Shown: in pieces, positions 1 through 64,000 of the stretch | Layout of the letters: each line of letters starts with the position of its first letter | Numbering within the stretch: position 1 is the first letter of the stretch | Assembly (NCBI GenBank): GCA_001804805.1 | Contig: MHBH01000062.1 | Location: 1 to 64,000 of the forward strand | Direction of reading: 5' to 3' | DNA from: Lentisphaerae bacterium GWF2_49_21 | GTDB lineage: Bacteria > Verrucomicrobiota > Lentisphaeria > Victivallales > GWF2-50-93 | DNA length: 64,000 bases | Program-made: the position numbers and the translations under genes | Notes under the pieces: generated by a model | Told to the model about the DNA's origin: nothing | Seen by the model: the letters and a program-made list of their open reading frames with translations, nothing else | Databases searched by the model: none

Positions 1-112
1 CATTCCGTGTTGGATATTGGACATTCAATTATTTTATATTTTGTGTGTTTACCCACTCAAAATGAAAACGAACCAGAAATGTTTATTAATATTGATACGG
101 TAAAAACCGCGA

Positions 113-1438
113 GTGCCCATGAATTCAACAAAAATAATATCAAAAGACGGTCTTCAGACGAGCATACTGGTGGTCGATGATGAATATGGAACAAGAATGC
201 TTCTGGATGTTTTTCTTTCAAAGGAGTTCAATGTCAGCATGGCCTCTTCCGGCAATGAAGCCATAAGCATGCTTGAGAAGGAAAAATTTGATATTGTCCT
301 GTCCGATGTGAATATGCCGGAAATGTCGGGCAAGGAATTTTTCGGGGTGTGCAGGAAGAAGTATCCGGAAATGCAGTTCATACTCATGACGGGAAAGCCT
401 GCATTTGCCGATGCTATCAATGCTGTCAAGGATGGTGCATTCTATTATCTGCTTAAGCCGCTCGATCTGAAATTGCTGAATTCCCTGATCCTGAAGGCCG
501 TGAAGGAAAAGGAAAGCGGTTCCAGGCCGGAAAGCCACGACGCAGGCATAATAAAAAATCTTGGCGCGCAATACAGGATTGTGCGATCTCTCGGTTCCGG
601 AGTTTCAGGAGTAGTGCTTCTTGTCGAGAGCAAGGGGGAGCTATATGCGATGAAACTGCTGCGTTGCTGCAATGAGGACGATAATTATTTGAATAAGATG
701 GAAAGGTTCACGCGTGAAGCCGAAATACTCATGAGGATAAAAAATGAACATGTTGTCAGGATCATCGAGCACAACCTGAGTAAAACAGATGAAAATCCAT
801 ATATAATCATGGAATATGTAAAGGGCATGTCCCTGTCTGAATGCATCAGGGAGAACAAGTTGGACATCCATCAGAAAATTTCCATAATCCTGCAGATCGC
901 GGAGACGCTAGACTGCGTGCATGGCCAAGGTGTGCTCCACAGGGACATCAAACCCGACAATATTCTCGTAACCGACGATCTTTTTGTGAAGATGACAGAT
1001 TTTGGAATCTGTTATGTTCCGGAGTCGTCGCTCACGATGACGGAGCAGGTGCTGGGCTCTCCGGCATACATGGCTCCGGAAAGTTTTGAAGCAGGCAGAA
1101 AGCCGGATTTGAAATCCGACATATTTTCCTTAGGCGTTCTCAGCTATGAGCTGTTTACAGGAATAAGACCTTTTGAAGAGGATACTATTTATCGGGTCGT
1201 GAATGCGCTCAGGACCAGAAAACCTGTTTCCCCGGTTAAATTGAATCCTGAAATTCCCATGTGGATGGAGGATGTCATGGCGAAAATGCTTGACAAGCAT
1301 CCCGACAGGCGCTTTGGAAGCTGCGGTGAAATATCGAAAGCCATAACCCATTACCTCTCCGGTGGCGGGAAAGAAAAAATGAGCTTCACCACAAGAATAT
1401 TCAGAAGCATGATTCCCTGCGATACCGTATGGAGCTGA
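113..1438 (+). CDS. Response regulator receiver-Ser/Thr protein kinase fusion
   Basis: Single-chain signalling protein joining a two-component receiver to a eukaryotic-like Ser/Thr kinase, predicted cytoplasmic because no membrane segment is seen. The receiver (about residues 17-130) has the acidic pair D22/D23, phosphoacceptor D65, T93 and K115. The kinase (about 153-430) has a glycine-rich GSGVSG loop, K181, E204, catalytic loop HRDIKPDN at 276-283, DFG at 296-298 and APE at 321-323, so both halves look active. The start is GTG at 113; ATG at 119 is equally possible. Phosphorylation of the receiver presumably gates the kinase, which is inference. Its substrate is unknown; the next downstream unit has a tandem-repeat promoter. 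Confidence 0.93.
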   Translation: MPMNSTKIISKDGLQTSILVVDDEYGTRMLLDVFLSKEFNVSMASSGNEAISMLEKEKFDIVLSDVNMPEMSGKEFFGVCRKKYPEMQFILMTGKPAFADAINAVKDGAFYYLLKPLDLKLLNSLILKAVKEKESGSRPESHDAGIIKNLGAQYRIVRSLGSGVSGVVLLVESKGELYAMKLLRCCNEDDNYLNKMERFTREAEILMRIKNEHVVRIIEHNLSKTDENPYIIMEYVKGMSLSECIRENKLDIHQKISIILQIAETLDCVHGQGVLHRDIKPDNILVTDDLFVKMTDFGICYVPESSLTMTEQVLGSPAYMAPESFEAGRKPDLKSDIFSLGVLSYELFTGIRPFEEDTIYRVVNALRTRKPVSPVKLNPEIPMWMEDVMAKMLDKHPDRRFGSCGEISKAITHYLSGGGKEKMSFTTRIFRSMIPCDTVWS

Positions 1439-1501
1439 CATTGGCTCAGACCCCTTATGAACTCTCCTGTTATTGTGTTTTATAAGTCTCCCTTGATCGC
1501 A

Positions 1502-1569
1502 GTAGGGATTCACCCCATATCGAAGTAGGTATCCACCCCATGGCGAATTGTCTAACAGGATACTATGGT
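1502..1569 (+). promoter_or_regulatory. Tandem 23-bp-period repeat promoter, copy A
   Basis: Two direct repeats, GTAGGGATTCACCCCAT (1502-1518) and GTAGGTATCCACCCCAT (1525-1541), lie 23 bp apart. A TATGGT box at 1564-1569 follows 22 bp after the second repeat. The same architecture recurs at 6822 and 9511. It precedes the lipoprotein gene at 1703. The layout suggests an activator bound to two helical-phase sites next to the -35 region; the regulator is unknown. Confidence 0.75.
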
Positions 1570-1702
1570 GTTTTAGTGATTGAATATACCAAATGACAAT
1601 TTCTAAAACATAAGGTGAAAGGAGGCGCAACACCAGCTGGTGGAAGGCATTGCTCAAACAGATAATCAATTAACAAAAAACACACACGAAAAGGAAATAA
1701 AC

Positions 1703-2107
1703 ATGAAAACTCTAATCGCAATTTGCATGATGATGACTTTGATCACGGCGTCAGGATGCTGGAGCTCGACGAGCAGCCAGGGAGGAATCGTTGCCGCGGA
1801 CGAAACATTCAGCATTACTGTCCCGTCGTCCAGCACAATCAAACAGGGTGAGGTAGCAACCGTTGCCGTTACTCTGAACAGGGGCGCCGCTTTCAAGCAG
1901 GATGTGCAGGTGGACATCAAGGCGGATGGCATCAGCGTAACGCCAAAATACATTATGGTCAAGGCGAGCGAGAAGCCTGAAGCGAAAGTCCAGATTTCAG
2001 TGGCAAAGGATGCCGCTCTTGGTGATTATATTGTCAATGTCAAAGCAACGCCGGCAACCGGCAAGTCAGCTTCTACAGCATGCACGGTCAAGGTCGTTTC
2101 TCCATAA
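1703..2107 (+). CDS. Small lipoprotein with one Ig-like domain
   Basis: Predicted lipoprotein of 134 residues. The N-terminus is a signal sequence ending in a lipobox (TASGC, cysteine 19). The rest is a beta-rich region with alternating hydrophobic strands resembling bacterial Ig-like or CARDB-type domains. I chose ATG 1703 because AAGGAAATAA precedes it at good spacing and it starts directly at the signal peptide; an upstream in-frame ATG at 1640 would add 21 unhelpful residues. It sits behind the tandem-repeat promoter at 1502 and is followed by a strong hairpin at 2129, so it is probably monocistronic. The exact function is unknown; a structural or stress role in the envelope is inferred from the regulon. 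Confidence 0.8.
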   Translation: MKTLIAICMMMTLITASGCWSSTSSQGGIVAADETFSITVPSSSTIKQGEVATVAVTLNRGAAFKQDVQVDIKADGISVTPKYIMVKASEKPEAKVQISVAKDAALGDYIVNVKATPATGKSASTACTVKVVSP

Positions 2108-2128
2108 GGTACGGTCAATATATTAGAA

Positions 2129-2160
2129 ACATCGCCGGCCGCGCAAGCGGCCGGCGATGT
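2129..2160 (+). terminator. Strong GC-rich hairpin after lipoprotein gene
   Basis: A perfect 14-bp stem (2129-2142 paired with 2147-2160) is capped by a GCAA (GNRA-type) tetraloop. The following T tract is weak (CCGTTTCC). It likely terminates or stabilises the transcript of the lipoprotein gene and separates it from the CBM48 gene. Confidence 0.7.
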
Positions 2161-2196
2161 CCGTTTCCTAGCTTAATTCGAAAAGGATAGTGCAGG

Positions 2197-2697
2197 ATGA
2201 AGCTATTGCCAGTGGGCACACAAAGAAGAGTGAGGTTCAAGCTGTTGGCAAAACCGGGAAGCCAGGTATTTGTCGCTGGAACGTTCAACAACTGGAATCC
2301 GACGGCGAATCCAATGAAGGATAATCCGGAAAGCGGACATTACAAAGCAGTTCTGCGTGTTCCGCCAGGGGCACATGAATACAAGTTCATTGTCAATGGC
2401 GTTTGGAGCGTGGATCCGAAATGCGCGGCCCGAATTCCGAATGCCTACGGATCCCAGAACAATGTGCTTCATGTAAAAAAAACGACCTGTTGGGATGAAG
2501 CACGGGAGTCTGGGCTGCGCCCCGCAGGTCACCTGCCATTTCGAAAACAAGCGGACAGGATCTTGAAAGACATTCCTCTGGAACTACAGGGAAAATCCAT
2601 CTGGGTGGATTACCTCCGGCGTGATCGGATTACCGTCGCCGGGCTTGGACTCGCAGTCTTGCTTCTTCTCATGCTGGTAGTAACGGGTCGGGTATAG
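2197..2697 (+). CDS. Membrane-anchored CBM48 (AMPK-type glycogen-binding) protein
   Basis: A 166-residue protein with a CBM48/AMPK-beta-like domain at about residues 8-92, recognisable from the FVAGTFNNWNP and HEYKFIVNGVW motifs that form the glucan-binding surface in the family. A linker leads to a single C-terminal transmembrane helix (about 146-164). There is no catalytic domain. Just before the helix is a stretch (KSIWVDYLRRDRIT) that closely resembles the N-terminus of the transaldolase encoded 600 bp downstream (QSIWLDYIRRDLIT). It may tether polysaccharide or an enzyme to the membrane. An ATG at 2197 with AAAGGATAG upstream supports the start. Confidence 0.85.
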   Translation: MKLLPVGTQRRVRFKLLAKPGSQVFVAGTFNNWNPTANPMKDNPESGHYKAVLRVPPGAHEYKFIVNGVWSVDPKCAARIPNAYGSQNNVLHVKKTTCWDEARESGLRPAGHLPFRKQADRILKDIPLELQGKSIWVDYLRRDRITVAGLGLAVLLLLMLVVTGRV

Positions 2698-2750
2698 AAG
2701 CTACTGAAATATTGCAGGAAGTCACAATGATATTAAACAGGAGAATTACT

Positions 2751-2891
2751 ATGACTTTATGCCCAATGGCACTGATGGCCGGCTGCAAGAAGTGTCCGAT
2801 ATTCGCAGTTTGCCCGCTGAAGAGCGTTATAGGAGACTACAAGAAGCCGGAAAAGGAAAAGGACAAGGACCGCACGAAGCAGGAGAAATAG
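2751..2891 (+). CDS. 46-residue cysteine-rich small protein
   Basis: Small open frame with a clear ribosome site (AGGAG ending 8 bp before ATG 2751). The protein has four cysteines in its first half (C4, C12, C15, C21, with C12-x2-C15) and a strongly charged Lys/Glu/Asp tail after residue 31. The spacing suits a small metal-binding or redox knuckle. I do not recognise a family. It lies between the CBM48 and CsbD genes on the same strand, so it may belong to the same stress-related transcript. Confidence 0.6.
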   Translation: MTLCPMALMAGCKKCPIFAVCPLKSVIGDYKKPEKEKDKDRTKQEK

Positions 2892-2987
2892 CAGGACAGG
2901 GTGGCAGCCTTATATAATAGAAGAAGAGAGGTAACGGAGTCGCCAGGTCATTCTACTCAGGAATATTGCCAAACAAAGGAGGATATC

Positions 2988-3221
2988 ATGAAAGGGTCAG
3001 TAAAGGTAGTGAAAGGGCGCATTGAGGAAGCGGTAGGAGCGCTGACCGACAACGACAAGCTTCGCAGCAAGGGCAAGTTGGATCAGAACGTGGGCCGCGT
3101 CATTCAAGATGGAGAAAAAAACATACGTCAAGCCAAAAAGTACGCTCGGGCAATTATAGGCAGGGCGGAGAATAACGCACAAGAGGCTCTCGACAAAGTC
3201 AAGGGTCAGGCCGCATCATGA
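2988..3221 (+). CDS. CsbD-family stress protein
   Basis: A 77-residue hydrophilic helical protein of the CsbD family (PF05532): the KGRIEEAVGALT start and the DKLRSKGKLDQ segment are typical. In Bacillus, csbD is a sigma-B general stress gene; the biochemical role is unknown. ATG 2988 is chosen because the optimal AAAGGAGG lies 7 bp upstream. The stop codon overlaps the start of the transaldolase gene (TCATGA), so the two are translationally coupled. Confidence 0.88.
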   Translation: MKGSVKVVKGRIEEAVGALTDNDKLRSKGKLDQNVGRVIQDGEKNIRQAKKYARAIIGRAENNAQEALDKVKGQAAS

Positions 3222-4366
3222 AAGACAATTCTCTGAAACAACTGGAGAAACTTGGGCAGTCGATCTGGCTGGACTACATCCGGCGAGATCTGATCACCAG
3301 CGGAAGGCTCCGGAGCCTGATCGAGAACGATGGATTGCGGGGGATGACCTCGAATCCATCCATCTTTGAGAAGGCTATTTTGGAAAGCCGCGATTACGAT
3401 GTAGATATTCAGACCATGGTCCAAGAGGGGAAAGGCGCCAAGGAAATCTATGAATCCCTCAGCCAGCATGATGTGCAAGACGCCGCCGCCGAATTTCGAC
3501 TGCTTTATGAGAGTACCGGGGCCAGGGACGGCTATGTCAGCTTGGAAGTCAATCCCCATCTGGCTCATAACACCAATGGTACGATAGATGAAGCCCGCCG
3601 GTTGTGGAATGCGCTGGACCGGCAGAATGTCCTCATAAAGATTCCGGCCACGTTCGAAGGGCTGCCTGCCATCCAGCAGCTCATAAGCGAAGGAATCAGC
3701 ATCAACGTGACGTTGCTTTTCGGTTTGTTGCGGTATCGGCAGGTGGCGGATGTGTTCATTGCCGGCCTTGAAGAGAGAGCAGCTAAAGGAAAGCCCTTGA
3801 AGCAGGTGGCTTCGGTAGCCAGCTTCTTTGTAAGCCGTATTGATACCTTGGTGGATCCTCTGCTGGATGAACTTGTTGTGCAAGGCGGCAACAAGGAGGA
3901 TGTTGCCAGGCAAATGTCTGGACAAGTTGCCATCGCAAGCGCCAAGATGGCATTTCAAATCTACAGGGAAATATTCGACAGTGAACGGTTTAAGAAGCTG
4001 GCCGTCAATGGCGCCCTTGCACAGCGGCTGCTATGGGCCAGTACCGGCACAAAGAATCCGGACTACAGCGACATCAAATACATTGAAGCTTTGATCGGGC
4101 CGGACACGGTCAACACGGTTACGGTTGAAACTTTGGACGCCTATCGCGACCACGGCGATCCTAAGGCCCTCCTGGAAAAAGATGCCGAACGAGCTGGCTG
4201 GATTCTGGAGCAGCTGCCGGAACTGGGCATCAGCATCGACAAAGTGACTCAGCAGCTTGAGGACGAAGGAGTCGATAAATTCATTAGATCTTTTGACAAG
4301 CTGACAGCGACATTGGTGTTAATGTCATCACGGCATAAGACGGAGAATCTATTGACGGTTCCCTAA
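3218..4366 (+). CDS. tal: Transaldolase
   Basis: A 382-residue transaldolase of the longer TalA/Tal type, which transfers a dihydroxyacetone unit between sugar phosphates in the non-oxidative pentose phosphate pathway, in the cytoplasm. The Schiff-base lysine is K141 in the NVLIKIPAT motif; the TSNPSIF motif (residues 44-50) and the SFFVSRIDTLVD segment are also typical. Length is normal and the frame intact. It overlaps the CsbD gene by 4 bp, which ties it to the stress block; transaldolases are often induced with general stress genes. A perfect hairpin follows at 4370. Confidence 0.95.
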   Translation: MKDNSLKQLEKLGQSIWLDYIRRDLITSGRLRSLIENDGLRGMTSNPSIFEKAILESRDYDVDIQTMVQEGKGAKEIYESLSQHDVQDAAAEFRLLYESTGARDGYVSLEVNPHLAHNTNGTIDEARRLWNALDRQNVLIKIPATFEGLPAIQQLISEGISINVTLLFGLLRYRQVADVFIAGLEERAAKGKPLKQVASVASFFVSRIDTLVDPLLDELVVQGGNKEDVARQMSGQVAIASAKMAFQIYREIFDSERFKKLAVNGALAQRLLWASTGTKNPDYSDIKYIEALIGPDTVNTVTVETLDAYRDHGDPKALLEKDAERAGWILEQLPELGISIDKVTQQLEDEGVDKFIRSFDKLTATLVLMSSRHKTENLLTVP

Positions 4367-4369
4367 CTT

Positions 4370-4396
4370 GGATTATTCACGCACCGTGAATAATCC
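4370..4396 (+). terminator. Perfect 12-bp hairpin after tal
   Basis: GGATTATTCACG (4370-4381) and its exact reverse complement (4385-4396) flank a 3-base CAC loop, starting four bases after the tal stop. No long T tract follows, so it may act as a processing or 3' stabilising element rather than a strict intrinsic terminator. Confidence 0.65.
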
Positions 4397-4438
4397 ACCG
4401 CTTATTTATTGGAACGTAACATTCGCAGGACATGGAAG

Positions 4439-5596
4439 ATGAAGGACAAACCGGTAATATTGGTCGTCGATAACGAGCCTCCAATCATTAAACTTCTCGA
4501 AGCAAATCTTGCTCCGCATGGCTACGACATTGTTACTGCGGCAAGCGGGGAAGAAGCACTCGGGAAGCTTTCTGATGGACGCATCGATCTGATTCTGCTG
4601 GACGTAATGATGTCAGGCATTGATGGTTTTGAAGTTGTCCGGAGGATCAGGCAGGATGACATGCATCGGCTGATTCCAATCATATTGGTTACCTCATTAC
4701 GGGAAACGGAATACCGGGTAAAGGGAATCGAAGCCGGGTGTGATGATTTTATTTCAAAACCTTTTGACAGGATAGAGCTTTTGGCCCGGGTCCGGTCCCT
4801 GCTGAAGGTCAAGGCCTATAACGACCTGATGAGTAATTACCGGAAAGAACTGGAGTCAGAGGTAGGCAGGAGGACAGAGGAATTGAAGCGTGCCTTTGAG
4901 AGGATAAAAGCAGCTTCGCTCGAGACGATTTACCGGCTGTCCATAGCCTCTGAGTATAAGGACAGGGATACGGGCGCACATATCAAGCGCATGAGCCATT
5001 ATTCCGCCGCCGTTGCCCGTCGCATGGGCTTGGGCGAAAGTGCTGTTGAAACCATTCTTTACGCAGCGCCCATGCATGATGTGGGCAAGATAGGGATACC
5101 CGACAAAATACTGATGAAACCAACCAAGCTTGATCCTGAAGAGTGGGAGATCATGAAGCAGCATACGGTCATTGGCGCCAAAATCCTCAATGGTTCGGAC
5201 GCCGAATTCATCAGGCTGGGAGAAACTATAGCCATGTGTCATCACGAGAAATGGGATGGAAGCGGTTATCCAAATAGTTTAAAGGGTGTGGAGATACCAA
5301 TTGCAGGGCGAATTACGGCAATCGCCGATGTATTCGATGCCCTGACCTCCAAACGACCTTACAAGGAAGCATTTTCCTTGGAGAAGTCTCTGGCCATTGT
5401 CAAGGAAGGTAGAGGAAGCCACTTTGATCCTGATGTGGTGGATGCTTTCTTCGCCATCCAGGACGAGATACATGCAATTAAGAAGCAATATGATTATGAA
5501 AGTCAACAGGCTTCTGACATGAAAGCAAACAAGATGAAAGCAACTGATAAACAGTATGTGCCAAAAGGATTTAATCATGCGAACCACCCCAAGTAA
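4439..5596 (+). CDS. Response regulator with HD-GYP phosphodiesterase output
   Basis: Receiver plus HD-GYP protein of 385 residues, predicted to hydrolyse cyclic di-GMP in a phosphorylation-dependent way. The receiver (about 5-122) has phosphoacceptor D55 and K107. A short coiled coil (about 130-160) leads into the HD-GYP domain (about 162-355) with HDVGKIGIPDKIL (H213, D214) and HHEKWDGSGYP (268-278). ATG 4439 is preceded by AGGA at a spacing of 8 bp; an upstream TTG at 4409 is less likely. The 3' end overlaps the start of the permease gene. No diguanylate cyclase is visible in the window. Confidence 0.93.
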   Translation: MKDKPVILVVDNEPPIIKLLEANLAPHGYDIVTAASGEEALGKLSDGRIDLILLDVMMSGIDGFEVVRRIRQDDMHRLIPIILVTSLRETEYRVKGIEAGCDDFISKPFDRIELLARVRSLLKVKAYNDLMSNYRKELESEVGRRTEELKRAFERIKAASLETIYRLSIASEYKDRDTGAHIKRMSHYSAAVARRMGLGESAVETILYAAPMHDVGKIGIPDKILMKPTKLDPEEWEIMKQHTVIGAKILNGSDAEFIRLGETIAMCHHEKWDGSGYPNSLKGVEIPIAGRITAIADVFDALTSKRPYKEAFSLEKSLAIVKEGRGSHFDPDVVDAFFAIQDEIHAIKKQYDYESQQASDMKANKMKATDKQYVPKGFNHANHPK

Positions 5597-6737
5597 AGCC
5601 GAGACTGAACCGGCGTCCTTGAATCCGGCAGACACAAAGCATCCTAATATCCCATCCGCATCGATTTCAGACAGGTTCGCGAAGCTTCATACTGATCTTC
5701 CGCGTGCCGCACCCCACCTGGTGATGGTGGCGAGTATAGTTGTCATCATCGCGGGAATGCGCGCGGCCAGTTCTGTGCTGGTAGTCTTCCTGCTGGCGGC
5801 GTTCTTTGCGACCATCTGCACAATTCCGCTGACCTGGCTCCAGCGCAGGGCTGTTCCCAGCAAACTGTCAGTTGGCCTGACCGCTGGCGGTATTCTTGCG
5901 TTCGGATCCCTTCTGGTAGTGCTGGTGGCCTTGTCTGTGAACAGCTTCCTCGGAGATCTGCCGAAGTACCAGGAGAGTCTGAGTGCTTTGACCGCATCCT
6001 TGATTGTCTGGTTGAACGCTCACGGGGTCCATGTGTCGGGAGAAGCGCTGCGCCAGAATTTCGACCTGGGGAACGTTATGGGTTTCGTGGGTATGATGCT
6101 CGCAGGTTTGAGCAGCGTGATCGCTGGAGGGTTTCTTGTTTTGATCACTATCGTCTTCATCCTGTTGGAGGTGTCAGGTTTCCCCAGGAAGCTTCGGACG
6201 GCTTTGGACGATCCCGAGAAATCGCTGGCAGGTCTGCGGGAGTTTGGCGCCGCAGCCCGTCGGTATCTGCTCATCAAGACACTGATGGGAGTAGCCGTCG
6301 GTGTGACGATCGGCATCTGGCTGTGGATCCTCGGTGTCAAGTACGCTTTCCTCTGGGGATTCATCGCATTCCTATTCAACTTCGTTCCCTACATCGGTTG
6401 CTACATTGCAGCCATACCGGCATTGCTGTTGGCTCTCGTGGATCAAGGAGCGGTACCGGCAATCCTCGCGCTTCTTGGGTATCTCACCATAAATACGGTT
6501 CTCGGTTACCTTGTGGAACCCCGGCTGATGGGTGCCCAGCTTGGCCTATCCCCCCTCGTAGTATTGGCCTCCCTGCTGATCTGGGGCTGGGTCCTGGGGC
6601 CGGCGGGGATGATTCTCTCCGTCCCTCTAACTGTCCTACTGAGGATTGCCTTGGAAGCGAAAGATGAAACCCGTTGGATTGCCCTCCTGCTTGGGCCGGA
6701 GCCGCCCAAGAGAAAGGTTTGCGTCACTGTGCCATGA
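5577..6737 (+). CDS. AI-2E family transporter (PerM/YhhT-like)
   Basis: A polytopic inner-membrane protein of 386 residues of the AI-2E transporter family (PF01594), with pairs of hydrophobic segments near residues 45-95, a periplasmic stretch, then helices through about 350, including the characteristic FIAFLFNFVPYIG motif. Family members export varied small molecules or ions; the substrate here cannot be read from sequence. ATG 5577 is supported by AAAGGA 8 bp upstream and lies inside the HD-GYP gene, so expression is probably coupled. The N-terminal 40 residues are a hydrophilic cytoplasmic extension. Confidence 0.88.
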   Translation: MRTTPSKAETEPASLNPADTKHPNIPSASISDRFAKLHTDLPRAAPHLVMVASIVVIIAGMRAASSVLVVFLLAAFFATICTIPLTWLQRRAVPSKLSVGLTAGGILAFGSLLVVLVALSVNSFLGDLPKYQESLSALTASLIVWLNAHGVHVSGEALRQNFDLGNVMGFVGMMLAGLSSVIAGGFLVLITIVFILLEVSGFPRKLRTALDDPEKSLAGLREFGAAARRYLLIKTLMGVAVGVTIGIWLWILGVKYAFLWGFIAFLFNFVPYIGCYIAAIPALLLALVDQGAVPAILALLGYLTINTVLGYLVEPRLMGAQLGLSPLVVLASLLIWGWVLGPAGMILSVPLTVLLRIALEAKDETRWIALLLGPEPPKRKVCVTVP

Positions 6738-6821
6738 AATGTTACAGGCATGATGATAGCTGCCTGGCTTGAATGATTTTGCCGTGTCGCAGGCGCAAGC
6801 CCGGTTTTCCTTATATCCCCG

Positions 6822-6889
6822 GTAGGGTTTCACCCCATGGATAAGTAGGGCTTTACCCCATAGCAAGAGAGATGGACAGGGCCTATTGT
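6822..6889 (+). promoter_or_regulatory. Tandem 23-bp-period repeat promoter, copy B
   Basis: Direct repeats GTAGGGTTTCACCCCAT (6822-6838) and GTAGGGCTTTACCCCAT (6845-6861) are exactly 23 bp apart. A TATTGT box at 6884-6889 lies 22 bp after the second repeat, the same geometry as copies A and C. It precedes the stress-type secreted protein gene at 6914 and probably drives the run to 8089. Confidence 0.75.
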
Positions 6890-6913
6890 AAGGGAAATGA
6901 ATAGAGGTGGAAA

Positions 6914-7522
6914 ATGAAGCTTTATCTTGCTGTGCTCGTGTTCGCATTGCTGCCTGTTGCACTTTTTTCACGTGACATAGCAACCTTGTCGGGGACGATT
7001 TACAAGGACGTCAAGATTTGCGAATCCAATCCGATAGAACTGATAATATCCTTCCAGGATCAGGACAATCCTGAACTGACGATTATGAAATCCATCCCAT
7101 TCACCGATCTTCCATATGAAATCAGGAAAGAATTCAAATATGATCCACTGAAGGCGGAAGTATTCGAGAAAGCCATCAAGGAAGCGATGAAGCAGAAAGC
7201 CGAGGATATAAAAGAGCAGAAAGCCGAGGACAAAATGGAGAAGGAAGCAAAAGAAGCATCACCTGGGATGCTTGATAATCAGGCAGGTGCCGCAGTCAAT
7301 AAGGACCCAGTTGTAAGCAAGACCGCGCCTGGAGAAAAAAATTACACGGAAGAAGTTAAGAAAATAAAAGAAGAGGCTTCGGCAGTGGGCATAGCTCCTG
7401 GAGAGAAAAATGATGCAGCAGAAGTCAATAAAATGAGGGAAGAGGCTGCGGCAAAAGGTATCGCTCCTGGAGAAAAGAATGGGCCGGAAGAAGCCAATAA
7501 GATGAGGGATGAGGTAAAATAG
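6914..7522 (+). CDS. Secreted protein with C-terminal APGEKN repeats
   Basis: A 202-residue exported protein. It begins with a cleavable signal peptide (about residues 1-19), followed by a compact domain to about 65, a highly charged Lys/Glu helix (75-120), and three imperfect repeats of about 23 residues, each opening with APGEKN. The low-complexity charged tail suggests an extended or disordered periplasmic segment. I do not recognise the N-terminal domain. It is the first gene after the tandem-repeat promoter at 6822 and precedes a LEA-like lipoprotein and a DUF3309 protein, consistent with an envelope-stress role by context only. Confidence 0.75.
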   Translation: MKLYLAVLVFALLPVALFSRDIATLSGTIYKDVKICESNPIELIISFQDQDNPELTIMKSIPFTDLPYEIRKEFKYDPLKAEVFEKAIKEAMKQKAEDIKEQKAEDKMEKEAKEASPGMLDNQAGAAVNKDPVVSKTAPGEKNYTEEVKKIKEEASAVGIAPGEKNDAAEVNKMREEAAAKGIAPGEKNGPEEANKMRDEVK

Positions 7523-7545
7523 GAATAAAAAAAAGGAGAGTACTT

Positions 7546-7860
7546 ATGAGAATCGACGTAGTAAAAGTGCTGGGCGTTCTGGTGGTTGCTGGAGCCGTGT
7601 CTTTGGCCGGCTGTGGTGAGAAACCCGGAGTTGCAGAGAAAACAGGTACCGCAGTGGATAAAGCGGCTGAGAAGACCGGTGAGGCTGTGAAACAAGCAGC
7701 AACGGCGACAAAGGACGCTACAGTCAAGGCGGTCGATAAGACCGGTGAAGCCATGAAACAAGCGGGAACGGCAACAAAGGACGCTACCGTCAAAGCAGTC
7801 GAAAAGACTGGTGAAGCCCTGGAGAAAACGGGAGCCGCCGTCGAGAATTCCGTTAAGTAG
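7546..7860 (+). CDS. LEA-like repeat lipoprotein
   Basis: A 104-residue predicted lipoprotein. It has a signal peptide with lipobox LAGC (cysteine near residue 23). The mature part is almost entirely Ala/Lys/Thr/Glu-rich amphipathic helix built from tandem units such as KTGEAxKQAxTATKDATVKAV, repeated about every 22 residues. Such 11-mer based repeats are typical of late-embryogenesis-abundant or YtxH/apolipophorin-like desiccation proteins. AAAGGAGAG precedes ATG 7546. It lies 23 bp after the previous stop and is probably cotranscribed from the promoter at 6822. Confidence 0.78.
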   Translation: MRIDVVKVLGVLVVAGAVSLAGCGEKPGVAEKTGTAVDKAAEKTGEAVKQAATATKDATVKAVDKTGEAMKQAGTATKDATVKAVEKTGEALEKTGAAVENSVK

Positions 7861-7930
7861 GCACTCGCGGCCTGTAATTATAATATTTCTAAACGGCAAA
7901 CCTGATGCCGGAAGATTAAGGAGTAGCAAT

Positions 7931-8089
7931 ATGAATGTCGGAACGATTCTAGTGATTGTCTTGATTCTTATTCTCGTGGGAGCATTGCCCACCTGGCCAC
8001 ACAGCAAAAGCTGGGGTTACTTTCCGAGCGGCGGGCTTGGACTCGTTGTCGTGATTCTGCTCATACTGGTGCTTATGGGACGGATTTAG
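7931..8089 (+). CDS. DUF3309 family small membrane protein
   Basis: A 52-residue protein matching the DUF3309 pattern: an N-terminal hydrophobic helix, the invariant GALPTWPHSKSWGYFPSGG segment, a second hydrophobic helix and a terminal GRI. AAGGAG lies 11 bp before ATG 7931. The family is widespread in proteobacteria and others, with no known biochemical role, and is often found among stress genes, which fits this cluster. Confidence 0.88.
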   Translation: MNVGTILVIVLILILVGALPTWPHSKSWGYFPSGGLGLVVVILLILVLMGRI

Positions 8090-8171
8090 AGGTGCCGTTT
8101 CAACAGTAAGGAATGAAAGTTTGATAAGACAACAAGAAGAAACAATCGATTAATATTATCCGCAATAAGAA

Positions 8172-8201
8172 AAGCTGGTTCGGCGATCTGCCGAACAGCT
8201 T
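8172..8201 (+). terminator. Hairpin downstream of DUF3309 gene
   Basis: AAGCT-G-GTTCGGC (8172-8184) pairs with GCCGAAC-AGCTT (8190-8201) around a GATCT loop with one bulged G. There is a modest T-rich stretch downstream. It may end the transcript that starts at 6822 or lie in the leader of the small lipoprotein gene at 8289. Confidence 0.5.
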
Positions 8202-8288
8202 GGCCCCGGCGATGATTTTAATCAACTGGTGATTTTCAGAGGTTCTCTAGACGATTTAATTTAAGGTTTAAATAAAGGAGGATTGAAA

Positions 8289-8423
8289 ATGACAGGCAAT
8301 TCAAAAGTTCAAAACGGAATGAAGAACATGATCAGCAGGCTGGTGACATGGAGCCTCATGATTCTGGCTGTCCTTTCGGTATGCCTTCTTACTGGATGCC
8401 GCTTGTTCACTATAGGTGACTGA
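8289..8423 (+). CDS. Tiny lipoprotein, paralogue 1
   Basis: A 44-residue protein with a hydrophobic signal helix ending in a lipobox (LLTGC, C37) and only seven residues after the cysteine. An ideal AAAGGAGG precedes ATG 8289. Its second half is nearly identical to that of the protein at 9626 (shared LAVLSVCLLTGCRLFTI). The mature peptide would be about 8 residues, in the size range of entericidin-like peptides, though I see no direct family match. It lies just upstream of the DUF883 and YqjE-like genes. Confidence 0.68.
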   Translation: MTGNSKVQNGMKNMISRLVTWSLMILAVLSVCLLTGCRLFTIGD

Positions 8424-8605
8424 ACAAAGAAAGCTCCGGGAGAATTTCACTCCGTGCAAGAGCAGGTTAAATATCTATGGAATATGGATAGGCTATAATT
8501 AATGTGAATTTATTGATAATCAAGACAAAAATGAAAGGATTAGGATTTGCAAGTACGACTTAGAGGGGACATGAATACAATCAATATTAATGGAGGAAAA
8601 TGACC

Positions 8606-8944
8606 ATGGCGATTTCAGCTGACAAAATTAATGAGGCTCTGAAGCTTCTTGAAGACGCCGCAAAGGAAAACAAGGATCAGTTCCTTAGTGCAACAACCGG
8701 AAGATATGAAAACCTCAAAAGCGCCATTCTTGATGAGAAGGGTTTGAAGGAGAGGCTTGCCCTTGCCACGCAGAAAGCTGCGGAGATCGCGGCAAACATC
8801 AAGGACGCCGCCTTGGATAAAACAAGGGAAATTGCCGGAGCAATCGACCAGAACGTCCGCAAGAATCCATGGCCTTATGTTGCCGGAGTTGGAGTCGGTG
8901 CACTCCTCCTGGGTTTCATTCTCGGCCGCAGATCAGCAAAGTGA
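8606..8944 (+). CDS. DUF883 (ElaB/YqjD-like) membrane-anchored protein
   Basis: A 112-residue protein with a long amphipathic N-terminal helix and a C-terminal membrane anchor beginning KNPWPYVAGVGVG and ending GRRSAK. This layout is typical of the DUF883 family (ElaB, YqjD, YgaM), inner-membrane proteins that associate with ribosomes in stationary phase in E. coli. ATG 8606 is preferred over ATG 8600 because GGAGG then lies 9 bp upstream. The YqjE-like gene follows after 4 bp, reproducing the yqjD-yqjE order of E. coli. Confidence 0.85.
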   Translation: MAISADKINEALKLLEDAAKENKDQFLSATTGRYENLKSAILDEKGLKERLALATQKAAEIAANIKDAALDKTREIAGAIDQNVRKNPWPYVAGVGVGALLLGFILGRRSAK

Positions 8945-8948
8945 TGCA

Positions 8949-9335
8949 ATGATTAATTTCCTAAAAGGAATTATTTCTTCATTGGCATCCGGCCTTCTCA
9001 GGATCTTGAAGGGGACGTTGATTCTTGGCCTCAAGATTGAGGCGTTGAAGATGTATATCATGGCGGTCGGCATAGCCAGGAAATTCAGTATCTGGGTGCT
9101 GACCGCTATTTCTGCCCTTCTGCTGGGAGCAGTCGCATTCACAATGATCCATGTAGGTGTTCTGATCATTCTTCCCGTCAGTCTTGAAGCCAAGGGGTTT
9201 ATTATTATTCTCCTCGGTGTCGTCTATGGCATTATTGCCTGCTGTTTCCTGAAGGATATGTGCTCGGAAAAAGCCTGGCTCGATATGTCCAAGGCATCCG
9301 AAATGCTGAATGATGTCCTGAAGAAAAAAGATTAA
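8949..9335 (+). CDS. YqjE-like / phage-holin superfamily membrane protein
   Basis: A 128-residue membrane protein with an N-terminal amphipathic segment and two strong hydrophobic helices (about 46-75 and 80-103), followed by a polar tail. It resembles the YqjE/DUF1469 family, also annotated as phage-holin family III. Its position directly after a DUF883 gene supports this. It starts at ATG 8949, 4 bp after the DUF883 stop, with no gene between. Its role is unknown; YqjDE-type pairs are induced in stationary phase. Confidence 0.72.
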   Translation: MINFLKGIISSLASGLLRILKGTLILGLKIEALKMYIMAVGIARKFSIWVLTAISALLLGAVAFTMIHVGVLIILPVSLEAKGFIIILLGVVYGIIACCFLKDMCSEKAWLDMSKASEMLNDVLKKKD

Positions 9336-9363
9336 GACCAAGCCGTAAGGTTTTTGGAGCTTG

Positions 9364-9378
9364 TCCACCTCCGGTGGA
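9364..9378 (+). terminator. Small hairpin after YqjE-like gene
   Basis: TCCACC-tcc-GGTGGA forms a 6-bp stem with a 3-base loop, followed by a T-rich stretch. It is a short candidate terminator 29 bp after the stop codon. Confidence 0.45.
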
Positions 9379-9510
9379 TTACTTCTTGGTATTTGCTTCT
9401 TGTCCTTTGATATTCGACATTCAGACATTCATTTCCCCTTGCTGAAATCATTCTTCAAGCCTGACTTGCGGCAGCTCAACGAAGGCGTGCCATCCATTAA
9501 TCCATCCCCA

Positions 9511-9578
9511 TAGGGATTTCACCCCATTGGGAAGTAGGTGTGTACCCCATATGCAGTGGCGTATCCACGACCTATAAT
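9511..9578 (+). promoter_or_regulatory. Tandem 23-bp-period repeat promoter, copy C
   Basis: TAGGGATTTCACCCCAT (9511-9527) and GTAGGTGTGTACCCCAT (9534-9550) keep their ACCCCAT cores 23 bp apart. A consensus TATAAT at 9573-9578 lies 22 bp after the second core. It drives the second tiny lipoprotein gene (9626). The strict spacing in three copies is the main evidence that it is functional. Confidence 0.78.
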
Positions 9579-9625
9579 ACTCACATAAAAGGCGTTGAAA
9601 AACACAAAATGCATGGAGGAATATT

Positions 9626-9787
9626 ATGACTGGCAAAAACACATTCGAAATCAACAGGTGTACAACTGATAACGAACATTCCTGGAGGAAGGGCATGCTC
9701 ACTAGGCTGGTGACGTGGAGCCTTCTGTCTTTAGCTGTCCTTTCGGTATGTCTTCTAACCGGATGCCGCTTGTTCACGATCGACTGA
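9626..9787 (+). CDS. Tiny lipoprotein, paralogue 2
   Basis: A 53-residue protein with a longer, polar N-terminus (23 residues) before the hydrophobic signal helix, a lipobox LLTGC and a very short mature tail. The last 30 residues match the protein at 8289 almost exactly (RLVTWSL and LAVLSVCLLTGCRLFTI), so the two arose by duplication. GGAGGA precedes ATG 9626 by 7 bp. It is the first gene after tandem-repeat promoter C. Confidence 0.68.
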   Translation: MTGKNTFEINRCTTDNEHSWRKGMLTRLVTWSLLSLAVLSVCLLTGCRLFTID

Positions 9788-9846
9788 AAGGTCCCGGGCA
9801 AAATGCTTTGGACGACTAAGTATCCTGTATGGGAATTGGAGAGGGT

Positions 9847-10461
9847 ATGAATAGACTTGATGAAATAATGAACATGAAAAATATCGTGCAGAATGCTTCA
9901 TGGTGGAAGTATAAGGCCGGCAGTATGAGATCAAGCCAGCATATGGGCAATTCAATAGAATCGACGCTCGCAGGAAAGGATAGGACTGTCAAATCTTCCA
10001 GTCATAATACCCCGTACTACTTGATTTCGGATACAAAGGCCATTTATATCTTTCTGTCTGCAACCTTTATTTTCCTCTGCTGCAGCCTGTATCAGTATGT
10101 TTATGTATCGTATCCTGGCTTCGCAATTTCCTATGCAGAGGAACCGGATATTAAAAAAGCCGAGAGCTTCGTCAACAGCTTCCTCTGCGGGAATTTCTCG
10201 GAGCAGGATTGTTTCAATCCTGAAAAGGCCGAGCACCTGAAGAAAAACGCGGCTGATCTGCTCCCTCCCTTCAAAGGCGTTCCGGCTTCAAGCGTCGTAG
10301 TAAGCAGCAATGATGGCAATAAAAGCCTTGTACTGAAGGCGACTTGTCTGAAAGGAACCGAGGCGGCAATCATATATATGGTTCCTTCCGGAAATAAATT
10401 CTACATTTCTGGAATAGAAATTGACAAGACATATGCAATGAACAATGTGAAGAGACGGTAA
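9847..10461 (+). CDS. Single-pass membrane protein of unknown function
   Basis: About 204 residues. A hydrophilic N-terminal region of some 65 residues precedes one strong transmembrane helix (about residues 67-90) and then a soluble domain containing three or four cysteines (such as FLCGNFSEQDCF). The orientation is unclear. I do not recognise a family; the C-terminal domain resembles small alpha/beta lipoprotein-like domains only in a general way. ATG 9847 has GGAGAGG just upstream; ATG 9829 in the same frame lacks a ribosome site. It may be cotranscribed with the small lipoprotein upstream. Confidence 0.6.
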   Translation: MNRLDEIMNMKNIVQNASWWKYKAGSMRSSQHMGNSIESTLAGKDRTVKSSSHNTPYYLISDTKAIYIFLSATFIFLCCSLYQYVYVSYPGFAISYAEEPDIKKAESFVNSFLCGNFSEQDCFNPEKAEHLKKNAADLLPPFKGVPASSVVVSSNDGNKSLVLKATCLKGTEAAIIYMVPSGNKFYISGIEIDKTYAMNNVKRR

Positions 10462-10483
10462 CAGGGCAGGGGATATATGAATT

Positions 10484-10927
10484 ATGAAAATAATAAGGAA
10501 TAATTATGAAGAAGTTGCCTCCGGGAACCCAAACCCTTCCCAGGGCAAGATAGACTGCAGGGGAAAAACAGGGATTTCATCAGTTTCATCTGCAAGGAAA
10601 CCTTCTCCAAAGCTAAAAGAGCCTGAACATGAAGTTGTCGTTCATTTTCAATATGGGAGCAAGGATGTCAAGCGACTGTTTGATCTTCATGATATGCTTG
10701 AAAATTCAATTTCCAAGGCAAAGGCAGGAGAGTTTGACCGGAACGACGTAGTGCAGGACCGTTCCGACGTATATCTGCATATGTACGGCCCCGATGCCGA
10801 CAATATTTTTGACATTGTCAGGCCGATTCTTGAAGCAACAGAATTTACCAGGGGGGCTTCTGTCAAATTGCACTATGGACGACATCATAATTTAGTGCGG
10901 GAAGTAAAAAAGAAGATAAAAAACTGA
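10484..10927 (+). CDS. Conserved hypothetical protein with YGPDAD motif
   Basis: A 147-residue soluble protein. The first 50 residues are low-complexity and polar. The C-terminal 100 residues form an alpha/beta domain with GEFDRND and the MYGPDADNIFDIVRP segment, a pattern I have seen in short uncharacterised bacterial proteins that I cannot name. No catalytic residues are evident. It lies 22 bp after the preceding stop and 20 bp before the protease gene, so the three genes probably form one transcript. Confidence 0.62.
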   Translation: MKIIRNNYEEVASGNPNPSQGKIDCRGKTGISSVSSARKPSPKLKEPEHEVVVHFQYGSKDVKRLFDLHDMLENSISKAKAGEFDRNDVVQDRSDVYLHMYGPDADNIFDIVRPILEATEFTRGASVKLHYGRHHNLVREVKKKIKN

Positions 10928-10947
10928 GCAAATAATGGAGTTATATA

Positions 10948-11835
10948 ATGAGAACGCTCCGAGTTCTTGCACTCATATTAATGACGATTGGCTCAACGGC
11001 TTATGCCCAGGAGAAGACCTCGTACTTTGACAGCAACTGGCTAAAGGTGTTGATTTCTATCGAGGTGGAATCCAAGACTGACAAGGAAACTGTTTATTTG
11101 CCCCAGGGAACGGGATTCCTTGTTCAGACGCCGCAAAACCACACTGCACTTTTTACTGCCAAGCATGTTGTTTATGATGAGCAGACTAAAAAAGTCAGGG
11201 AAAATCTTGTCTACCGCCTTAATAGGAAAGGAAAGGATAGCGATACTGTCTCCGAGACCCAGGTGTTGTCATTGGCTAAGACCGGATGGGTATTTTCAGG
11301 CACGGTTGATATTGCCGCACGGTTGATAATGGGTAAGGATGAGGATGATATAGCCAGAATCCCGTTTAATTCAATCTTGAACAGCGATCCGGATGTTGGC
11401 GCCAATGTTTATGTAATAGGGTTCCCTCTTGGATTGAGATCGGAAATATACTCAACTCCAATTGTCAGGCAAGGAATAGTATCATTGGTTGATCCTTTTC
11501 TTGTTGACTCATTTATTTTTCCGGGAAATAGTGGCGGACCTGTAGTTTATGTCCCAATTATTCCCCTCGGGAAAAATATCAAAACTGACGTGCTGCAGGA
11601 AAACAAATTGATAGGATTGGTGACAGGATATCTGCCATATCAGGATGTCGCGATCAGCTCACAGACGAAACGGCCAAGAATAATCTTTGAAGAAAATACC
11701 GGATTATGTACAGTGGTGCCTTCAAAGACAATCCTGGAGTTCATGAAAAGCGACAAGTTCGCAGAGGTGGAAAAGAACAGTTTCATAGGACTAGGGCCGG
11801 TTCAGGAAAAGAAAGGCAGTACACCAAATAATTGA
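10948..11835 (+). CDS. Secreted trypsin-like serine protease
   Basis: A 295-residue exported protein with a signal peptide cleaved after about residue 20 (STAYA). The chymotrypsin-fold core has plausible triad residues H73 (TAKHVV), D121 (TVDIA) and S195 (FPGNSGGPVV). There is no PDZ domain, unlike the HtrA-type protein at 28874. It is probably a periplasmic or surface protease; the substrate is unknown. GGAGTTATATA precedes ATG 10948. Confidence 0.82.
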   Translation: MRTLRVLALILMTIGSTAYAQEKTSYFDSNWLKVLISIEVESKTDKETVYLPQGTGFLVQTPQNHTALFTAKHVVYDEQTKKVRENLVYRLNRKGKDSDTVSETQVLSLAKTGWVFSGTVDIAARLIMGKDEDDIARIPFNSILNSDPDVGANVYVIGFPLGLRSEIYSTPIVRQGIVSLVDPFLVDSFIFPGNSGGPVVYVPIIPLGKNIKTDVLQENKLIGLVTGYLPYQDVAISSQTKRPRIIFEENTGLCTVVPSKTILEFMKSDKFAEVEKNSFIGLGPVQEKKGSTPNN

Positions 11836-12070
11836 AGAATAACCATGCTCTATCTCAGGGCGGTGGCATTCGGTACAAATTGCATGTTCAACGGCCTCCG
11901 AACGTTCCTCAGGTATTCGTCTACCGTGCTGGTGAACGGTTTCTCGCTACGTTCTCGGACCCATGGATTTCTCATCCCTCCTCTTGCTGCTGATGCGCAG
12001 CATATCCAAATCCTTGCTTTTGATAGTATTGTCTTGGAGGTTTTGAGATTTGCTTCGGATTTGGATATTC

Positions 12071-12101
12071 CCGCCATTTTGCGAGAATCGCAAAATGGCG
12101 G
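12071..12101. repeat. Perfect 14-bp inverted repeat
   Basis: CCGCCATTTTGCGA (12071-12084) and its exact reverse complement (12088-12101) flank a GAA spacer. The right arm runs directly into the tRNA-like sequence. It could be a recombinase crossover site, a transposon end or a bidirectional terminator. Confidence 0.7.
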
Positions 12102-12117
12102 AGAGGGTGGGATTCGA
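12096..12117 (-). tRNA. tRNA-Ser 3' end remnant (fragment)
   Basis: Read on the minus strand, the sequence TCGAATCCCACCCTCTCCGCCA equals the T-loop to CCA end typical of bacterial tRNA-Ser genes. The 5' side of the T stem does not pair (TAAAC instead of GTGGG), and no rest of a tRNA is present. It is therefore a fragment, probably an att-type remnant left by site-specific integration at a tRNA-Ser gene. Confidence 0.5.
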
Positions 12118-12207
12118 GTTTACTTGTAACCGCATCGTCCTGTCCCGCAACGCGTTACGCACACGCAACTCCGATATTTTCATTGAACGCATGTTCCTTT
12201 TTCAGCC

Positions 12208-12609
12208 TCATTGTTCCTTTTTAGGTTTCAAAAAATGACACAATTCTGCCACAGTGGAACTTTTACCTTTTGCATACCTCAAAAATTTTGACAACTCTAG
12301 CAAAAGCTCCTTTTGGATATTTTCGGGAAGTTCCCGGAAAACATCCAGAAGAAGCTGTTCATCGCCTTTGAGCTTCAAAGGATTTGAGGCAATGTATTTC
12401 AAGTCCTTGAATTCCTCAAGCTGGCATAGTTTCCTGAAGGTCTTCTCTTCAATCCAGCCTTCGCTCTTCCTGAGATATCTGCAAATCAGATTTTCGTTGA
12501 GGCCGAGAAACCGGGCAATCTTCTTGTTTGTCTTCAGGCGGACTCTTGATGAAGCTAAAGCATTTCTCAGCTCCGAGGTCCACTGTACTGGATTCAGTTT
12601 TCTGCTCAT
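12208..12609 (-). CDS. Putative HTH regulator of mobile element
   Basis: About 133 residues with an N-terminal helix-turn-helix-like region (LKTNKKIARFLGLNENLICRYL, about residues 25-45), where a repeated-helix pattern KIARFLGLNENLI is typical of XRE-like DNA binding. The C-terminal half is helical and may dimerise. ATG 12609 is chosen; a TTG at 12633 in the same frame would abut the upstream gene. It is arranged with the similar gene at 12634 and both diverge from the replication operon, so the pair probably controls that operon. Confidence 0.62.
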   Translation of the reverse strand: MSRKLNPVQWTSELRNALASSRVRLKTNKKIARFLGLNENLICRYLRKSEGWIEEKTFRKLCQLEEFKDLKYIASNPLKLKGDEQLLLDVFRELPENIQKELLLELSKFLRYAKGKSSTVAELCHFLKPKKEQ

Positions 12610-12633
12610 GATTAGAATTCTTCCCTGTTCCAA

Positions 12634-12984
12634 TTATTCTCCAGCCGCGCTCTTAAAATGCGGAATCCGGTTGATGATCCCGTCCTCCATAGCCTTTTCA
12701 AGGAGCTGTTTCTTCTGTAAATTGTTCAGTTCACGGTATTTTTCAAGGAGGATGCGCTCATCCGGCTTTAAATCTTCTAAATTTATTTCCTTCCTAGGCA
12801 TATGAGGCTTAAGCAGCGGTTCAAGCTTCTCCCATTTGTCATCATCAATGCAATTGACTTTTCTTTTAAGATAGCGATGGATGTTCTGCTTGCTGACCTT
12901 CGCCTCGTCGGCGAATGAAGCCTGTGAACCGGCTTCAAAGACGGCTTTTCTCAATGCCTGGAAAATTTCTTCAGTTATTTTCAT
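12634..12984 (-). CDS. XRE-like repressor, phage/plasmid type
   Basis: A 116-residue protein with a helix-turn-helix at about residues 20-42 (SQASFADEAKVSKQNIHRYL) and an acidic helical C-terminus. It shares layout with the gene immediately downstream, suggesting an ancient tandem duplication. It is transcribed divergently from the plus-strand replication genes. The intergenic space holds three tandem 11-bp repeats (13016-13048), the likely operator. Confidence 0.7.
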   Translation of the reverse strand: MKITEEIFQALRKAVFEAGSQASFADEAKVSKQNIHRYLKRKVNCIDDDKWEKLEPLLKPHMPRKEINLEDLKPDERILLEKYRELNNLQKKQLLEKAMEDGIINRIPHFKSAAGE

Positions 12985-13015
12985 AAGTTTGGATTGTATC
13001 GCAAAAACTATGAAA

Positions 13016-13081
13016 TTGCAAATTTATTGTAAATTTAGTGCAAAAATATACTTTGACAAGTCGCAGTTATAATAATATTAT
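13016..13081 (+). promoter_or_regulatory. Three 11-bp operator repeats plus sigma70 promoter
   Basis: TTGCAAATTTA, TTGTAAATTTA and GTGCAAAAATA lie head to tail (13016-13048), one per helical turn. Five bases later comes a near-consensus promoter: TTGACA at 13053-13058, a 17-bp spacer and TATTAT at 13076-13081. It drives the small genes and replication initiator starting at 13111, and sits between divergent regulators. Confidence 0.75.
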
Positions 13082-13110
13082 AACATTTATGATAATAAAA
13101 TGGAGTTTTT

Positions 13111-13314
13111 ATGCCAAAACAGAAAACAAGCAATGTTACGCGTGTGATCATCCGCAGGAAAATTCATGCCAGTGTGAAATCAGAGGCCAAGCTCTGCGGA
13201 ATGAAGCTTCAGCCGTTTGTGGAAAAATCTCTGGGTTTTGCAATCACCAACAAGGGGCACTTTTTTGAATGGTTGCACAAGTGCAATATAAATCCGAAAG
13301 GAGGCATGTTTTGA
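13111..13314 (+). CDS. Small basic plasmid protein, possible RHH/MobC-like
   Basis: A 67-residue protein with a basic N-terminus (VTRVIIRRKIHASVKSEAKL) and a short helical segment consistent with a ribbon-helix-helix fold, in which one strand is followed by two helices. This is a fold guess. GGAG lies about 6 bp before ATG 13111. Its stop overlaps the next gene's TTG start. It is the first gene of the replication operon. Confidence 0.55.
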   Translation: MPKQKTSNVTRVIIRRKIHASVKSEAKLCGMKLQPFVEKSLGFAITNKGHFFEWLHKCNINPKGGMF

Positions 13315-13466
13315 CAAAAGACGAAAGGAAATTCATAGAAATAATCAGGATGAACCCAAAGAAAAAGCAGTTGATTGTCTCCATGCTGATAAAGAAACTC
13401 AGGAAGACCGGTCTTCTGATGACCGGCTCGGAGCTTGAGAGAAAACTGGAGGGAAAGATAAAATGA
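13311..13466 (+). CDS. Small basic protein of the replication operon
   Basis: A 51-residue Lys-rich protein. TTG 13311 is chosen as start because AGGAGG lies 6 bp upstream and the preceding stop overlaps it; an in-frame start further upstream lacks a ribosome site. The sequence is helical with no recognised motif. Its stop overlaps the ATG of the next gene (ATGA at 13463). Confidence 0.5.
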   Translation: MTKDERKFIEIIRMNPKKKQLIVSMLIKKLRKTGLLMTGSELERKLEGKIK

Positions 13467-13693
13467 AGACGGGAATTCCAAAGGATGTCAAAGTCGAACC
13501 ATATTTCATCAGGCAGAGCCACATAAAACGACTGTTCGACATAAACAAGAACATTGTCATTGAATGGCGGAAGCAAGGTCTCCTTAATCCTGTCAAAATC
13601 AGGAAATCAATCCTGTATGACAGGAAGGAAATCGTTGATTTGCTGAACAGGCACCGTGTAAGACCGATTGTCGGTAATGACAACACCGAATAA
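13463..13693 (+). CDS. Excisionase/MerR-like winged-helix DNA-binding protein
   Basis: A 76-residue protein with the pattern of small helix-turn-helix domains of the excisionase/MerR type: FIRQSHIKRLFDINKNIVIEW followed by a wing with YDRKEIVDLLN. Proteins like this act as excisionases, plasmid copy regulators or partition adaptors. It overlaps genes on both sides, so the four genes from 13111 form one coupled operon that ends with the replication initiator. Confidence 0.65.
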   Translation: MKTGIPKDVKVEPYFIRQSHIKRLFDINKNIVIEWRKQGLLNPVKIRKSILYDRKEIVDLLNRHRVRPIVGNDNTE

Positions 13694-14801
13694 ATGGATG
13701 TCTTCTGAGAAAAAAACAGCACTTGTCCCCCGTGATTTTCTGACTGCTCCATTATTTGCAGCTATTCCCCAGACAGGCCCGAGAAAAGTCTGGCTCAACG
13801 ACAAGATATGGGAAATCGGCGTCAGCAATCCCTTTGATCCATCGGCCAGGCCGCATCCTGCATTGGACATAAGGCAGGGAAGGCTTCTTTTCTGCATATT
13901 GTATCTGATGAGACGGAAAACACTGGACATAAGGGAACCTGTTCCGTTTTCGCTCAATGAGCTGGCGCTGCTATATTCCGGCAGACATAATGGAAGCTCC
14001 GTCAAGGACATCAAGAGGCTCATCAATGATTTGAGAGAGACCTGGCACAAGATAACATTTCCGGATGGAACAGAGAGATTTTTCACGATACTCGGCACAA
14101 TAGGCCTTGAAAAAAAAAGGAATTCAAACTGGCTCCGCGATGTTTCAATAAATCCCGACTTCCACAATCTCATCCTTGCCATTGAAAAACAGATGCATAT
14201 CCGGCTTGATGTCTTGAACAGCATCAGATCCAATCTGGCACGTGCTGTCTACACCTATCTTCCATCAAGATCGGTGAAAAGGACTGAGAGGAACCCCTTT
14301 GTCATATCCTGTGCAAAGCTGCTTGAGCAGTCCGGTTGCAAACCCCCGGCATATGTTTCCCTGCAGAAAAAACTGTTTACGCAAAACAAAAACAGCATCT
14401 TGTCACAGCTGGACGGAGTAGAAGTCCTTTTCGGAAAATTACGGATAAAGATGAATAAAAGAGGATATCTCTTGTCCTGGGTTGAAAAGGAATGCATGGA
14501 AAACAAGAAGTCCTTCTATAAGGCTTGGGTTGACAGCGGAAGGGCAGAAAGGGATTTTTTCGAAAGGACAAGACAGCTTCCCCAGCTTGATGATTATGAG
14601 GAGATGTGCCTCAGTTCAAGCTGTGTCAATCTCCATAAGAACATGAACTGTTTCAGGAAGGCGAAGGCGCTCCTCGGAAAATACAGATTTGATGTCTTGT
14701 GTGCCGAGGAGAAGAATTACGCCCTTGAAAACATAAGACCGACACAGACCGCTGAAAAACGGTTTTTGTTTCATCTTGCCGAAGCTATTCGTAAGTTTTA
14801 A
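13677..14801 (+). CDS. Putative plasmid replication initiator (Rep)
   Basis: A 374-residue protein with the general layout of iteron-binding Rep proteins: two winged-helix-like halves (about residues 60-190 and 195-290) rich in basic residues and a variable C-terminus. A KxW-N-K-IWEIG opening and a FSLNELALLYSG helix are notable, and the family seems close to TrfA/RepA-like initiators, though I cannot name it. The strongest support is context: four iteron-like repeats lie directly downstream (14841-15000). ATG 13677 is likely; ATG 13698 is possible. It overlaps the previous gene. Confidence 0.65.
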   Translation: MTTPNKWMSSEKKTALVPRDFLTAPLFAAIPQTGPRKVWLNDKIWEIGVSNPFDPSARPHPALDIRQGRLLFCILYLMRRKTLDIREPVPFSLNELALLYSGRHNGSSVKDIKRLINDLRETWHKITFPDGTERFFTILGTIGLEKKRNSNWLRDVSINPDFHNLILAIEKQMHIRLDVLNSIRSNLARAVYTYLPSRSVKRTERNPFVISCAKLLEQSGCKPPAYVSLQKKLFTQNKNSILSQLDGVEVLFGKLRIKMNKRGYLLSWVEKECMENKKSFYKAWVDSGRAERDFFERTRQLPQLDDYEEMCLSSSCVNLHKNMNCFRKAKALLGKYRFDVLCAEEKNYALENIRPTQTAEKRFLFHLAEAIRKF

Positions 14802-14830
14802 AACCCGGAAAATACTGAGACAGGACATGT

Positions 14831-15013
14831 CCGCCTCAAAAAGTGTGACACTTTAAGAAAATAATGAGGCTGGGCTTTTTTCCCGTTCCACGCCCATTGC
14901 CGTTCGAAAACACGCCAGGTGTGACAGTTTAAGTAAATGGGCATGAAAAAGTGTGACACTTTAAGAAAGAGACCCCGGAAAAGCGTGACAGTCTAAGAAA
15001 GTGTTTGAGGCGG
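14831..15013. repeat. Iteron array, probable origin of replication
   Basis: Four 20-bp direct repeats of the type AAGTGTGACACTTTAAGAAA occur at 14841, 14917, 14949 and 14981; the last three are exactly 32 bp apart (about three helical turns). The array is bracketed by a 10-bp inverted repeat, CCGCCTCAAA (14831-14840) and TTTGAGGCGG (15004-15013). It follows the rep gene directly, as in iteron plasmids. Confidence 0.78.
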
Positions 15014-15039
15014 AAAACACCCCTCTCCTTAATGTATTA

Positions 15040-15066
15040 CCTTAATGTTTTAAAAACCATTAAAGG
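15040..15066 (+). terminator. Hairpin upstream of group II intron fragment
   Basis: CCTTAATG (15040-15047) and CATTAAAGG (15058-15066) form an 8-bp stem with one extra A and a 10-base T/A-rich loop. It may be a terminator. Some group II introns insert just after terminators, and the intron fragment starts 12 bp later. Confidence 0.4.
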
Positions 15067-15077
15067 GATTTACATGA

Positions 15078-15465
15078 GTGCGCCAAGCACAGCCAATATA
15101 AATCAGTTGGCAAATCCAACACGGGCAAAGGCTAACTACCAGCCCGGAACTAACCCGGGCGTATGAGAGGGCAACTAATTATGCGAAGCCTTGGGAAAGG
15201 TGTTACATCAGCCACAACGCAAGTGAAGGTATTGAGCCCCGAAATCTCCTTTTGTCGCATTGGGTCAAGGATTTCATGTTCTGGAAGCCAGTATCGGTAC
15301 GCGCGACATGGTGAGCGCGGAACCGGCGTGCCGGGGTCTAAGTCCGTAGTGGGTGGACGAACGGTCTATATTGGAACTTGGGAGAACCGCGGTGCTCCGT
15401 ATAGAAGCCCCCGAGAAGCCGAAAAGGCGGGGAGGGGGTATGGTGCCGTGGTAGTCGGACTGACT
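15078..15465 (+). ncRNA. Truncated group II intron, 5' RNA domain fragment
   Basis: The sequence begins with the conserved intron start GTGCG and continues with stem-rich sequence typical of bacterial group II intron domain I, including a GGTCTATATTGGAACTTGGG segment. No reverse transcriptase gene and no domain V/VI are visible; the sequence passes into a transposase remnant, so the 3' part was lost. The right limit is approximate. A second copy of the 5' end occurs at 51052. A long open frame through this region is probably not real protein. Confidence 0.55.
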
Positions 15466-15486
15466 CGTATTAGAGACAAGGAATTT

Positions 15487-16203
15487 ATGCCGAAAGTTGT
15501 CATAGTCAAAACGGCGGGAACGCATGATTCGACGGAGGCGAAGGAGCTTTGCGCGGATGTGAAGTCAGGGGAGATCGTGGTTTTCGACAAGGCATATATT
15601 GACTACAAGCACCTTCATTCCATGACGGAGCGCGGAATCTCCTGGGTGAGCCGCAGCAAGGCCAATATGAAGTACAAGACTGTGGGTGTGGGACAGCATA
15701 AAAAGGCAAAGGGTAAAATCATACGGGATGAAGTCATTGTCCTGACATGCAAGAACGCAAGGGAAAACTATCCGGAGAAGCTGCGCCTTGTGGAGGCCTG
15801 GGTGGAAATTAATGGCAAAGAGAAAAGGATGACTTTCATCACCAATAATTTTACTTGGGCGGCAAGCTCAGTTACTGATTTGTACAGGTCCCGCTGGGGC
15901 ATTGAAGTGTTCTTCAAGGAACTCAAACAGACATTCCAAATCGCCGACTTTATCGGCTACAACGAGAACGCCGTCAAATGGCAAATCTGGACAGCACTGC
16001 TTACATATATTCTTTTGCGGTTTATAGCTTTTCAAAGCAAATGGGGACATTCATTTTTCAGATTGTTTACAATGTTGAGAGGTGTTCTCTGGAGCTGCCT
16101 CAACATGTTCAGCGTCCTCGAATGCTATGGGACAGCAGGAGGCACTATAAGGCTTCGCGCCGCTCCTGAGCAAAGCTATTTGCCGGGGTTCGCCCCGATA
16201 TGA
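15487..16203 (+). pseudogene. Truncated IS4-family transposase (C-terminal part)
   Basis: About 238 residues of a DDE transposase of the IS4 type. It retains the second catalytic aspartate (VFDKAYIDY) and the glutamate block YRSRWGIEVFFKELKQTF, but the N-terminal part with the first aspartate is missing. It joins group II intron sequence near 15465, so a deletion or nested insertion removed the 5' half. It should be inactive. It resembles the intact transposase at 43669 in its second half but is clearly diverged. Confidence 0.8.
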
Positions 16204-16343
16204 AAATGAAAATCACTTTAACTCAAAATACAGGGGAAATAAAAAATGGGTAGTTTGGAAAACAATAGGGAGTTGAACTCAAAACAAGAACAAAAACCGT
16301 CAGTTTTCAACTCTTAGAGGATGGCAGTGAAAAATTTTGTAAA

Positions 16344-16404
16344 AAATGGAACAAACCTGATTTATGGATGTCGAATAGTTTATTAATAATGATAGGGAGC
16401 CTAC
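16344..16404 (+). promoter_or_regulatory. Shared 61-bp upstream element, copy 1
   Basis: This block contains AAATGGAACAAACCTGATTT and then ATGTCGAATAGTTTATTAA, ending GATAGGGAGC. About three quarters of the positions match a block at 17592-17652. Each lies 45-70 bp before an open reading frame, so it may be a promoter or leader module. Confidence 0.45.
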
Positions 16405-16447
16405 ATGGAAGTTGATTTATTGGAACAGTTTGGAGTCTGCTTTTCTA

Positions 16448-16678
16448 ATGGAGAGGAAAGATGAGATTGCTGAGTTGGATGCAAGAAGTAAGGAACTGGA
16501 ATCCAGAAATAGGGAGCAACCCAGGTATTCATCACAGGAACCAACTCGTCCGGCCCCGGTTGTGCCCAGGGAGGGAACGTGCATCCACTGTGGCAAGAAA
16601 ACTGCGAGCTACTGGTATTGTGACGGCGCAACGGGGGAATGCGAATGCAAGGAATGCAAAACCCCGGAGAAGATTTGA
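16448..16678 (+). CDS. Small zinc-ribbon-like protein
   Basis: A 76-residue protein with an N-terminal charged helix, a Pro-rich linker and a Cys-rich end: CIHCGKK, then YWYCDGATGECECKEC. The two CxxC-type pairs suggest a zinc ribbon. The start is uncertain: ATG 16448 gives the most natural product. It follows the 61-bp element and precedes an XRE-type regulator. I do not recognise a family. Confidence 0.5.
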   Translation: MERKDEIAELDARSKELESRNREQPRYSSQEPTRPAPVVPREGTCIHCGKKTASYWYCDGATGECECKECKTPEKI

Positions 16679-16748
16679 GTTTCACTGTCCTTGTCATCAT
16701 TCCATGCACGGGTAGATTATCAATCTGACAACATAATGGGGGTACAGA

Positions 16749-17099
16749 ATGACTCAGCAGAAATACAATTGGCCTGCAATGGTCCGGGACATACTGGAGA
16801 CCGCCTTCCTGCCGCAGGCGGATATGGCGGTGAAACTCGAAGTAAGCCAGCAGTCGATTTCCAACTGGCTCAACCACACGAGGAACCCGGGTGCGGAAAC
16901 CATACCGGCGATACTGAAGCTCGCCCAGGATACCGGACTGGACATTGACAGTTATGAACCGAATTCTGATTTTGATGGAATCGCAACCTACATGAAGAAG
17001 AACAAGGCCAGGGAACTTGTAAGGTTGTTCGATCTCTACGGCAGGATGAGCAAGACGGATAAACAGAAATTCATGAACTTCGCCCGGATGATGAAGTAG
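16749..17099 (+). CDS. XRE-family transcriptional regulator
   Basis: A 116-residue protein with a clear N-terminal helix-turn-helix (LPQADMAVKLEVSQQSISNW, about residues 21-40) that is typical of XRE/Cro regulators, and a helical C-terminal segment. It was probably carried by the mobile region and may regulate neighbouring mobile genes. GGGGGT lies about 7 bp before ATG 16749. Confidence 0.75.
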   Translation: MTQQKYNWPAMVRDILETAFLPQADMAVKLEVSQQSISNWLNHTRNPGAETIPAILKLAQDTGLDIDSYEPNSDFDGIATYMKKNKARELVRLFDLYGRMSKTDKQKFMNFARMMK

Positions 17100-17223
17100 T
17101 AGGTGGAGTTCAAGAGGCTGATCACGTTATGACAGAAACTGCATTCTATGCCATTTCCGTTGAGGAGTTCACCCCTGCAGAGCTCATTCTTTTTTTAATA
17201 CCCTCGAAAATCTTACACATAAG

Positions 17224-17497
17224 GGAACCTCTAAAAATTGGCATATGGCGCGCAACAGCAGATTATGGGGAGATGGCGAGGAAGAAATCCGCGAGCATAC
17301 CCGTAGCGGTATGTAAGCGGGTTCCTGACGCAGCCAGAACCCATAAGATGCTGTTGCCCGAAGGGTTGCGAATCTTTTGGCTTTAAAAAGGAATTGTCCT
17401 CATTCGGCGTATCGCCCTGGATACGCCTCCATTCGGAAATTCTTTTTAAATTCCAAAATCTTTCGCAACGCGCCAAATGCGAATTTTTAGAGGTTCC
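17224..17497. mobile_element. MITE with 6-bp target duplication
   Basis: A 274-bp element with terminal inverted repeats GGAACCTCTAAAAATT at both ends and a perfect direct repeat CATAAG on each side (17218-17223, 17498-17503). The inside is largely palindromic and holds no transposase, so it is non-autonomous. The parent transposon is not obvious in the window. Short open frames inside it are not treated as genes. Confidence 0.82.
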
Positions 17498-17591
17498 CAT
17501 AAGAATATCCCTATAAAGGATCACATTTTGAAGCCTGATTAAATTTCAAGATATTTTATGTTTTAAGAAATAAGCAGATTATTTTTGCAAC

Positions 17592-17652
17592 AAATGGAAC
17601 AAACCTTAATTATGGCTGTCGAATTGTTTATCAAAACGATAGGGAACTTAAA
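17592..17652 (+). promoter_or_regulatory. Shared 61-bp upstream element, copy 2
   Basis: Second copy of the block at 16344: AAATGGAACAAACCTTAATT followed by TGTCGAATTGTTTATCAAAA and GATAGGGAAC. It lies about 65 bp upstream of the small gene at 17718 and shortly before the SPFH cluster. Confidence 0.45.
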
Positions 17653-17717
17653 TTTAAAATCTGTAAAAAATTATAATTCAGGGAACTTTTCGCATTCTGC
17701 GGTGTCTTAGCATACAT

Positions 17718-18035
17718 ATGACAATATTAACACATAGCTTAAAATTTATATGCACGGGAATGTTTCATTGCTTTGGAAAGGCATTCTTCGCAGTGCTGAT
17801 CATCGTCGCCTTCACCATATTTGCCGTTGAACAAGGTTTCTGCGGTATAGATAATGCGGCTGTCGCTTCTCAACCGGTGACTAAATGTGTATGTCCCTGC
17901 CATGTCAATGTTGTTCATCAGCAATCTTTGCGAGAGCCAACTGTGAATTTGTTGCCTGAAGATATTATTTCCAGTATGAATCAAGATGTAAAACCCCCTC
18001 TTGCCACAGATATCTTTCGACCTCCTATTGCCTGA
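17718..18035 (+). CDS. Small exported protein with CxCPCH motif
   Basis: A 105-residue protein with a hydrophobic signal-like or anchor segment (about residues 18-40) and a single CVCPCHVN motif near residue 60, suggestive of metal binding. The tail is Pro-rich. No strong ribosome site precedes ATG 17718, so the start is tentative. The CxCxxH pattern and its position before the metal-linked SPFH operon suggest a metal-related role, by context only. Confidence 0.5.
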   Translation: MTILTHSLKFICTGMFHCFGKAFFAVLIIVAFTIFAVEQGFCGIDNAAVASQPVTKCVCPCHVNVVHQQSLREPTVNLLPEDIISSMNQDVKPPLATDIFRPPIA

Positions 18036-18279
18036 ATCTCCTCCCATTATGCACCAATCGGTCCGTTTCATTCTTGTTTTTGAACGGTCGTGATCGGTCG
18101 CTTGACGGAGTTTTCCTGTCTGTTCTCGGCATTCTAAACTTTAACGAATAATTCACAAGTTGAAATTCTATGCGTGTTTACAGTTTTAACAATATTTCTC
18201 AAGGTCAGGCCTGCGCATTTTCGCGGCGAAGTGTAGGGGGAACCATGTCACAAACACCAAACAAGAAAAGAGCATCCGA

Positions 18280-20268
18280 ATGAAGGATTATGTAAAAATT
18301 GCAGGAATTCTCGCTGGCGTTATTGCTTTGACTGGTTTCCTGGTCTTTTTCTCCTGGAAATTCAAAAAGAACGAGGACATAGGCCAAACGGCATCAGGTC
18401 GGCAATTGGGTGATGACGTGGTCGCCACATATGCCGGCGGGGAAATCACTGCCCAGGAACTCCGGACCTACATCAACAAGATGACATTGAGATACGGGCA
18501 ACATGAAGTCTGCGAAAAGCATAACTATGAACACGGCAAGTGTGATCCGTCAGAGAAATGCGAGACACATCCCCTGGACTCTGCAGACTCCTATCGCCTC
18601 CTGCTACGCTACCTGATAATAGACAAGATGACTGACAGATGGATTCGAGAGAAGGGCATGCTGGCGCGCGAGGACGTGACTCATCGGCTCAAACATCTGG
18701 TGGAGGAGATCAACCTCGGTTCTCTTAGCGGAAAGATGCACTCCGAACAGCTCAAACCCGACCGTTTGGAAATGCAGCAGTACTACGAGAGCCATAAGGA
18801 AGAGTACCAGAACCGTCAGTTTGCAGACGTGGAGAAGGAGATTGAGAAGCTATTGATCGCCCAGAAGCAGGCTGACTACATCCCAAAGTATATCGAGGAA
18901 CTTAAAAAGAACGCCGTGATCGAAAGAAACTATGAACTGCTTAAGATACCAGAACCCACGGATGCCGAGATCAGGAACTACTATGAAGAAAACCTCAAGG
19001 AATACGTTCGAGCCGAAGCGGTCAGCGCCCAGTACATGACATTCCAGATCGGAGGGAATGAGAAGGTTGCCCGCGAAAAGGCCGAGAAGGCGCTGTCCAA
19101 GGTTCGTGCCGGAGGCGAGTTCGGGAAGGTTGCGGAGGAACTGGGTGTGACGGCCTCGACAACGGAATATCTTGAAAAGGGTAAGACCTCCAGCAAAAGC
19201 GCCAAATTCCTGGAAACGGTGTTTCGCTATCAGCGCGGAGAAGTGACCCCGGTTTTCAAGGATGGCGAGACCCTTTGCATTGCCCGTATCGCGGATCTTG
19301 TCGGCTCCGGGCAAAGGACTCTTGACACCGTGCGCGGAGACGTCAAGTCGAAGGTTTATCTGAAGAAGGAACGTGCAAAAATGGAAGAGAACAAGTACGA
19401 AGCGCTTTTCTCAGTGCATGGCAAACGCTTCACGGTGCAGGAGTTCATGCGGGAATTCGATGAGCTTCCGGCTGAGTACAAGACGCAATTTGCCTCGTTC
19501 GATGCCAAGAAGAATCTCCTTGATCAGATGGTCGTCAAGGAACTGCTGATGGAAAAGGGAGAGGACCAGGTGCAGGACAAACAGGAAAAAGAATATCGCG
19601 AGGATGCTAAAAGAAACGCGCTGGAACAGATGTTGCACAAGGAGGAAGTCGACGAAAAAATATCTATTCCCGACAATGAGGTCAAGGAGTTCTACGAAAA
19701 GAACAAGGAACTCCTGCAAGAACCGACCAAGGCGAAGGTAAGCTTTATCCGTGTCACCATCGGTTCCAGCGATGACGAGCGTAAAAAAGCCAAGGAAACT
19801 ATTGAGAAGGCCCAGGACAGCTTGCGGTCAGGGACGGATTTTGCCACCGTCGCCAAGAAATTCTCAGATGATTGGAGCGCATCACAGGGGGGCGAGATTG
19901 ACCAGTGGATCTATGAAGGGGCGAGCCGTCTCGCGGAATATGCCGAGCACGGTTTCCATGAGTATGTATTCGCCCTCAAACCAGGTGAAACAAGTAATTT
20001 CTTCGAGTTTCAGAACTATTACATGATCGTGAAACTCCGCGAGAGAGAGGATGCCCGTCCACAGACATTGGATGAGGCAAAACCGAATATCGTCAAATAT
20101 CTGAATGCTTCCCGGCACGAAGAACGTACGCTCCAGATGGAGAACGAGCTCATGGAGAAATCGGAGCTGGTCATCAGGGACTCTGTCCTGAGCCGGTTAT
20201 TCTCTGCCGAATCTAAAGGGCATAGCGGCGAGCCCCGCTTGCAGAAGGAATCACGACATAATCACTGA
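18280..20268 (+). CDS. Membrane-anchored PpiD/SurA-type peptidyl-prolyl isomerase with Cys/His loop
   Basis: A 662-residue periplasmic chaperone with one N-terminal transmembrane helix (about 7-27) and two parvulin-like regions (about 225-345 and 480-615), the second the more complete (KAKVSFIRVT, FSDDWSASQGG, FALKPGE). Parvulins assist outer-membrane protein folding. Unusual here is a loop at residues 75-97 with H75, C78, H81, H85, C88, C94 and H97, which looks like a metal-binding or redox site. It is the first gene of the plus-strand SPFH operon and is followed after 58 bp by the CDF-SPFH fusion. Confidence 0.86.
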   Translation: MKDYVKIAGILAGVIALTGFLVFFSWKFKKNEDIGQTASGRQLGDDVVATYAGGEITAQELRTYINKMTLRYGQHEVCEKHNYEHGKCDPSEKCETHPLDSADSYRLLLRYLIIDKMTDRWIREKGMLAREDVTHRLKHLVEEINLGSLSGKMHSEQLKPDRLEMQQYYESHKEEYQNRQFADVEKEIEKLLIAQKQADYIPKYIEELKKNAVIERNYELLKIPEPTDAEIRNYYEENLKEYVRAEAVSAQYMTFQIGGNEKVAREKAEKALSKVRAGGEFGKVAEELGVTASTTEYLEKGKTSSKSAKFLETVFRYQRGEVTPVFKDGETLCIARIADLVGSGQRTLDTVRGDVKSKVYLKKERAKMEENKYEALFSVHGKRFTVQEFMREFDELPAEYKTQFASFDAKKNLLDQMVVKELLMEKGEDQVQDKQEKEYREDAKRNALEQMLHKEEVDEKISIPDNEVKEFYEKNKELLQEPTKAKVSFIRVTIGSSDDERKKAKETIEKAQDSLRSGTDFATVAKKFSDDWSASQGGEIDQWIYEGASRLAEYAEHGFHEYVFALKPGETSNFFEFQNYYMIVKLREREDARPQTLDEAKPNIVKYLNASRHEERTLQMENELMEKSELVIRDSVLSRLFSAESKGHSGEPRLQKESRHNH

Positions 20269-20280
20269 GAATACACGCAA

Positions 20281-20329
20281 ATGAATATTAAGGAGGTACG
20301 CACGTGAATATTATGGAGACACTCACATG
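20281..20329 (+). promoter_or_regulatory. Triplicated 23-bp translation-start region
   Basis: Start-like triplets ATGAATATT (20281), GTGAATATT (20304) and ATGAATAGA (20327) are spaced by exactly 23 bp, each later one preceded by a GGAG-containing leader. The first two frames are not in phase with the gene. It appears to be a tandem duplication of the ribosome-binding region of the CDF-SPFH gene. Confidence 0.6.
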
Positions 20330-21856
20330 AATAGAAAACAGCAGACGGTACTCATAACCCTTGGCGCGAACGGCATTCTAATCGCGTTGCGGTTTATCCT
20401 GGCTTTTGTTTCCGGGAGCATTGCGCTGAAGGCCAATGCCTGGCATTCGGTCGCTGACTTGGTGGTGATGGGAATCGTCTATCTGGGCCTGCTTTTTGCA
20501 ACCCGGCAGGACGAGCGCTACAAGTGGCTCATCGGTCGCACGGAGAACATCGTCGCCATAATCGTGGCTTTGTTTATTTCGTATATGGGATTTGAACTCT
20601 TCTATGAGGCGATTGCCGGCGAGGCGATAGAATTGCGGTACGTGGCATGGGCCTCGTTGGGGGCATTCCTTGGAGTTTGCATCACCTATTTCATGGGACG
20701 CTATCTGCTATATGTCGGAAATCAGGAGAAGTCCCCGAGCCTGATCGCCGCCGGCTATCACGCGCGGATGGACATGCTCTGCTCCAGCGCCGTCCTCATC
20801 GGACTTACTGGTTCGATCTTTGGAATGACTGGGTTGGACAAGGTCGCCGCAACGATCGTTGTAATCTTTATCTTTGTGGCTTCCCTCGAGATCCTCATGG
20901 TAAACGTGAAGGCGATGCGGTCTAATGCCGATGTGGTGCCTGACGAAGGATTCGAACATGGACATAGCAGGATCGGCTGGCTTGTAACTGTCGGTTTGTT
21001 GCTCGTGGCAGGTTATTTCGCCTCAGGCCTCTATTCCGTGCGTCCCGGCGAGCAGGCCGTCGTACGGCAATTTGGCAGGATTTCCAGCGTAGCGGCGGTG
21101 CCTGGACTTCATTACCGCTGGCCATATCCGGTGGAGCGTGTTGACATCGTACCTGCCGCACGCGTGCAGCTTGTAACCACAGATCAAAAGTTACTGTTGA
21201 CTGGTGATGAGAACCTCATCGAAGTCGCCATTACGGTACACTACCGGGTCAAGGACGCGGCCCTGTTCCTCCTCAACGTCACTGATCCGGAACAGGTCGT
21301 AAGGAACGCGGCCGAATCGAGCGTCCGCTCAGTGGTCGGACGCAACGCTATCGATCTTCTTCTTGCCGAGGGAAGGAGTAAGCTCCAGGAGGAAACCCAA
21401 CAGGCGATCAGCATAGAATTAGACAGCAACCGGGTCGGACTGGAAGTGACAGGCGTCCTCATTCGCTACCTCGCTCCGCCTGACGAAGTCAAGGCCGCCT
21501 TCCAGGACGTCGCCAGTGCCCGGGAAGACCGGATCACCTACATCAACGAGGGGCATTCCTTCTACAATGCACTGGTTCCGAAAGCCAGGGGAGAGGCGGC
21601 GGAGAATCTTCTCTCGGCAGCTGCGTACAAGACAGAGAAAATCGACAGCGCAGAAGGAGAAGCGACACGTTTCCTGAAGAGGACCGAAGAATATGCGCAG
21701 GCGCGTGAGATTACCCGGACTCGTCTGTATCTTGAAGCGATGGAGAAGGTGCTTCCGGGCGTAAAGAAGTGCCTGATGGGAGCAGGCACGGAAATTGATG
21801 GGACTGACCTGTGGTTCACGGGACCATATGCGGAAGCCCCATTTATAAAGAAATAA
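20327..21856 (+). CDS. Cation diffusion facilitator core fused to HflK-like SPFH domain
   Basis: A 509-residue inner-membrane fusion. Residues 1-195 are a CDF-type membrane core with six hydrophobic helices; the metal-site pairs H40xxxD44 (TM2) and H145xxxD149 (TM5) are both present, as in zinc-type CDF proteins. The normal CDF cytosolic C-terminal domain is absent. Instead a further helix (about 217-234) leads into an SPFH/band-7 domain (SVRPGEQAVVRQFG onward) and a helical region ending near 495, as in HflK. I infer a zinc or cadmium/iron exporter tied to an SPFH scaffold. HflC- and HflK-like genes follow immediately. Confidence 0.9.
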   Translation: MNRKQQTVLITLGANGILIALRFILAFVSGSIALKANAWHSVADLVVMGIVYLGLLFATRQDERYKWLIGRTENIVAIIVALFISYMGFELFYEAIAGEAIELRYVAWASLGAFLGVCITYFMGRYLLYVGNQEKSPSLIAAGYHARMDMLCSSAVLIGLTGSIFGMTGLDKVAATIVVIFIFVASLEILMVNVKAMRSNADVVPDEGFEHGHSRIGWLVTVGLLLVAGYFASGLYSVRPGEQAVVRQFGRISSVAAVPGLHYRWPYPVERVDIVPAARVQLVTTDQKLLLTGDENLIEVAITVHYRVKDAALFLLNVTDPEQVVRNAAESSVRSVVGRNAIDLLLAEGRSKLQEETQQAISIELDSNRVGLEVTGVLIRYLAPPDEVKAAFQDVASAREDRITYINEGHSFYNALVPKARGEAAENLLSAAAYKTEKIDSAEGEATRFLKRTEEYAQAREITRTRLYLEAMEKVLPGVKKCLMGAGTEIDGTDLWFTGPYAEAPFIKK

Positions 21857-21894
21857 TATATAAATTCAAACAGAAATTTAAGGAGAATATGACT

Positions 21895-22836
21895 ATGACG
21901 ACAAGGTACGGATGGGTGAAATGGGTGGTGATACTTGGATTCCTTACGGTGGTTCTCGTTGTAAGCAATCTCGTCATGTTCGTCGTCGACACGACGGAGT
22001 ATGCAGTTGTCACCCAGTTTGGAAGAGTTGTGCAGACGATACTGAAGCCAGGGCTTTACTGGAAACTGCCTGAACCGATCCAGACCGTGCAGCGCTACGA
22101 CAACCGCATGCAGATCTATGAGGCAGGACAGGTTGAGTTCCTTACCAAGGACAAGAAAAGCGTTCTCACGGACTTTTACGGCTCATGGAAGATCAAGGAC
22201 CCGCTGGAGTTTATGAAAGCGGTCAAAGACAAGGTCGGTGCGGAGGGAAGGCTTTCGGACGTATTCAGCTCCACGCTCGGTATGCAGTTCGGGCGTTTCG
22301 ACCTGAGCGACCTGGTAAACACAAATGCAGCACAGATGAAACTGCACGACATGCTGACCCAGGTTACACTGGAATGCAACAGGAAGGCCGCCGAGTACGG
22401 GATCGAGGTCGTCAATGTCGAGCTGCGGACTCTGAACTTCCCGGAAAAGAACAGGCTTTCCGTGTTCGGTCGGATGAAAGCGGAACGCGAACAGATCGCC
22501 CGCAAGTACAGATCCGAGGGCAGCGAGGAGGCTGCAAAGCTCCGCGCCGAGGCCAAGAAGGAGGAAAAGCAGATTCTTTCCCAGGCATATAAGAATGCCG
22601 AGATACTCCGTGGAGAAGGTGATGCGGAGTCGATCCGCGTCTATGCCCAGGCATTCCAGAAAGATCCTGAGTTCTACAAGTTTGTACGAACTCTGGCGGT
22701 GTACGACAAAATCATCGACGACAAGACCACGGTTGTGTTCCCAGCCGATTCCGACCTTCTGCGGTTCCTCGGACAAAAACAACAGTCCGCCGCAAAGCCT
22801 GAAACCTCAATGAAGGAGAAGGATGGTGTAAAATGA
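21895..22836 (+). CDS. HflC-like SPFH protein
   Basis: A 313-residue SPFH/band-7 protein with one N-terminal membrane helix (about 10-31), an SPFH domain (TEYAVVTQFGRVVQ onward) and a C-terminal coiled-coil region rich in RAEAKKEE-type heptads. It is closest in layout to HflC, which with HflK forms a large cage around the FtsH protease in E. coli. ATG 21895 is preferred over ATG 21889 because AGGAG then lies 9 bp upstream. It overlaps the next gene by 4 bp (ATGA). Confidence 0.92.
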   Translation: MTTRYGWVKWVVILGFLTVVLVVSNLVMFVVDTTEYAVVTQFGRVVQTILKPGLYWKLPEPIQTVQRYDNRMQIYEAGQVEFLTKDKKSVLTDFYGSWKIKDPLEFMKAVKDKVGAEGRLSDVFSSTLGMQFGRFDLSDLVNTNAAQMKLHDMLTQVTLECNRKAAEYGIEVVNVELRTLNFPEKNRLSVFGRMKAEREQIARKYRSEGSEEAAKLRAEAKKEEKQILSQAYKNAEILRGEGDAESIRVYAQAFQKDPEFYKFVRTLAVYDKIIDDKTTVVFPADSDLLRFLGQKQQSAAKPETSMKEKDGVK

Positions 22837-23816
22837 ATGAACAACCCGGAAATCCGCTGGACGACATTACGGAAGCGTTCCGGCACCTCCACCTCGGGAT
22901 CGTGCTGCCATCGGTTCTGCTGGGGATTCTATGTATCTACGGCATGACCGGCTTCTATATTGTCAAGCCAGGCGAACAGGGCGTTGTCCGCCGCTTCGGA
23001 CAGGTCATTCGCACTACTGAGCCAGGTGCGCACTATCGATTGCCCCGGCCAATTGAATCCGTCGAGGTTGTGACGGTCGGCGAGGTGCGCCGTGCAGAGA
23101 TCGGGATGTTGCTGCCGGAGCATAGGCACGCTTCCTTCATGCCTGAGAAAATCCAACTCCTGACAGGGGACGAGAACTTGATCAACGTAGAGGCGGTCGT
23201 CCAGTACAAGGTCAAGGACGCGGCGCGATACCTCTATAGCGTTAACTTCAGCGAGGAACGATTATTGCACAACGCCGTAGTGGCGGCCCTGGTGGAACTC
23301 ATTGGCCAAGTCGGGGTGGATGATATCCTGACCACTGAAAAGGTGGCGGCCCAAGGAAAAATACTCTGGAAGGCGCAGAAAGTACTGGACTTATACGACA
23401 GCGGACTCCAGATAACCGGATTCAACATCAAGGGCATTGTCCCACCTACTGAGGTGGCCGACGCTTTTCGCGACGTGATAACGGCCCGGGTGGACAAGGA
23501 ACAGTCCATTAATCAAGCAAAAGGATATAGCAACAGCGTAATCCCCGAAGCCAGAGGAAAGGCGCGGGAGCGGGTCAGTGAAGCGGAGGGTTATCGTACC
23601 GAAGTCGTCAATCGGGCAAAGGGTGACGCGATGCGCTTCGAGTCGATGTTGACCGAGTACCAGAAGGACGTCAAGATTTACTCGGAAGATGTAACACGCT
23701 ATCGCCTTTACCTGGAAACGATGGAAACGGTGCTCCCTCGCGTGAGCAAGTATGTATTAGGGGAGGAAACCAAGGGGAAGAGCAAGGTCAACCTAAAGTT
23801 CTTCAACCGCCAATAG
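22833..23816 (+). CDS. HflK-like SPFH protein
   Basis: A 327-residue SPFH protein with one N-terminal helix (about 22-43), then YIVKPGEQGVVRRFGQV, the HflK-type segment LLTGDENLINVEAVVQYKVKD, and a coiled-coil region with repeated glutamates. It completes the K-C-K trio with the two preceding genes. FtsH, the usual partner, is not in the window. ATG 22833 overlaps the HflC stop codon. Confidence 0.92.
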   Translation: MNEQPGNPLDDITEAFRHLHLGIVLPSVLLGILCIYGMTGFYIVKPGEQGVVRRFGQVIRTTEPGAHYRLPRPIESVEVVTVGEVRRAEIGMLLPEHRHASFMPEKIQLLTGDENLINVEAVVQYKVKDAARYLYSVNFSEERLLHNAVVAALVELIGQVGVDDILTTEKVAAQGKILWKAQKVLDLYDSGLQITGFNIKGIVPPTEVADAFRDVITARVDKEQSINQAKGYSNSVIPEARGKARERVSEAEGYRTEVVNRAKGDAMRFESMLTEYQKDVKIYSEDVTRYRLYLETMETVLPRVSKYVLGEETKGKSKVNLKFFNRQ

Positions 23817-23828
23817 GATGGCATTACG

Positions 23829-23990
23829 ATGATCCAGATTCTACGAACGCTTTCTATCTGTTTCTCCGTGCTTGCAGCAGCCATCGCGGTGATAGTGCTG
23901 GTGCGGACGTACATTTTGCTTGTTCGAATCAAGAAACAGTCAAAAGTCCAGAAACACGTAAATCCGGAAGGGGGTGATGTTAATGGATAA
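23829..23990 (+). CDS. Small membrane protein 1 (53 residues)
   Basis: A 53-residue protein with one transmembrane helix (about 8-32) and a basic cytoplasmic tail. It starts 13 bp after the HflK stop. The stop overlaps the next small gene. No family is recognised; the position suggests a subunit or small regulator of the SPFH complex. Confidence 0.6.
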   Translation: MIQILRTLSICFSVLAAAIAVIVLVRTYILLVRIKKQSKVQKHVNPEGGDVNG

Positions 23991-24138
23991 AGTTGGAGCG
24001 ATTCTAATCAGCATAGCAACCCTGATAGTTTCGGTCGGGATGCTTTTGGTTCTGCTCCGGGCAGGAGGATTGATAGATGCGCTTTCGAAGGCTCTTGGAG
24101 GCAAGCGCAACAGTGAGACAGAAAAGAAACAAAACTGA
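23983..24138 (+). CDS. Small membrane protein 2 (51 residues)
   Basis: A 51-residue protein with one hydrophobic helix (about 5-28) and a basic tail, overlapping the previous gene by 8 bp; a GGGGGTG ribosome site lies upstream. Its helix region resembles that of the third small protein (both have an Ile-Ala/Gly-Thr-Leu pattern and a V-L-L segment), so the two are likely paralogues. Confidence 0.62.
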   Translation: MDKVGAILISIATLIVSVGMLLVLLRAGGLIDALSKALGGKRNSETEKKQN

Positions 24139-24161
24139 ACTTTGTAAAAGGAGAATATATC

Positions 24162-24293
24162 ATGTCGAACATTTCGGAAATACTCAATAGCATTGGAACT
24201 TTGCTTGTTGCCATCGGCGCTGTAGTGGTCCTTCTCAAGACCAGCACGCTCATCACTGTTCTCTCAGAGCGGATAAAAGAGTGGAAAGACTAA
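24162..24293 (+). CDS. Small membrane protein 3 (43 residues)
   Basis: A 43-residue protein with one hydrophobic helix (about 8-28) and the pattern SIGTLLVAIGAVVVLLKTS. A clear AAAGGAG lies 9 bp before ATG 24162. It is the last of three consecutive tiny membrane proteins behind the SPFH trio. Confidence 0.62.
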   Translation: MSNISEILNSIGTLLVAIGAVVVLLKTSTLITVLSERIKEWKD

Positions 24294-24521
24294 TCCGCAC
24301 CGGAGAATGAGACAGCCGCGTTTCCACAGTGAACTGCAGACGGTATGGGAGCATTCCTTCTGCCACTGTGGGTCGCAGCGTTCTTAGAATAATACATGAC
24401 ATCCAGGAGGGAAACGGAGGTTATAGTTTTTCTCGCAAGGGGAAATGAAGCAATCGGCATTAATAAATTTTCTTCATCATATAATATTGAGGAAGAATAT
24501 AACATTGCAGAAAGGAATCTA

Positions 24522-24827
24522 ATGAAAGAAAAGCATCAGATAGAGAAAGAAAAACAACTATCATTGAACCAGGATACGATCAGGAGCAAAATTTTCATCT
24601 GCCCAGCCAAGGAAGATGCGCAGAAAGTATTTCTTGCAGGAACCTTCAACAATTGGGCGCTGATGCCAATGACAAGGCTAAAGAGCTGTTTCCATGCAAT
24701 TCTAAGACTTAAGCCTGGTGAATATCAGTACAAATTCGTTGTTGACGGAAAATGGCTTGAAGATCCTGAGGCCAAATCCGTGCAGAATGTCTTTGGTACT
24801 GCAAATAGCATCGTCTCGGTTGATTGA
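24522..24827 (+). CDS. CBM48 (AMPK-type) domain protein
   Basis: About 101 residues: a short charged N-terminus and a single CBM48 domain with VFLAGTFNNWALMPM and EYQYKFVVDGKW motifs, ending near its last strand. It has no enzyme domain. ATG 24522 has AAGGA upstream; an alternative ATG at 24396 would add 42 residues with no clear role. It is a second CBM48-only gene besides 2197, but without a membrane helix. Its link to the SPFH operon is positional. Confidence 0.78.
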   Translation: MKEKHQIEKEKQLSLNQDTIRSKIFICPAKEDAQKVFLAGTFNNWALMPMTRLKSCFHAILRLKPGEYQYKFVVDGKWLEDPEAKSVQNVFGTANSIVSVD

Positions 24828-25104
24828 GTAAGTATTTTAATTGGGCAGATGACATTGCAGCTGAACGGAGTCAGTTTTATACGGATTACAGCAAGGTTCA
24901 AGATAAAAGGCATTGACTGCACGGAGGAAATCAACTAAGAAAACAGAGCAACTGGCCGATAAAAGAGGAAATAATGCTGTCATGAGCATGAATTCCACCA
25001 ATATCTCATATTATCCTTTTTCGGTCTCGATAGTATGGAACATATTGGTTTGCAAGCTGTCTATATTGATAGTTTTTAAACTTTAAGCAAAAGGATGGAT
25101 CATC

Positions 25105-26220
25105 GTGAAAAGGGAACTGTATCTTTTAACTGCATTGTTATTCTCTTTCTCCTCGTTCAACATTGTGAATGCCGAAGAAAAAGATTCGAAAAGAACTCCG
25201 GCCCCCAGGCTGAAATCGGAAACATTTTTCAAGCCCGATGAGGGCGCACCGGAGAAAACGAATACCGAGCCTCTGGCATTCCTCCCTGAAATTGTCGCCA
25301 AAATAGGGGATGAAAAGATAACAAAGGCTGACATCGAGGCCGAGTTCAAACCAATAATCTCTATGATGAAGGGAAATGGACAGTTAGACAGTATTCCTCC
25401 TGAAACCTGGAAGAAGGAAGTCATAGGCGGAATCAACGGCATGATCTCAACGAAGATGCTAACCAAGCTCGCGGAGGAAAACGGCTACAAGCCTGATATG
25501 GCAAGGACGGAAGAGGAATTCAAGAAAATGTCAGCCAAAATCCCTTCGGAACAACTTGCCGAGATGATGGCAAAACAGGGGATGACTGAGGAAACCGTTA
25601 AGAAAAGGATCGGAATCAGCCTCACAATCCAGAAATGGATCGAGGAAAAAGTAAGCAGCGACATAAAAATCTCCGATGCTGATGTCGAAAAATTCTACAA
25701 GGAAAACCAGGATCGTTTCAAGAGGCCCGAGTCTGTGCGCGCCTCCCATATCCTCATAACACCTGAAGAATTAGACGCTGATAAAGCCAAGTCCATGTCA
25801 GACGAGGAAAAGAAAAAAACAGCAGATGAACAGAAGCAGAAAGCCCTTAAAAAGGCCCAGGAAATACTTGCCAAGCTCAAGAACGGTGAAGATTTTGCGA
25901 AACTCGCATCTGAAAACAGCTCCTGCCCCAGCAAGGCAAATGGCGGCGATCTTGGGACATTTGCAAGAGGCAATATGGTCGCAGAATTCGAAAAGGCTGC
26001 GTTCTCCCTCAAGCCGGGCGATTTGAGCGATGTCGTTGAAAGCAAGTTTGGATACCACATAATCAAGGTTTCTGAAAAAAACAATGCCGAAACGGTTTCA
26101 CTGAGGGATGCGCAAATCTCCATCTCCGAAGACATGAAGAATATAAAGACTTCTGAGGTTGTTCGGAATCTGATTGAGGCCGAGAAGAAGAAGGAAAATG
26201 TCGAAATATTTGTTAATTGA
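25105..26220 (+). CDS. PrsA/SurA-like parvulin peptidyl-prolyl isomerase
   Basis: A 371-residue exported chaperone with a signal peptide (about 1-23), an N-terminal SurA-like helical domain and a complete PPIC/parvulin domain at about 210-330 with VRASHILI, SSCPSKANGGDLGTF and VVESKFGYHIIKV. It should act on outer-membrane or secreted proteins. The start is GTG 25105 with AAGGA 9 bp upstream. It is the second parvulin gene in this cluster and may support folding of exported cluster proteins. Confidence 0.92.
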   Translation: MKRELYLLTALLFSFSSFNIVNAEEKDSKRTPAPRLKSETFFKPDEGAPEKTNTEPLAFLPEIVAKIGDEKITKADIEAEFKPIISMMKGNGQLDSIPPETWKKEVIGGINGMISTKMLTKLAEENGYKPDMARTEEEFKKMSAKIPSEQLAEMMAKQGMTEETVKKRIGISLTIQKWIEEKVSSDIKISDADVEKFYKENQDRFKRPESVRASHILITPEELDADKAKSMSDEEKKKTADEQKQKALKKAQEILAKLKNGEDFAKLASENSSCPSKANGGDLGTFARGNMVAEFEKAAFSLKPGDLSDVVESKFGYHIIKVSEKNNAETVSLRDAQISISEDMKNIKTSEVVRNLIEAEKKKENVEIFVN

Positions 26221-26372
26221 CGCATTACGGGAATCTTATCAAACTCGACAATGATGTGCAACAGTCATCATAGAGAGGTATTGTACCGGATAAGAACAGG
26301 AAGAATATTGCGAATATAGATAGCCCCAATAGAAAGTTTAGGATGTATGTGTTTTTGTATTAGCGCAGCCGA

Positions 26373-28586
26373 ATGAAACAAATTATGAACACAAATGGAA
26401 AATTCAAGATCATAGGAATGGATTGCGTGGAGGAAGTCAACGCGCTCAGGGGAACGGTGGGCAAACTGGCCGGTGTCTCCAGCCTCGACTTCAACCTTAT
26501 TGATGGAACTATGACTGTCCAGTATGACGCCAGCTTAGTCGACAAGGACGCTATCAGGAACGCAATACAGGAGGCAGGACTGAAGGGCGAGTCTCTTGAT
26601 GAGAAGCAACCTGACGGAGTTGTCAAGGCATCTTGGTGGCAAATACGCGGACGAACAGTGATGTGCTGGAGTTCCGTTGCTTTGCTGAGCATGGGCTTTA
26701 TAACTCATGCTTTTCTGCATGGAGGCCTTATTCATGCGTTGATCAGCGGCGAGGGTATGGCGCGACACGGATTTCCTTTACCAGTCATACTCTTCTACGT
26801 AGCAGCGGTTGTGACCGGGGGTTGGTTTGTTTTTCCAAAGGCCTGGATGTCCTTGCTGCGATTTCGGGCGGACATGAATCTGCTGATGACTATTGCAGTA
26901 ATAGGCGCGATGATCATTGGCCAATGGTTTGAAGCTGGTACTGTGGCTTTTCTCTTTGCTCTGTCCCAACTGCTGGAATCGTGGAGCGTGAGCCGCGCCC
27001 GCAGAGCGATTCACGCTCTGGTAAGACTGTCACCTCCGATGGCGCGCTACATCTGCCCCCATCACGGGGACATCGAGGAAAAACCGGTCGGGGAAGTCCT
27101 CGTAGGCTCAACGGTCATAGTGCGCCCCGGCGAACGAATACCACTGGACGGAGTCGTTACCAAAGGCCGAACTGCAGTAAACCAGGCACCTATCACTGGT
27201 GAATCCATGTCGGTTGTCAAAAAGGAAGGGGATGAGCTGTTCGCCGGAACGATCAATGAGCATGGATCTATTGAGTTTAGAGTCACTAAGCCCGCCGCCG
27301 ACACCACGCTTGCGCGAATCATCCGCATGGTGGAAGAGTCACAGTCACGCCGCGCGCCGATCGAGCAATGGGTGGAGAAATTTGCACGCTATTATACGCC
27401 GGCCGTGATTGTTATAGCCATGCTGGTGGCTATCGTCCCACCCATGTTCGGGGGTGAATGGAACCGCTGGTTCTACGAGGCGCTGGTCATGCTGGTTATC
27501 GCCTGTCCCTGCGCACTTGTGATTTCAACACCAGTCAGCATTGTGGCGGCCCTCACTGCGGCATCCAAGGTAGGCGTGTTGATCAAGGGAGGTGCGTTCC
27601 TTGAGGCGGTTGGTCGTGTGCGCGTTTTTGCCTTGGACAAGACCGGCACTCTAACTACGGGACTCCCGGAGATACAGATGATCGTGCCTTTTAACGGCCA
27701 CACCCAAGACGAACTTCTTGCCCGTGCTGCAGCGCTGGAGACGCACAGCGAGCATCCGCTGGCAAAGGCTGTATTGAGAAAGGCCCATCATATGGGGAAG
27801 ATTACCCCATTGGTGGCTCATGACTTCCGTGCCCTCAAAGGCCGCGGTGCCGAAGCGATGATTGATGGTCGCCTTTTCTGGGTGGGAAGCCACCGGCTTT
27901 TGCATGAAAAAGGCATCGAGGAGTCAGAAGTCCACGAACATGCGCAACGTATGGAAGACGCAGGACATTCCGTTATTGCTGTGGGGAATGACCGACATGT
28001 CTGCGGGCTTATCAGCGTGGCCGATTCCATACGCCCCGAAGCGCCAGACCTGATCCGCCAGCTGAAGGTAGCGGGAATATTGCACGTAGTAATGCTGACA
28101 GGGGACAACCGAGGCACGGCGGAAGCGGTAGGCCATGCGATTGGCGGCATAGATGAAGTGCGTGCGGAACTGCTGCCCGAAGACAAGATGCAGGCGATTC
28201 AGGAGATCGCGCAGAAACACGGGTCTGTCGCAATGGTAGGTGATGGAATCAACGATGCACCGGCTCTTGCCACGGCCACCATCGGAATTGCGATGGGTGC
28301 CGCCGGAACCGATGCTGCGATTGAAACGGCTGACATTGCCCTCATGTCCGATGACCTGTCACATCTTCCCTGGTTGGTACAGCATGCGCGGCGTACCTTG
28401 TACATTATCCGGCAAAACATTATGTTTGCCTTGAGCGTGAAAGCCGGGTTCATGGTGCTGGCCTTGATGCAGATTGCAACACTGTGGATGGCTATTGCAG
28501 CCGACACGGGCGCATCCCTGCTGGTGATCTTCAACGCGCTACGCCTATTGAAAAGCAGTTGTAAGGAAAAGAATGAAGGATTATGA
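26373..28586 (+). CDS. P1B-type ATPase, Zn/Cd/Pb/Co export type (ZntA-like)
   Basis: A 737-residue heavy-metal pump. An N-terminal HMA-like domain (about 11-70) keeps GMDCVEEV but lacks the second cysteine of the CxxC site. Then come the usual membrane helices, the CPC motif at 378-380, the phosphorylated aspartate D422 in DKTGTLT, an HP-type motif SEHPLAK and GDGINDAP. This combination is typical of ZntA-type Zn(II)/Cd(II)/Pb(II) exporters. It follows the chaperone gene by 152 bp. It is the metal pump of the plus-strand SPFH cluster; a similar pump ends the minus-strand cluster. Confidence 0.93.
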   Translation: MKQIMNTNGKFKIIGMDCVEEVNALRGTVGKLAGVSSLDFNLIDGTMTVQYDASLVDKDAIRNAIQEAGLKGESLDEKQPDGVVKASWWQIRGRTVMCWSSVALLSMGFITHAFLHGGLIHALISGEGMARHGFPLPVILFYVAAVVTGGWFVFPKAWMSLLRFRADMNLLMTIAVIGAMIIGQWFEAGTVAFLFALSQLLESWSVSRARRAIHALVRLSPPMARYICPHHGDIEEKPVGEVLVGSTVIVRPGERIPLDGVVTKGRTAVNQAPITGESMSVVKKEGDELFAGTINEHGSIEFRVTKPAADTTLARIIRMVEESQSRRAPIEQWVEKFARYYTPAVIVIAMLVAIVPPMFGGEWNRWFYEALVMLVIACPCALVISTPVSIVAALTAASKVGVLIKGGAFLEAVGRVRVFALDKTGTLTTGLPEIQMIVPFNGHTQDELLARAAALETHSEHPLAKAVLRKAHHMGKITPLVAHDFRALKGRGAEAMIDGRLFWVGSHRLLHEKGIEESEVHEHAQRMEDAGHSVIAVGNDRHVCGLISVADSIRPEAPDLIRQLKVAGILHVVMLTGDNRGTAEAVGHAIGGIDEVRAELLPEDKMQAIQEIAQKHGSVAMVGDGINDAPALATATIGIAMGAAGTDAAIETADIALMSDDLSHLPWLVQHARRTLYIIRQNIMFALSVKAGFMVLALMQIATLWMAIAADTGASLLVIFNALRLLKSSCKEKNEGL

Positions 28587-28873
28587 ATATAGTATATATG
28601 AACGGGAGAGCCGGAGAAAGCAGGAAAGTAGCTTGAAGATGCCCTCAAGGCGAGGAAATTCGACGTGATTGGCGTCTGTATCTTCAAAGGGAAAAGGCAT
28701 CGATTTTGCCAATTCATGCCGTTATGACTGCAATCCACTAAAGGCCAAACAGGTGCTCGAAGACGGTATACGCTTTCCACGACGCTCCAGTGCCGGATTC
28801 CTCCTTAATTACAAAGGGGCAGGCGAAACTGACTCATTTGTAGAAAGAGTTTTAATACTCTAAATAAGGTTTA

Positions 28874-30238
28874 ATGTTTTTTATGAAACTCATATGTCTG
28901 ATATGTTGTTTGAGTGGTTTATTCGTATTGCCGTCTGCGAATTCAGCGGAGAAAGGCCCCCGTGAAACTCCAGTGGTAAAAGCAGTCTCAGAGGTCATGC
29001 CGTCCGTAGTCAATATTGGTACTGAACGGATTGTAAGCACGTCATTCTCTCCCTGGAGGGCGGATCCGTTCGAGGGACTCTTCCGCGATTATTTTACGGA
29101 GCAAGGAGAATCCAGGAACACTTCACTTGGCAGTGGCAGCATCATCGATTCCAACGGACTTGTACTGACTAATTCCCACGTTGTCCACAGGGCTTCCAAA
29201 ATAACAGTTACTCTGGAAAACGGTGCCCAGTACTTTGCAAAGGAAATCGCCAGCGATGATGTCAACGATCTTGCCCTAATCAAGATTGAAGGACTACCGG
29301 AATCTGCAAATCTCAAGATTATGAAGTTTGCCAGACCGGATGATCTCATGCTTGGTGAGACGGTTGTGGCACTGGGAAATCCATTCGGATTAGGCCACAG
29401 TATTTCACAGGGGATTCTCAGCGCGGTCAAAAGAAAGGCGGTCTATGAAGGGAACATTATTTTTTCAGACATATTGCAGACCGATGCTGCAATAAATCCG
29501 GGGAACAGCGGTGGTCCTCTTATAAATATCAATGCTGAAATGATAGGTGTTAATGTTGCGATTTTCAAGGAAGCCCAGGGAATTGGTTTTGCAATCCCCC
29601 TGAAACGTATTGAATGCGTATTGGCAAAATGGCTGATTCCTGAACGCTTTGGAGATGTTTCCCTAGGCATAATACCAGGAGAAAGAATGAATGAGAAGAC
29701 CGCTATGATTGAATTTTTTGTAGAGGAAATCATTCCTAACAGTCCGGCTTTTAAATCTGGTATGAAATCCGGAACTCAAATTACTGAATTCAACGGAAAA
29801 AGAATAGATAATCTTCTACAGTTGAGCAAAATACTCTACAAGGTCGGGGTTTCCGACTCCGTGTCTTTTAAAACAGCGGAAGGAAGGATTTATTCCTTTA
29901 AAGCGGAGAAAACAAAATTTGTTGATGGTGCTGAAATGGCAAAAGTACGCCTTGGCCTGGGACTGCAGGTGCTTAATACCCAGCTTGCCAAAGCACTTGA
30001 TTATCCCTTCGAGGGGGGGCTGATTATAAGCGATCTCCCAGCTGGGATTGAAAATGTTGAGAGGGGTGATATTATTGTCCGTATTGGCGATATTCCTGTC
30101 AATGCTATTGAAGATGTTTCCCGCGCCCTCCAAGGGAAACGCTATGGCGATGCAGTTCCCGCAATCTTTATTTCCGTAGTCAAGAAACACGATAGATATT
30201 TCCTAGTCAAAAAAGTTGCTACTCTAAAAGTGAAATAA
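28874..30238 (+). CDS. HtrA/DegP-like protease
   Basis: A 454-residue periplasmic serine protease with a signal peptide (about 1-24), a trypsin-like domain with triad H102 (TNSHVV), D132 (VNDLAL) and S212 (GNSGGPL), and two PDZ-like regions (about 245-325 and 340-440). This matches DegP/DegQ-type quality-control proteases. ATG 28874 is chosen, though ATG 28883 is close by. The 287 bp between it and the P-type ATPase show no convincing gene. Confidence 0.92.
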   Translation: MFFMKLICLICCLSGLFVLPSANSAEKGPRETPVVKAVSEVMPSVVNIGTERIVSTSFSPWRADPFEGLFRDYFTEQGESRNTSLGSGSIIDSNGLVLTNSHVVHRASKITVTLENGAQYFAKEIASDDVNDLALIKIEGLPESANLKIMKFARPDDLMLGETVVALGNPFGLGHSISQGILSAVKRKAVYEGNIIFSDILQTDAAINPGNSGGPLININAEMIGVNVAIFKEAQGIGFAIPLKRIECVLAKWLIPERFGDVSLGIIPGERMNEKTAMIEFFVEEIIPNSPAFKSGMKSGTQITEFNGKRIDNLLQLSKILYKVGVSDSVSFKTAEGRIYSFKAEKTKFVDGAEMAKVRLGLGLQVLNTQLAKALDYPFEGGLIISDLPAGIENVERGDIIVRIGDIPVNAIEDVSRALQGKRYGDAVPAIFISVVKKHDRYFLVKKVATLKVK

Positions 30239-30353
30239 GAGGGCATCTGAAAATTCATATTTGCGTGATTCTATATTCACTTTGCAGATAATTTGAGGCT
30301 GGTTTTGTCTAAAGATATTAAAGAGAATCCCTAAAACATGAGGAGATCCTCAC

Positions 30354-31535
30354 TTGCAGAATCCCATATCTGGAAAAGAATCTGTTATCAAGGCTGTCGG
30401 CCTTTCAAAGGAGTTCCGTGATTTCTGGAACCGTCCAAAGGCCAAGGCGGTGAATGATATCGACTTTGAAGTCTATGAGGGCGAGGTTCTTGGTCTTCTA
30501 GGTCCGAACGGATCTGGGAAATCAACTACCATTAAGATGCTTCTCGGCCTTCTCTATCCTACCGCCGGCTCGATCACCGTATTCGGGGAATCGCCGAGGA
30601 GCGTGCGCACAAAGATGAGGATAGGATATCTTCCCGAGGAGTCGTACCTCTACAAATATCTTACCGCAATGGAGACTTTGGATTTTTTCGGCGCGCTTTT
30701 CAATCTTTCGGCGTTGGAGCGCCGGAGCAGGAGCGAACAGCTTCTGGAAATGGTCGGTCTCAGCCATGTAAGGAACCGCCCGGTCGGCGAATTTTCAAAG
30801 GGAATGGCGCGCAGGATAGGACTTGCCCAGGCGATGATAAATGATCCGGACCTCCTTATACTCGATGAACCGACTTCCGGCCTTGACCCGATCGGCTGCA
30901 AGGAGATCAAGGACCTGATAACGTTCCTCCAGAAGCGCGGCAAGACCGTCATTGTGAGCAGTCATCTTCTCGGCGATGTCGAGGACATATGCAACAGGGT
31001 GTTGATACTTTATGGCGGAATAATCAGGGCTTCCGGTACGCTTGACGAGCTTCTCACGGTTTCAAGCTCGAGCCGCATAACGACTCCGCTGCTTGAACCG
31101 GGGATTACCGAAAGACTGGTGAAAATACTCAGGGACAGCCTCAAGGGTGAACAGTTTGTCATAGATCATCCGAGACGGTCGCTTGAAGATTTCTTCCTCG
31201 ATGTGGTCAACAAGGCGAGAAGCGAAAGCGTGAAGACCTATGGAGCAGAAGGCGGAGGCGAGATCGCCGGTTATCTCAAGGAGGAATCACGCGACGTCCT
31301 CAAGGATCTCATGTCCGGCCAGAAGGAGAAGGAACCTGAAATGCCCAGGATTGAAAAGGCGGAAGGGAAAGAGGATGATGGAGCGGCCAAGTCAAGGGAG
31401 ACGATTGACAAGCTTGTCACGCATGCAACCGAGGAGAAGAAGCAGATGCCCGAGCTCAAGCCGCCGGAGAACCGCGAAGAGGTCAACAAGAAGCTTTCCC
31501 ATCTCGTTTCCAAAAAAGATGGCAAGGACAGATAA
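30354..31535 (+). CDS. ABC-2 type exporter, ATP-binding protein with C-terminal extension
   Basis: A 393-residue ABC ATPase with Walker A GPNGSGKS (about 53-60), the signature FSKGMARR, Walker B LLILDEPTSG and H-loop SSHLL. After the roughly 300-residue ATPase it carries a charged extension of about 90 residues rich in Lys, Glu and Arg with no recognised domain. The start is TTG 30354, with AGGAG 8 bp upstream. It forms an operon with the permease and the TPR-like protein that follow. The substrate is unknown. Confidence 0.92.
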   Translation: MQNPISGKESVIKAVGLSKEFRDFWNRPKAKAVNDIDFEVYEGEVLGLLGPNGSGKSTTIKMLLGLLYPTAGSITVFGESPRSVRTKMRIGYLPEESYLYKYLTAMETLDFFGALFNLSALERRSRSEQLLEMVGLSHVRNRPVGEFSKGMARRIGLAQAMINDPDLLILDEPTSGLDPIGCKEIKDLITFLQKRGKTVIVSSHLLGDVEDICNRVLILYGGIIRASGTLDELLTVSSSSRITTPLLEPGITERLVKILRDSLKGEQFVIDHPRRSLEDFFLDVVNKARSESVKTYGAEGGGEIAGYLKEESRDVLKDLMSGQKEKEPEMPRIEKAEGKEDDGAAKSRETIDKLVTHATEEKKQMPELKPPENREEVNKKLSHLVSKKDGKDR

Positions 31536-31556
31536 ATCCACAACTGGTGCTGAACG

Positions 31557-33017
31557 ATGATTTCTTTATGGGCGATTATCAAGCTCACGTGCAGGGCTTC
31601 TATAAGATCGCACATCTTCCATCTGCTTCTTTTCGTGCTCCTGCTGGCAATCCTGATCCTTCCCAATACTGTTCTTGGCGACGGTACGGCTTCCGGTTTC
31701 ATCCAGGTTTCGCTGAAATACTGCCTCGGAGTGGTGGGATTCATACTTTCGCTTTCAACGATATGGGTGGGCTGTTTCGTCCTTTCCAATGATCTTGAAA
31801 GCTATCAGATACACATGGTCTTCACAAAGCCCATTTCGAGGATGAAGGTCTGGATCGGCAAATGGCTCGGAGTTGTACTCATCCACGGTATCCTGCTTCT
31901 TGTTTCTTCTGGAATTGTCTATGGCTTTATCCTCCTGCAGTTCTCCTGGAAGAATTTTACAAAGGAGGAGAAGACGAGAATAGAGAATGAAGTCCTTGTT
32001 GGAAGAAAGGTGTATCTTCCCGATCTTCCCGACATAGATGCCAAGGTCAAGGCCGAATTCCAGAAGAGGGTCGCCTATCTGAAGACGGTGCAGGCGGAGA
32101 ATTTCCAGAACCTGACCAATACGGAAAAAAGGACAATGCTTGGCGACCTCCGCAAGCAGATTGTGGCCCTGCACGGAGAAGTCAAGCCGGGCCCGTCTGG
32201 TTCGAGATACTGGAACTTCAAGGGACTGAACAAGAATATCAAGACCCCCCTCTATTTCAGGTATAGGATGTATGTTGGCAAGATTTCATCAAAGGACCAG
32301 AGGGAGGTGGATGGAATATGGAGCGTGAGGTTTCTTGTTCCTGAAGAAGACGTCAAGGGCAGGAAGCCCGGGGAGGAGATCGCTACAAAGGAAATATTTG
32401 TTCCAAAGTCACAATATCCGGAGAAGCAGATGTGCGGGGTCTTCCACGAGATCGCGCTTATGCCGGCTGTCATTGACAAGGATGGTACGGCCACTATTGT
32501 GTTCACGAATTTCGACAGGGAAAACAAGCCGGTGTATTTCCAGGCTGCCGACGGCCCGAAGCTCCTCATGAACGCGGGACCATTCTGGGAAAACTATCTG
32601 AGGGCTGTCTTCATGATTTTACTGAAGCTCCTGTTCCTTGCCGGACTTGCCTGTACGGCAGGAGGCCTCCTGTCAATGCCCATGGCCGTGTTCGTGGTAT
32701 TTTCATATCTTCTCGTAGGGATATGCGCATCGTATATTATAAACATAGAGTCGGAATTTGGCGACGTTCACGAGCTTGTTCAGTATGAGGCGTGGCATGA
32801 GACTGCCGCCAGAATTGTCAGCCGTTCGATATTATGGGGGATAATTCCGATGCAGAAATTCGAGGTCTCTGACATAGTAGCGAACGGAGAGCTGATTGAA
32901 CTGTCCTTCATGGGCAGGACCGTATTTGACTTTTTCATTTTGAGAGGGGTGCCTATATTCATAATAGGGGTATTGCTTTACAGAAGAAGGGAACTAGGGT
33001 TGATAATAAGAAAATGA
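31557..33017 (+). CDS. ABC-2 type permease with large periplasmic loop
   Basis: A 486-residue membrane protein. Hydrophobic segments cluster at about 8-130 and 350-480, and a large soluble domain (about 140-350) lies between them. This layout occurs in ABC-2 subfamily permeases linked to gliding or exopolysaccharide/gram-negative export, but I cannot assign a substrate. It starts 21 bp after the ATPase stop and its stop overlaps the next start by 4 bp (ATGA), so the proteins are coupled. Confidence 0.88.
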   Translation: MISLWAIIKLTCRASIRSHIFHLLLFVLLLAILILPNTVLGDGTASGFIQVSLKYCLGVVGFILSLSTIWVGCFVLSNDLESYQIHMVFTKPISRMKVWIGKWLGVVLIHGILLLVSSGIVYGFILLQFSWKNFTKEEKTRIENEVLVGRKVYLPDLPDIDAKVKAEFQKRVAYLKTVQAENFQNLTNTEKRTMLGDLRKQIVALHGEVKPGPSGSRYWNFKGLNKNIKTPLYFRYRMYVGKISSKDQREVDGIWSVRFLVPEEDVKGRKPGEEIATKEIFVPKSQYPEKQMCGVFHEIALMPAVIDKDGTATIVFTNFDRENKPVYFQAADGPKLLMNAGPFWENYLRAVFMILLKLLFLAGLACTAGGLLSMPMAVFVVFSYLLVGICASYIINIESEFGDVHELVQYEAWHETAARIVSRSILWGIIPMQKFEVSDIVANGELIELSFMGRTVFDFFILRGVPIFIIGVLLYRRRELGLIIRK

Positions 33018-34633
33018 CTTTTTTTAGAAAAATATTCCTGCCTGCAGCCGTTTTCCTGCTGATAACGGTGATCTTTGCCGTCGCCACGAATTATGTCCAG
33101 AGGCGGATAAATGCGATCAAGGTCACTGAAAAGCTGACCGACACGGATCCCGTGGACAATGCACCGCCCATAGTGGCGTTCACGACAGTGGCGCTTGGCA
33201 GTTTCAGGGGTATTGTGGCAGATCTGCTATGGCTCAGGACCATCTCTCTCCAGGACAAGGGCCAGTATTTTGAAATGGTCCAGCTTGCTTCATGGATCAC
33301 CAAGCTCCAGCCAAGGTTCACCGGAGCCACGGCCTACCTCGCCTGGAACATGGCGTACAATATATCCGTGACCTTCTCCTCTCCCGAGGACAGGTGGCGC
33401 TGGGTAAGGAGGGGGATAGAGCTTATAAGGGATGAGGCTCTCAACTATAATCCCTCGGATCCCGTGCTCTACAAGGAGCTCGGATGGATATACCAGCACA
33501 AGGTCGGCAACATCATGGATGACGCCAACCTATACTATAAGAACCAGATGGCCGTCGAACTCATGGATGCCTTCGACGGGCCGGAACCCGACTGGGAATA
33601 TCTTGTTGCGATGCCGGACAACGAAGAACAGTTCAAAAAACATTTCAACGAAAAGGCGCCTGTATGGAAGGCATTGAAGGATTCGGAAATAAATTCCCTA
33701 GACGCACTTGAAAAGGAATTCAGGAGCAGTGCCAGGCTTCCAGTGAAATTCGTCGAGAAGTTCAAGGATCCTGCGGAGATCAAGTTTGTTGAGAGCTATC
33801 TCAGGAAAAGACTTCTCAAGGCAAAGTTCAAGCTTGATCCTGTCAAGGTCGTCCAGATAAACAACAAGTATGGAAAGCTTGACTGGCGTCTGCCCGAGGC
33901 GCATGCCATCTACTGGGCGACGCTCGGTATCGAGCATCAGACCACCAGCGAGCCAGACGTCAGCTGCGAACGCATGATCTCCCAGTCGCTCGCTGACTCA
34001 TTCAAGGCTGGAAGGCTCCTTGTTTTTGACAAGAACAATTTCAAGAGCCTGATGCTTGCGCCGAACTTCAACATAGTCGATGCCGTCAAGAAGGAGTTTG
34101 AGGACGTCTATGAAAGGCAGAAGTCAAAGTCCTTTGTCGCGGCCAAGGAGAACTTCATGGTGGATGCAATAGTGAACCTCTATACTTTCGGGAAATACAA
34201 AAAGGCCGAGGAGTACCTTATGGTTCTCCGGAAGGAATTTTCGGGGAATCCGAGATATCTCAAGAACATTGATGAATTTGTACTCAAGGAATGGATTGAA
34301 GACGCCAAGGACGGCTCAATGAAGCAGGTCATGGGGCTTATCGACGGTATGCTGTACCAGAGCATGAACTTCCTTGCGTTTGGCGATGCTGATACCGCCG
34401 CGGGATTCGAGAAAAGGGCGCATGCCATATATATCTATTACGAGCAGTCCCAGAGCGGCAGCTTGAAAAGGGTCGGGCTTAAGCCATATATGGAAATTAA
34501 AATGAGCATAATTCAAAACTGCCTTTCAAACTTGCCCAAACCCGTCTCGGACAGCCTCCGCGCATCTCTTGAGGAGCAGAAGGTGCTCAACAAAGAAGAT
34601 AAGGGAACCCCGGCAAAAGATATTCCCTTGTAG
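33014..34633 (+). CDS. TPR-like protein associated with ABC exporter
   Basis: A 539-residue protein with one N-terminal membrane helix (about 7-27) and a mostly helical remainder with repeated 34-residue-like patterns consistent with TPR or solenoid repeats. The region around residues 60-170 (VADLLWLRT, WITKLQPRFTGATAYLAW) recurs in uncharacterised ABC-exporter-linked proteins. It is probably periplasmic or membrane-peripheral and may be a partner of the preceding permease. Its stop is one base from the convergent stop of the next gene. Confidence 0.8.
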   Translation: MTFFRKIFLPAAVFLLITVIFAVATNYVQRRINAIKVTEKLTDTDPVDNAPPIVAFTTVALGSFRGIVADLLWLRTISLQDKGQYFEMVQLASWITKLQPRFTGATAYLAWNMAYNISVTFSSPEDRWRWVRRGIELIRDEALNYNPSDPVLYKELGWIYQHKVGNIMDDANLYYKNQMAVELMDAFDGPEPDWEYLVAMPDNEEQFKKHFNEKAPVWKALKDSEINSLDALEKEFRSSARLPVKFVEKFKDPAEIKFVESYLRKRLLKAKFKLDPVKVVQINNKYGKLDWRLPEAHAIYWATLGIEHQTTSEPDVSCERMISQSLADSFKAGRLLVFDKNNFKSLMLAPNFNIVDAVKKEFEDVYERQKSKSFVAAKENFMVDAIVNLYTFGKYKKAEEYLMVLRKEFSGNPRYLKNIDEFVLKEWIEDAKDGSMKQVMGLIDGMLYQSMNFLAFGDADTAAGFEKRAHAIYIYYEQSQSGSLKRVGLKPYMEIKMSIIQNCLSNLPKPVSDSLRASLEEQKVLNKEDKGTPAKDIPL

Positions 34634-34634
34634 G

Positions 34635-36614
34635 CTATTTCTCTTCCGCATCCTGACGAACTTCGTGCATGGTCAGTTCTTCGCCGGTCCTTACCAGCCT
34701 TGCACTGTTGAAAAGGACTATCGTCGTGCTGACAGTATGAAGGGCGGCCGCCAGAATCGGGTTTAGTAGACCGAAGACCGAGAAGCTTATTCCACCAACT
34801 ATGAAGACAAATCCGATAAGCAGGTTCTGGTTGATTATCTTGCCGGACTCTTTTGCAAGGGTAATGAGAAGCGGTATCCTGCGGAGATCATTTGTCATCA
34901 ACGCGATCGAGGCGCTGTTTATCGCGATGTCGCTGCCGATTGCGCCCATTGCTATTCCAAGATCACCGGCAGCAAGGGCAGGAGCGTCGTTAATTCCGTC
35001 ACCGACGACTGCGACAGTATAATTCTGCTTGACTTCTTTTACATAGGCGACTTTGTCGTCGGGCAGACATTCGGCCCTGACGTTTTCTATGTTGAGTTCC
35101 TTTGAGACGAGATCCGCGACGGTCTTAAGGTCGCCTGTGACCATGGAACACTGCCTCACACCGTCCGCCTTGAGGGATTTGATGGCTTCCTGGGCTTCTT
35201 TTCTTACTGTGTCCCTGAATCCTATCCATCCGATGGCTTTGCCTTGGATGGAAACATAGACGACGCTTATGGCGCCATGGCCGCCCTCGGTCTCCGGATC
35301 TTCGAGGGATGAAATACTTATATTATGTGATTTCAGCCATTCTCCTCTTCCTATCAACGCCTTTTCCCCGTTGATAATAGCCTCGACTCCTTTCCCATGT
35401 ACTTCGGTAAACTTCTCAACGTCGGTAATTTTAACATTGGCTTCTTTTGCAAGGTTCTGCAGGGCTTTTGCCGTAGGATGGTTGCTATGGCTTTCCACGG
35501 ATGCGGCGATCTGCAGGAGGTTGGCCGGATCAATCCCTTCCGCCGGAGCAAGCCTTACAACTGAAAGCGTTCCCTCGGTAAGAGTTCCTGTCTTGTCGAA
35601 GATTACGGCTCTTACTTTTGCAGCGAGTTCGAGGTACGATACGTTCTTGATGAGAATTCCGAGCCTGGCGGCGGCGGCGAGTGCAGCGATGACCGCAGAC
35701 GGGGCCGCAAGTACTAGCGCACACGGGCATGCGGCCACAAGCACGGATATCACATTGCGCATGTTTCCGCCGGAGAACCACCATGCAAGACCAGCTATCA
35801 TCAGGATGGTTGGAATATAATATCCGGCATAACGGTCTATGACCCTTACAACCGGCGGCTTGCTTGTCTCGGCTGCAAGGATCATTTCCTTTACCTTTCC
35901 CAGCGTAGTGTCCTTGCCGACCTTTGTGACTTTCACGTCAATCACGCCAGTAAGGTTCTGTGTTCCTGCGAAGACATCATTCTTCTCCTCTTTTTCAACT
36001 GGGAACGATTCACCGGTGATCGAGGCCTGGTTAACCGTGCTCGTACCTTTGACTATCATGCCGTCAACCGGGAAATTCTCGCCGGGGCGAATCCTGATGA
36101 CATCTCCGATGACGAGTGAAAGCACGTCTACCTCGAGTTCCTGTCCGTCGCTTATCTTCCTTGCCGATCTCGGAGTCAGCTTGATAAGGTCCTCGATGGA
36201 TCTCTGCGCCCCGTGTGCTGTCCTTGACTCGATGATGATCGCGATGAGGAGGAAGAACGAGATGTCTCCGGCGGTCCTGAAGTCTCCTCCCGAGAAAGCC
36301 GCGAGGACTGCGAGTGCCACGAGCTCGTTCATATAGACCTTGCCTTTTGCAAGATCCTTGAACGCGACGATGAATATTGGCAATGCGAGGATTATGGCGC
36401 CGATTATGGCGCTGAGTTCCGCAGTGAAAGTCTGGTCGGGCTGCATCCATACGAGGATATAGGAGTTCAGGATGAAAAAGCCGCCGACAAGGGCGATGCT
36501 GAGCCTGGCAAGGCTCCGACTATGGGGAGCACCTCCGCTCTCGTGATCAGGATCACATCCACAGATCTCGCTGTGGGCGTCAAAAACCTTTTTTCTGGCT
36601 GTCAGTTCGGGCAT
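34635..36614 (-). CDS. P1B-type ATPase without an HMA domain
   Basis: A 659-residue heavy-metal pump with the CPC motif at 296-298, phosphorylated D340 in DKTGTLT, the HP-type motif SNHPTAK and GDGINDAP near residue 550. The N-terminus lacks an HMA domain but has a CGCDPDHES stretch near residues 18-26. The number of helices before the CPC is reduced relative to the plus-strand ATPase, but the core is complete. It is the last gene of the minus-strand SPFH cluster and is 4 bp from the HflK-like gene, so they form one operon. Confidence 0.92.
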   Translation of the reverse strand: MPELTARKKVFDAHSEICGCDPDHESGGAPHSRSLARLSIALVGGFFILNSYILVWMQPDQTFTAELSAIIGAIILALPIFIVAFKDLAKGKVYMNELVALAVLAAFSGGDFRTAGDISFFLLIAIIIESRTAHGAQRSIEDLIKLTPRSARKISDGQELEVDVLSLVIGDVIRIRPGENFPVDGMIVKGTSTVNQASITGESFPVEKEEKNDVFAGTQNLTGVIDVKVTKVGKDTTLGKVKEMILAAETSKPPVVRVIDRYAGYYIPTILMIAGLAWWFSGGNMRNVISVLVAACPCALVLAAPSAVIAALAAAARLGILIKNVSYLELAAKVRAVIFDKTGTLTEGTLSVVRLAPAEGIDPANLLQIAASVESHSNHPTAKALQNLAKEANVKITDVEKFTEVHGKGVEAIINGEKALIGRGEWLKSHNISISSLEDPETEGGHGAISVVYVSIQGKAIGWIGFRDTVRKEAQEAIKSLKADGVRQCSMVTGDLKTVADLVSKELNIENVRAECLPDDKVAYVKEVKQNYTVAVVGDGINDAPALAAGDLGIAMGAIGSDIAINSASIALMTNDLRRIPLLITLAKESGKIINQNLLIGFVFIVGGISFSVFGLLNPILAAALHTVSTTIVLFNSARLVRTGEELTMHEVRQDAEEK

Positions 36615-36617
36615 ATG

Positions 36618-37766
36618 TTATTTCCCTTTTTCCTTGTCTTTGTCATTCTTCTGGTTCCTCGGTTCGGGATTGAGCATTATCCTCACCTCATGAGTGCCGT
36701 TGCTGTCCTCGGGGATTATATATTTATCCTTCACATTCTCCAGCAGTTTTGAAATTGTGTCGTTATAGAGGACGATGAGCACCACCGGATTTTTCCTGTA
36801 TTCTTCAAGGTACTTCTTGAAGGAGATACTGTCAGATTCGATGTCGGCGACGATCTGGATCTTATAGACATTTGCCTCTGCCACTATCCTTGAAGCTTCT
36901 GAATCGGTCTCCCCCTCGACAGTCACTGCATATGCCCTTGCGTTCTCCTTTTCCGTGGAGCACTGCAGTTCGGCGTCAATGACCTCCTGGAATGCCGCAA
37001 CTGTATTAAGGGGCGCAGTGTTGCCTTTCAGTGTGAGATTTTCAACCTTTATCCCGATCTCCCATTTGGCAATTTCGGAAATGAAAAGGTCGTTGACAGC
37101 TGCCCGGTACTCGGAGGATTTTTTGTATAGTGCTGAATCTACCTGCTGGGATGCGGTGACTTTCAGGACTGCATTTTCCAGGATGGACTGGATGAGCGTC
37201 CTCGGACCTCTTGTGCCAATGGCTTTGCCTGTAACAGGATTGCGGATGATTTCATCAAGCCTGGACGGTTCATCGGGGCAGAGGCAGTTCAGATAATATT
37301 TCATAGGATCCGTAATTGTATAGACAAGCTCCCACTCGGTGTGGATTATATTTGCATCTCCGGTAAGCAGATATCCGTCTTTACCTGGGACAAGGGTGGA
37401 GGCTCCGGAAGGTTGCTGCTCCCCTTTTATCGCCTTAACATCGGACCTGTGCCAGTATGTGGCGAGAGTGATGGTCTGCTTGCTGACAGGTATCCTGATG
37501 ATCTTGCTTACCGGATATGGGAAAGACCAGTAGTATCCGGCCTCATGCTTTTCAACGACCTTGCCGAAACGTTCGACAATGACGTTCTCCTGGGGCTTGA
37601 CTTCGTAGTATCCGCCAAAGGTGAAATACCATATTATAAGGAAGGCTATGAAGCATGAAAGCAGGGTGAAGGCGATATGAAGGCTTTTCGTGAGGGAGTC
37701 TATCCCGGCCTTGTAATGCCCGTTGCTTTCAATTTCAGATATATTCTTGTGATCGTGTTCAGTCAT
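36618..37766 (-). CDS. HflK-like SPFH protein (minus-strand cluster)
   Basis: A 382-residue SPFH protein with an N-terminal helix (about 31-51), YEVKPQENVIVERFGKV, an HflK-type LLTGDANIIHTEWELVYTI segment and a C-terminal coiled coil. The cytoplasmic or periplasmic tails are longer than in the plus-strand HflK. It lies between the HflC gene and the P-type ATPase in the same order as the plus-strand cluster's K gene. Confidence 0.92.
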   Translation of the reverse strand: MTEHDHKNISEIESNGHYKAGIDSLTKSLHIAFTLLSCFIAFLIIWYFTFGGYYEVKPQENVIVERFGKVVEKHEAGYYWSFPYPVSKIIRIPVSKQTITLATYWHRSDVKAIKGEQQPSGASTLVPGKDGYLLTGDANIIHTEWELVYTITDPMKYYLNCLCPDEPSRLDEIIRNPVTGKAIGTRGPRTLIQSILENAVLKVTASQQVDSALYKKSSEYRAAVNDLFISEIAKWEIGIKVENLTLKGNTAPLNTVAAFQEVIDAELQCSTEKENARAYAVTVEGETDSEASRIVAEANVYKIQIVADIESDSISFKKYLEEYRKNPVVLIVLYNDTISKLLENVKDKYIIPEDSNGTHEVRIMLNPEPRNQKNDKDKEKGK

Positions 37767-37787
37767 CTTGGTTAACCCTTGAGTGCA

Positions 37788-38744
37788 TCATTTGGATTTT
37801 CCGCTGTCCTTTTTTCCATCCAGAAGCAGTTTCTGGTCGGCCTTCAGCAGATCAAACGGCGCGTAATCGGTATTTAAAATAAGAGTGGTCCTGCTGGGTA
37901 CGATCTTCCGAAGCGACTCGAGCTTCCTCAGGAAAGCGGCAAGTTCCGGCTCATCCTTGAAGGCGGCGTAGAAGGGGGCGGCGGTCGCATCCCCTTCTGC
38001 CTTGATCTGTTTGGCCTGTGCATCGGCCTGGGCCAGCTTGAGCAGGCGGTTGGAGTCCGCCTGATCCATGATTTTCTTCGCTTCGCTCTTCCCCTCGGCA
38101 CGGTACCCCGAGGCGACTACATTCCTTTCGGCTTTCATGCGGTTGAGAACGTTTTCAGTGTTCTTCTCTGGAAGACCGAAGTTCTTGATCCCGACATATT
38201 CTACCTGGATGCCGTATTTCTCAAGGACAAAAGGAGCAATTCCGGCCTTCATCTTATTTTCAATTTCTGTCAGCTTCATTTTCCCGGGATTGGTGTTTAC
38301 AAGCTCATCGAACTTGTATTTTCCAAGGACGGTGGCCTTTTCATTCCTCATCTGGCTGTTTATCTTGTCCTCGGCCTGTGAAATGTCCGGGATTGTCAGG
38401 CTTTTAAAGAGCTTTTCGGCGTCAACTATCTTGTAGACCACGAATATCCCTGCGACAACAGGCTGTCCGTCCGCTGTATAAGTCTCCTCGATTTTTCCGG
38501 TGCTGCCGTCGAAGCAGTGGTATCGGTTGTCGAACTTGTAGATTTTCTGGAAAGGCCATGGCCAGCAGAAATGCAGGCCTGCATCCTTTACGCCGGTAAT
38601 CTTGCCGAGGGTCGTTACAACGGCAAGTTCGGTTGACTTCACCTGGAATGTGAATATCGCGAGAAGGAATATCACTGAAACGATCATGCCGAGAAGCAGC
38701 GTCGGCCAATGCTGCAGCATTTTACTTTTATCTTGTTCATTCAT
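37788..38744 (-). CDS. HflC-like SPFH protein (minus-strand cluster)
   Basis: A 318-residue SPFH protein with one N-terminal helix (about 14-34), TELAVVTTLGKITG, and a C-terminal coiled-coil region with KAERNVVASGYRAEG, typical of HflC. It follows the polytopic SPFH gene by 3 bp and precedes the HflK gene by 21 bp. Together with its neighbours it reproduces the K-C-K order of the plus-strand cluster. Confidence 0.92.
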   Translation of the reverse strand: MNEQDKSKMLQHWPTLLLGMIVSVIFLLAIFTFQVKSTELAVVTTLGKITGVKDAGLHFCWPWPFQKIYKFDNRYHCFDGSTGKIEETYTADGQPVVAGIFVVYKIVDAEKLFKSLTIPDISQAEDKINSQMRNEKATVLGKYKFDELVNTNPGKMKLTEIENKMKAGIAPFVLEKYGIQVEYVGIKNFGLPEKNTENVLNRMKAERNVVASGYRAEGKSEAKKIMDQADSNRLLKLAQADAQAKQIKAEGDATAAPFYAAFKDEPELAAFLRKLESLRKIVPSRTTLILNTDYAPFDLLKADQKLLLDGKKDSGKSK

Positions 38745-38747
38745 AGG

Positions 38748-40679
38748 TTAATTTCCTCCGTTGTCGGTTTTCTTGTTTACTTCGTCGGACAGGGCGCCGA
38801 GATCCGCATCAAGCAGGTCCATGCGGGCCTTCTCCTCGAAATTGAATATGTAGATATTGTTCGTATTGTTATCTCCGACGACTATCTTTCTCGTGTCGCC
38901 GCAGTCCTTCTCCAGGAATTCGAGATATGTCCTGAGCTTGAACATCTCAGGCATTGTCTTGTAGGCCAGGATCTGTTTATCAAATCGGTCTTTCTCCGCT
39001 TTTGAAATACTGACGGCATTTTTCCTTGCTGTATCCGCGGACCTTATTCTCTGCGCGGCTTCGGCGATTGCATATGGAAGGATCTTGTTCTCATAAGCCT
39101 TGGCATTGAGTATCGAAGCCTCCTTCTCCTGCCTGGCGCTTGCGACCTCCTCGAAGGCTGGCGCGACCTCGTCGACCGGGGGATGGACATCGTGCAGGTT
39201 GAGGGAGACGATTTCCACGCCGAGACTCATGTTGTCCGCGGACGCCTGTATTCTTTTAGAAAGATCGGCTACAGCCTTGTCCTTGTCAACGGACATGAGT
39301 TTCAGCATGTCTACACTTACAAGGTATTTGCTGATCTCCCGTTCCGAGATTGTCTTGAGCAGGTGGGGAATGTCATAGTTGCGGTATGCAAAATCAAAGA
39401 CCTTGTCGGCTCTGGCCCTGTATTGGATTACAAAGCTGGCGGACAAGAAGGACACCGGAGTCTCCTTGTCAACCGCCCTTTTCTCCGAAGCTACGATATA
39501 TCTTTCCTCTTTCCCATAATGCTGCACAGTCCATAGGATCACTTCGGGAGTTTTAAGTTCGCCCTTTTCATCCATCCTATCGGCGCCGATAGTGATTTCC
39601 TGGATCTGGTTGACAGGTATCCTTGTCATTTTCCCGAACGGCCATGGCAGATTGAAGTAAATGCCCTCGCTGAGAGGCTTGACATCGGCGATCTTTCCGA
39701 AATTCTCGCGTATTCCGGCTTCTCCGGGGCCCACTTCGCTTATGCATGTGAAAAGCCACAATACGACAAGCCATGCGATGATTAGAGGGATTATTGATTT
39801 TTCAAAGAAGGAGTAGAGCCATGTCCTGGAAACCTTGAATCCGAACTGGTAGTCGAGGGTGTCTGAAATATTCTTTAGCACGCCTCCGGGTTCTGTAAAA
39901 AGCGACAGGAGGCGGCTTTCAAAGATAGGTCTTTCCTCGATCATCGATCTCGGACGGTAGAATTCGACTATGAAGTTCAGGAGGAGCTCAATCCCGAGCA
40001 CGGCTGTTGTCATGAAGATGATCTCCTTTACGATCCTGTCCCAGACCGGAAGGTCGAACCTGTACATGAAGATTGCGAACGTGGCCAGGAATCCCAGTAT
40101 CGATGTGAGGACAATCCACCCACCGAGTGGCCTCAGCCAGCGGAAATTCTTCTCCCTGGACTGGCCGATGCAGAATATTCCGAAGAACAGGCTTGCCAGC
40201 GCCATGACAATAGATATGAATGCAGCCTGGGGGGGCTTGACTGGAAACGGAACATCGACTCTCTTTGTCCATAAATACCAGAATACGGAAAGCGTGACTG
40301 CTATGATAATGAAATTCAGCATGGATATCGTATAAGGACAGTATTTTTTATACCTGGACAGTGTACGCGCAGCTGAGAAAAGCACATCTTCTCCAGATTC
40401 CAGGGCCTTCTTCTCCTTGCGCTTCTCAAGGAGGAGCCTGTCTTCCTCCTCGATCGCCGCCTTCCTGCCAAAGAAACCGAGTGTGTATGTGGCGATAGAC
40501 AATATGAATATTATCATGTACGGCAATAGAAGGAGGTGGAAGGAGTCGGAGCCCGTCCAGCGGCTGGTCCAGAAAATGACATGCCAGACGGCAAATGAAT
40601 ATATGGCGACTAAAAGCGACAGATTCTCCAGTTGCCTGGATTCGTCTATCTTCAACTGGATATTTTTTGCAAATTTCAT
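38748..40679 (-). CDS. Polytopic membrane domain fused to HflK-like SPFH domain
   Basis: A 643-residue protein. The first 310 residues contain about seven hydrophobic helices (roughly 21-38, 47-70, 117-136, 151-172, 186-206, 217-240 and 294-313), with no CDF-type HxxxD pairs and no recognised family. The rest is an SPFH domain (EVGPGEAGIRENFGKI onward) with a glutamate-rich coiled coil. It is the first gene of the minus-strand cluster and the counterpart of the CDF-SPFH fusion at 20327, but its membrane part is unrelated in sequence as far as I can see. Confidence 0.88.
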   Translation of the reverse strand: MKFAKNIQLKIDESRQLENLSLLVAIYSFAVWHVIFWTSRWTGSDSFHLLLLPYMIIFILSIATYTLGFFGRKAAIEEEDRLLLEKRKEKKALESGEDVLFSAARTLSRYKKYCPYTISMLNFIIIAVTLSVFWYLWTKRVDVPFPVKPPQAAFISIVMALASLFFGIFCIGQSREKNFRWLRPLGGWIVLTSILGFLATFAIFMYRFDLPVWDRIVKEIIFMTTAVLGIELLLNFIVEFYRPRSMIEERPIFESRLLSLFTEPGGVLKNISDTLDYQFGFKVSRTWLYSFFEKSIIPLIIAWLVVLWLFTCISEVGPGEAGIRENFGKIADVKPLSEGIYFNLPWPFGKMTRIPVNQIQEITIGADRMDEKGELKTPEVILWTVQHYGKEERYIVASEKRAVDKETPVSFLSASFVIQYRARADKVFDFAYRNYDIPHLLKTISEREISKYLVSVDMLKLMSVDKDKAVADLSKRIQASADNMSLGVEIVSLNLHDVHPPVDEVAPAFEEVASARQEKEASILNAKAYENKILPYAIAEAAQRIRSADTARKNAVSISKAEKDRFDKQILAYKTMPEMFKLRTYLEFLEKDCGDTRKIVVGDNNTNNIYIFNFEEKARMDLLDADLGALSDEVNKKTDNGGN

Positions 40680-41100
40680 TTAAAACAGCCTATATTCCGA
40701 GTAATGCATGCTCGGTAGAGTCGGAGTCCTGATTTGTCCTGCAAAATATTTCCTGTGCCCAATTGCCCTTGCTATAGACTGTCTTTCCTTTGCCCTTCTT
40801 CTACTATAGCAACTTAAGTGAATTAGAAACTGAAAATCAAATTTCAGCACCAGTATTTGGACCTCCTTTGTCAATTGGGACGAGATGCCGTTGGAACTTA
40901 AGACAATGAAATTGGGCTTTTGTTCCCTGCTTTTAGTCTTTTTCGTAAAAAACCTCTTTTTTTACGGAGGGGGTCAAGTCTGGCAATATATAGCAGGCCG
41001 TCTTTTGATTGCGTTTGTGAGTGCATCTTTAAGCAAATCAGCATCGTTCGTTAAAAGGCAGGAATTACGCACAGAAGGTTCAAAAGGAGAAGATGTTTCC
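40680..41100. other. Intergenic region between SPFH operon and glycoside hydrolase
   Basis: No convincing gene is seen; a 102-codon open frame on the plus strand (40885-41193) lacks normal protein composition. The region should hold the promoter for the minus-strand SPFH operon near its right-hand start and the 3' end of the hydrolase transcript. No clear terminator or box was identified. Confidence 0.5.
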
Positions 41101-43527
41101 TCATTTCAGGTCCGCACCCGCAGGGGCGACCGTTTCATTTCCGGCTTCCTTCCTCTCCAGGAAAACTTTCATGGCGATATCTATCTTGAATGAAGGAAGC
41201 GCTATTTTCAAATCTCCATTATCAGCCGCGAGGCGGTCCGACCGGATGATTTCACCGGAGATGGTGTCATAAAAATCAACTTTGTATTTTCCTGTCTGTG
41301 TCAGTCCTTTTAGAGTAATCATGTGGTCCTTGAGAGCTTCGACAGAATCCGGCTCGTCGGGATAATTCTCCAATGGGATTTTCTTGAAAACCCAGGCATA
41401 ATATTCATTTTGGTTGCCGGCGGCAAGACAGGAATAGGCGGCATTGCCCGGTCCTTCAGCGGAACTTACCGTACGCTGGGAATATGTGAATCCCTTGTTC
41501 CTCGGATCAATCCCCTTCATGAACAATGAGAACCCGCGGAAATGGGGGTACTTGTTCTTGTCATGGATGAAATCGTGCCACCAGAGGAATGGCGTACCTG
41601 CCTGTTCGCAGAAGAAAGACGCCCAGAGTCCGGCGTGCAGGTCCGCCTCGAGCCTGTTGAGAGTTCCAGCATGCGGACTACCTCCATATTCCGTTATCAG
41701 CAGGGGTTTTTTCAGTTCCCTCAGTTTTTCAGTGTGTTTCAACATGTGATCCACAAAAGGCGTATTGTCGCGGTATGCGTCGCCAACGACATAGGAGATC
41801 TGGGGAAGCTCATAGAATTTCCGGTATTTGATTGGGTTGTTGTAATCTCCGCATGTATGGGTTGTGAGTATATGCCTGTTATTGTCGAGGGCCATGAAAT
41901 GATCCGCCGCCATCTTGTGCCATTCGACGCTCCTACCGCTATTGTATACTTCATCATGCTTGGTGATCAGGTCTATCTCGCTCCAGAATTCGAATCCAAA
42001 GATGTTCGTATATGCACCCCATCGCGCGGCAATGTACCGGTTCCGGTTCAGATAATATTTTTCGGCTTCCTTGTCGGTGAAGAAGTCCTTGGGCAGATCA
42101 AGCATGGCGCCATCGGCCACTGCGAACGGCGTCTTCTTATTGTGCGGGGAGTTGTCCCATTCTGGATCGGTGCTGCTGGAAAGCTTCCCGTGGTTGTCGA
42201 GTACCAGATGGACATAGATCCCCTTCTTCAGGGCATCGTCAAGGACAAAATCGAGCCTCCATGCGTTGAACAGATTGTAGCGTCCGAGTCCATAGTAGTC
42301 AGTCCTGGAACTTGTCCATTCAAGCGCGAACGACCAGGCGGCCATCCATATTTCAACGGCATTGATTCCGTTTTTCGACATTGCTGAAAAATATTCTTCA
42401 TAGGAGTAAGTACCCCTGTCAGGACGATATCCTATTTTAAGCTCCTTCTCGCTCCTGAGATCCTTGACGGAATGGATGTTGAATCCAATCGGAAAGAAAA
42501 ACTCCCCGGTGGTCAGTTCGAAATAGCGCGGATCATCCTTGCTTGCCCGGACGAAACCGGGATTTTTCGAGGTTTCGACGTTAACCTCGAAATATGGCGT
42601 CGAGATCTCGTTGCCCGGCGGTTCGGAGGAGTCCGTGGCGACGAGGCGGAACTTATAGGTTCCGGGATCAACTGGCGTGAACCGGAAGGCCCAGTGCACC
42701 TTGCCTGTGGGAGTCCTCATTTCACGGTTGAAATGGAGCTGCCTTACATAATCCTGCGTGAAATAGGCCGGAACCGTGTATTCCCCGGAATCCGGTCCTG
42801 TGATCTGGACATCGACCTTGATCTCCTCAGCGTCGAAAGGATTGAAATATTCCCTTGAAAGGTCGAAGCTCCCCTCGAGCATCTTGTACACCTGCCCCCT
42901 TTTCTGATATTCGAGGTTGGACATATATAGCTCGGGCTGTTCCCTCTCACCAGCGAGGCCCAGATTGCGCAGGGAAAATTTGATATTCCGGGCTTCCTGG
43001 CCGAAAACATTGAAACCCATGGTAAGCATCATTGCGGCGTTAAGGCTGTTCCAATCGGCCGAATGGCCTTCGGGATTCAGCTCATGCGCCGAGGATTTCA
43101 GGTTCACTTCCACCTTCCGCCACTCCCCGGAGTTCAGCGAAAAACTTTTCCGGCTCTGAAACCACAGTCCGTCCTTGTCCTTGATGAAGATGTTTCCGTT
43201 CACAGGTTTCCCGTCGGCGCTTACGGCCTTGACCTCCATTGACAGCTTGTCCTTCCGGAAGTCATCCGGATGCGGGCGGAAGGTCTCCCTCTTCCTCTCA
43301 AAATAGACCATTGCGGGTCCGGGCAGCTTGAAGGAGGCTGAAATTATTCCGTCATCTTCCGGGTCGAGTTCCTCAGGGATGCTGCTGTTCACCTGGAGGA
43401 ACCAGGAGCCTTCGTAGTTTTTGCTTTCGGAGTTATCATCCTCAATGGAGAAAAGTTGCCCTGTTATTCCAGTTAGGACAATGACCACCATAGATATTAT
43501 AATTATATTATTTTTATAGATCATCAT
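41101..43527 (-). CDS. Secreted DUF5060 glycoside hydrolase
   Basis: An 808-residue exported glycoside hydrolase. It has a signal peptide or anchor (about 5-27), N-terminal carbohydrate-binding-like regions, a DUF5060 beta-sandwich near 215-310, and a TIM-barrel core beginning at DPRYFELTTGEFFFPIGFN. The family places an acid/base and a nucleophile on glutamates, plausibly in FWSEID (near residue 520) and ITEYGGS (near 620). Such enzymes are cellulase-, mannanase- or agarase-related; the substrate is not clear. The start codon lies in a repeat that is copied beyond the IS4 element. Confidence 0.86.
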   Translation of the reverse strand: MMIYKNNIIIISMVVIVLTGITGQLFSIEDDNSESKNYEGSWFLQVNSSIPEELDPEDDGIISASFKLPGPAMVYFERKRETFRPHPDDFRKDKLSMEVKAVSADGKPVNGNIFIKDKDGLWFQSRKSFSLNSGEWRKVEVNLKSSAHELNPEGHSADWNSLNAAMMLTMGFNVFGQEARNIKFSLRNLGLAGEREQPELYMSNLEYQKRGQVYKMLEGSFDLSREYFNPFDAEEIKVDVQITGPDSGEYTVPAYFTQDYVRQLHFNREMRTPTGKVHWAFRFTPVDPGTYKFRLVATDSSEPPGNEISTPYFEVNVETSKNPGFVRASKDDPRYFELTTGEFFFPIGFNIHSVKDLRSEKELKIGYRPDRGTYSYEEYFSAMSKNGINAVEIWMAAWSFALEWTSSRTDYYGLGRYNLFNAWRLDFVLDDALKKGIYVHLVLDNHGKLSSSTDPEWDNSPHNKKTPFAVADGAMLDLPKDFFTDKEAEKYYLNRNRYIAARWGAYTNIFGFEFWSEIDLITKHDEVYNSGRSVEWHKMAADHFMALDNNRHILTTHTCGDYNNPIKYRKFYELPQISYVVGDAYRDNTPFVDHMLKHTEKLRELKKPLLITEYGGSPHAGTLNRLEADLHAGLWASFFCEQAGTPFLWWHDFIHDKNKYPHFRGFSLFMKGIDPRNKGFTYSQRTVSSAEGPGNAAYSCLAAGNQNEYYAWVFKKIPLENYPDEPDSVEALKDHMITLKGLTQTGKYKVDFYDTISGEIIRSDRLAADNGDLKIALPSFKIDIAMKVFLERKEAGNETVAPAGADLK

Positions 43528-43610
43528 TCAGCAGTGTCCCACCGTTGAAACATGAAATTGGTATAACATGTTTGGAAAATAATATGATAAGTGACGATTG
43601 CAAATTTTTC
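43507..43610. repeat. 104-bp repeat, copy A (hydrolase start region)
   Basis: This copy starts with ATTATTTTTATAGATC, contains the reverse complement of the hydrolase start (CAT at 43525-43527), and runs to CAAATTTTTC. It matches 44855-44957 at roughly 80 percent, with small gaps. The IS4 left end lies inside it. Confidence 0.7.
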
Positions 43611-44850
43611 GATTTGAAATCGGGATACGATATTCCCTATTCATCTTCATTTCATGGAAAGGAAATGTATGATGAACAAGGGGAAAACAATATTCTCGCA
43701 GATTATGAAGTTTCTTCCGGCATACGAATTTCAAAGAAGCGTGTTAAAATACGGAGGGGAATACAAGGTAAAGGAATTCTCGTGTCTGGAACAGTTCTAT
43801 GTCATGGCATTTGCTCAGATAGCGTACAGGGAAAGCCTGCGGGACACTGTGACATGCCTGGGTGTTCTTGGTCCAAGACTATATCATATGGGCATAAGGA
43901 ACAAGCCGAGTCTGAACAACCTTTCGCATGCGAACATGACGAGGGACTGGCGTATATTTGCGGAAGTCGCACAGGTTCTCATCTGCCGCGCAAGGAAACT
44001 CCACGAGGACGAACAGATTTCGGAGGAGCTGGAGCAGGCTGTTTATGCGCTGGATTCTACAACGATAGATCTTTGCCTGAGCTTGTTCCGATGGGCCAGG
44101 TTCCGCAAAAGGAAGGGGGCGATAAAACTTCACACCCTCATGGAAGTCAAAAGTTCCATGCCGACTGTTATTTACATCACCGATGGAAAAGTTCACGACA
44201 TGAACATGCTGGATATTTTGGAACTGGAGCCAGGAGCAATATATATCATGGACAGAGGCTATGTGGACTTCAGAAGGCTTTACCAGTTCTGCCTGGACTG
44301 CGCCTTCTTTGTGATACGGGCGAAAAGAAATCTCCGGTATCATGTCGTGAAAAAGAGAAGGGCGTGCAGGAAGGACGGGATAATTTCGGATCAGGTCATA
44401 CACCTTCACGGCTACTATCAGAAAAGACATTATCCCACCGTGCTGAGACGGATAAAATACTGGGACAGGGAAAAGAAGAAAAGACTGGTTTTCCTGACGA
44501 ATAACTTCAACCTGCCTGCAAAGACGATCGCATTCCTTTACAGATGTAGATGGAGGATAGAAATATTTTTCAAATGGATAAAGCAGAACCTGAGGATAAA
44601 GACCTTTTTCGGAACAACTGAAAACGCAGTAAAGACGCAGATATGGATAGCGATATGCGTGTATGCGATGGTGTTCATAATGCAGAAGGAGCTCGGTATA
44701 GATAAAAGCGCATATGAAATCCTTCAGATTTTGAACTTGACTCTGTTCGAAAAGGAGTCTTTGAAGGAAATGCTTTTGAGCGTAAATGCATCAAAAAATG
44801 AGAGTGGAAGTTGCAAGCAGTTGCTATTGTTCAACTAATATTGGGACACT
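43533..44850 (+). mobile_element. IS4-family insertion sequence
   Basis: A 1318-bp element bounded by short inverted repeats AGTGTCCCA (43533-43541) and TGGGACACT (44842-44850). It carries one full-length transposase. No clear target duplication is seen; the sequences outside the ends belong to the 104-bp duplicated block, which complicates defining the left end. Confidence 0.7.
43669..44838 (+). CDS. IS4-family DDE transposase
   Basis: A full-length transposase of about 389 residues. The DDE residues are recognisable: first D in YALDSTTIDL, second D in IMDRGYVDF and E in the block YRCRWRIEIFFKWIK. The N-terminal domain (DUF4372-like, SCLEQFYVMAFAQIAYRES) is intact. GGAAAGGA 5-8 bp before ATG 43669 suggests this start over ATG 43654. 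The gene is probably functional, unlike the truncated copy at 15487. Confidence 0.9.
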   Translation: MMNKGKTIFSQIMKFLPAYEFQRSVLKYGGEYKVKEFSCLEQFYVMAFAQIAYRESLRDTVTCLGVLGPRLYHMGIRNKPSLNNLSHANMTRDWRIFAEVAQVLICRARKLHEDEQISEELEQAVYALDSTTIDLCLSLFRWARFRKRKGAIKLHTLMEVKSSMPTVIYITDGKVHDMNMLDILELEPGAIYIMDRGYVDFRRLYQFCLDCAFFVIRAKRNLRYHVVKKRRACRKDGIISDQVIHLHGYYQKRHYPTVLRRIKYWDREKKKRLVFLTNNFNLPAKTIAFLYRCRWRIEIFFKWIKQNLRIKTFFGTTENAVKTQIWIAICVYAMVFIMQKELGIDKSAYEILQILNLTLFEKESLKEMLLSVNASKNESGSCKQLLLFN

Positions 44851-44854
44851 AATG

Positions 44855-44957
44855 ATTATTTTTATAGATCGTCATTCAGCAGGATCCCGATGTTAAAACT
44901 TGAAATTGGCATAACATGTTGAAAAAAAATATGACAAATGCGGATTGCAAATTTTCC
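44855..44957. repeat. 104-bp repeat, copy B
   Basis: Second copy of the block at 43507, immediately right of the IS4 element: ATTATTTTTATAGATCGTC, then a TTGAAATTGGCATAACATG segment and GATTGCAAATTTTCC. It retains an ATGACGATCTATAAA-like start on the minus strand, so it may be a relic of a duplicated hydrolase start region. Confidence 0.65.
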
Positions 44958-45316
44958 GGAATGCATTAAGTCAATATATGCTTTGTCGAATACTGCAATT
45001 GCGCCAGCACTTCTTTCGGTGGAACAACTTCACGAATCGTGGACAATGCTCCATAATGATTCCGCAGCGTATCTCAGAATGTCTTTGATTCCAATAACCT
45101 ACGGCAACTACCCGAACATCACCGCCAGAACATGGATGGCCGGACTAAACGTGCAAGGCTGCTATCCACGCTGTGTTCGCGAGCTAGTTTCGGAATAAGA
45201 CTTCTCTTAATCAATTTGAATATTTGTGCCAACACGCTCATCTTACATTCAAGATGGATCATGTATTGGGATTGAAAAACAGAAAGACAGTGTTTCTAAA
45301 TAACATAAAGAGAAAG
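44958..45316. other. Non-coding segment before lnt relic
   Basis: No supported gene. Short open frames here lack normal composition. It separates the duplicated block from the lnt pseudogene and should contain its original promoter. Confidence 0.5.
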
Positions 45317-47101
45317 ATGGAAGAGGAAATTCAAAACAAAGATAAATCAACAGGGGAGCTTATTGAGGCCGAACTTGAAGACAAGGTTGGCAGGGCTGAC
45401 AAAAAGTGGTCGGGAGTCCGCATGGGAAGAACCTGTCTCCGCCTTCTCCTGCTTGCCGTTTTCGCCCTGCTGTATGCTGCGGCGTTCCCGCCGCTGAATT
45501 GGAGCAGTGTCGGTTGGTTCGGAATTACCCCTCTTTTCTTGATGGTACGCGGCAGGACCGTAAGGCAGGCGTGGTTCGATGGATTTTTCGGGGATATGTC
45601 TGGTCGTGCACGGCATTTTCTTTATGCATGAGATCGAAGTATTCGTGCCGTTTGTACTTGGGTTCATACTTGCTCTTTTCCCTGCGTTCTGGGCTGCATC
45701 TGTCCCGCTTCTCAGGAGATCCATATTCGTGCCGTCCGATGTCCAGCTCAAGGGACGTGATGCCGAACGGGACTATTATAATAATGAAAAGCACAGCTAT
45801 TGGAAGAAATGCCTGCTTGTCTTTGCTCTCGCCTCCTGGTGGTGTGTGCTGGAATGGATAAGAACTTGGATAGGAACGGGGCTCCCATGGAACCTCCTGG
45901 CGGTTTCCCAGTGGAAGAACATTTCCCTCCTGCAGATATGCGAATTCACCGGTGTCTACGGCCTCAGCTTCGTGCTCATCCACTTCAACATATCCCTGCG
46001 CTCGCGATGGATATCTGGAGGAACATTATCATGGAGAAGAAATACGAGCGTCTTGTCCCCTTCTATATTTCAATCGCATTGCTCGTTATCATCCTGGTCT
46101 CAGGATCATATTCTATTCTGAGAACAGGCAACAAGGAAAAGGTTACTCTTGACGCCATCGCAGTCCAAGCTAACATTCCGCAGGGCAGGATGGCCAACGA
46201 CCAGCAGGCGAAGTTCGCCCTTGACGAATATATCTCCCTCTCTGAAAATGCAGTCCTGCTGGAGCCGGATCTTGTGATCTGGCCGGAGACGGCCGTGCCG
46301 ATACCGTATAATCTCGCGGATACTCTGGCAATGGAGTACAGGAACAGGCTGGGGGGACTTATTATCCGGAACAGGATACCGTTCCTGATAGGCACAGTTG
46401 ATTTCGGCAAATACACTTCGATGATGAACCCTCAGGACATTCCGATCTACAATAGCGCTATTTTTATCGACAGGAATGCAAGCATAGTTGACAGCTACAA
46501 CAAGATCCATCTCGTGCCATGGGGCGAATACACACTTTTGGGCGAATATTATCCATGGATAAAGAAGAAATTTGGAATGGGGAGGAGCCTGACGCCAAGG
46601 AAGAGAGATACTATCTTCAATATAAAAGAGAACATCAGGGCAGGAATGAATATCTGTTATGAGGACGTCTTTCCGGTTCTTGCCCGGAACTGCGCGCTTG
46701 CCGGAGCCAACCTCCTGATAATAATAAGCAATGACGCCTGGTATCCGAAAAGTTCCGAACCAGAACAGCATCTTGCCCATGCTGTATTCAGGGCTATGGA
46801 GATCCGCCGTCCGATAATCCGTGCCGGCAACAACAGCGGCAGCTGTGTGATCAGCCCTAACGGTGCGATTACGCAGGATATTTCCTTATCGTCTGATGAT
46901 AAGAAAGATGTGAACGTCCTCGATCCGCTCCGGAAGATTAAAGGATTTGCCAATTTCAGGGTGGAGGTTCTGTCCGAAGCCCCTCTTTCCTTCTATGTGA
47001 GATATGGAAACGTATTCATTTATTTCCGTATACTGATTTGCATCTTTATAGGAGCCGGAATCCTCTGGCAATGGCGTGAAAAGAAACAGAAGCTGTTTTA
47101 G
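45317..47101 (+). pseudogene. lnt: Apolipoprotein N-acyltransferase with two frameshifts
   Basis: The product would N-acylate lipoproteins in the inner membrane. The coding sequence is split: residues through about AWFDGFF in the first frame, then FFMHEIEVFVPFVLG and the SWWCVLEWIRTWIGTGLPWNL core in a second frame (starts near 45590), then back to the original frame near 46020 for the nitrilase-like domain. The catalytic residues are intact: E in WPETAVP, K in NKIHLVPWGEY and C in NICYEDVFP. Two compensating shifts may be real decay or sequencing/assembly errors. ATG 45317 is the likely original start. Confidence 0.88.
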
Positions 47102-47404
47102 TCGTTCGAAAAGAAATAGCTGCCTGGACACGGGTTACTCCTTGTCGTATTTCTTGAAGTTCCCCGGGGGATTTTTTATATATTCACGATTTTGCGAATT
47201 TATTTCATGTTCAATAGAATGACTTCATAGGTGACACTGTGGATGGCTTTTGCCTCTGACATGGGTGCTTCACTGCCGGTGCTCTTCAATGCATTGAGAT
47301 TATTGCATGTTGAAAATAAAAATGTAGGAGGAGAATGATATGATTCCGATTCTTGAATAAAATAGTGTTCAAGCAGTGCGCCACTCATATAGCATTGCGC
47401 ATTA
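47102..47404. other. Convergent intergenic region
   Basis: A 303-bp segment between the lnt relic and the M16 peptidase, which point towards each other. A CCCCGGGGGATTTTTT stretch near 47162 may serve as a weak terminator. No gene was found. Confidence 0.45.
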
Positions 47405-50173
47405 TTACTTAACCTGTTTCGGAAGGATGGTGTCCGTCTTTGATCCGGCGAAGCTACCGGATCGCACGAAGGTGAACTTGTCGAGTTTGATGTGCCATGT
47501 GAAAGCTTCCCGCGCCTGTTCGGACGAAAGCGCGTCGACCTTCTTTTCCAAGTCTCCTTGCCAAGCCATGGTGCGTCCGAGATATTCGTTTTGAGATAGT
47601 TGACGAGCGAGGGAGCGGTCTTGGGACCGCTCAACCTTGCGCCCTTGCAGCCATCCCGTCTTGGCCTCGCGCATCTCATCTGACGTGAAGCCGGTCTCGC
47701 TGATCCGGGTCAACTCCTCGCGGAGCGCCTTCTCCAGCTTCTCCGCGTTCTGTGGGGCATAGATGGCGGACGCGTTGAACCAGGCGAGGCTGTCCTCCGA
47801 ATGTACCCGCAACGAGGAGCCTACGTAATAGCTCAGTCCGTCTTTCTCCCGGATACGGGACGCGAGGCGGGAGTTTAGGAACCCACCGCCAGCCATGAAG
47901 TTCGCCAGCGAGAGTGCGGGATAGTCAGGATCGTCGTCGCGCATTGCGAAATTCATGCCCGCTACCATGAAGGCGTTTGCCTTGTCGGGTGTTTCGAGAG
48001 AAAGTTGCGCCGGTGCGATGTCGCGCCACTCTGTCTGTATGCGCCGGAAGCTTTTGACGCTCGTCCAACCACCGAACAGTTCCTCAGCCAGTTGTTGCAT
48101 CTCCTGCGGATCAAAATCCCCCACGAGCGCAAGCTGGCCGGAGGAGGCTCCGTAAAAACCGGTATGGAACGCTTTTACATCGTCGAGCCTTGCGGACTTG
48201 ACCCGCTCAATCTGTTCGGGGAGGGTAGGCGTGTACCGGACATCCTCCGGGAGGTAGGGGGCTGTCTGCCGCGAGAATGCGATCCTGGCAAGCGAGATGG
48301 GGTCGTTTTTCTCCTGCTCCAGGGATACGAGCTCCTCCTGCCGGAGCATCTCGAATTCGTCGGCCTTAAAAGCCGGCTCGCGCAATACCTCGGCTATCAA
48401 GCGCAAGGCGGAGACAATGTTCTTGCGATCCGTCTCAAGAAACGCGTTAACACCCGTGGCCGAGCCATCAACGCTGACGCGGGTCTTGAGGCGGTCGAAC
48501 TCGTCCTGTAACTGCTGCCGTGTATGCCGTGCCGTGCCCCGCATGAGCATTTCGCCGGCAAGGCGGCCTGCCACGGCCTGCCCTTTGAGGCTCTCCTCGT
48601 CGCCGATGTTCAGGGACAATGCGACATGGATTGTCGCTCCGCGGGTCTTCTTGGGGAGCAGCGCGAGCTTGAGCCCGTCTTTAAGCGCATTGCGTACTGT
48701 GAGGCGGTCGATGTTCTCGGGGGATGGGTCGAAGGCCTCTCCTGAGGCAAGAGACTCGCCACCCTTGTAGTCCTTCACCAGGCTGGACACGTCGGGCGTC
48801 TCCGGGATATCGACGCGCTCTGGCTTTGCAGTCGGGATGAAAAGCCCCAGCGTGCGGTTGGCGGGCTTGAGGTAGGCTGATGCCACCCGCTGGACATCAT
48901 CTGGCGTCAATGTCTTGATACGGTCGCGGTTGATGAAGAAAAGCCGCCAGTCGCCGACAGCCAGCCATTCGGACATCTCGAGGCCAACCCGGTCGGCGGA
49001 GTTCAGAGTGATATCGATATCCTTGAGCAGCGAGGTTTTCGCGCGTTCGACTTCCTCCGCACTGAAGGTGGTCGCCGCGGAATCTTCAATTGTCTTGAGC
49101 AGTATGTCCCCGGCCTCGTCGAGGGATTGCTCCTTGCGCGTAGTGGCTCCGAAAAGCATCAGCCCAGGTTCCCGTAGGGCGAAGTTAAAACTAAAGACCG
49201 AAGATGCCTTCTTCGTTTCAACCAATGTCTTATGCAGACGTCCTGACGGCGTATCGCCGAGTATGTGGGAGAGGACGTCAAGAGCGGGACTATCTGCGTG
49301 CGACGCAGCAGGCACATGGTATGCGGCTATCACATCTTGCGTGTCGCCGACGCGGCGGAGGGTGACAAGACGCTCCCCGTCCTGCGCAGGTTCCCGCGTG
49401 TAGGTCGTCATCATCTGACGGGAAGGTTTCGGGATGGAACCGAACTTCTCCTGTATGAGAGCGAGCGTCTTTTCCGGATCGAAATTGCCGGCCACGAGCA
49501 GGACGGAGTTGTCAGACTGATACCAGTTCCGGTAGAACGCCTGCAGCTTCTCGATGGACACGTTTTCAATATCGGAGCGTGCGCCGATGGTGGGCTTCCC
49601 ATAGTTGTGCCATAGATAGGCCATCGACATCACGCGTCTGAAGAGGACGTGTGAAGGGTCGTTCTCGCCCGCCTCGAACTCATTGCGCACCACGGTCATC
49701 TCCGAGTCAAGATCCTTTTTGGCGATGAAGCTGTTGACCATCCGATCGGCCTCAAGATCGAGCGCCCAGCCCAGGTTGTCGTCGCTGGCGGCGAAAGTCT
49801 CGAAGTAGTTGGTGCGATCATAGCTTGTGGTACCGTTAGGCCGCGCGCCGTGAGCCGTCAGCTCCTGGGGGATGTTCACATGCCGTGGGGAACCCTTGAA
49901 CATGAGATGCTCAAGAAGGTGCGCCATACCCGCCTCACCGTAGTTCTCGTGACGCGAACCCACTAGATAGGTTACATTGACGGTGATGGTCGGTTTCGTC
50001 GGATCCTGGAAAAGGAGTACCTTGAGTCCGTTTGCCAGAGAATATTCATCCATCCCCTCTACCGAAACTCCCCGGGAGACCCCGGCCGGGGTAACAAACG
50101 AATCATTAGCCCGGACAAAGAAGGAGGCGAGAAAGCAAAAGACAAGTGGAAGCACAGCACGACGGATGTTCAT
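47405..50173 (-). CDS. M16 family zinc metallopeptidase (two-lobe)
   Basis: A 922-residue exported M16 peptidase (pitrilysin/processing-peptidase type). It has a signal peptide (about 1-22), a catalytic N-lobe with the inverted zinc motif HLLEH at 85-89 and the distal glutamate in NEFEAGEND, and an inactive C-terminal M16 lobe. ATG 50173 is preceded on the minus strand by GGAGAAGG; a longer frame upstream to 50389 is unlikely to be used. Such proteins often occur as periplasmic or outer-membrane-linked peptidases. Confidence 0.92.
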   Translation of the reverse strand: MNIRRAVLPLVFCFLASFFVRANDSFVTPAGVSRGVSVEGMDEYSLANGLKVLLFQDPTKPTITVNVTYLVGSRHENYGEAGMAHLLEHLMFKGSPRHVNIPQELTAHGARPNGTTSYDRTNYFETFAASDDNLGWALDLEADRMVNSFIAKKDLDSEMTVVRNEFEAGENDPSHVLFRRVMSMAYLWHNYGKPTIGARSDIENVSIEKLQAFYRNWYQSDNSVLLVAGNFDPEKTLALIQEKFGSIPKPSRQMMTTYTREPAQDGERLVTLRRVGDTQDVIAAYHVPAASHADSPALDVLSHILGDTPSGRLHKTLVETKKASSVFSFNFALREPGLMLFGATTRKEQSLDEAGDILLKTIEDSAATTFSAEEVERAKTSLLKDIDITLNSADRVGLEMSEWLAVGDWRLFFINRDRIKTLTPDDVQRVASAYLKPANRTLGLFIPTAKPERVDIPETPDVSSLVKDYKGGESLASGEAFDPSPENIDRLTVRNALKDGLKLALLPKKTRGATIHVALSLNIGDEESLKGQAVAGRLAGEMLMRGTARHTRQQLQDEFDRLKTRVSVDGSATGVNAFLETDRKNIVSALRLIAEVLREPAFKADEFEMLRQEELVSLEQEKNDPISLARIAFSRQTAPYLPEDVRYTPTLPEQIERVKSARLDDVKAFHTGFYGASSGQLALVGDFDPQEMQQLAEELFGGWTSVKSFRRIQTEWRDIAPAQLSLETPDKANAFMVAGMNFAMRDDDPDYPALSLANFMAGGGFLNSRLASRIREKDGLSYYVGSSLRVHSEDSLAWFNASAIYAPQNAEKLEKALREELTRISETGFTSDEMREAKTGWLQGRKVERSQDRSLARQLSQNEYLGRTMAWQGDLEKKVDALSSEQAREAFTWHIKLDKFTFVRSGSFAGSKTDTILPKQVK

Positions 50174-50392
50174 ATACCTTCTCCCGAAACGAAGTGTTTT
50201 TCTATTTATTGCCTGGCGCCTGCAATCAACAAGGATTTTCCTACTGCCTTTTGACCTGTCCAAACGAGACGAAATAGAGTTCGGCATCACAATCCTCATC
50301 GTCTCCGACAGGCTTTGTCGAGCTTGCTGCTTGGGTCCTCGGTATTTGTCGGCGGGAGTCAAAACAACCGCAAGCAGACAGGCGGGCACTAA

Positions 50393-50806
50393 CTATGGGG
50401 TCGATTCCGAGACGCGCATGGCATAGAACCCCAACACTTTCAGCTCGGCCTGCCGAGGAGCCATTTTGTCAGTGGTTTCCATATCTATGACACGAGACCT
50501 CAGCCCCTTGATCCGGCCTATCTCGCTTATAAGCTCTTTCTTTGCCGCACCGGGACCGAAGATGAAAATCGTCTCGGCATTCCGAATCGATTGAATGATT
50601 CTGCGGTAGAATCTCTTGACGAACTCATCCCTTCTATGCCTTATGTGACTTTCGGGAATGATCGTGCAATGTCCTTTGGTGCTACTCAGCGGGTGACGTG
50701 TCTCGGCGATGTCGGAATCAATCGTGTCAGTCTTTGCTACCCCGTTGACGATGGATACAACGATCGCATTTGACCGGTCCAGCCATATTCCTACCTGTTG
50801 CGCCAT
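50393..50806 (-). CDS. Conserved protein resembling eRF1-domain-like 'translational machinery' family
   Basis: A 137-residue protein with a QVGIWLDRSNAIVV start, a DEFVKRFYRRIIQSI helix and IFIFGPGAAKKELISE. This matches a group of short bacterial proteins related to the third domain of eRF1-type release factors, sometimes annotated as translational machinery or host-attachment-related protein. The function is not established. AAGGAG lies about 9 bp before the ATG on the minus strand. It is possibly cotranscribed with the M16 gene. Confidence 0.72.
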   Translation of the reverse strand: MAQQVGIWLDRSNAIVVSIVNGVAKTDTIDSDIAETRHPLSSTKGHCTIIPESHIRHRRDEFVKRFYRRIIQSIRNAETIFIFGPGAAKKELISEIGRIKGLRSRVIDMETTDKMAPRQAELKVLGFYAMRVSESTP

Positions 50807-51304
50807 AATTGCTTCTCCTTATTGTGTTTCCCTGTTACTGTTGAGCCTTTTTTGTCTACGCTTCTTCTCTGCGGAAACGCTCCCACGCAGGATGATTCTC
50901 TTTTTTAGACAGCGGCTCCGAAAGTAAGTTCCGTGCATAATCATAAAAACACGTCAATAATTACGAGCGGAGTTCTTGACAATAAGGGTTTCTCTCAGTA
51001 ATATCGTATCCCATCCCCTGGTTAGGATGCAATATAAAGGATACATTATGAGTGCGCCAAGTAAGCTGGCATGAACTGTCCACCGAAATCCGCCAAGGAC
51101 GGAAACCCAACAATATTCCCTCAAGTGCGGATACTGTCTGAGCCGATTTCAAAACTCTGAAAAATCCAGAGTTTTTAAATTGGCTATATTTTGTTTTTGT
51201 TAAAATTTTCCAAAATTTCGAATTTCTCTCCTAAAATCTCTGTTTTTGCCGACAAGGCTCCTTTCGCTTTTTTCTTTAGACTTTATATTTCAGTTCAACT
51301 CTTT
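50807..51304. other. Intergenic region with group II intron fragment
   Basis: A 498-bp segment with no supported gene. It contains the short group II intron 5' fragment starting at 51052, followed by AT-rich sequence ending near the transposase relic. The remainder has no feature I can name. Confidence 0.5.
51052..51135 (+). ncRNA. Second group II intron 5' fragment
   Basis: It begins with GTGCGCCAAG, as at 15078, and is preceded by a similar A-rich sequence ending ATGA. The following CCGCCAAGGACGGAAACCC segment fits group II domain I. It is short and appears truncated after about 85 bp; no intron-encoded protein is present. Confidence 0.42.
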
Positions 51305-52283
51305 TCATAGCACCATGTTATAAAGTTGGTTCACCGTTATGACCATTATCCCGAACATCAGGTGTGCAAACACCTTCTTATGCCCCTGCACCCGCACATT
51401 TCCGCCGCCGTAGTTGTCCTTGAGGTTCGAATTCACCCTCTCGGCGGCACTTCTCTCGTTGTATCTGAGCTTCCGCGCCGGCTCGATCTCTTTCGCCTCA
51501 CCCCTGCGCTTGTTGTAATCAATTATCGCCACCTGGCTGTCATGGACTGAGGCCGATGTCAGATGCGCGCTTATCGGAATATCCCCGTCCATCGTGTCGA
51601 TGTGCAGCTTGTATCCGCGCCATGTCATCTTGTTCCCGTTGCTGTCATATTTCGCCCCATAATCACACGGCTTTGGCAGGTCTGACAGATTTTCTTCCAG
51701 AGTGCGGAACGGCTGCAGTTCCAGCCTCCTCGCCTCGACAGGTTTTCTCTCTCCCTTCTTCGCCCTTCCTTTCTTGCAAGCCTCTTTTTGAGGCTTCTCC
51801 TTTTTTTAAGGCCTTTTCCCTCGCATCTATCGCAGTCGAATCCCTGCTTATGTGCCCGATAAGTTTCTCACCAAGATATTTTCTTACTATCCCCTCGTGT
51901 ATCTTCTGCGGAAGTTCGCTTTTCGCGAACTCCTCAAACGCCCTCGAAAATGTCGGCTCGGAGGGAACATCACACTCCCTTTCCCATCCGCAGAGACGCA
52001 TTATCGTCGGATTGCCCTTCACGTTCTCTATCATCATCTTCGTGTTCTGATATCCGAATACGCTCTTCGCCGCAAACGCCTTCAAGAGGCTCAGCCGGCT
52101 TTTCCTTTTCCTACCGACCCCGTTCCATCGGAACTCCCAGATATATTTCCCAAGGTCTATTGCTTCTACTACCCTTACGAACTCCTTTTGCTTCCCGGTC
52201 AATTCCCCGATTTCGTCTTCAAGAACTGGCAAAGGCCACTTTTGTATGCTATTAAATGCTCCTGAAAGAATTCCCATAAGCAC
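51305..52283 (-). pseudogene. IS1182/IS5-like transposase with frameshift
   Basis: Two overlapping frames on the minus strand together give a full DDE transposase. The 5' part (52283 down to about 51810) has the first aspartate in SRDSTAID; the 3' part, from near 51810 to 51305, has the second aspartate in SVHDSQVAIID and the glutamate in RSAAERVNSNLKDNY. A run of seven A (minus strand) at the junction, followed by a perfect AAGCCTC-AAAAA-GAGGCTT hairpin, marks the shift. The needed shift is +1, so an indel in the run is likely; slippage is possible. Confidence 0.75.
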
Positions 52284-52885
52284 TCTCCCTCGGGTTTGTG
52301 TTTGCTATCTTTTTTACGCAAAATTAAAATAGCACGGAATTCTTTCAGCTCTTTATTTCATTTTCGTAATTTTTAAATTACCTCGTCTATAAGAAAGAAT
52401 GGACAGGCTGGAGGGGTTTTCTGGGAAACTGAATATAGCTGAATTGCGGCCGATATCCCCATGGCCACTAAAACTGCTGTAGAACTCGAAATGAGCCCGG
52501 AGCACCGGAACATCCTGGTGTTTCTTCAGGTAACTATCCTCATACTTCAACCTTCTCCAGAGCCTTTTGCAAGAACCTTCCCTTGCCGTCCATGCTGATC
52601 CATAGTTCTAATGCCCCAATCCAAGTCATGCTCCAGAAACGGAAAGAATACGGTGGCAGGATAGCGAAAAAACGGATGTTTTTCGCAAACGCCTTACTTT
52701 TCATGCTGAAAAGCGGCTATCCCTCATTACGAAAGTCGGAGCTTTCTTATCATTGTCCAATCCACAAAACAGGGAATTAGGTCATTTTTACGTGTCCTGG
52801 CGGAGAGAATTGGTGGCGGGTTTTTCCTTTACAGGCTATATTATACAATTAGAAAATGTCAGAGATATAAACGGCTTGGTGAAGG
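52284..52885. other. Gene-poor region right of transposase relic
   Basis: A 602-bp segment with no supported gene. A perfect 12-bp inverted repeat, TGAAAGAATTCC (52263-52274) and GGAATTCTTTCA (52336-52347), spans the transposase start and may be a regulatory hairpin or element end. A 65-codon open frame at 52583 lacks support. Confidence 0.5.
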
Positions 52886-53260
52886 ATGATTTGCAATAAG
52901 TATAAATATATGACAGTTAAAGATGCGTCTGAGAACATAGTCAGGGATAGCAACTGGAAACTATGGTTATTCCAGTTCATGGATGATTTCAGGCGCAATC
53001 CCAAGCCTGAAATGGTTGTCACCGGACCTGTTTCTGATACGCCGGAAGGTTTGAAATGCCTTTTTGCAGCCACCGTTTATTATCTCTGCAATGAAAAGGC
53101 CGTGGATGTTCCGGAATGGGTATTCAGCACAAAACCCCTCAGGGAACCATGGTTTGTTTCCGGACTGGAGAGCATGAAGACCTTTGCAATCGTGGAATCC
53201 CCTCTGTTCTTTAAAAAACTGAACGTGTTTGTCACGGACAACTTCATGGTAAGGGTTTAG
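52886..53260 (+). CDS. Hypothetical partner of nucleotidyltransferase
   Basis: A 124-residue protein of unknown family with a DNWKLWLFQFMDDFRRNP-like region near residues 22-37 and a VYYLCNEKAVDVPEW segment. GAAGGATG precedes ATG 52886. It ends 3 bp before the next gene, so the two form a bicistronic pair that has the layout of a nucleotidyltransferase toxin-antitoxin system with this as candidate antitoxin or cotoxin. Confidence 0.58.
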   Translation: MICNKYKYMTVKDASENIVRDSNWKLWLFQFMDDFRRNPKPEMVVTGPVSDTPEGLKCLFAATVYYLCNEKAVDVPEWVFSTKPLREPWFVSGLESMKTFAIVESPLFFKKLNVFVTDNFMVRV

Positions 53261-53263
53261 AAC

Positions 53264-53842
53264 ATGAATAGGGAAGAAATCGAAAAATACCTGCTGCTTC
53301 TAAATGAGAAGCTTAAAGCCAGAAACATAACTGGTGAAATTGGAATAGTCGGTGGGGCTGTCATGTGCCTTTTGTTCAAGGCCCGTGTTTCGACAAAGGA
53401 TATTGACGGCATATTCAGCCCGACAAAGGAGATAAGGGAGGCGATTAAAGAAATATCCGAAGACAATGGCCTTCCTGAAGACTGGCTCAATGACGGGGTG
53501 AAGGGATTTATCCAGAGAGATCCCCCGAAGGAATTATTCAGGGAATATTCCAATCTGAAGGTATGGGTCCCGACCGCCGAATACATGCTTGCCATGAAAT
53601 GCGTTTCAGCAAGATCGGAATCTCAGGACAAGGAAGATATTGAATTTCTTTTAAGACACCTGGGGATAACCGACAAGGAAACGGTGTTTGGAATCATATC
53701 AAAGTATTACTATGGGAACACAATTCAGGCGAAGTCACAATTCATAGTCGAGGAGCTTCTAGACAAAGTGAAGAAAATATCCTCTTCAGTGGATGCCGTG
53801 AAAGAATCCAGTTCAAAGGGCATGAAAATCACCCCGTATTGA
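53264..53842 (+). CDS. DUF6036-type nucleotidyltransferase
   Basis: A 192-residue protein with the minimal nucleotidyltransferase signature: GG at residues 30-31 followed by VSTKDIDG with D46 and D48. This matches DUF6036 proteins, which are seen in toxin-antitoxin-like pairs with small partners. It should modify tRNA or protein if active, which is inference. It starts 3 bp after the upstream gene. Confidence 0.75.
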   Translation: MNREEIEKYLLLLNEKLKARNITGEIGIVGGAVMCLLFKARVSTKDIDGIFSPTKEIREAIKEISEDNGLPEDWLNDGVKGFIQRDPPKELFREYSNLKVWVPTAEYMLAMKCVSARSESQDKEDIEFLLRHLGITDKETVFGIISKYYYGNTIQAKSQFIVEELLDKVKKISSSVDAVKESSSKGMKITPY

Positions 53843-54002
53843 ACTTTCCCGGGACTACGCCTCATCTCCGACGAGCTTCATATGGCCTGTTTTTGCGGAC
53901 AAATAAATATAATAACTGCTCTAAATAATTTTGTCTTGAGTGTCTGGAATGCGGCTTTCCAGTCAGATAAACAGCAACACGATGAATGAAAATCTGTGAA
54001 AC

Positions 54003-54743
54003 ATGGGTTACAAATCAATCATCAAGGAAACAGATTTCCTAGTAAGGGAAATCAAATCTCTAAATCCCCTTGAAAGGGCTGAACAGGTGCAACTGTGGGA
54101 GTATTACAGGGTGGGGCTTACATATTCCAGCAATGCGATTGAGGGCAACTGCCTGACGGAGACGGAAACAAAGATTGTGATTGAAGACGGATTGGCGGTC
54201 AGTGGAAAGCCTTTGAGGGATCATCTTGAGGCCGTTGGGCACGCTGCTGCGTTTAGTTTACTGCTTGCTGTCACATCCTCTACGAAAATAAACGAAGAAG
54301 CCATAAAAAAGCTACATCATATCTTCTATCACAGGATAGACGGAGAAAATGCAGGCGTCTACAGAAATGTAAAGGTCATCATAAGCGGAAGTGGACATCT
54401 TCTTCCTTCTCCCGAAAAAGTGCCCGGACTAATGAAAAGACTCGTTGCCAGGCTTCCGGAGATAGAAAAGAACCATCCCATCATAGCCGCAGCTGATCTG
54501 CATACGGAGTTTCTGAACATCCATCCCTTTGTCGATGGGAACGGCAGGGTATCGAGACTGCTAATGAACATGGTTCTTGTTAAATATGGATATCCTGCCG
54601 CTATCATTCCCCCTGCAAGAAGAATGGAATACATATCGGCGATGATGAGTTCCAATTCCGGGAACTTCACTGAAATAAGAACTCTTGTCGCCGAAATGTC
54701 ACGTGAAAGCTGCCGGGACTATTTAAGAATGTTTGCACAATAA
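54003..54743 (+). CDS. Fic-family AMP-transferase
   Basis: A 246-residue Fic protein with the catalytic motif HPFVDGNGRVSR (H174, D178, N180, R182) and an N-terminal inhibitory motif SSNAIEGN (S43, E47, G48), as in class II Fic enzymes in which the glutamate obstructs ATP. It should transfer AMP to a target protein when released. It may serve as a toxin or regulator. Start ATG 54003 is supported by protein alignment to the family start; no strong ribosome site is seen. Confidence 0.88.
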   Translation: MGYKSIIKETDFLVREIKSLNPLERAEQVQLWEYYRVGLTYSSNAIEGNCLTETETKIVIEDGLAVSGKPLRDHLEAVGHAAAFSLLLAVTSSTKINEEAIKKLHHIFYHRIDGENAGVYRNVKVIISGSGHLLPSPEKVPGLMKRLVARLPEIEKNHPIIAAADLHTEFLNIHPFVDGNGRVSRLLMNMVLVKYGYPAAIIPPARRMEYISAMMSSNSGNFTEIRTLVAEMSRESCRDYLRMFAQ

Positions 54744-54762
54744 GTATAAAAAACTGAGCTGC

Positions 54763-55116
54763 TTACCCATCGTGGCGGATTCTGTATCTCCTGTATACCT
54801 TATCCACGATATTTTCAGGAAGTATGCCGATAAAAGGATTTATCTGTCTCACCTGTACTCCATAATCAGTCTTTTCCAGCAAAAGTCTTTTAACCTCGTT
54901 CCAGCCGCCGTTGAGGATTGCCTTCTCCCAAATGTCGTATTCGGCGCAATGGACATCATGTTTTTTCCATCTTGTCAGTTTTTTTAAAACTGCAGCAAGC
55001 TTCTCCTGCCTTTTCACATCCTTTTGCCTCTCCATATACAAGACAAGATGTCGACAGAGAGCAAGAGTTCTCCTGTCTATCCTTTCATGACCTCTAAAAT
55101 GAAATTTGTCTTTCAT
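54763..55116 (-). CDS. Hypothetical helical protein
   Basis: A 117-residue basic, helical protein with many Lys/Arg residues and an HCAEYDIWEKAI segment, on the minus strand facing the Fic gene. No family is recognised. Composition is normal for a coding region, but the product has no further support. Confidence 0.45.
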   Translation of the reverse strand: MKDKFHFRGHERIDRRTLALCRHLVLYMERQKDVKRQEKLAAVLKKLTRWKKHDVHCAEYDIWEKAILNGGWNEVKRLLLEKTDYGVQVRQINPFIGILPENIVDKVYRRYRIRHDG

Positions 55117-55305
55117 GATTTCAACCTTTTTTCAACTATAACCATCACAGATAGATAGAATAGTAGACATCTTTTTCTTGTTGTTTCAACTTTTCCCTAA
55201 GCTCTGCTCTCTCGTTCAATCCATCTTATTATATGCATATCATAGTATAATTATATGCTCAATGCCGCTTGATTAAGCCATGACATATACTATTATAGTA
55301 GATAT

Positions 55306-55620
55306 ATGCCTTTGACCTGGAACAAGCTTAAAGAGGAATTGCCAGATTGGAAAAGCTACAGGGGAAACTGTCCGGAAGGAACATTTTCCTTTAGAATCAT
55401 TCAGACCGCATGGGGAAGAACTGGCGGAATACACGTTTTTGCCGAACGGGATAACGAAGGAAAGTACCGGTTTTTTGTTCCATTGTTCAGGGAAGCGAGG
55501 AAGAAATGGTTCATATATCATCTTTTCAAAACCTGCATAAAGCCGCCCACGATGATAAGTATGAAGGTTTGCAGGTATTGCTCCGCGCCTTCAAGAATAT
55601 CGGAAGTGATGGGAAAATGA
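55306..55620 (+). CDS. Hypothetical protein upstream of mobilisation genes
   Basis: A 104-residue open frame. The first 75 residues look like a normal protein (LPDWKSYRGNCPEGTF, GIHVFAERDNEGKYRFFVP). The end overlaps the next gene by 115 bp and loses coding character, so the real C-terminus or frame may differ. The function is unknown. The overlap suggests coupling with the mobilisation operon. Confidence 0.45.
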   Translation: MPLTWNKLKEELPDWKSYRGNCPEGTFSFRIIQTAWGRTGGIHVFAERDNEGKYRFFVPLFREARKKWFIYHLFKTCIKPPTMISMKVCRYCSAPSRISEVMGK

Positions 55621-55862
55621 AAGAACGGAAAGACAGGATGGAAATCCGATATCTAGTATCTAAGGAAACTAAGACTCGCTTGAAAGGGCTTTCCGAGAGC
55701 TGGAAAGTCAAACCTCGGATTGCACTTGAACTTGCCATCCTTAAATCTGAAAACTCGCTAAAGCCAAGAAACAATGATGATTTTCATAGAAGGCTTGATG
55801 ACATAGAAACAGCCCTTGCCAGAATATTGACGGAGCTGACCGGAAACGAGGAAATTCAATGA
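55506..55862 (+). CDS. Putative mobilisation accessory protein (MobC-like)
   Basis: A 118-residue basic protein with a central MEIRYLVSKETKTRLKGL segment typical of ribbon-helix-helix domains in plasmid mobilisation proteins, and a C-terminal helix. GAGG lies 5-6 bp before ATG 55506; an inner ATG at 55617 is also possible. It overlaps the relaxase start (ATGA at 55859). By position it would bind the transfer origin together with the relaxase. Confidence 0.6.
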   Translation: MVHISSFQNLHKAAHDDKYEGLQVLLRAFKNIGSDGKMKERKDRMEIRYLVSKETKTRLKGLSESWKVKPRIALELAILKSENSLKPRNNDDFHRRLDDIETALARILTELTGNEEIQ

Positions 55863-57082
55863 AAACTGAATACGGACTCCTCTTCAAGAAGACTTCCACA
55901 TGCAAGTGTGCCGACATTGAATATCTGGATGAAAACTCCCTTTTGAAATCTCAATATGATTCTATAAGGCAGAAAATATCACCGGCACAGGCTGATGCTG
56001 AAAGGAGCAAACTGATAAGTTCCATCGAATATCTTGACAAGGAGGATGCAGGGAAGGTCTATGCCGTCGGCTTTCTAAGGGAGCATCTTCTGTCAACTGG
56101 AGATACCGCACCCGAGACCTGGGGCAATGACATCAGGAAGAAAAAGATAAGGACTGCGATTGAAAAACACATCAGGCACTATGGTTCTTACAGGGGAAGC
56201 ATAGCTCACAAGCTCATCTTCTCAATGTCCGGGGAATTAAGGGAGCTTCTTGTTTCCAAGGGGCTGAATCCAGACAGGATACTTGTCAACAGGATGAAAA
56301 AAGTGCTTTCTGAATTCCAGAAGGAGTTCTATACGGGTGAGAAACTCGGTTATGCCTACGGAATCCACCATGACACGAATCATCCCCATATCCATGTCTT
56401 CCTCTGTAACAGGACGGACAAGGGATCGCATATCGCCTTAAGCTGTCCGCTCAAAGGCAGAAGGGACATCAAACCCCGTAAGAACCAGATTGAATTCATA
56501 CAGAAGGAGCTTGCCAGACAGGAACGGATGATAAGGAAATCCATTGAAAAAAATGAGTTCCAAAAGCTCGAAATTAATGAGAATATGGTTAATCTCGGTA
56601 AGATAAAAGCCCCTTCACTATTCATCGGAAAAGTCTCTTGTCTGATGGAAGCTAAGAAGCTCCAGTCACAGTACCAGCAGTTGATAAAGCTCCATGAAAG
56701 CCTGTCTGAAAGGAAGTATCATCTGCCAAATAGGACTCTTTACAGGCTCAGGGCTCCCAAGATACTCCGGGATTTCAATGCGATCATTGCCGCAAGGAAT
56801 ATCAGGAAACATCGTGATCTCAGGATAAAATATTTTGCCCTGAAGAAGCATTATCTGATTGCTCTCGACAGATATTATTTCAGGAAGTCAATAGGCAACA
56901 GCCCTCAGGCCATAAGGAATAAATATTTTGAAACCGTAAGGGCTTTTAAGGAGAAAAAGGTCTTGGGGCTGAATACGTCAGATGAAATGGCGTATTTCGA
57001 CATACTGCGAAAAGCCCAATGTAATTATCATCCGATTGGAGGACAACGTGATATTGGACAGAGGCAAGTTCATAAGATTTAA
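55859..57082 (+). CDS. MOB-type relaxase
   Basis: A 407-residue mobilisation nuclease with the three-histidine metal motif HHDTNHPHIHVF (residues 170-181). Such enzymes nick the transfer origin and stay bound through a tyrosine; the catalytic tyrosine is not certain here, and Y38 or Y58 are candidates. The C-terminal half is basic and helical. It shares the operon with the MobC-like gene and the coupling protein. No conserved oriT was located by eye. Confidence 0.85.
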   Translation: MKTEYGLLFKKTSTCKCADIEYLDENSLLKSQYDSIRQKISPAQADAERSKLISSIEYLDKEDAGKVYAVGFLREHLLSTGDTAPETWGNDIRKKKIRTAIEKHIRHYGSYRGSIAHKLIFSMSGELRELLVSKGLNPDRILVNRMKKVLSEFQKEFYTGEKLGYAYGIHHDTNHPHIHVFLCNRTDKGSHIALSCPLKGRRDIKPRKNQIEFIQKELARQERMIRKSIEKNEFQKLEINENMVNLGKIKAPSLFIGKVSCLMEAKKLQSQYQQLIKLHESLSERKYHLPNRTLYRLRAPKILRDFNAIIAARNIRKHRDLRIKYFALKKHYLIALDRYYFRKSIGNSPQAIRNKYFETVRAFKEKKVLGLNTSDEMAYFDILRKAQCNYHPIGGQRDIGQRQVHKI

Positions 57083-57314
57083 GGATTTCATTTTCAGACC
57101 GGAAGATCTGGACGGCATAGTCGGTGAAAAGGATCAGTCGGGTGATGACTTCCTTACGATCGTCTATTTCAAGGGGCATGGACATTCCTTCAAGGACAAT
57201 GACAGAGAGTACTTAGATTATTTTGATTCTCTCCTGATTAACAGGCAGCTGATGGACAATAAGGCTGGAATGGGAGGCGATAATGCTGAAAGGAAATCCG
57301 GGAACCGGAAATAG
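57048..57314 (+). CDS. Small acidic protein within the mobilisation operon
   Basis: An 88-residue product starting at GTG 57048 with GGAGGA 5 bp upstream, inside the relaxase 3' end. It has an FIFRPEDLDGI segment and a GHGHSFKDNDREYLDYF motif. No family is recognised. Its tail overlaps the start of the coupling-protein gene (57283), so it is probably translated as a coupled small mobilisation-linked protein. Confidence 0.58.
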   Translation: MILDRGKFIRFKDFIFRPEDLDGIVGEKDQSGDDFLTIVYFKGHGHSFKDNDREYLDYFDSLLINRQLMDNKAGMGGDNAERKSGNRK

Positions 57315-58890
57315 AATGAAATGGATTGCATCATTTATCTTTCTTCTGCATGCGGTTTTCGCCATGCTATTCCTGAATTCGCCTTATTACTTTTTTGCGG
57401 GAATCTATCTTGCAGCCTCATGCTTTTTCATTATCTTCAATGACAATGATTTAAAGTTTTTCTGTGTTTTCGTAAAGACGCTGCCTGTAAAAGCTGCCAG
57501 GCGGTTTTCGCCAAAAAAGAAGATTGTATGCCGTCTTAGCAGGTTTACATGGGACATGAATGACTTCTGCAGGGGATGGTCCATAACGGGACGGACTGGT
57601 TCAGGCAAGACGGCAAGCGCGATAAAACGGCTTATGCACCAGGTATTCATCAACTCTCCAGGATGGGGAGGCGTTGCCGTTGATGAGAAGGGCTCATTCC
57701 ATGAGACGCTTCTTGAAATTGCCGGCAATTACAATGCCCGTGACAGGATGATATGTCTTCAGGTAAGGCCGGATGATGCCGGGGCTGACTGGCGACCAAG
57801 GGCGAAATACAATCTGCTGAGCTATCCTGGCATTCCATGGTCAACCTACGCCAAGCTCATTGTCGATACGGCATCCTCGCTTGGCCAGTCGGGCGAGAAG
57901 GGCTTTTTCAAGACACAGGCGCAGATCCACATTGAAAAGGGGATGGAACTGTTGAGCATCCTCGAATACAAGGTCAACCTCAAGAACGTCTATGACATCC
58001 TGACCGACAGGAACACCTTGCAGCAGTGCATGGAAAGGATATGGGAGGAGCTGAAGGATAGGAACCTGCAGGAGCTTTTCAAGGAAGACATCCTGATGAA
58101 AAGGAAATACGAGATATTCAAGCATTTCACCGAGAACTACCTGAAGCAGCCTCCGGAACAACTCGGAGGTGTCACTTCGACGATTTTCAACTATCTCCAG
58201 TTCTTCCTCAATCCGGATATTGCAGAGGTGTTCTGCGCAGATGAAAACACCGTTGACTTCCAGGATATCGAGAAAGGAAGGATATTTGTCGTGTCCATGC
58301 CCCAGAAATACCAGGTCGAGAGGCGATATATAAACACGTTTATAAAACTTCTGTTCTACAACCATGTCCTCAGACGCTTCGACAAGGGAGAGGATTACAG
58401 GAAGAACGCGAATCTCCTCGTTTTCTGGGCTGATGAAGCGCAGGGAATTGTTACAGCTGCAGACGAAGGCTTTGCCGACTATAATGTAGTTGACAAGATA
58501 CGTGAAGCCAGAGGGACGGTTGTCTTCGCCACCCAGAGCACAACAAGCTATTATCCGGTTCTTGACGAAAAGAAGACTGATACGCTCCTGTTGAACCTCA
58601 GTAACCAGATTTATTTTACCCTTGCCGATGCGAAGGCCGCAAAACTCGCCGCCGACCAGATAGGGAAGAAGTCTTTCTGGAAGAAGAGCTATGGCTTCTC
58701 TGGAGGACGGGGAAATGTGAACTTCCAGAAGGTAGAGGAACACTGGATCAAGGAACATGAGCTTATGTCAATGAAAAAGTTTGACTGCATCATCAAGCAC
58801 TGTGAAAAAGGCTTCATCCGGACTCATCTTCCACCGGTAGACTCCCATAACAAAATCCCGGAGTATTATTATTCGACAAATTCCGTTTAG
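57283..58890 (+). CDS. VirD4/TraG-type coupling protein
   Basis: A 535-residue inner-membrane ATPase with two N-terminal helices (about 14-50), Walker A GRTGSGKT (103-110) and a Walker B region LLVFWADEAQG near residue 385, plus the ARGTVVFATQS segment typical of the TraD/VirD4 family. It would link the relaxosome to a transfer channel; no type IV secretion genes are seen in the window, so the element is mobilisable rather than self-transmissible on this evidence. Confidence 0.9.
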   Translation: MLKGNPGTGNRMKWIASFIFLLHAVFAMLFLNSPYYFFAGIYLAASCFFIIFNDNDLKFFCVFVKTLPVKAARRFSPKKKIVCRLSRFTWDMNDFCRGWSITGRTGSGKTASAIKRLMHQVFINSPGWGGVAVDEKGSFHETLLEIAGNYNARDRMICLQVRPDDAGADWRPRAKYNLLSYPGIPWSTYAKLIVDTASSLGQSGEKGFFKTQAQIHIEKGMELLSILEYKVNLKNVYDILTDRNTLQQCMERIWEELKDRNLQELFKEDILMKRKYEIFKHFTENYLKQPPEQLGGVTSTIFNYLQFFLNPDIAEVFCADENTVDFQDIEKGRIFVVSMPQKYQVERRYINTFIKLLFYNHVLRRFDKGEDYRKNANLLVFWADEAQGIVTAADEGFADYNVVDKIREARGTVVFATQSTTSYYPVLDEKKTDTLLLNLSNQIYFTLADAKAAKLAADQIGKKSFWKKSYGFSGGRGNVNFQKVEEHWIKEHELMSMKKFDCIIKHCEKGFIRTHLPPVDSHNKIPEYYYSTNSV

Positions 58891-59103
58891 GATATCCTGT
58901 GCGGAACAACATAAAGGTATCGAGTGACAATTGAAACCATGAAGGATAACAAGTAGATTGATTTTCTATGTTCGCAGACGGACGAAGAGGGAAGCCTTGC
59001 GAGAAAGCGGAATCCTGAAAGATGCAAAATTGCTTGGGCAAATCGCAGAAGCGCCGCTTGATTGTCCCGAAATAGTGGGTATATTCTGGGACATTATTTA
59101 AGA

Positions 59104-59721
59104 ATGGAGCATGTGTTATCTATTACTGACAGAATCGGTTACAGAATAAGAGGCATGGGCAGAGGTTCCGCATTCATGCGCCATGACTTCCTTGACCTTG
59201 GAAATATTGACGCTGTCGCCAAGGTTCTGACCCGTCTTTCTTCCGACAAGATCATTCGGAGGCTGAAGCCGGGGCTCTTCGATTTCCCGAGATTCAACAG
59301 GAAACTTGGAGGAGAGCTTTCTCCTGACCTCGACCAGCTGGCCAAGGCCATTGCCAGAAAGAATGGACTCCGGATACAAGTGACAGGGGCGCAGGCGGCA
59401 AACCTGCTTGGACTGAGCACCCAGGTTCCCGCGCAGGCCATCTACTTGACTGATGGCCCGTCAAAAAGAATCAAGATAGGCAATAGGGAAATCGTCTTCA
59501 GGCATGTCGAACCCAGACGCATAAGGATGAGCAAGTCAAAAAGTGGAATTGTCATGGAAGCTTTGAAATATTTCGGACAGGACGGACTCAACAATAAAAT
59601 AATAGATACGCTTCGCCGGGAACTGACCGGGCGTGAAAAAAGACAAATGTTGAAAGATGCCGACAAAGCTCCTGCCTGGCTCGGTAAGGTAATACGGCAG
59701 ATAACTGGGGAGGCCGCCTGA
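59104..59721 (+). CDS. AbiEi-like antitoxin (DUF6088 type)
   Basis: About 205 residues with an N-terminal winged-helix-like region (FMRHDFLDLGNIDAVAKVL) and a helical core (TGAQAANLLGLSTQVPAQA) that are typical of AbiEi/DUF6088 antitoxins of type IV toxin-antitoxin systems. It would repress the operon. ATG 59104 is the likely start. It overlaps the toxin gene by one base (stop TGA with start ATG), as is common for abiE pairs. Confidence 0.88.
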   Translation: MEHVLSITDRIGYRIRGMGRGSAFMRHDFLDLGNIDAVAKVLTRLSSDKIIRRLKPGLFDFPRFNRKLGGELSPDLDQLAKAIARKNGLRIQVTGAQAANLLGLSTQVPAQAIYLTDGPSKRIKIGNREIVFRHVEPRRIRMSKSKSGIVMEALKYFGQDGLNNKIIDTLRRELTGREKRQMLKDADKAPAWLGKVIRQITGEAA

Positions 59722-60767
59722 TGGACAATGTCGCAATTCTTCCGGAATCAGAAAGACGCGGTCTCTTTTCCGAGACAGCGGCCAAAGTGGGACTTGCCCG
59801 CCCATCTATTGCGGAAAAGGACTTCTGGGTCTGCTGGACATTGAAGCAGATCTATTCCCTGCCACGTCCATATTCAAATGTAATATTCAAGGGCGGCACG
59901 ACTCTTTCCAAGGTATACGGACTGATTAAGAGATTTTCAGAGGATATTGATATTGCGGTAGACCGGAGCGATCTCGGATTCACAGGAGAAAGGGATCCTG
60001 CATCTCCGGGACTCGGGAGGAAAAAGCGGAAGGCGCTTGTTGAAGACCTGGTTGATAAGTGCGCCAACTATGTCAAAGTAGAATTCCAAAATGCCCTTGA
60101 GAATAAAATAAGGGGAATACTCGGTTCCCACGGCGGAACTTGGAGGATTGAACCATCGTCTAGCCGCAAGGGTTCCCTGCATTTCCATTATCCGAGAGCT
60201 TTCAGCGAACCTGCTGAAATGCCGGGCTACGCGAAGCCCTTCATCCTGCTTGAGATTGGAGCCCGCGCTGAAAACTGGCCGGTTGTAGATGCAAAGATCA
60301 GGTCTTATGCGGCGGAAAACTTCCCCTCATACTTCAAGGAGCCGGAATGCAGCGCCTCAGTGCTTTCAGCGGAAAGAACCTTCTGGGAGAAGGCATTCGT
60401 CCTTTTCCGCGAATCCTGTCCGAGACATGAAGAAAGTGAAACCAAGGAACGTGTTTCCCGCCACTATTACGATATTGTGATGATAAGCCGGAGCGAGATT
60501 GCTGAAAAGGCGTTGCGGAATTCAAAGCTGATAGAGGCGGTCCGGGAATTCGACCAGATATTCTTCCGCAGGGGATGGATAGACTATGAGAACGCCAAAC
60601 CGGGAACTTTCAGGCTTCTGCCGTCTGAGAACAAGCTCAATGCGCTGAAATCCGATTATGATTCGATGGTATCCGAGATGTTCTTCGGCCCGGCCCCGAA
60701 ATTTGAGGAACTTGTCGATGAACTTAAAGGACTTGAAAAGAAAATAAATACTCCCAGGAATGTTTAG
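59721..60767 (+). CDS. AbiEii/AbiGii-type nucleotidyltransferase toxin
   Basis: A 348-residue toxin with the family motif FKGGTTLSKVY (G58, G59, T61, S63, K64) and a DxD pair at D75 and D77 (SEDIDIAVD). AbiEii proteins transfer nucleotides to tRNA or other targets and give phage defence by abortive infection. It follows the AbiEi antitoxin with a one-base overlap. The protein is full length. Confidence 0.9.
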   Translation: MDNVAILPESERRGLFSETAAKVGLARPSIAEKDFWVCWTLKQIYSLPRPYSNVIFKGGTTLSKVYGLIKRFSEDIDIAVDRSDLGFTGERDPASPGLGRKKRKALVEDLVDKCANYVKVEFQNALENKIRGILGSHGGTWRIEPSSSRKGSLHFHYPRAFSEPAEMPGYAKPFILLEIGARAENWPVVDAKIRSYAAENFPSYFKEPECSASVLSAERTFWEKAFVLFRESCPRHEESETKERVSRHYYDIVMISRSEIAEKALRNSKLIEAVREFDQIFFRRGWIDYENAKPGTFRLLPSENKLNALKSDYDSMVSEMFFGPAPKFEELVDELKGLEKKINTPRNV

Positions 60768-60855
60768 GCCTCCTGTCGGCTGTGAAGTTGAATAACGGGG
60801 TGCAACGGGTTAACTTTCAATCTGTATTTTTCTATAAAGGAAACTTGGTGTCGAA

Positions 60856-61305
60856 ATGCTTGCGCTCCCTGTAAATATTAAAGACATAACCAGCGGCCAT
60901 GCCGTTGAATGGGAAAGGATTGGATTCACTGTTGAATTTCCGGTCAATACGGCGTTCAGAGAAGCTGTAGCTGGTTTCCTGCTTGCAGGACAGGGAACCT
61001 CGCAGAGCCATTCAGCGACCCGGTCGCCGACCCAGTCAAACGACCCACTCACTCACCCAGTTACACCACCACTCGCCCCACCAGGCAGAAAGCTGATTGA
61101 ACTTCTCGCTAAAGGGGACATGGGCAACGCGGAGATACGCGAACTTCTCGCTCTAAAAGATCGGGAAGCTCCCAGGGAACATTACATTGAGCCAGCTCTT
61201 GCATCGGGACTTGTTGAATACACCATCCCCGGAAAACCCAACAGCCGCCTGCAGAAGTACCGGCTGAGGGAAAAGGGCAGGAAGATGATAACCGTAGTTT
61301 CATAA
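60856..61305 (+). pseudogene. Internally deleted AlbA-type ATP-binding regulator
   Basis: A 149-codon frame in which the first part (about 35 residues, VEWERI) looks like the start of an AlbA_2 (Schlafen-like) domain and the last 85 (NDPLTHPVTPPLAPP linker, then ELLAKGDMGNAEIRELLALKD) match the C-terminal winged helix of the same family. The large central part is missing, so this is probably a decayed remnant. It lies 38 bp before hsdM. Confidence 0.65.
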
Positions 61306-61342
61306 TTTCTATTGGACGTACTTAAATCAAAGGATTGACCAT

Positions 61343-63997
61343 ATGCCGAGATTATCCCTTGCCAAGCTTGAACATCATCTGTATACCGCTGCCGACCGTC
61401 TGCGCCAGGAAGGGCTTGATGCTGCCACCTACAAGGACTACATATTCGGAATGCTTTTCCTGAAACGTTGTTCCGATGTATTTGACGCCGAACGCGAGAA
61501 GATTATAGGCAGCAAGATTAGGAGTGGCGTCGGCGCGTCCGATGCCGAGTCCATTTACGGTGAAAACCCCGACTACTACGATGAATTTTTCGTGCCGGAA
61601 ACAGCCAGATGGCTTTATCTGCAGACGAAGCTTAACGACGCCCATCAGTCATTTGGAAGTCTTCTCGACAAGGCTCTTGGCGCACTCGCTGAAAGCAATC
61701 CTCCCCTGGAACATGTACTTGACCACATACAGTTCATGAAAGTCCAAAGCAACAAGCGTATTGTCTCGGATGAAGCCTGCAAGGCTCTTTTCAGGATATT
61801 CAACAAATACCGGCTCCGCAACGAGGACTTCCAGTTCTCTGACCTGCTGGGTGCGGCCTATGAGTTCCTGATCAACATGTTTGCGGAATCCGCAGGAAAG
61901 AAAGGCGGAGACTTCTATACTCCGCGAGATGTCATACGGCTCATGGTGCGGATACTCAAGCCACGCCCCAACCTTACTGTTTATGATCCCACCTGCGGCT
62001 CCGGCGGAATGCTGATAATCAGCCGGGAATATGTTGAACAGTCCGGAGGAGATCCTTCCAATCTCAGGCTCTGTGGTCAGGTCAACGATGCCTCGGCCTG
62101 GTCGATCTGTAAGTTGAACATGTTGCTACATGGAGTGATGGGGGCCGACATCAAGCTTGAGGATACACTGCTCCATCCCATGCATAGGGAAGGCGGTGAG
62201 CTGGAGCGCTTTGATCGTGTCATTGCAAATCCCCCGTTTAGCCAAAATTATACGCGCAATGACATGGAGTTCCCCGAGCGTTTCCGCTGGGGCTGGTGTC
62301 AGACCACCGGCAAAAAAGGCGACCTCATGTTCGCCCAGCATATGCTTGCCGTCTGCAAGCCCAATGGCATGGTGGCTACTGTGATGCCTCACGGAGTACT
62401 CTTCCGTGGCGGAGCCGAAAAGGAAATCCGCAGGAAGTTCCTTGAACAGGATCTTATTGAAGCCGTAATAGGTCTTCCCCAAAACCTTTTTTACGGAGCT
62501 AGTATTCCAGCATGCATCCTGATAATGCGGCCCAATATCACTGGGAAGGCTCCTAATAAGAACAAGCCGGAAGAGCACCGGAATAAAGTGCTCTTCATCA
62601 ATGCCGATGCCGAGTTCCACGCAGGCCGGGCCCAAAATTACCTTCATCCGGAGCACATTGAAAAAATCGCCTCCACCTATGACCGGTTCGAGGACATTCC
62701 AAATTATTCTCGCTTAGTTGCTCTTGAAGAAATTTCCAATGAGACAAACGACTGGAACTTGAATATTAGACGCTATGTTGACAATTCGCCCCAGGCAGAG
62801 CCTCATGATGTGAGGGCACATCTGCTGGGTGGGATTCCTGTTTCAGAGGTTGAAGCAAACAAACACCTGTTTGATTCAGTGAATTTCAAACCAGGCAATA
62901 TCTTCAAACACCGCCAAAATGACAAGGCTTATCTTGACTTCGCACCTGCAATCAATAACATTTCAGACATACGCGCCACAGTGGAAAAGGATGCCGGCGT
63001 CAAATCCAGATCACAGGAAATCAGCTCCGCCCTTGCCGGATGGTGGACAGCCCATTCACACCGGATAGCCGACCTTCCTGCCAGAAGAGATTTACATACT
63101 GTCCGCAATCAATTCCTGAACTCCTTCGTCACCGCACTTCTGCCTCTTGGAGTTCTTGACAGGTTCAAGCTCTCCGGAGTAATCGCCACATGGTGGACAG
63201 AGACATTGCCGGATTTGAAAACACTTATTGAAAACGGATTCCCCGGAGTAATTGAAGGATGGGTTGATGCGATTGGCGATGCCGTGGAAGACGATGAGTC
63301 AGCAGGTGCAGTATTGGATCCTTTCGGTCATAAGCTTGTCCTCAACATAATGCCGGACTATCTGGAACGCATTGCCACTGCCAAATCCGACATGGTCAGG
63401 TTAAAGGGCGAGAAGGAAGCATTTGAGCAAAGCAATGCCCCGGATGATCTCGATGAGGAGGAACTGGAAAACTGGAACTACGCAAAAGATATAGAACGAC
63501 AGATCCGAGAAATCAGGTCTGAGCACAAAGATGCCTTGAAAGAACTCGCCAAACTGGAGAAGTCTGCCTCAAAAGCAAAGGCGAGTACCGATGATAAGCG
63601 GAATGCAGACAAGGCAAAAAAGGAACTCCAGCCGGTACTTGTCCAGATCGCTGACTTGGAATCAGCGCTTACCCCGTATGAAGAAATTAAAAAGTCTCTT
63701 TCTGTTGCAAGAGAGCGTTATAAAAAGCTTATCGCAGACTTTGTTGATGAACTGAAGGCTAACTGTGCAAGGATGGATAATAATAAGAAACGAAAACTCG
63801 TACTGGAACTTTTTGCCCAGGATATCCAGAATGGATTGAATAAATCCATTGCTGAAAAGAACAATGCTCTTATTCATTTAATTGAAAACGTGTGGAACAA
63901 ATATGCCATACCCTTAAGCCAACTAATTCGTAACCGTGAAAACATGGGAAAACAGACCAGCAATACACTTCAGGAGATAGGGTATGTCGGGAAATAG
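61343..63997 (+). CDS. hsdM: Type I restriction-modification DNA methyltransferase
   Basis: An 884-residue adenine-N6 methyltransferase with an N-terminal helical region, the SAM motif DPTCGSGG near residue 214 and the catalytic NPPF motif near residue 296. A long C-terminal region (about 600-860) is coiled-coil-like and longer than in usual HsdM proteins. It should work with HsdS and HsdR, which would lie beyond the right edge. It starts 38 bp after the AlbA remnant, and ends at 63997, so it is complete. Confidence 0.92.
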   Translation: MPRLSLAKLEHHLYTAADRLRQEGLDAATYKDYIFGMLFLKRCSDVFDAEREKIIGSKIRSGVGASDAESIYGENPDYYDEFFVPETARWLYLQTKLNDAHQSFGSLLDKALGALAESNPPLEHVLDHIQFMKVQSNKRIVSDEACKALFRIFNKYRLRNEDFQFSDLLGAAYEFLINMFAESAGKKGGDFYTPRDVIRLMVRILKPRPNLTVYDPTCGSGGMLIISREYVEQSGGDPSNLRLCGQVNDASAWSICKLNMLLHGVMGADIKLEDTLLHPMHREGGELERFDRVIANPPFSQNYTRNDMEFPERFRWGWCQTTGKKGDLMFAQHMLAVCKPNGMVATVMPHGVLFRGGAEKEIRRKFLEQDLIEAVIGLPQNLFYGASIPACILIMRPNITGKAPNKNKPEEHRNKVLFINADAEFHAGRAQNYLHPEHIEKIASTYDRFEDIPNYSRLVALEEISNETNDWNLNIRRYVDNSPQAEPHDVRAHLLGGIPVSEVEANKHLFDSVNFKPGNIFKHRQNDKAYLDFAPAINNISDIRATVEKDAGVKSRSQEISSALAGWWTAHSHRIADLPARRDLHTVRNQFLNSFVTALLPLGVLDRFKLSGVIATWWTETLPDLKTLIENGFPGVIEGWVDAIGDAVEDDESAGAVLDPFGHKLVLNIMPDYLERIATAKSDMVRLKGEKEAFEQSNAPDDLDEEELENWNYAKDIERQIREIRSEHKDALKELAKLEKSASKAKASTDDKRNADKAKKELQPVLVQIADLESALTPYEEIKKSLSVARERYKKLIADFVDELKANCARMDNNKKRKLVLELFAQDIQNGLNKSIAEKNNALIHLIENVWNKYAIPLSQLIRNRENMGKQTSNTLQEIGYVGK

Positions 63998-64000
63998 ACC

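Follow-up and report, generated by a model that had tools for sequence, protein, structure and literature searches.

The window analysed here is a stretch of 64,000 nucleotides from contig MHBH01000062.1 of Lentisphaerae bacterium GWF2_49_21. Its forward strand holds an operon in which an HflK-type SPFH protein and a CDF metal transporter core are encoded in a single gene, with the following features.

18280..20268, plus strand: membrane-anchored PpiC-type peptidyl-prolyl isomerase (Rot_1), first gene of the operon by gene order (Pfam Rotamase_2, 4.7e-30)
20327..21856, plus strand: CDF-HflK fusion, 509 aa, one intact frame from the ATG at 20327 to the stop at 21856
20327..20929, plus strand: six-helix CDF core of the fusion (Pfam Cation_efflux, 9.6e-30)
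20444-20446, 20456-20458, 20759-20761 and 20771-20773, plus strand: codons of site residues H40, D44, H145 and D149, respectively
20930..21028, plus strand: predicted cytosolic linker with His residues (EHGHSR), then a seventh TM helix (residues 216-234), from hydropathy and charge count
21029..21856, plus strand: HflK-type SPFH region, predicted to be periplasmic (TIGR01933, 241 bits)
21889..22836, plus strand: HflC, directly downstream of the fusion (TIGR01932, 210.9 bits, cut-off 134.4)
22833..23816, plus strand: HflK2, a second HflK, without transporter domain (TIGR01933, 238 bits)
25105..26220, plus strand: second PpiC-type isomerase (Pfam Rotamase_3, 1.6e-30)
26373..28586, plus strand: ZntA-like P-type ATPase with an HMA domain, CPC at 378 and the late-helix motif ADTGASLLVIFNALR

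A small ORF upstream of the operon (17718-18035, plus strand) contains a Cys/His-rich stretch (CVCPCH) and has no Pfam match.

The original prediction held that this gene joins a six-helix CDF core to an SPFH domain in one protein. Profile searches confirmed it, as the frame is open throughout and both parts scored above the Pfam and NCBIfam cut-offs. Residues 9-195 matched Cation_efflux with 104.3 bits (cut-off 26.6), and the CDF superfamily model TIGR01297 gave 104.6 bits (cut-off 82.35). Band_7 was matched by residues 237-408 with 92 bits (cut-off 23.6), and the HflK model TIGR01933 by residues 236-484 with 241.3 bits (cut-off 159.4). By sequence, the closest solved relative was E. coli HflK (7vhp, 172 bits, residues 219-485); the match of the CDF part to solved YiiP/FieF was weak (20 bits, residues 18-195). 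An AlphaFold model of modest confidence (mean pLDDT 65.8, pTM 0.38), based on eight alignment rows of which only two covered the CDF part, showed six helices, then a seventh helix, then an SPFH fold. Both folds were recovered when this model was submitted to Foldseek, with hits to HflK (7vhq, E 1.4e-15) and to the YiiP transporter (8f6k, E 2e-5, target TM 0.53, 204 columns). The two metal pairs, H40/D44 in TM2 and H145/D149 in TM5, lie where they had been placed and were invariant in an alignment of all seven CDF-HflK fusions, which come from three phyla; the possibility that homologues lack the transport residues was thus not borne out. HxxxD in both helices is presumably the zinc-type CDF pattern.

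The topology predicted from sequence starts with a cytosolic N-terminus and six helices; the linker behind them is cytosolic, and a seventh helix leads to the SPFH domain in the periplasm. Lys/Arg residues numbered 10-13 on the cytosolic side versus 2-3 on the periplasmic side in six of the seven fusions; in the remaining one (L122) a missed helix upsets the count. Most of the fusions have His residues in the cytosolic linker. Unlike HflK proteins with one N-terminal helix, the window protein has six extra helices ahead of helix 216-234, and that helix together with the charges fits a predicted periplasmic location of the SPFH domain. The cytosolic C-terminal domain of CDFs is absent, the TIGR01297 match ending at 195 of 285 model positions with the HflK region coming next. 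CDFs without this domain exist. The proposal that SPFH replaces the CDF cytosolic domain was therefore right with respect to the chain, in which an HflK-family SPFH domain takes the place of the missing one, and wrong with respect to the membrane, since the SPFH domain is predicted to be periplasmic and so would lie on the opposite side from a CDF C-terminal domain.

The protein thus resembles two known systems in part. It shares with the CDFs YiiP/FieF, MamB and ZitB the six-helix core, the HxxxD/HxxxD site residues and the YiiP fold match, and differs from them in lacking the cytosolic C-terminal domain. As for E. coli HflK/HflC (SPFH3), HflK and HflC score above curated cut-offs, their genes are adjacent and the SPFH domains are predicted to be periplasmic. 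In contrast with the E. coli pair, the window HflK bears a CDF core, and a third SPFH gene and metal transporters stand in place of the usual neighbours.

A search for other CDF-SPFH fusions, as had been suggested, yielded six further full-length CDF-HflK proteins. Those of Victivallaceae (L004, apparently the same as contig G276:C11) and of G114/L046 are 61% and 60% identical to the window protein, respectively. Two others (L118 and L119) belong to the phylum sample built around a Phycisphaerae genome, and L122 is more divergent. The sixth (L188; 42% identity over 98%) is encoded on a complete conjugative plasmid of Aquibium oceanicum, NZ_CP018172.1, where the database annotation says HflK only. 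The nearest unfused CDF in the class sample was 31% identical, and the viral contigs searched contained no relative of the fusion. Although the source genome is a draft in 91 contigs, an assembly or annotation artefact is extremely improbable, and we ruled out the undetected join about which the original prediction had cautioned because six independent full-length fusions occur elsewhere, one of them on a finished plasmid.

Gene order around the fusion is largely kept. The succession isomerase, CDF-HflK, HflC, HflK2, P-type ATPase is common to the window, L004, L118 and L119, with an extra isomerase between HflK2 and the ATPase in the window. The A. oceanicum plasmid has the same operon genes, the isomerase being shifted to after HflK2. 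Of the five genes, L046 shows all but the ATPase within its sequence stretch, and in the stretch available for L122 neither isomerase nor ATPase was seen beside the fusion. Cys78, Cys88 and Cys94 of Rot_1, with adjoining His residues, were kept in all five CDF-HflK operons aligned. CPC and a late-helix D motif (ADTGAS or ADMGAS) are common to the ATPases of the window, L004 and L119, and by eye the plasmid ATPase, whose N-terminus is His-rich, has the same motif pattern. We take ADTGASLLVIFNALR, the D motif of the window ATPase, to be the Zn/Cd/Pb-class pattern. Genes for PCu(A)C, SCO, CopD, Nramp and a two-component system surround the plasmid operon (L188, 1349-25515), forming a metal island.

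The window contains a second HflK/HflC/HflK2 trio on the other strand, and DDE transposase genes at 15163-16203 and 43654-44838 (both plus strand) flank the two trio loci.

34635..36614, minus strand: P-type ATPase with CPC and a His-type late-helix motif (TIGR01525, 555.6 bits)
36618..37766, minus strand: HflK2 of the second trio
37788..38744, minus strand: HflC of the second trio
38748..40679, minus strand: K1, a six-helix N-terminal region without family assignment, joined to an HflK-like region

The HflK-like region of K1 falls under the HflK cut-off (110 versus 159 bits), and the CDF site residues are absent from its six-helix region. Profile comparison of the latter with the fused CDFs gave probabilities of approximately 91-93%, with reversed controls near 0, whereas comparison with unfused CDFs gave 1.3%, and 0.2% with one subset; in an AlphaFold model (pLDDT 57.8) only ZnT4 matched, at E 0.34. 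In view of these mixed results, the region is a candidate decayed CDF at most. A near copy of the second trio is found in the same genome (G000:C36, L078), and the layout also occurs on plasmids of Paraburkholderia, Burkholderia and Rhizobium, the Paraburkholderia trio adjoining a ZnuABC-type zinc ABC importer. The 11 Band_7 matches of the source genome (G000) correspond to nine proteins in three trios, a lone HflC at C3 and one match at C73; no ordinary hflK-hflC pair was found among them. The genome has one FtsH, at G000:C66. The lone HflC-like gene (L079, 7004-8455) directly follows a Fur-family regulator, with FecCD-like importer genes also upstream of it, and L081 and L083 have similar lone HflCs.

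We then looked for trios with a profile built from 12 trio HflC proteins (threshold E 1e-30), which also matched ordinary HflC. Matches were obtained in 195 of 388 genomes of the window's phylum and in 171 of 392 genomes of a second phylum. The plasmid HflC hits H22, H23 and H27, considered as trio candidates, were rejected as ordinary pairs. We annotated 79 loci with reference matches; as they were picked mostly from the strongest HflC hits, the transporter fractions describe this set only. In this non-random sample, a metal transporter was fused or adjacent in 68 of the 70 complete new trios. A separate P-type ATPase was present in 53, and HflK was fused to an ArsP_1-type permease in 10, to a P-type ATPase in two and to a CDF in three. 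The two trios without a transporter were L110, at a contig end, and L117. In contrast, tblastn found no CDF, ATPase or permease in 23 ordinary hflK-hflC loci (308,856 bases).

Including the earlier loci, and counting the plasmid CDF but not the duplicate L045, HflK fusions amounted to seven with CDFs, 11 with ArsP_1/SO_0444 permeases and six with P1B-type ATPases. The ATPase fusions (L036, L037, L038, L068, L123 and L155) and the permease fusions (L005, L125, L126, L129-L132, L135, L136, L143 and L144) are followed by HflC and HflK2. The L005 permease scored above the SO_0444 Cu/Zn efflux model NF033936 (325 versus 300 bits). SO_0444 permeases and P1B ATPases are thus fused to HflK in sister trios; the known ones are, to our knowledge, free-standing. 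In an HflK tree, the HflK2 proteins of the trios formed one branch (support 98/96), and the members of each fusion type all lay to the same side of a branch. Support for the CDF (60/86), ArsP (76/86) and P-ATPase (31/70) groups was weak, so the tree does not fix how many times fusion took place. HflK is known to form domes, cage-like in shape, above membrane enzymes, and its joining to three unrelated kinds of transporter suggests that some domes serve metal transport besides protein breakdown.

The best reading overall, and one that we hold to be somewhat probable, is that the operon encodes an HflK/C dome with a covalently tethered Zn/Cd-type transporter. The HflK part would form a periplasmic SPFH dome with HflC and HflK2, as expected from homology, and the CDF core would move Zn/Cd-type divalent metal across the inner membrane, under the dome or at its rim. 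The tether would anchor copies of the transporter on the dome and may stand in for the missing CDF cytosolic domain by holding the transporter in an oligomer. The ZntA-like ATPase would join in this assembly; the isomerase, which bears the Cys/His motif, would act on the periplasmic side. We favour this reading because the domains score above cut-offs, the four site residues are invariant, the operon order is kept and the charge bias fits. Unrelated transporter families also share the fusion position on HflK, and transporters accompany the sampled trios and not the ordinary loci. The weak sequence match to YiiP, the lack of a neighbouring isomerase or ATPase in the L122 stretch, the misfit of the L122 charge count and the non-random choice of trios count against it. 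By analogy, a precedent may be seen in the human stomatin SPFH dome, which encloses aquaporin-1 and the urea transporter UT-B (PMC12407830). Those pairs likewise combine an SPFH dome with a membrane transporter, but they are human and non-covalent, and carry water and urea.

The same precedent bears on the idea that SPFH is a mere oligomerising or microdomain scaffold, with transporters clustered outside the dome and no enclosed compartment. Any oligomeriser could offset the loss of the CDF cytosolic domain, and the stomatin study allows for some partners lying beyond the dome; the cargoes solved, however, lie inside the belt (PMC12407830), and we consider this scaffold unlikely. It is similarly improbable that the dome still houses FtsH, as E. 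coli HflK/C does (PMC13220708), with the fused CDF tuning proteolysis by gauging or supplying metal instead of exporting it in bulk. Since no ordinary hflK-hflC pair was found in the source genome, its FtsH would have no HflK/C candidates other than the trio proteins. We count the single FtsH and the failure to find an ordinary pair in favour of a transporter-bearing dome as well. However, a motif scan flagged no ftsH in the trio loci, and the partners are transporters from three unrelated families, not regulators.

The transporter might instead be an importer that scavenges metal under starvation. In Pseudomonas aeruginosa, zinc depletion induces a cluster of hmtA with hflC/hflK genes, and import is the function ascribed to HmtA (PMC4542158, PMC11761036). 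This cluster (PA2434-PA2439) unites a P-type ATPase with three HflC/HflK-family genes, a likeness in gene layout to the second trio; unlike for the window protein, no fusion is reported there (PMC4542158, PMC11761036). The ZnuABC-type importer beside the Paraburkholderia trio and the FecCD-like importer and Fur-family regulator beside the lone HflC of the source genome point the same way. Those cases, however, concern a lone HflC or trios of the second type, whereas the CDF operons have the ZntA-type ATPase motif and the plasmid copy sits in a copper/metal-handling island. We therefore give import little credence for the CDF-HflK operon, for which export is the favoured direction. The zinc-depletion response of the hmtA cluster and the import function given to HmtA caution against extending export to every trio.

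For the tethered-transporter dome, a further step, which we put forward tentatively as possible but rather doubtful, is that HflK/C-type domes are metal-handling compartments, the transporter opening into the space below the periplasmic dome. If so, metal being imported or exported would first traverse a closed space and only then arrive in the open periplasm or at its carriers. The contents of bacterial SPFH domes besides FtsH are largely open, and the fusions name a cargo by covalent link. That cargo is metal transporters of three families, so that suitable proteins for structural work and transport assays are at hand; the fusions also offer a reading of the placement of hflC/hflK beside hmtA in P. 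aeruginosa. We found no HflK-metal transporter fusion in the open-access literature searched, and the main text of a 2009 survey of prokaryotic SPFH proteins does not contain the words transporter, ATPase, fused or metal (PMC2636767).

Some trio-type HflC matches contained one in-frame stop (G198:C44, G368:C122, G365:C212, G619:C18 and others). These may be broken genes, sequence errors or cases of recoding.

Follow-up and report, generated by a model that had tools for sequence, protein, structure and literature searches.

The fusion gene and its operon

We analyzed a window of 64,000 nucleotides from the genome of Lentisphaerae bacterium GWF2_49_21 (contig MHBH01000062.1), in which a gene joining a CDF metal transporter core to an SPFH protein stands first in an hflK1-hflC-hflK2 triad (Table 1). 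The gene is a single open frame with no stop inside. Its N-terminal part matches almost the full Pfam Cation_efflux profile PF01545 (aa 9-195; profile positions 2-195 of 198; E 9.6e-30; 104 bits, above the curated cut-off of 26.6) and the NCBIfam CDF model TIGR01297 (104.6 bits; cut-off, 82.35). The C-terminal part matches Band_7 (PF01145; aa 237-408; E 5.8e-26) and the NCBIfam hflK model TIGR01933 (241 bits; equivalog cut-off, 159.4). Residues H40 and D44 (TM2) and H145 and D149 (TM5) align with the CDF A-site positions, and this HD-HD quartet is invariant in all seven CDF-HflK fusions identified (see below). The original prediction of a CDF core with intact metal pairs, fused to an SPFH protein, is therefore confirmed, and its SPFH portion belongs to the HflK type, which forms rings.

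That prediction had also let the SPFH domain replace the CDF cytosolic domain, and this stands only in part. A cytoplasmic C-terminal domain (CTD) is usual, though not universal, in CDFs, and a Pfam scan of the fusion gave no match to any CTD model; however, a linker and a seventh transmembrane helix intervene. The CDF core has both termini in the cytosol, as in YiiP, so that the chain beyond TM7, and with it the SPFH domain, is expected in the periplasm, where that of E. coli HflK lies. From TM parity and knowledge of the family, the SPFH domain should thus lie on the side opposite to that of a CDF's CTD. The spacing from TM6 to TM7 is only about 25 aa. Within it, H211 and G212 are invariant in the four fusions aligned, and a His is present in the pre-TM7 linker of 6 of the 7 fusions (e.g., EHGHS, EHNHQHG, and DAHGHLH); such histidines could bind metal at the cytosolic face.

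TM7 and the SPFH domain align in sequence to residues 80-344 of E. coli HflK (E 7e-50). An AlphaFold2 model built from a five-sequence alignment, of low confidence overall (mean pLDDT 62; pTM 0.38), contains six helices, a further helix at 215-232, and then an SPFH fold. In this low-confidence model, aa 1-201 superimpose on YiiP (Z 22.6; rmsd 2.5 over 197 residues), and aa 227-400 superimpose on E. coli HflK (7vhq; Z 16; 171 residues).

Table 1. Coordinates of the two triads, their neighboring genes, and the parts of the fusion protein in the window
Feature	Position	Strand	Evidence
Large peptidyl-prolyl isomerase, two PPIC stretches, N-terminal hydrophobic helix	18280..20268	+	PF13145/PF00639
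CDF-HflK1 fusion protein, 509 aa	20327..21856	+	PF01545, PF01145, TIGR01933, homologues
CDF transmembrane core, six TM helices, A-site H40/D44/H145/D149	20327..20941	+	Pfam, alignment, YiiP-like model
Cytosolic linker with conserved His (H211-G212) and TM7 (about aa 216-234)	20942..21034	+	Hydropathy, model helix
SPFH domain and long C-terminal helices	21035..21856	+	Alignment to E. coli HflK, model
HflC of triad	21892..22836	+	TIGR01932, 211 bits
HflK2 of triad, unfused	22833..23816	+	TIGR01933, 238 bits; outside canonical HflK clade
Second PPIC-type peptidyl-prolyl isomerase	25105..26220	+	PF13616/PF00639
ZntA-like P1B-2 ATPase, CPC and DTGA motifs	26373..28586	+	TIGR01525, PRK11033, motifs
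HtrA/DegP-type serine protease	28874..30238	+	TIGR02037 match below its cut-off
P1B ATPase of second triad	34635..36614	-	TIGR01525, PF00122/PF00702
HflK2-like SPFH protein of second triad	36618..37766	-	Tree
HflC-like protein of second triad	37788..38744	-	SPFH similarity; position and HflC match in paralogous/related triads
Class D HflK1, six TM helices and SPFH, 643 aa	38748..40679	-	PF01145 at aa 315-528, TM pattern

The hflC and second hflK genes overlap by four bases, and the triad is flanked by genes for two peptidyl-prolyl isomerases (PPIases), a P1B-2 ATPase, and an HtrA/DegP-type protease. No ftsH gene is present in this gene cluster; the single full-length FtsH match of the genome is located on another contig. 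Just ahead of the fusion gene, AAGGAGGT at 20304-20330 precedes a short GTG frame (M N I M E T L T stop), the TGA of which overlaps the fusion ATG and which may represent a coupled leader peptide. The run of metal- and SPFH-related genes also includes a small protein with an AMPK1_CBM (glycogen-binding) match at 24396-24827.

Distribution of CDF-HflK fusions

A search for further fusions led to the identification of six proteins of the same architecture. Two of these are 61% (G290) and 60% (G142) identical to that of the window, the former having the same sequence as the fusion of a Victivallaceae MAG (L058); three are from Planctomycetota genomes (G779, G624, and G494); and one, 42% identical, is encoded on a complete conjugative plasmid of Aquibium oceanicum (NZ_CP018172.1), the public record of which names it 'hflK' and leaves the CDF part unmentioned. 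The seven genomes or plasmids thus span Verrucomicrobiota, Planctomycetota, and Alphaproteobacteria. The recurrence of the fusion in six further genomes or plasmids, one of them a complete record, excludes an undetected assembly join in the frame, and the transport residues are retained throughout these homologues.

The CDF parts of the seven fusions are 37 to 73% identical to that of the window (the window's own included in the seven). In a tree that also included 23 stand-alone CDFs, drawn from the order of the window and from one related genome, they formed a single clade (100/99), which points to one origin of the CDF-HflK fusion and its later spread between phyla, with a plasmid among the carriers. 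The fusion is rare, being present in 3 of the 198 genomes of the window's class, and none was found in viral contigs searched with the fusion alignment. A DDE transposase gene lies just upstream of the window's operon (15163-16203), in keeping with the patchy distribution of the operon and the conjugative-plasmid copy elsewhere.

Gene content around the fusion is also conserved. The large PPIase gene ahead of it is present in L061, L062, L082, and L083, and an HtrA-like gene is found near the triads of L082 and L083. A P1B ATPase adjoins the triad in five of the seven loci, none being nearby at L062 and L088; the neighboring ATPases carry the P1B-2 Zn/Cd motif DTGA in four cases and DMGA in the fifth. 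The PPIase, triad, and P1B ATPase recur together in G290, G779, and G624; G142 has the PPIase and triad with no P1B ATPase seen, and the triad of G494 (L088) has neither a PPIase nor an ATPase nearby. The Aquibium plasmid has the triad, a PPIase, and a P1B ATPase, and then PCuAC, SCO, DsbB, and thioredoxin-like genes. In the G290 operon, the P1B ATPase gene is followed by one for a 971-aa protein of the M16 (insulinase-type) peptidase family (L061:15632-18547).

Triads carrying other exporters

We scanned whole genomes of Planctomycetota and Verrucomicrobiota with the HflK family model, found many HflKs within unusually long frames, and examined these loci. Four classes of hflK1-hflC-hflK2 triad were found, complete where the contig allows: (i) class A, the CDF-HflK1 fusions described above (seven loci); (ii) class B, in which an SO_0444-type Cu/Zn permease (ArsP_1) is fused to HflK1 (ten loci at first, with L084 cut at the contig start; e.g., L059 [324 bits; cut-off, 300], L085, L089, and L093); (iii) class C, in which a P1B ATPase is fused to HflK1 (four loci: L087, L098, L099, and L100); and (iv) class D, in which six TM helices without a recognized transporter family precede HflK1 and a separate P1B ATPase is the next gene (HflK1 homologues in L095, L102-L104, and L111-L113). 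In classes B and C, the segment joined to HflK1 is an entire exporter from a known transporter family, and six of the class B loci have a gene for a ZIP zinc transporter directly upstream, ending inside the start of the fusion gene. The CDF fusion is therefore not the only one of its sort: the conserved triad system includes at least three kinds of exporter-HflK fusion, a context that the original prediction had missed. Another long frame, L096, was dropped as a fusion, its N-terminal stretch being a charged, low-complexity extension without a Pfam match.

The class D triad occurs twice in the window's genome, at 34635-40679 on the reverse strand and on contig C36 (L104), and the N-terminal parts of the two HflK1 copies are 85% identical. 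The same gene order is found on plasmids of the cultured species Paraburkholderia sprentiae, Burkholderia ubonensis, and Rhizobium tumorigenes. To see whether the class D six-TM domain might be a decayed CDF, we compared the two profile to profile. The score was 40 for five PVC sequences, against at most 20 for shuffled controls, but this did not prove robust, falling to 19.6 with nine sequences, proteobacterial ones added (shuffles, up to 24.9). Most ATPases of classes C and D have CPC together with, near the C terminus, a His-containing motif (e.g., HQVSS or HTVST) instead of DTGA. Nearly all proteins of classes A, B, and D have an odd number of TM helices ahead of SPFH (6+1, 8+1, and 6+1, respectively), consistent with a periplasmic location of this domain; for the P1B fusions of class C, hydropathy gave no clean counts.

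Several further features were noted at these loci. Between the two triads of the window (30354-34633) lie genes for an ABC ATPase and two other proteins, the first with weak ABC-2 permease similarity, and a close counterpart of the ABC gene at 30354 is found after the class D triad of L102 as well (E 3e-129). One class D HflK1 (L095:3294-5288) contains a long His-Gly-rich run (HSHGHSHRHSHGH...) within the SPFH region, likely a metal-binding loop. In two Verrucomicrobiota genomes, a 1039-aa protein is encoded directly before the P1B-HflK1 fusion (L099:7628-10747 and L100:305-3424), with a Reg_prop beta-propeller match in the L099 copy.

Because long frames had been picked first, the exporter link was retested on loci not selected for fusion, namely, divergent HflK loci with weaker TIGR01933 matches and frames of ordinary length. 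A P1B ATPase beside the SPFH genes, or an SO_0444 fusion, was present in all 16 of these loci, in two of which (L130 and L135) only part of a triad was seen. In contrast, a CDF, SO_0444, ZIP, or P1B gene within about 6 kb was found in 0 of 15 canonical HflK loci, as judged by phmmer with queries from this system, including stand-alone CDFs and two P1B ATPases, so that distant exporters near canonical loci could be missed (Fisher p 3e-9). HflKs from an E. coli plasmid and a Tistrella plasmid proved to belong to an ordinary chromosomal-type hflKC locus and an ordinary hflKC, respectively.

In a tree of 67 HflK SPFH domains, the 16 canonical HflKs formed one clade (100/99), outside which the window's HflK1 falls. 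The HflK2 proteins of classes A to C group together (92/95), whereas the HflK1 domains cluster by exporter class (C, 99/91; D, 100/94; A, weakly, 57/92), with those of class B in two groups. This pattern suggests that the triad is old and that exporters were apparently joined to HflK1 on separate occasions.

A putative SPFH assembly for metal export

On balance, these observations are probably best explained by a CDF exporter core, most likely for Zn, anchored to the HflK1 of an exporter-specialized HflK1-HflC-HflK2 assembly distinct from the canonical FtsH-regulating HflKC. The CDF core would take up metal at the cytosolic side, perhaps first via the His-bearing linker, which leads into TM7 and would thereby bring SPFH to the periplasmic side. 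On that side, the three SPFH proteins HflK1, HflC, and HflK2 would assemble into a dome resembling that of E. coli HflKC, and the exporters would sit in it or at its base and release metal beneath it, near partners in periplasmic folding and quality control (PPIases and HtrA and, on the Aquibium plasmid, also PCuAC, SCO, and DsbA/B-like proteins). The co-operonic P1B-2 ATPase would stand beside the CDF-HflK1 exporter. Clients would be fixed by fusion in classes A to C and by operon linkage in class D. A consideration against this model is that CDFs work as dimers, which may not fit in a ring with alternating HflC.

Zinc is favored as the class A metal from the HD-HD site and the P1B-2 neighbor, and as the class B metal from the SO_0444 family and the ZIP gene; mutant fitness data identify SO_0444 as a protein of copper/zinc efflux (PMC3219624). 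An HD-HD site is no proof of zinc as the class A metal, since an iron-linked clade of CDFs has it too (PMC5703985, PMC6465983). That an SPFH dome can hold transporters has a precedent in stomatin, the domes of which enclose AQP1 and UT-B (PMC12407830). Native E. coli HflKC, however, is not sealed but forms an open, nautilus-like shell (PMC12048511); it is therefore doubtful that metal would really be confined, and a sealed chamber should not be assumed. More tentatively, the triads might constitute a widespread, undescribed metal-export machine, in which a periplasmic SPFH dome serves as a compartment or vestibule for interchangeable exporters (CDF, SO_0444 permease, or P1B ATPase) and the metal is then handed to periplasmic partners or, with a ZIP gene in the operon, taken back.

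A simpler role, which we consider doubtful, is that the fusion only places the exporter in a membrane domain or controls its turnover by FtsH, with metal released to the open periplasm and no role for a dome. HflKC is known to control FtsH proteolysis (PMC12048511), SPFH proteins are known to organize membranes (PMC12005517), the HflK1 part retains the whole HflK core, and one full-length FtsH is encoded elsewhere in the genome. The triads nevertheless lack ftsH in the cluster and fall outside the canonical HflK clade, and a simple membrane-domain address would not obviously require unrelated exporter families to be fused at the same place. Alternatively, the CDF core could act as a sensor, binding metal without transport and switching the SPFH assembly, and thereby proteolysis or the partner ATPase, with export left to the P1B ATPase that adjoins most class A triads. 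The class D arrangement, in which the six-TM domain shows no recognizable transporter family and the ATPase is the next gene, would fit such a role. We regard it as unlikely, given that the full transport site is invariant across 37 to 73% identity, that classes B and C carry complete exporters, and that the part of the CDF that is missing is the regulatory CTD. Finally, an artifact or an accidental, functionless gene fusion, in keeping with the rarity in the class searched, is refuted in practice by the independent copies of the same architecture in seven genomes or plasmids of three phyla, with conserved metal site and operon.

The exporter-specialized assembly that we favor resembles HflK/HflKC (TIGR01933; PDB 7vhq, 7wi3, and 9cz2) in having a single TM helix followed by SPFH and hflC as the next gene; it differs in that an exporter occupies the place of HflK's own N-terminal region and in that the triad has a second hflK, metal-exporter neighbors, and no ftsH link seen. 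The fusion shares with CDF antiporters (YiiP/FieF and ZnT; PF01545) the six-TM core, the HD-HD A-site, and the predicted fold, but instead of a cytoplasmic CTD has a linker into a seventh TM helix and SPFH. The human stomatin domes are similar SPFH domes holding transport proteins, but the association is non-covalent, the SPFH family is another one, and metal export is not involved (PMC12407830). The SO_0444 family Cu/Zn efflux transporter (NF033936; PMC3219624) is fused at the same place of HflK1 in Planctomycetota, often in an operon with a ZIP gene, and is unrelated to CDFs by profile comparison. The stomatin dome lies on the cytosolic side. Among the prokaryotic SPFH subfamilies of Hinderhofer et al. 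2009 (PMC2636767), the nearest is SPFH3 (HflK/C); the main text of that study makes no mention of cation, efflux, or ATPase and hence gives no account of exporter fusions. Our literature search, of partial coverage and thus not proof, found no published description of SPFH-metal exporter fusions or clusters, so that the parts are known while their combination and recurrence appear to be undescribed within the literature searched.

Exporter-HflK fusions and pairings thus point to an apparently undescribed way of organizing metal export. The purpose of SPFH cages has long been an open question, and accounts of HflK usually center on FtsH. With several unrelated exporters attached at the same HflK position, the client of an SPFH assembly is written in the gene, which makes the question testable. 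These comparisons also suggest that many genes annotated just as HflK or 'protease modulator' may belong to metal homeostasis.
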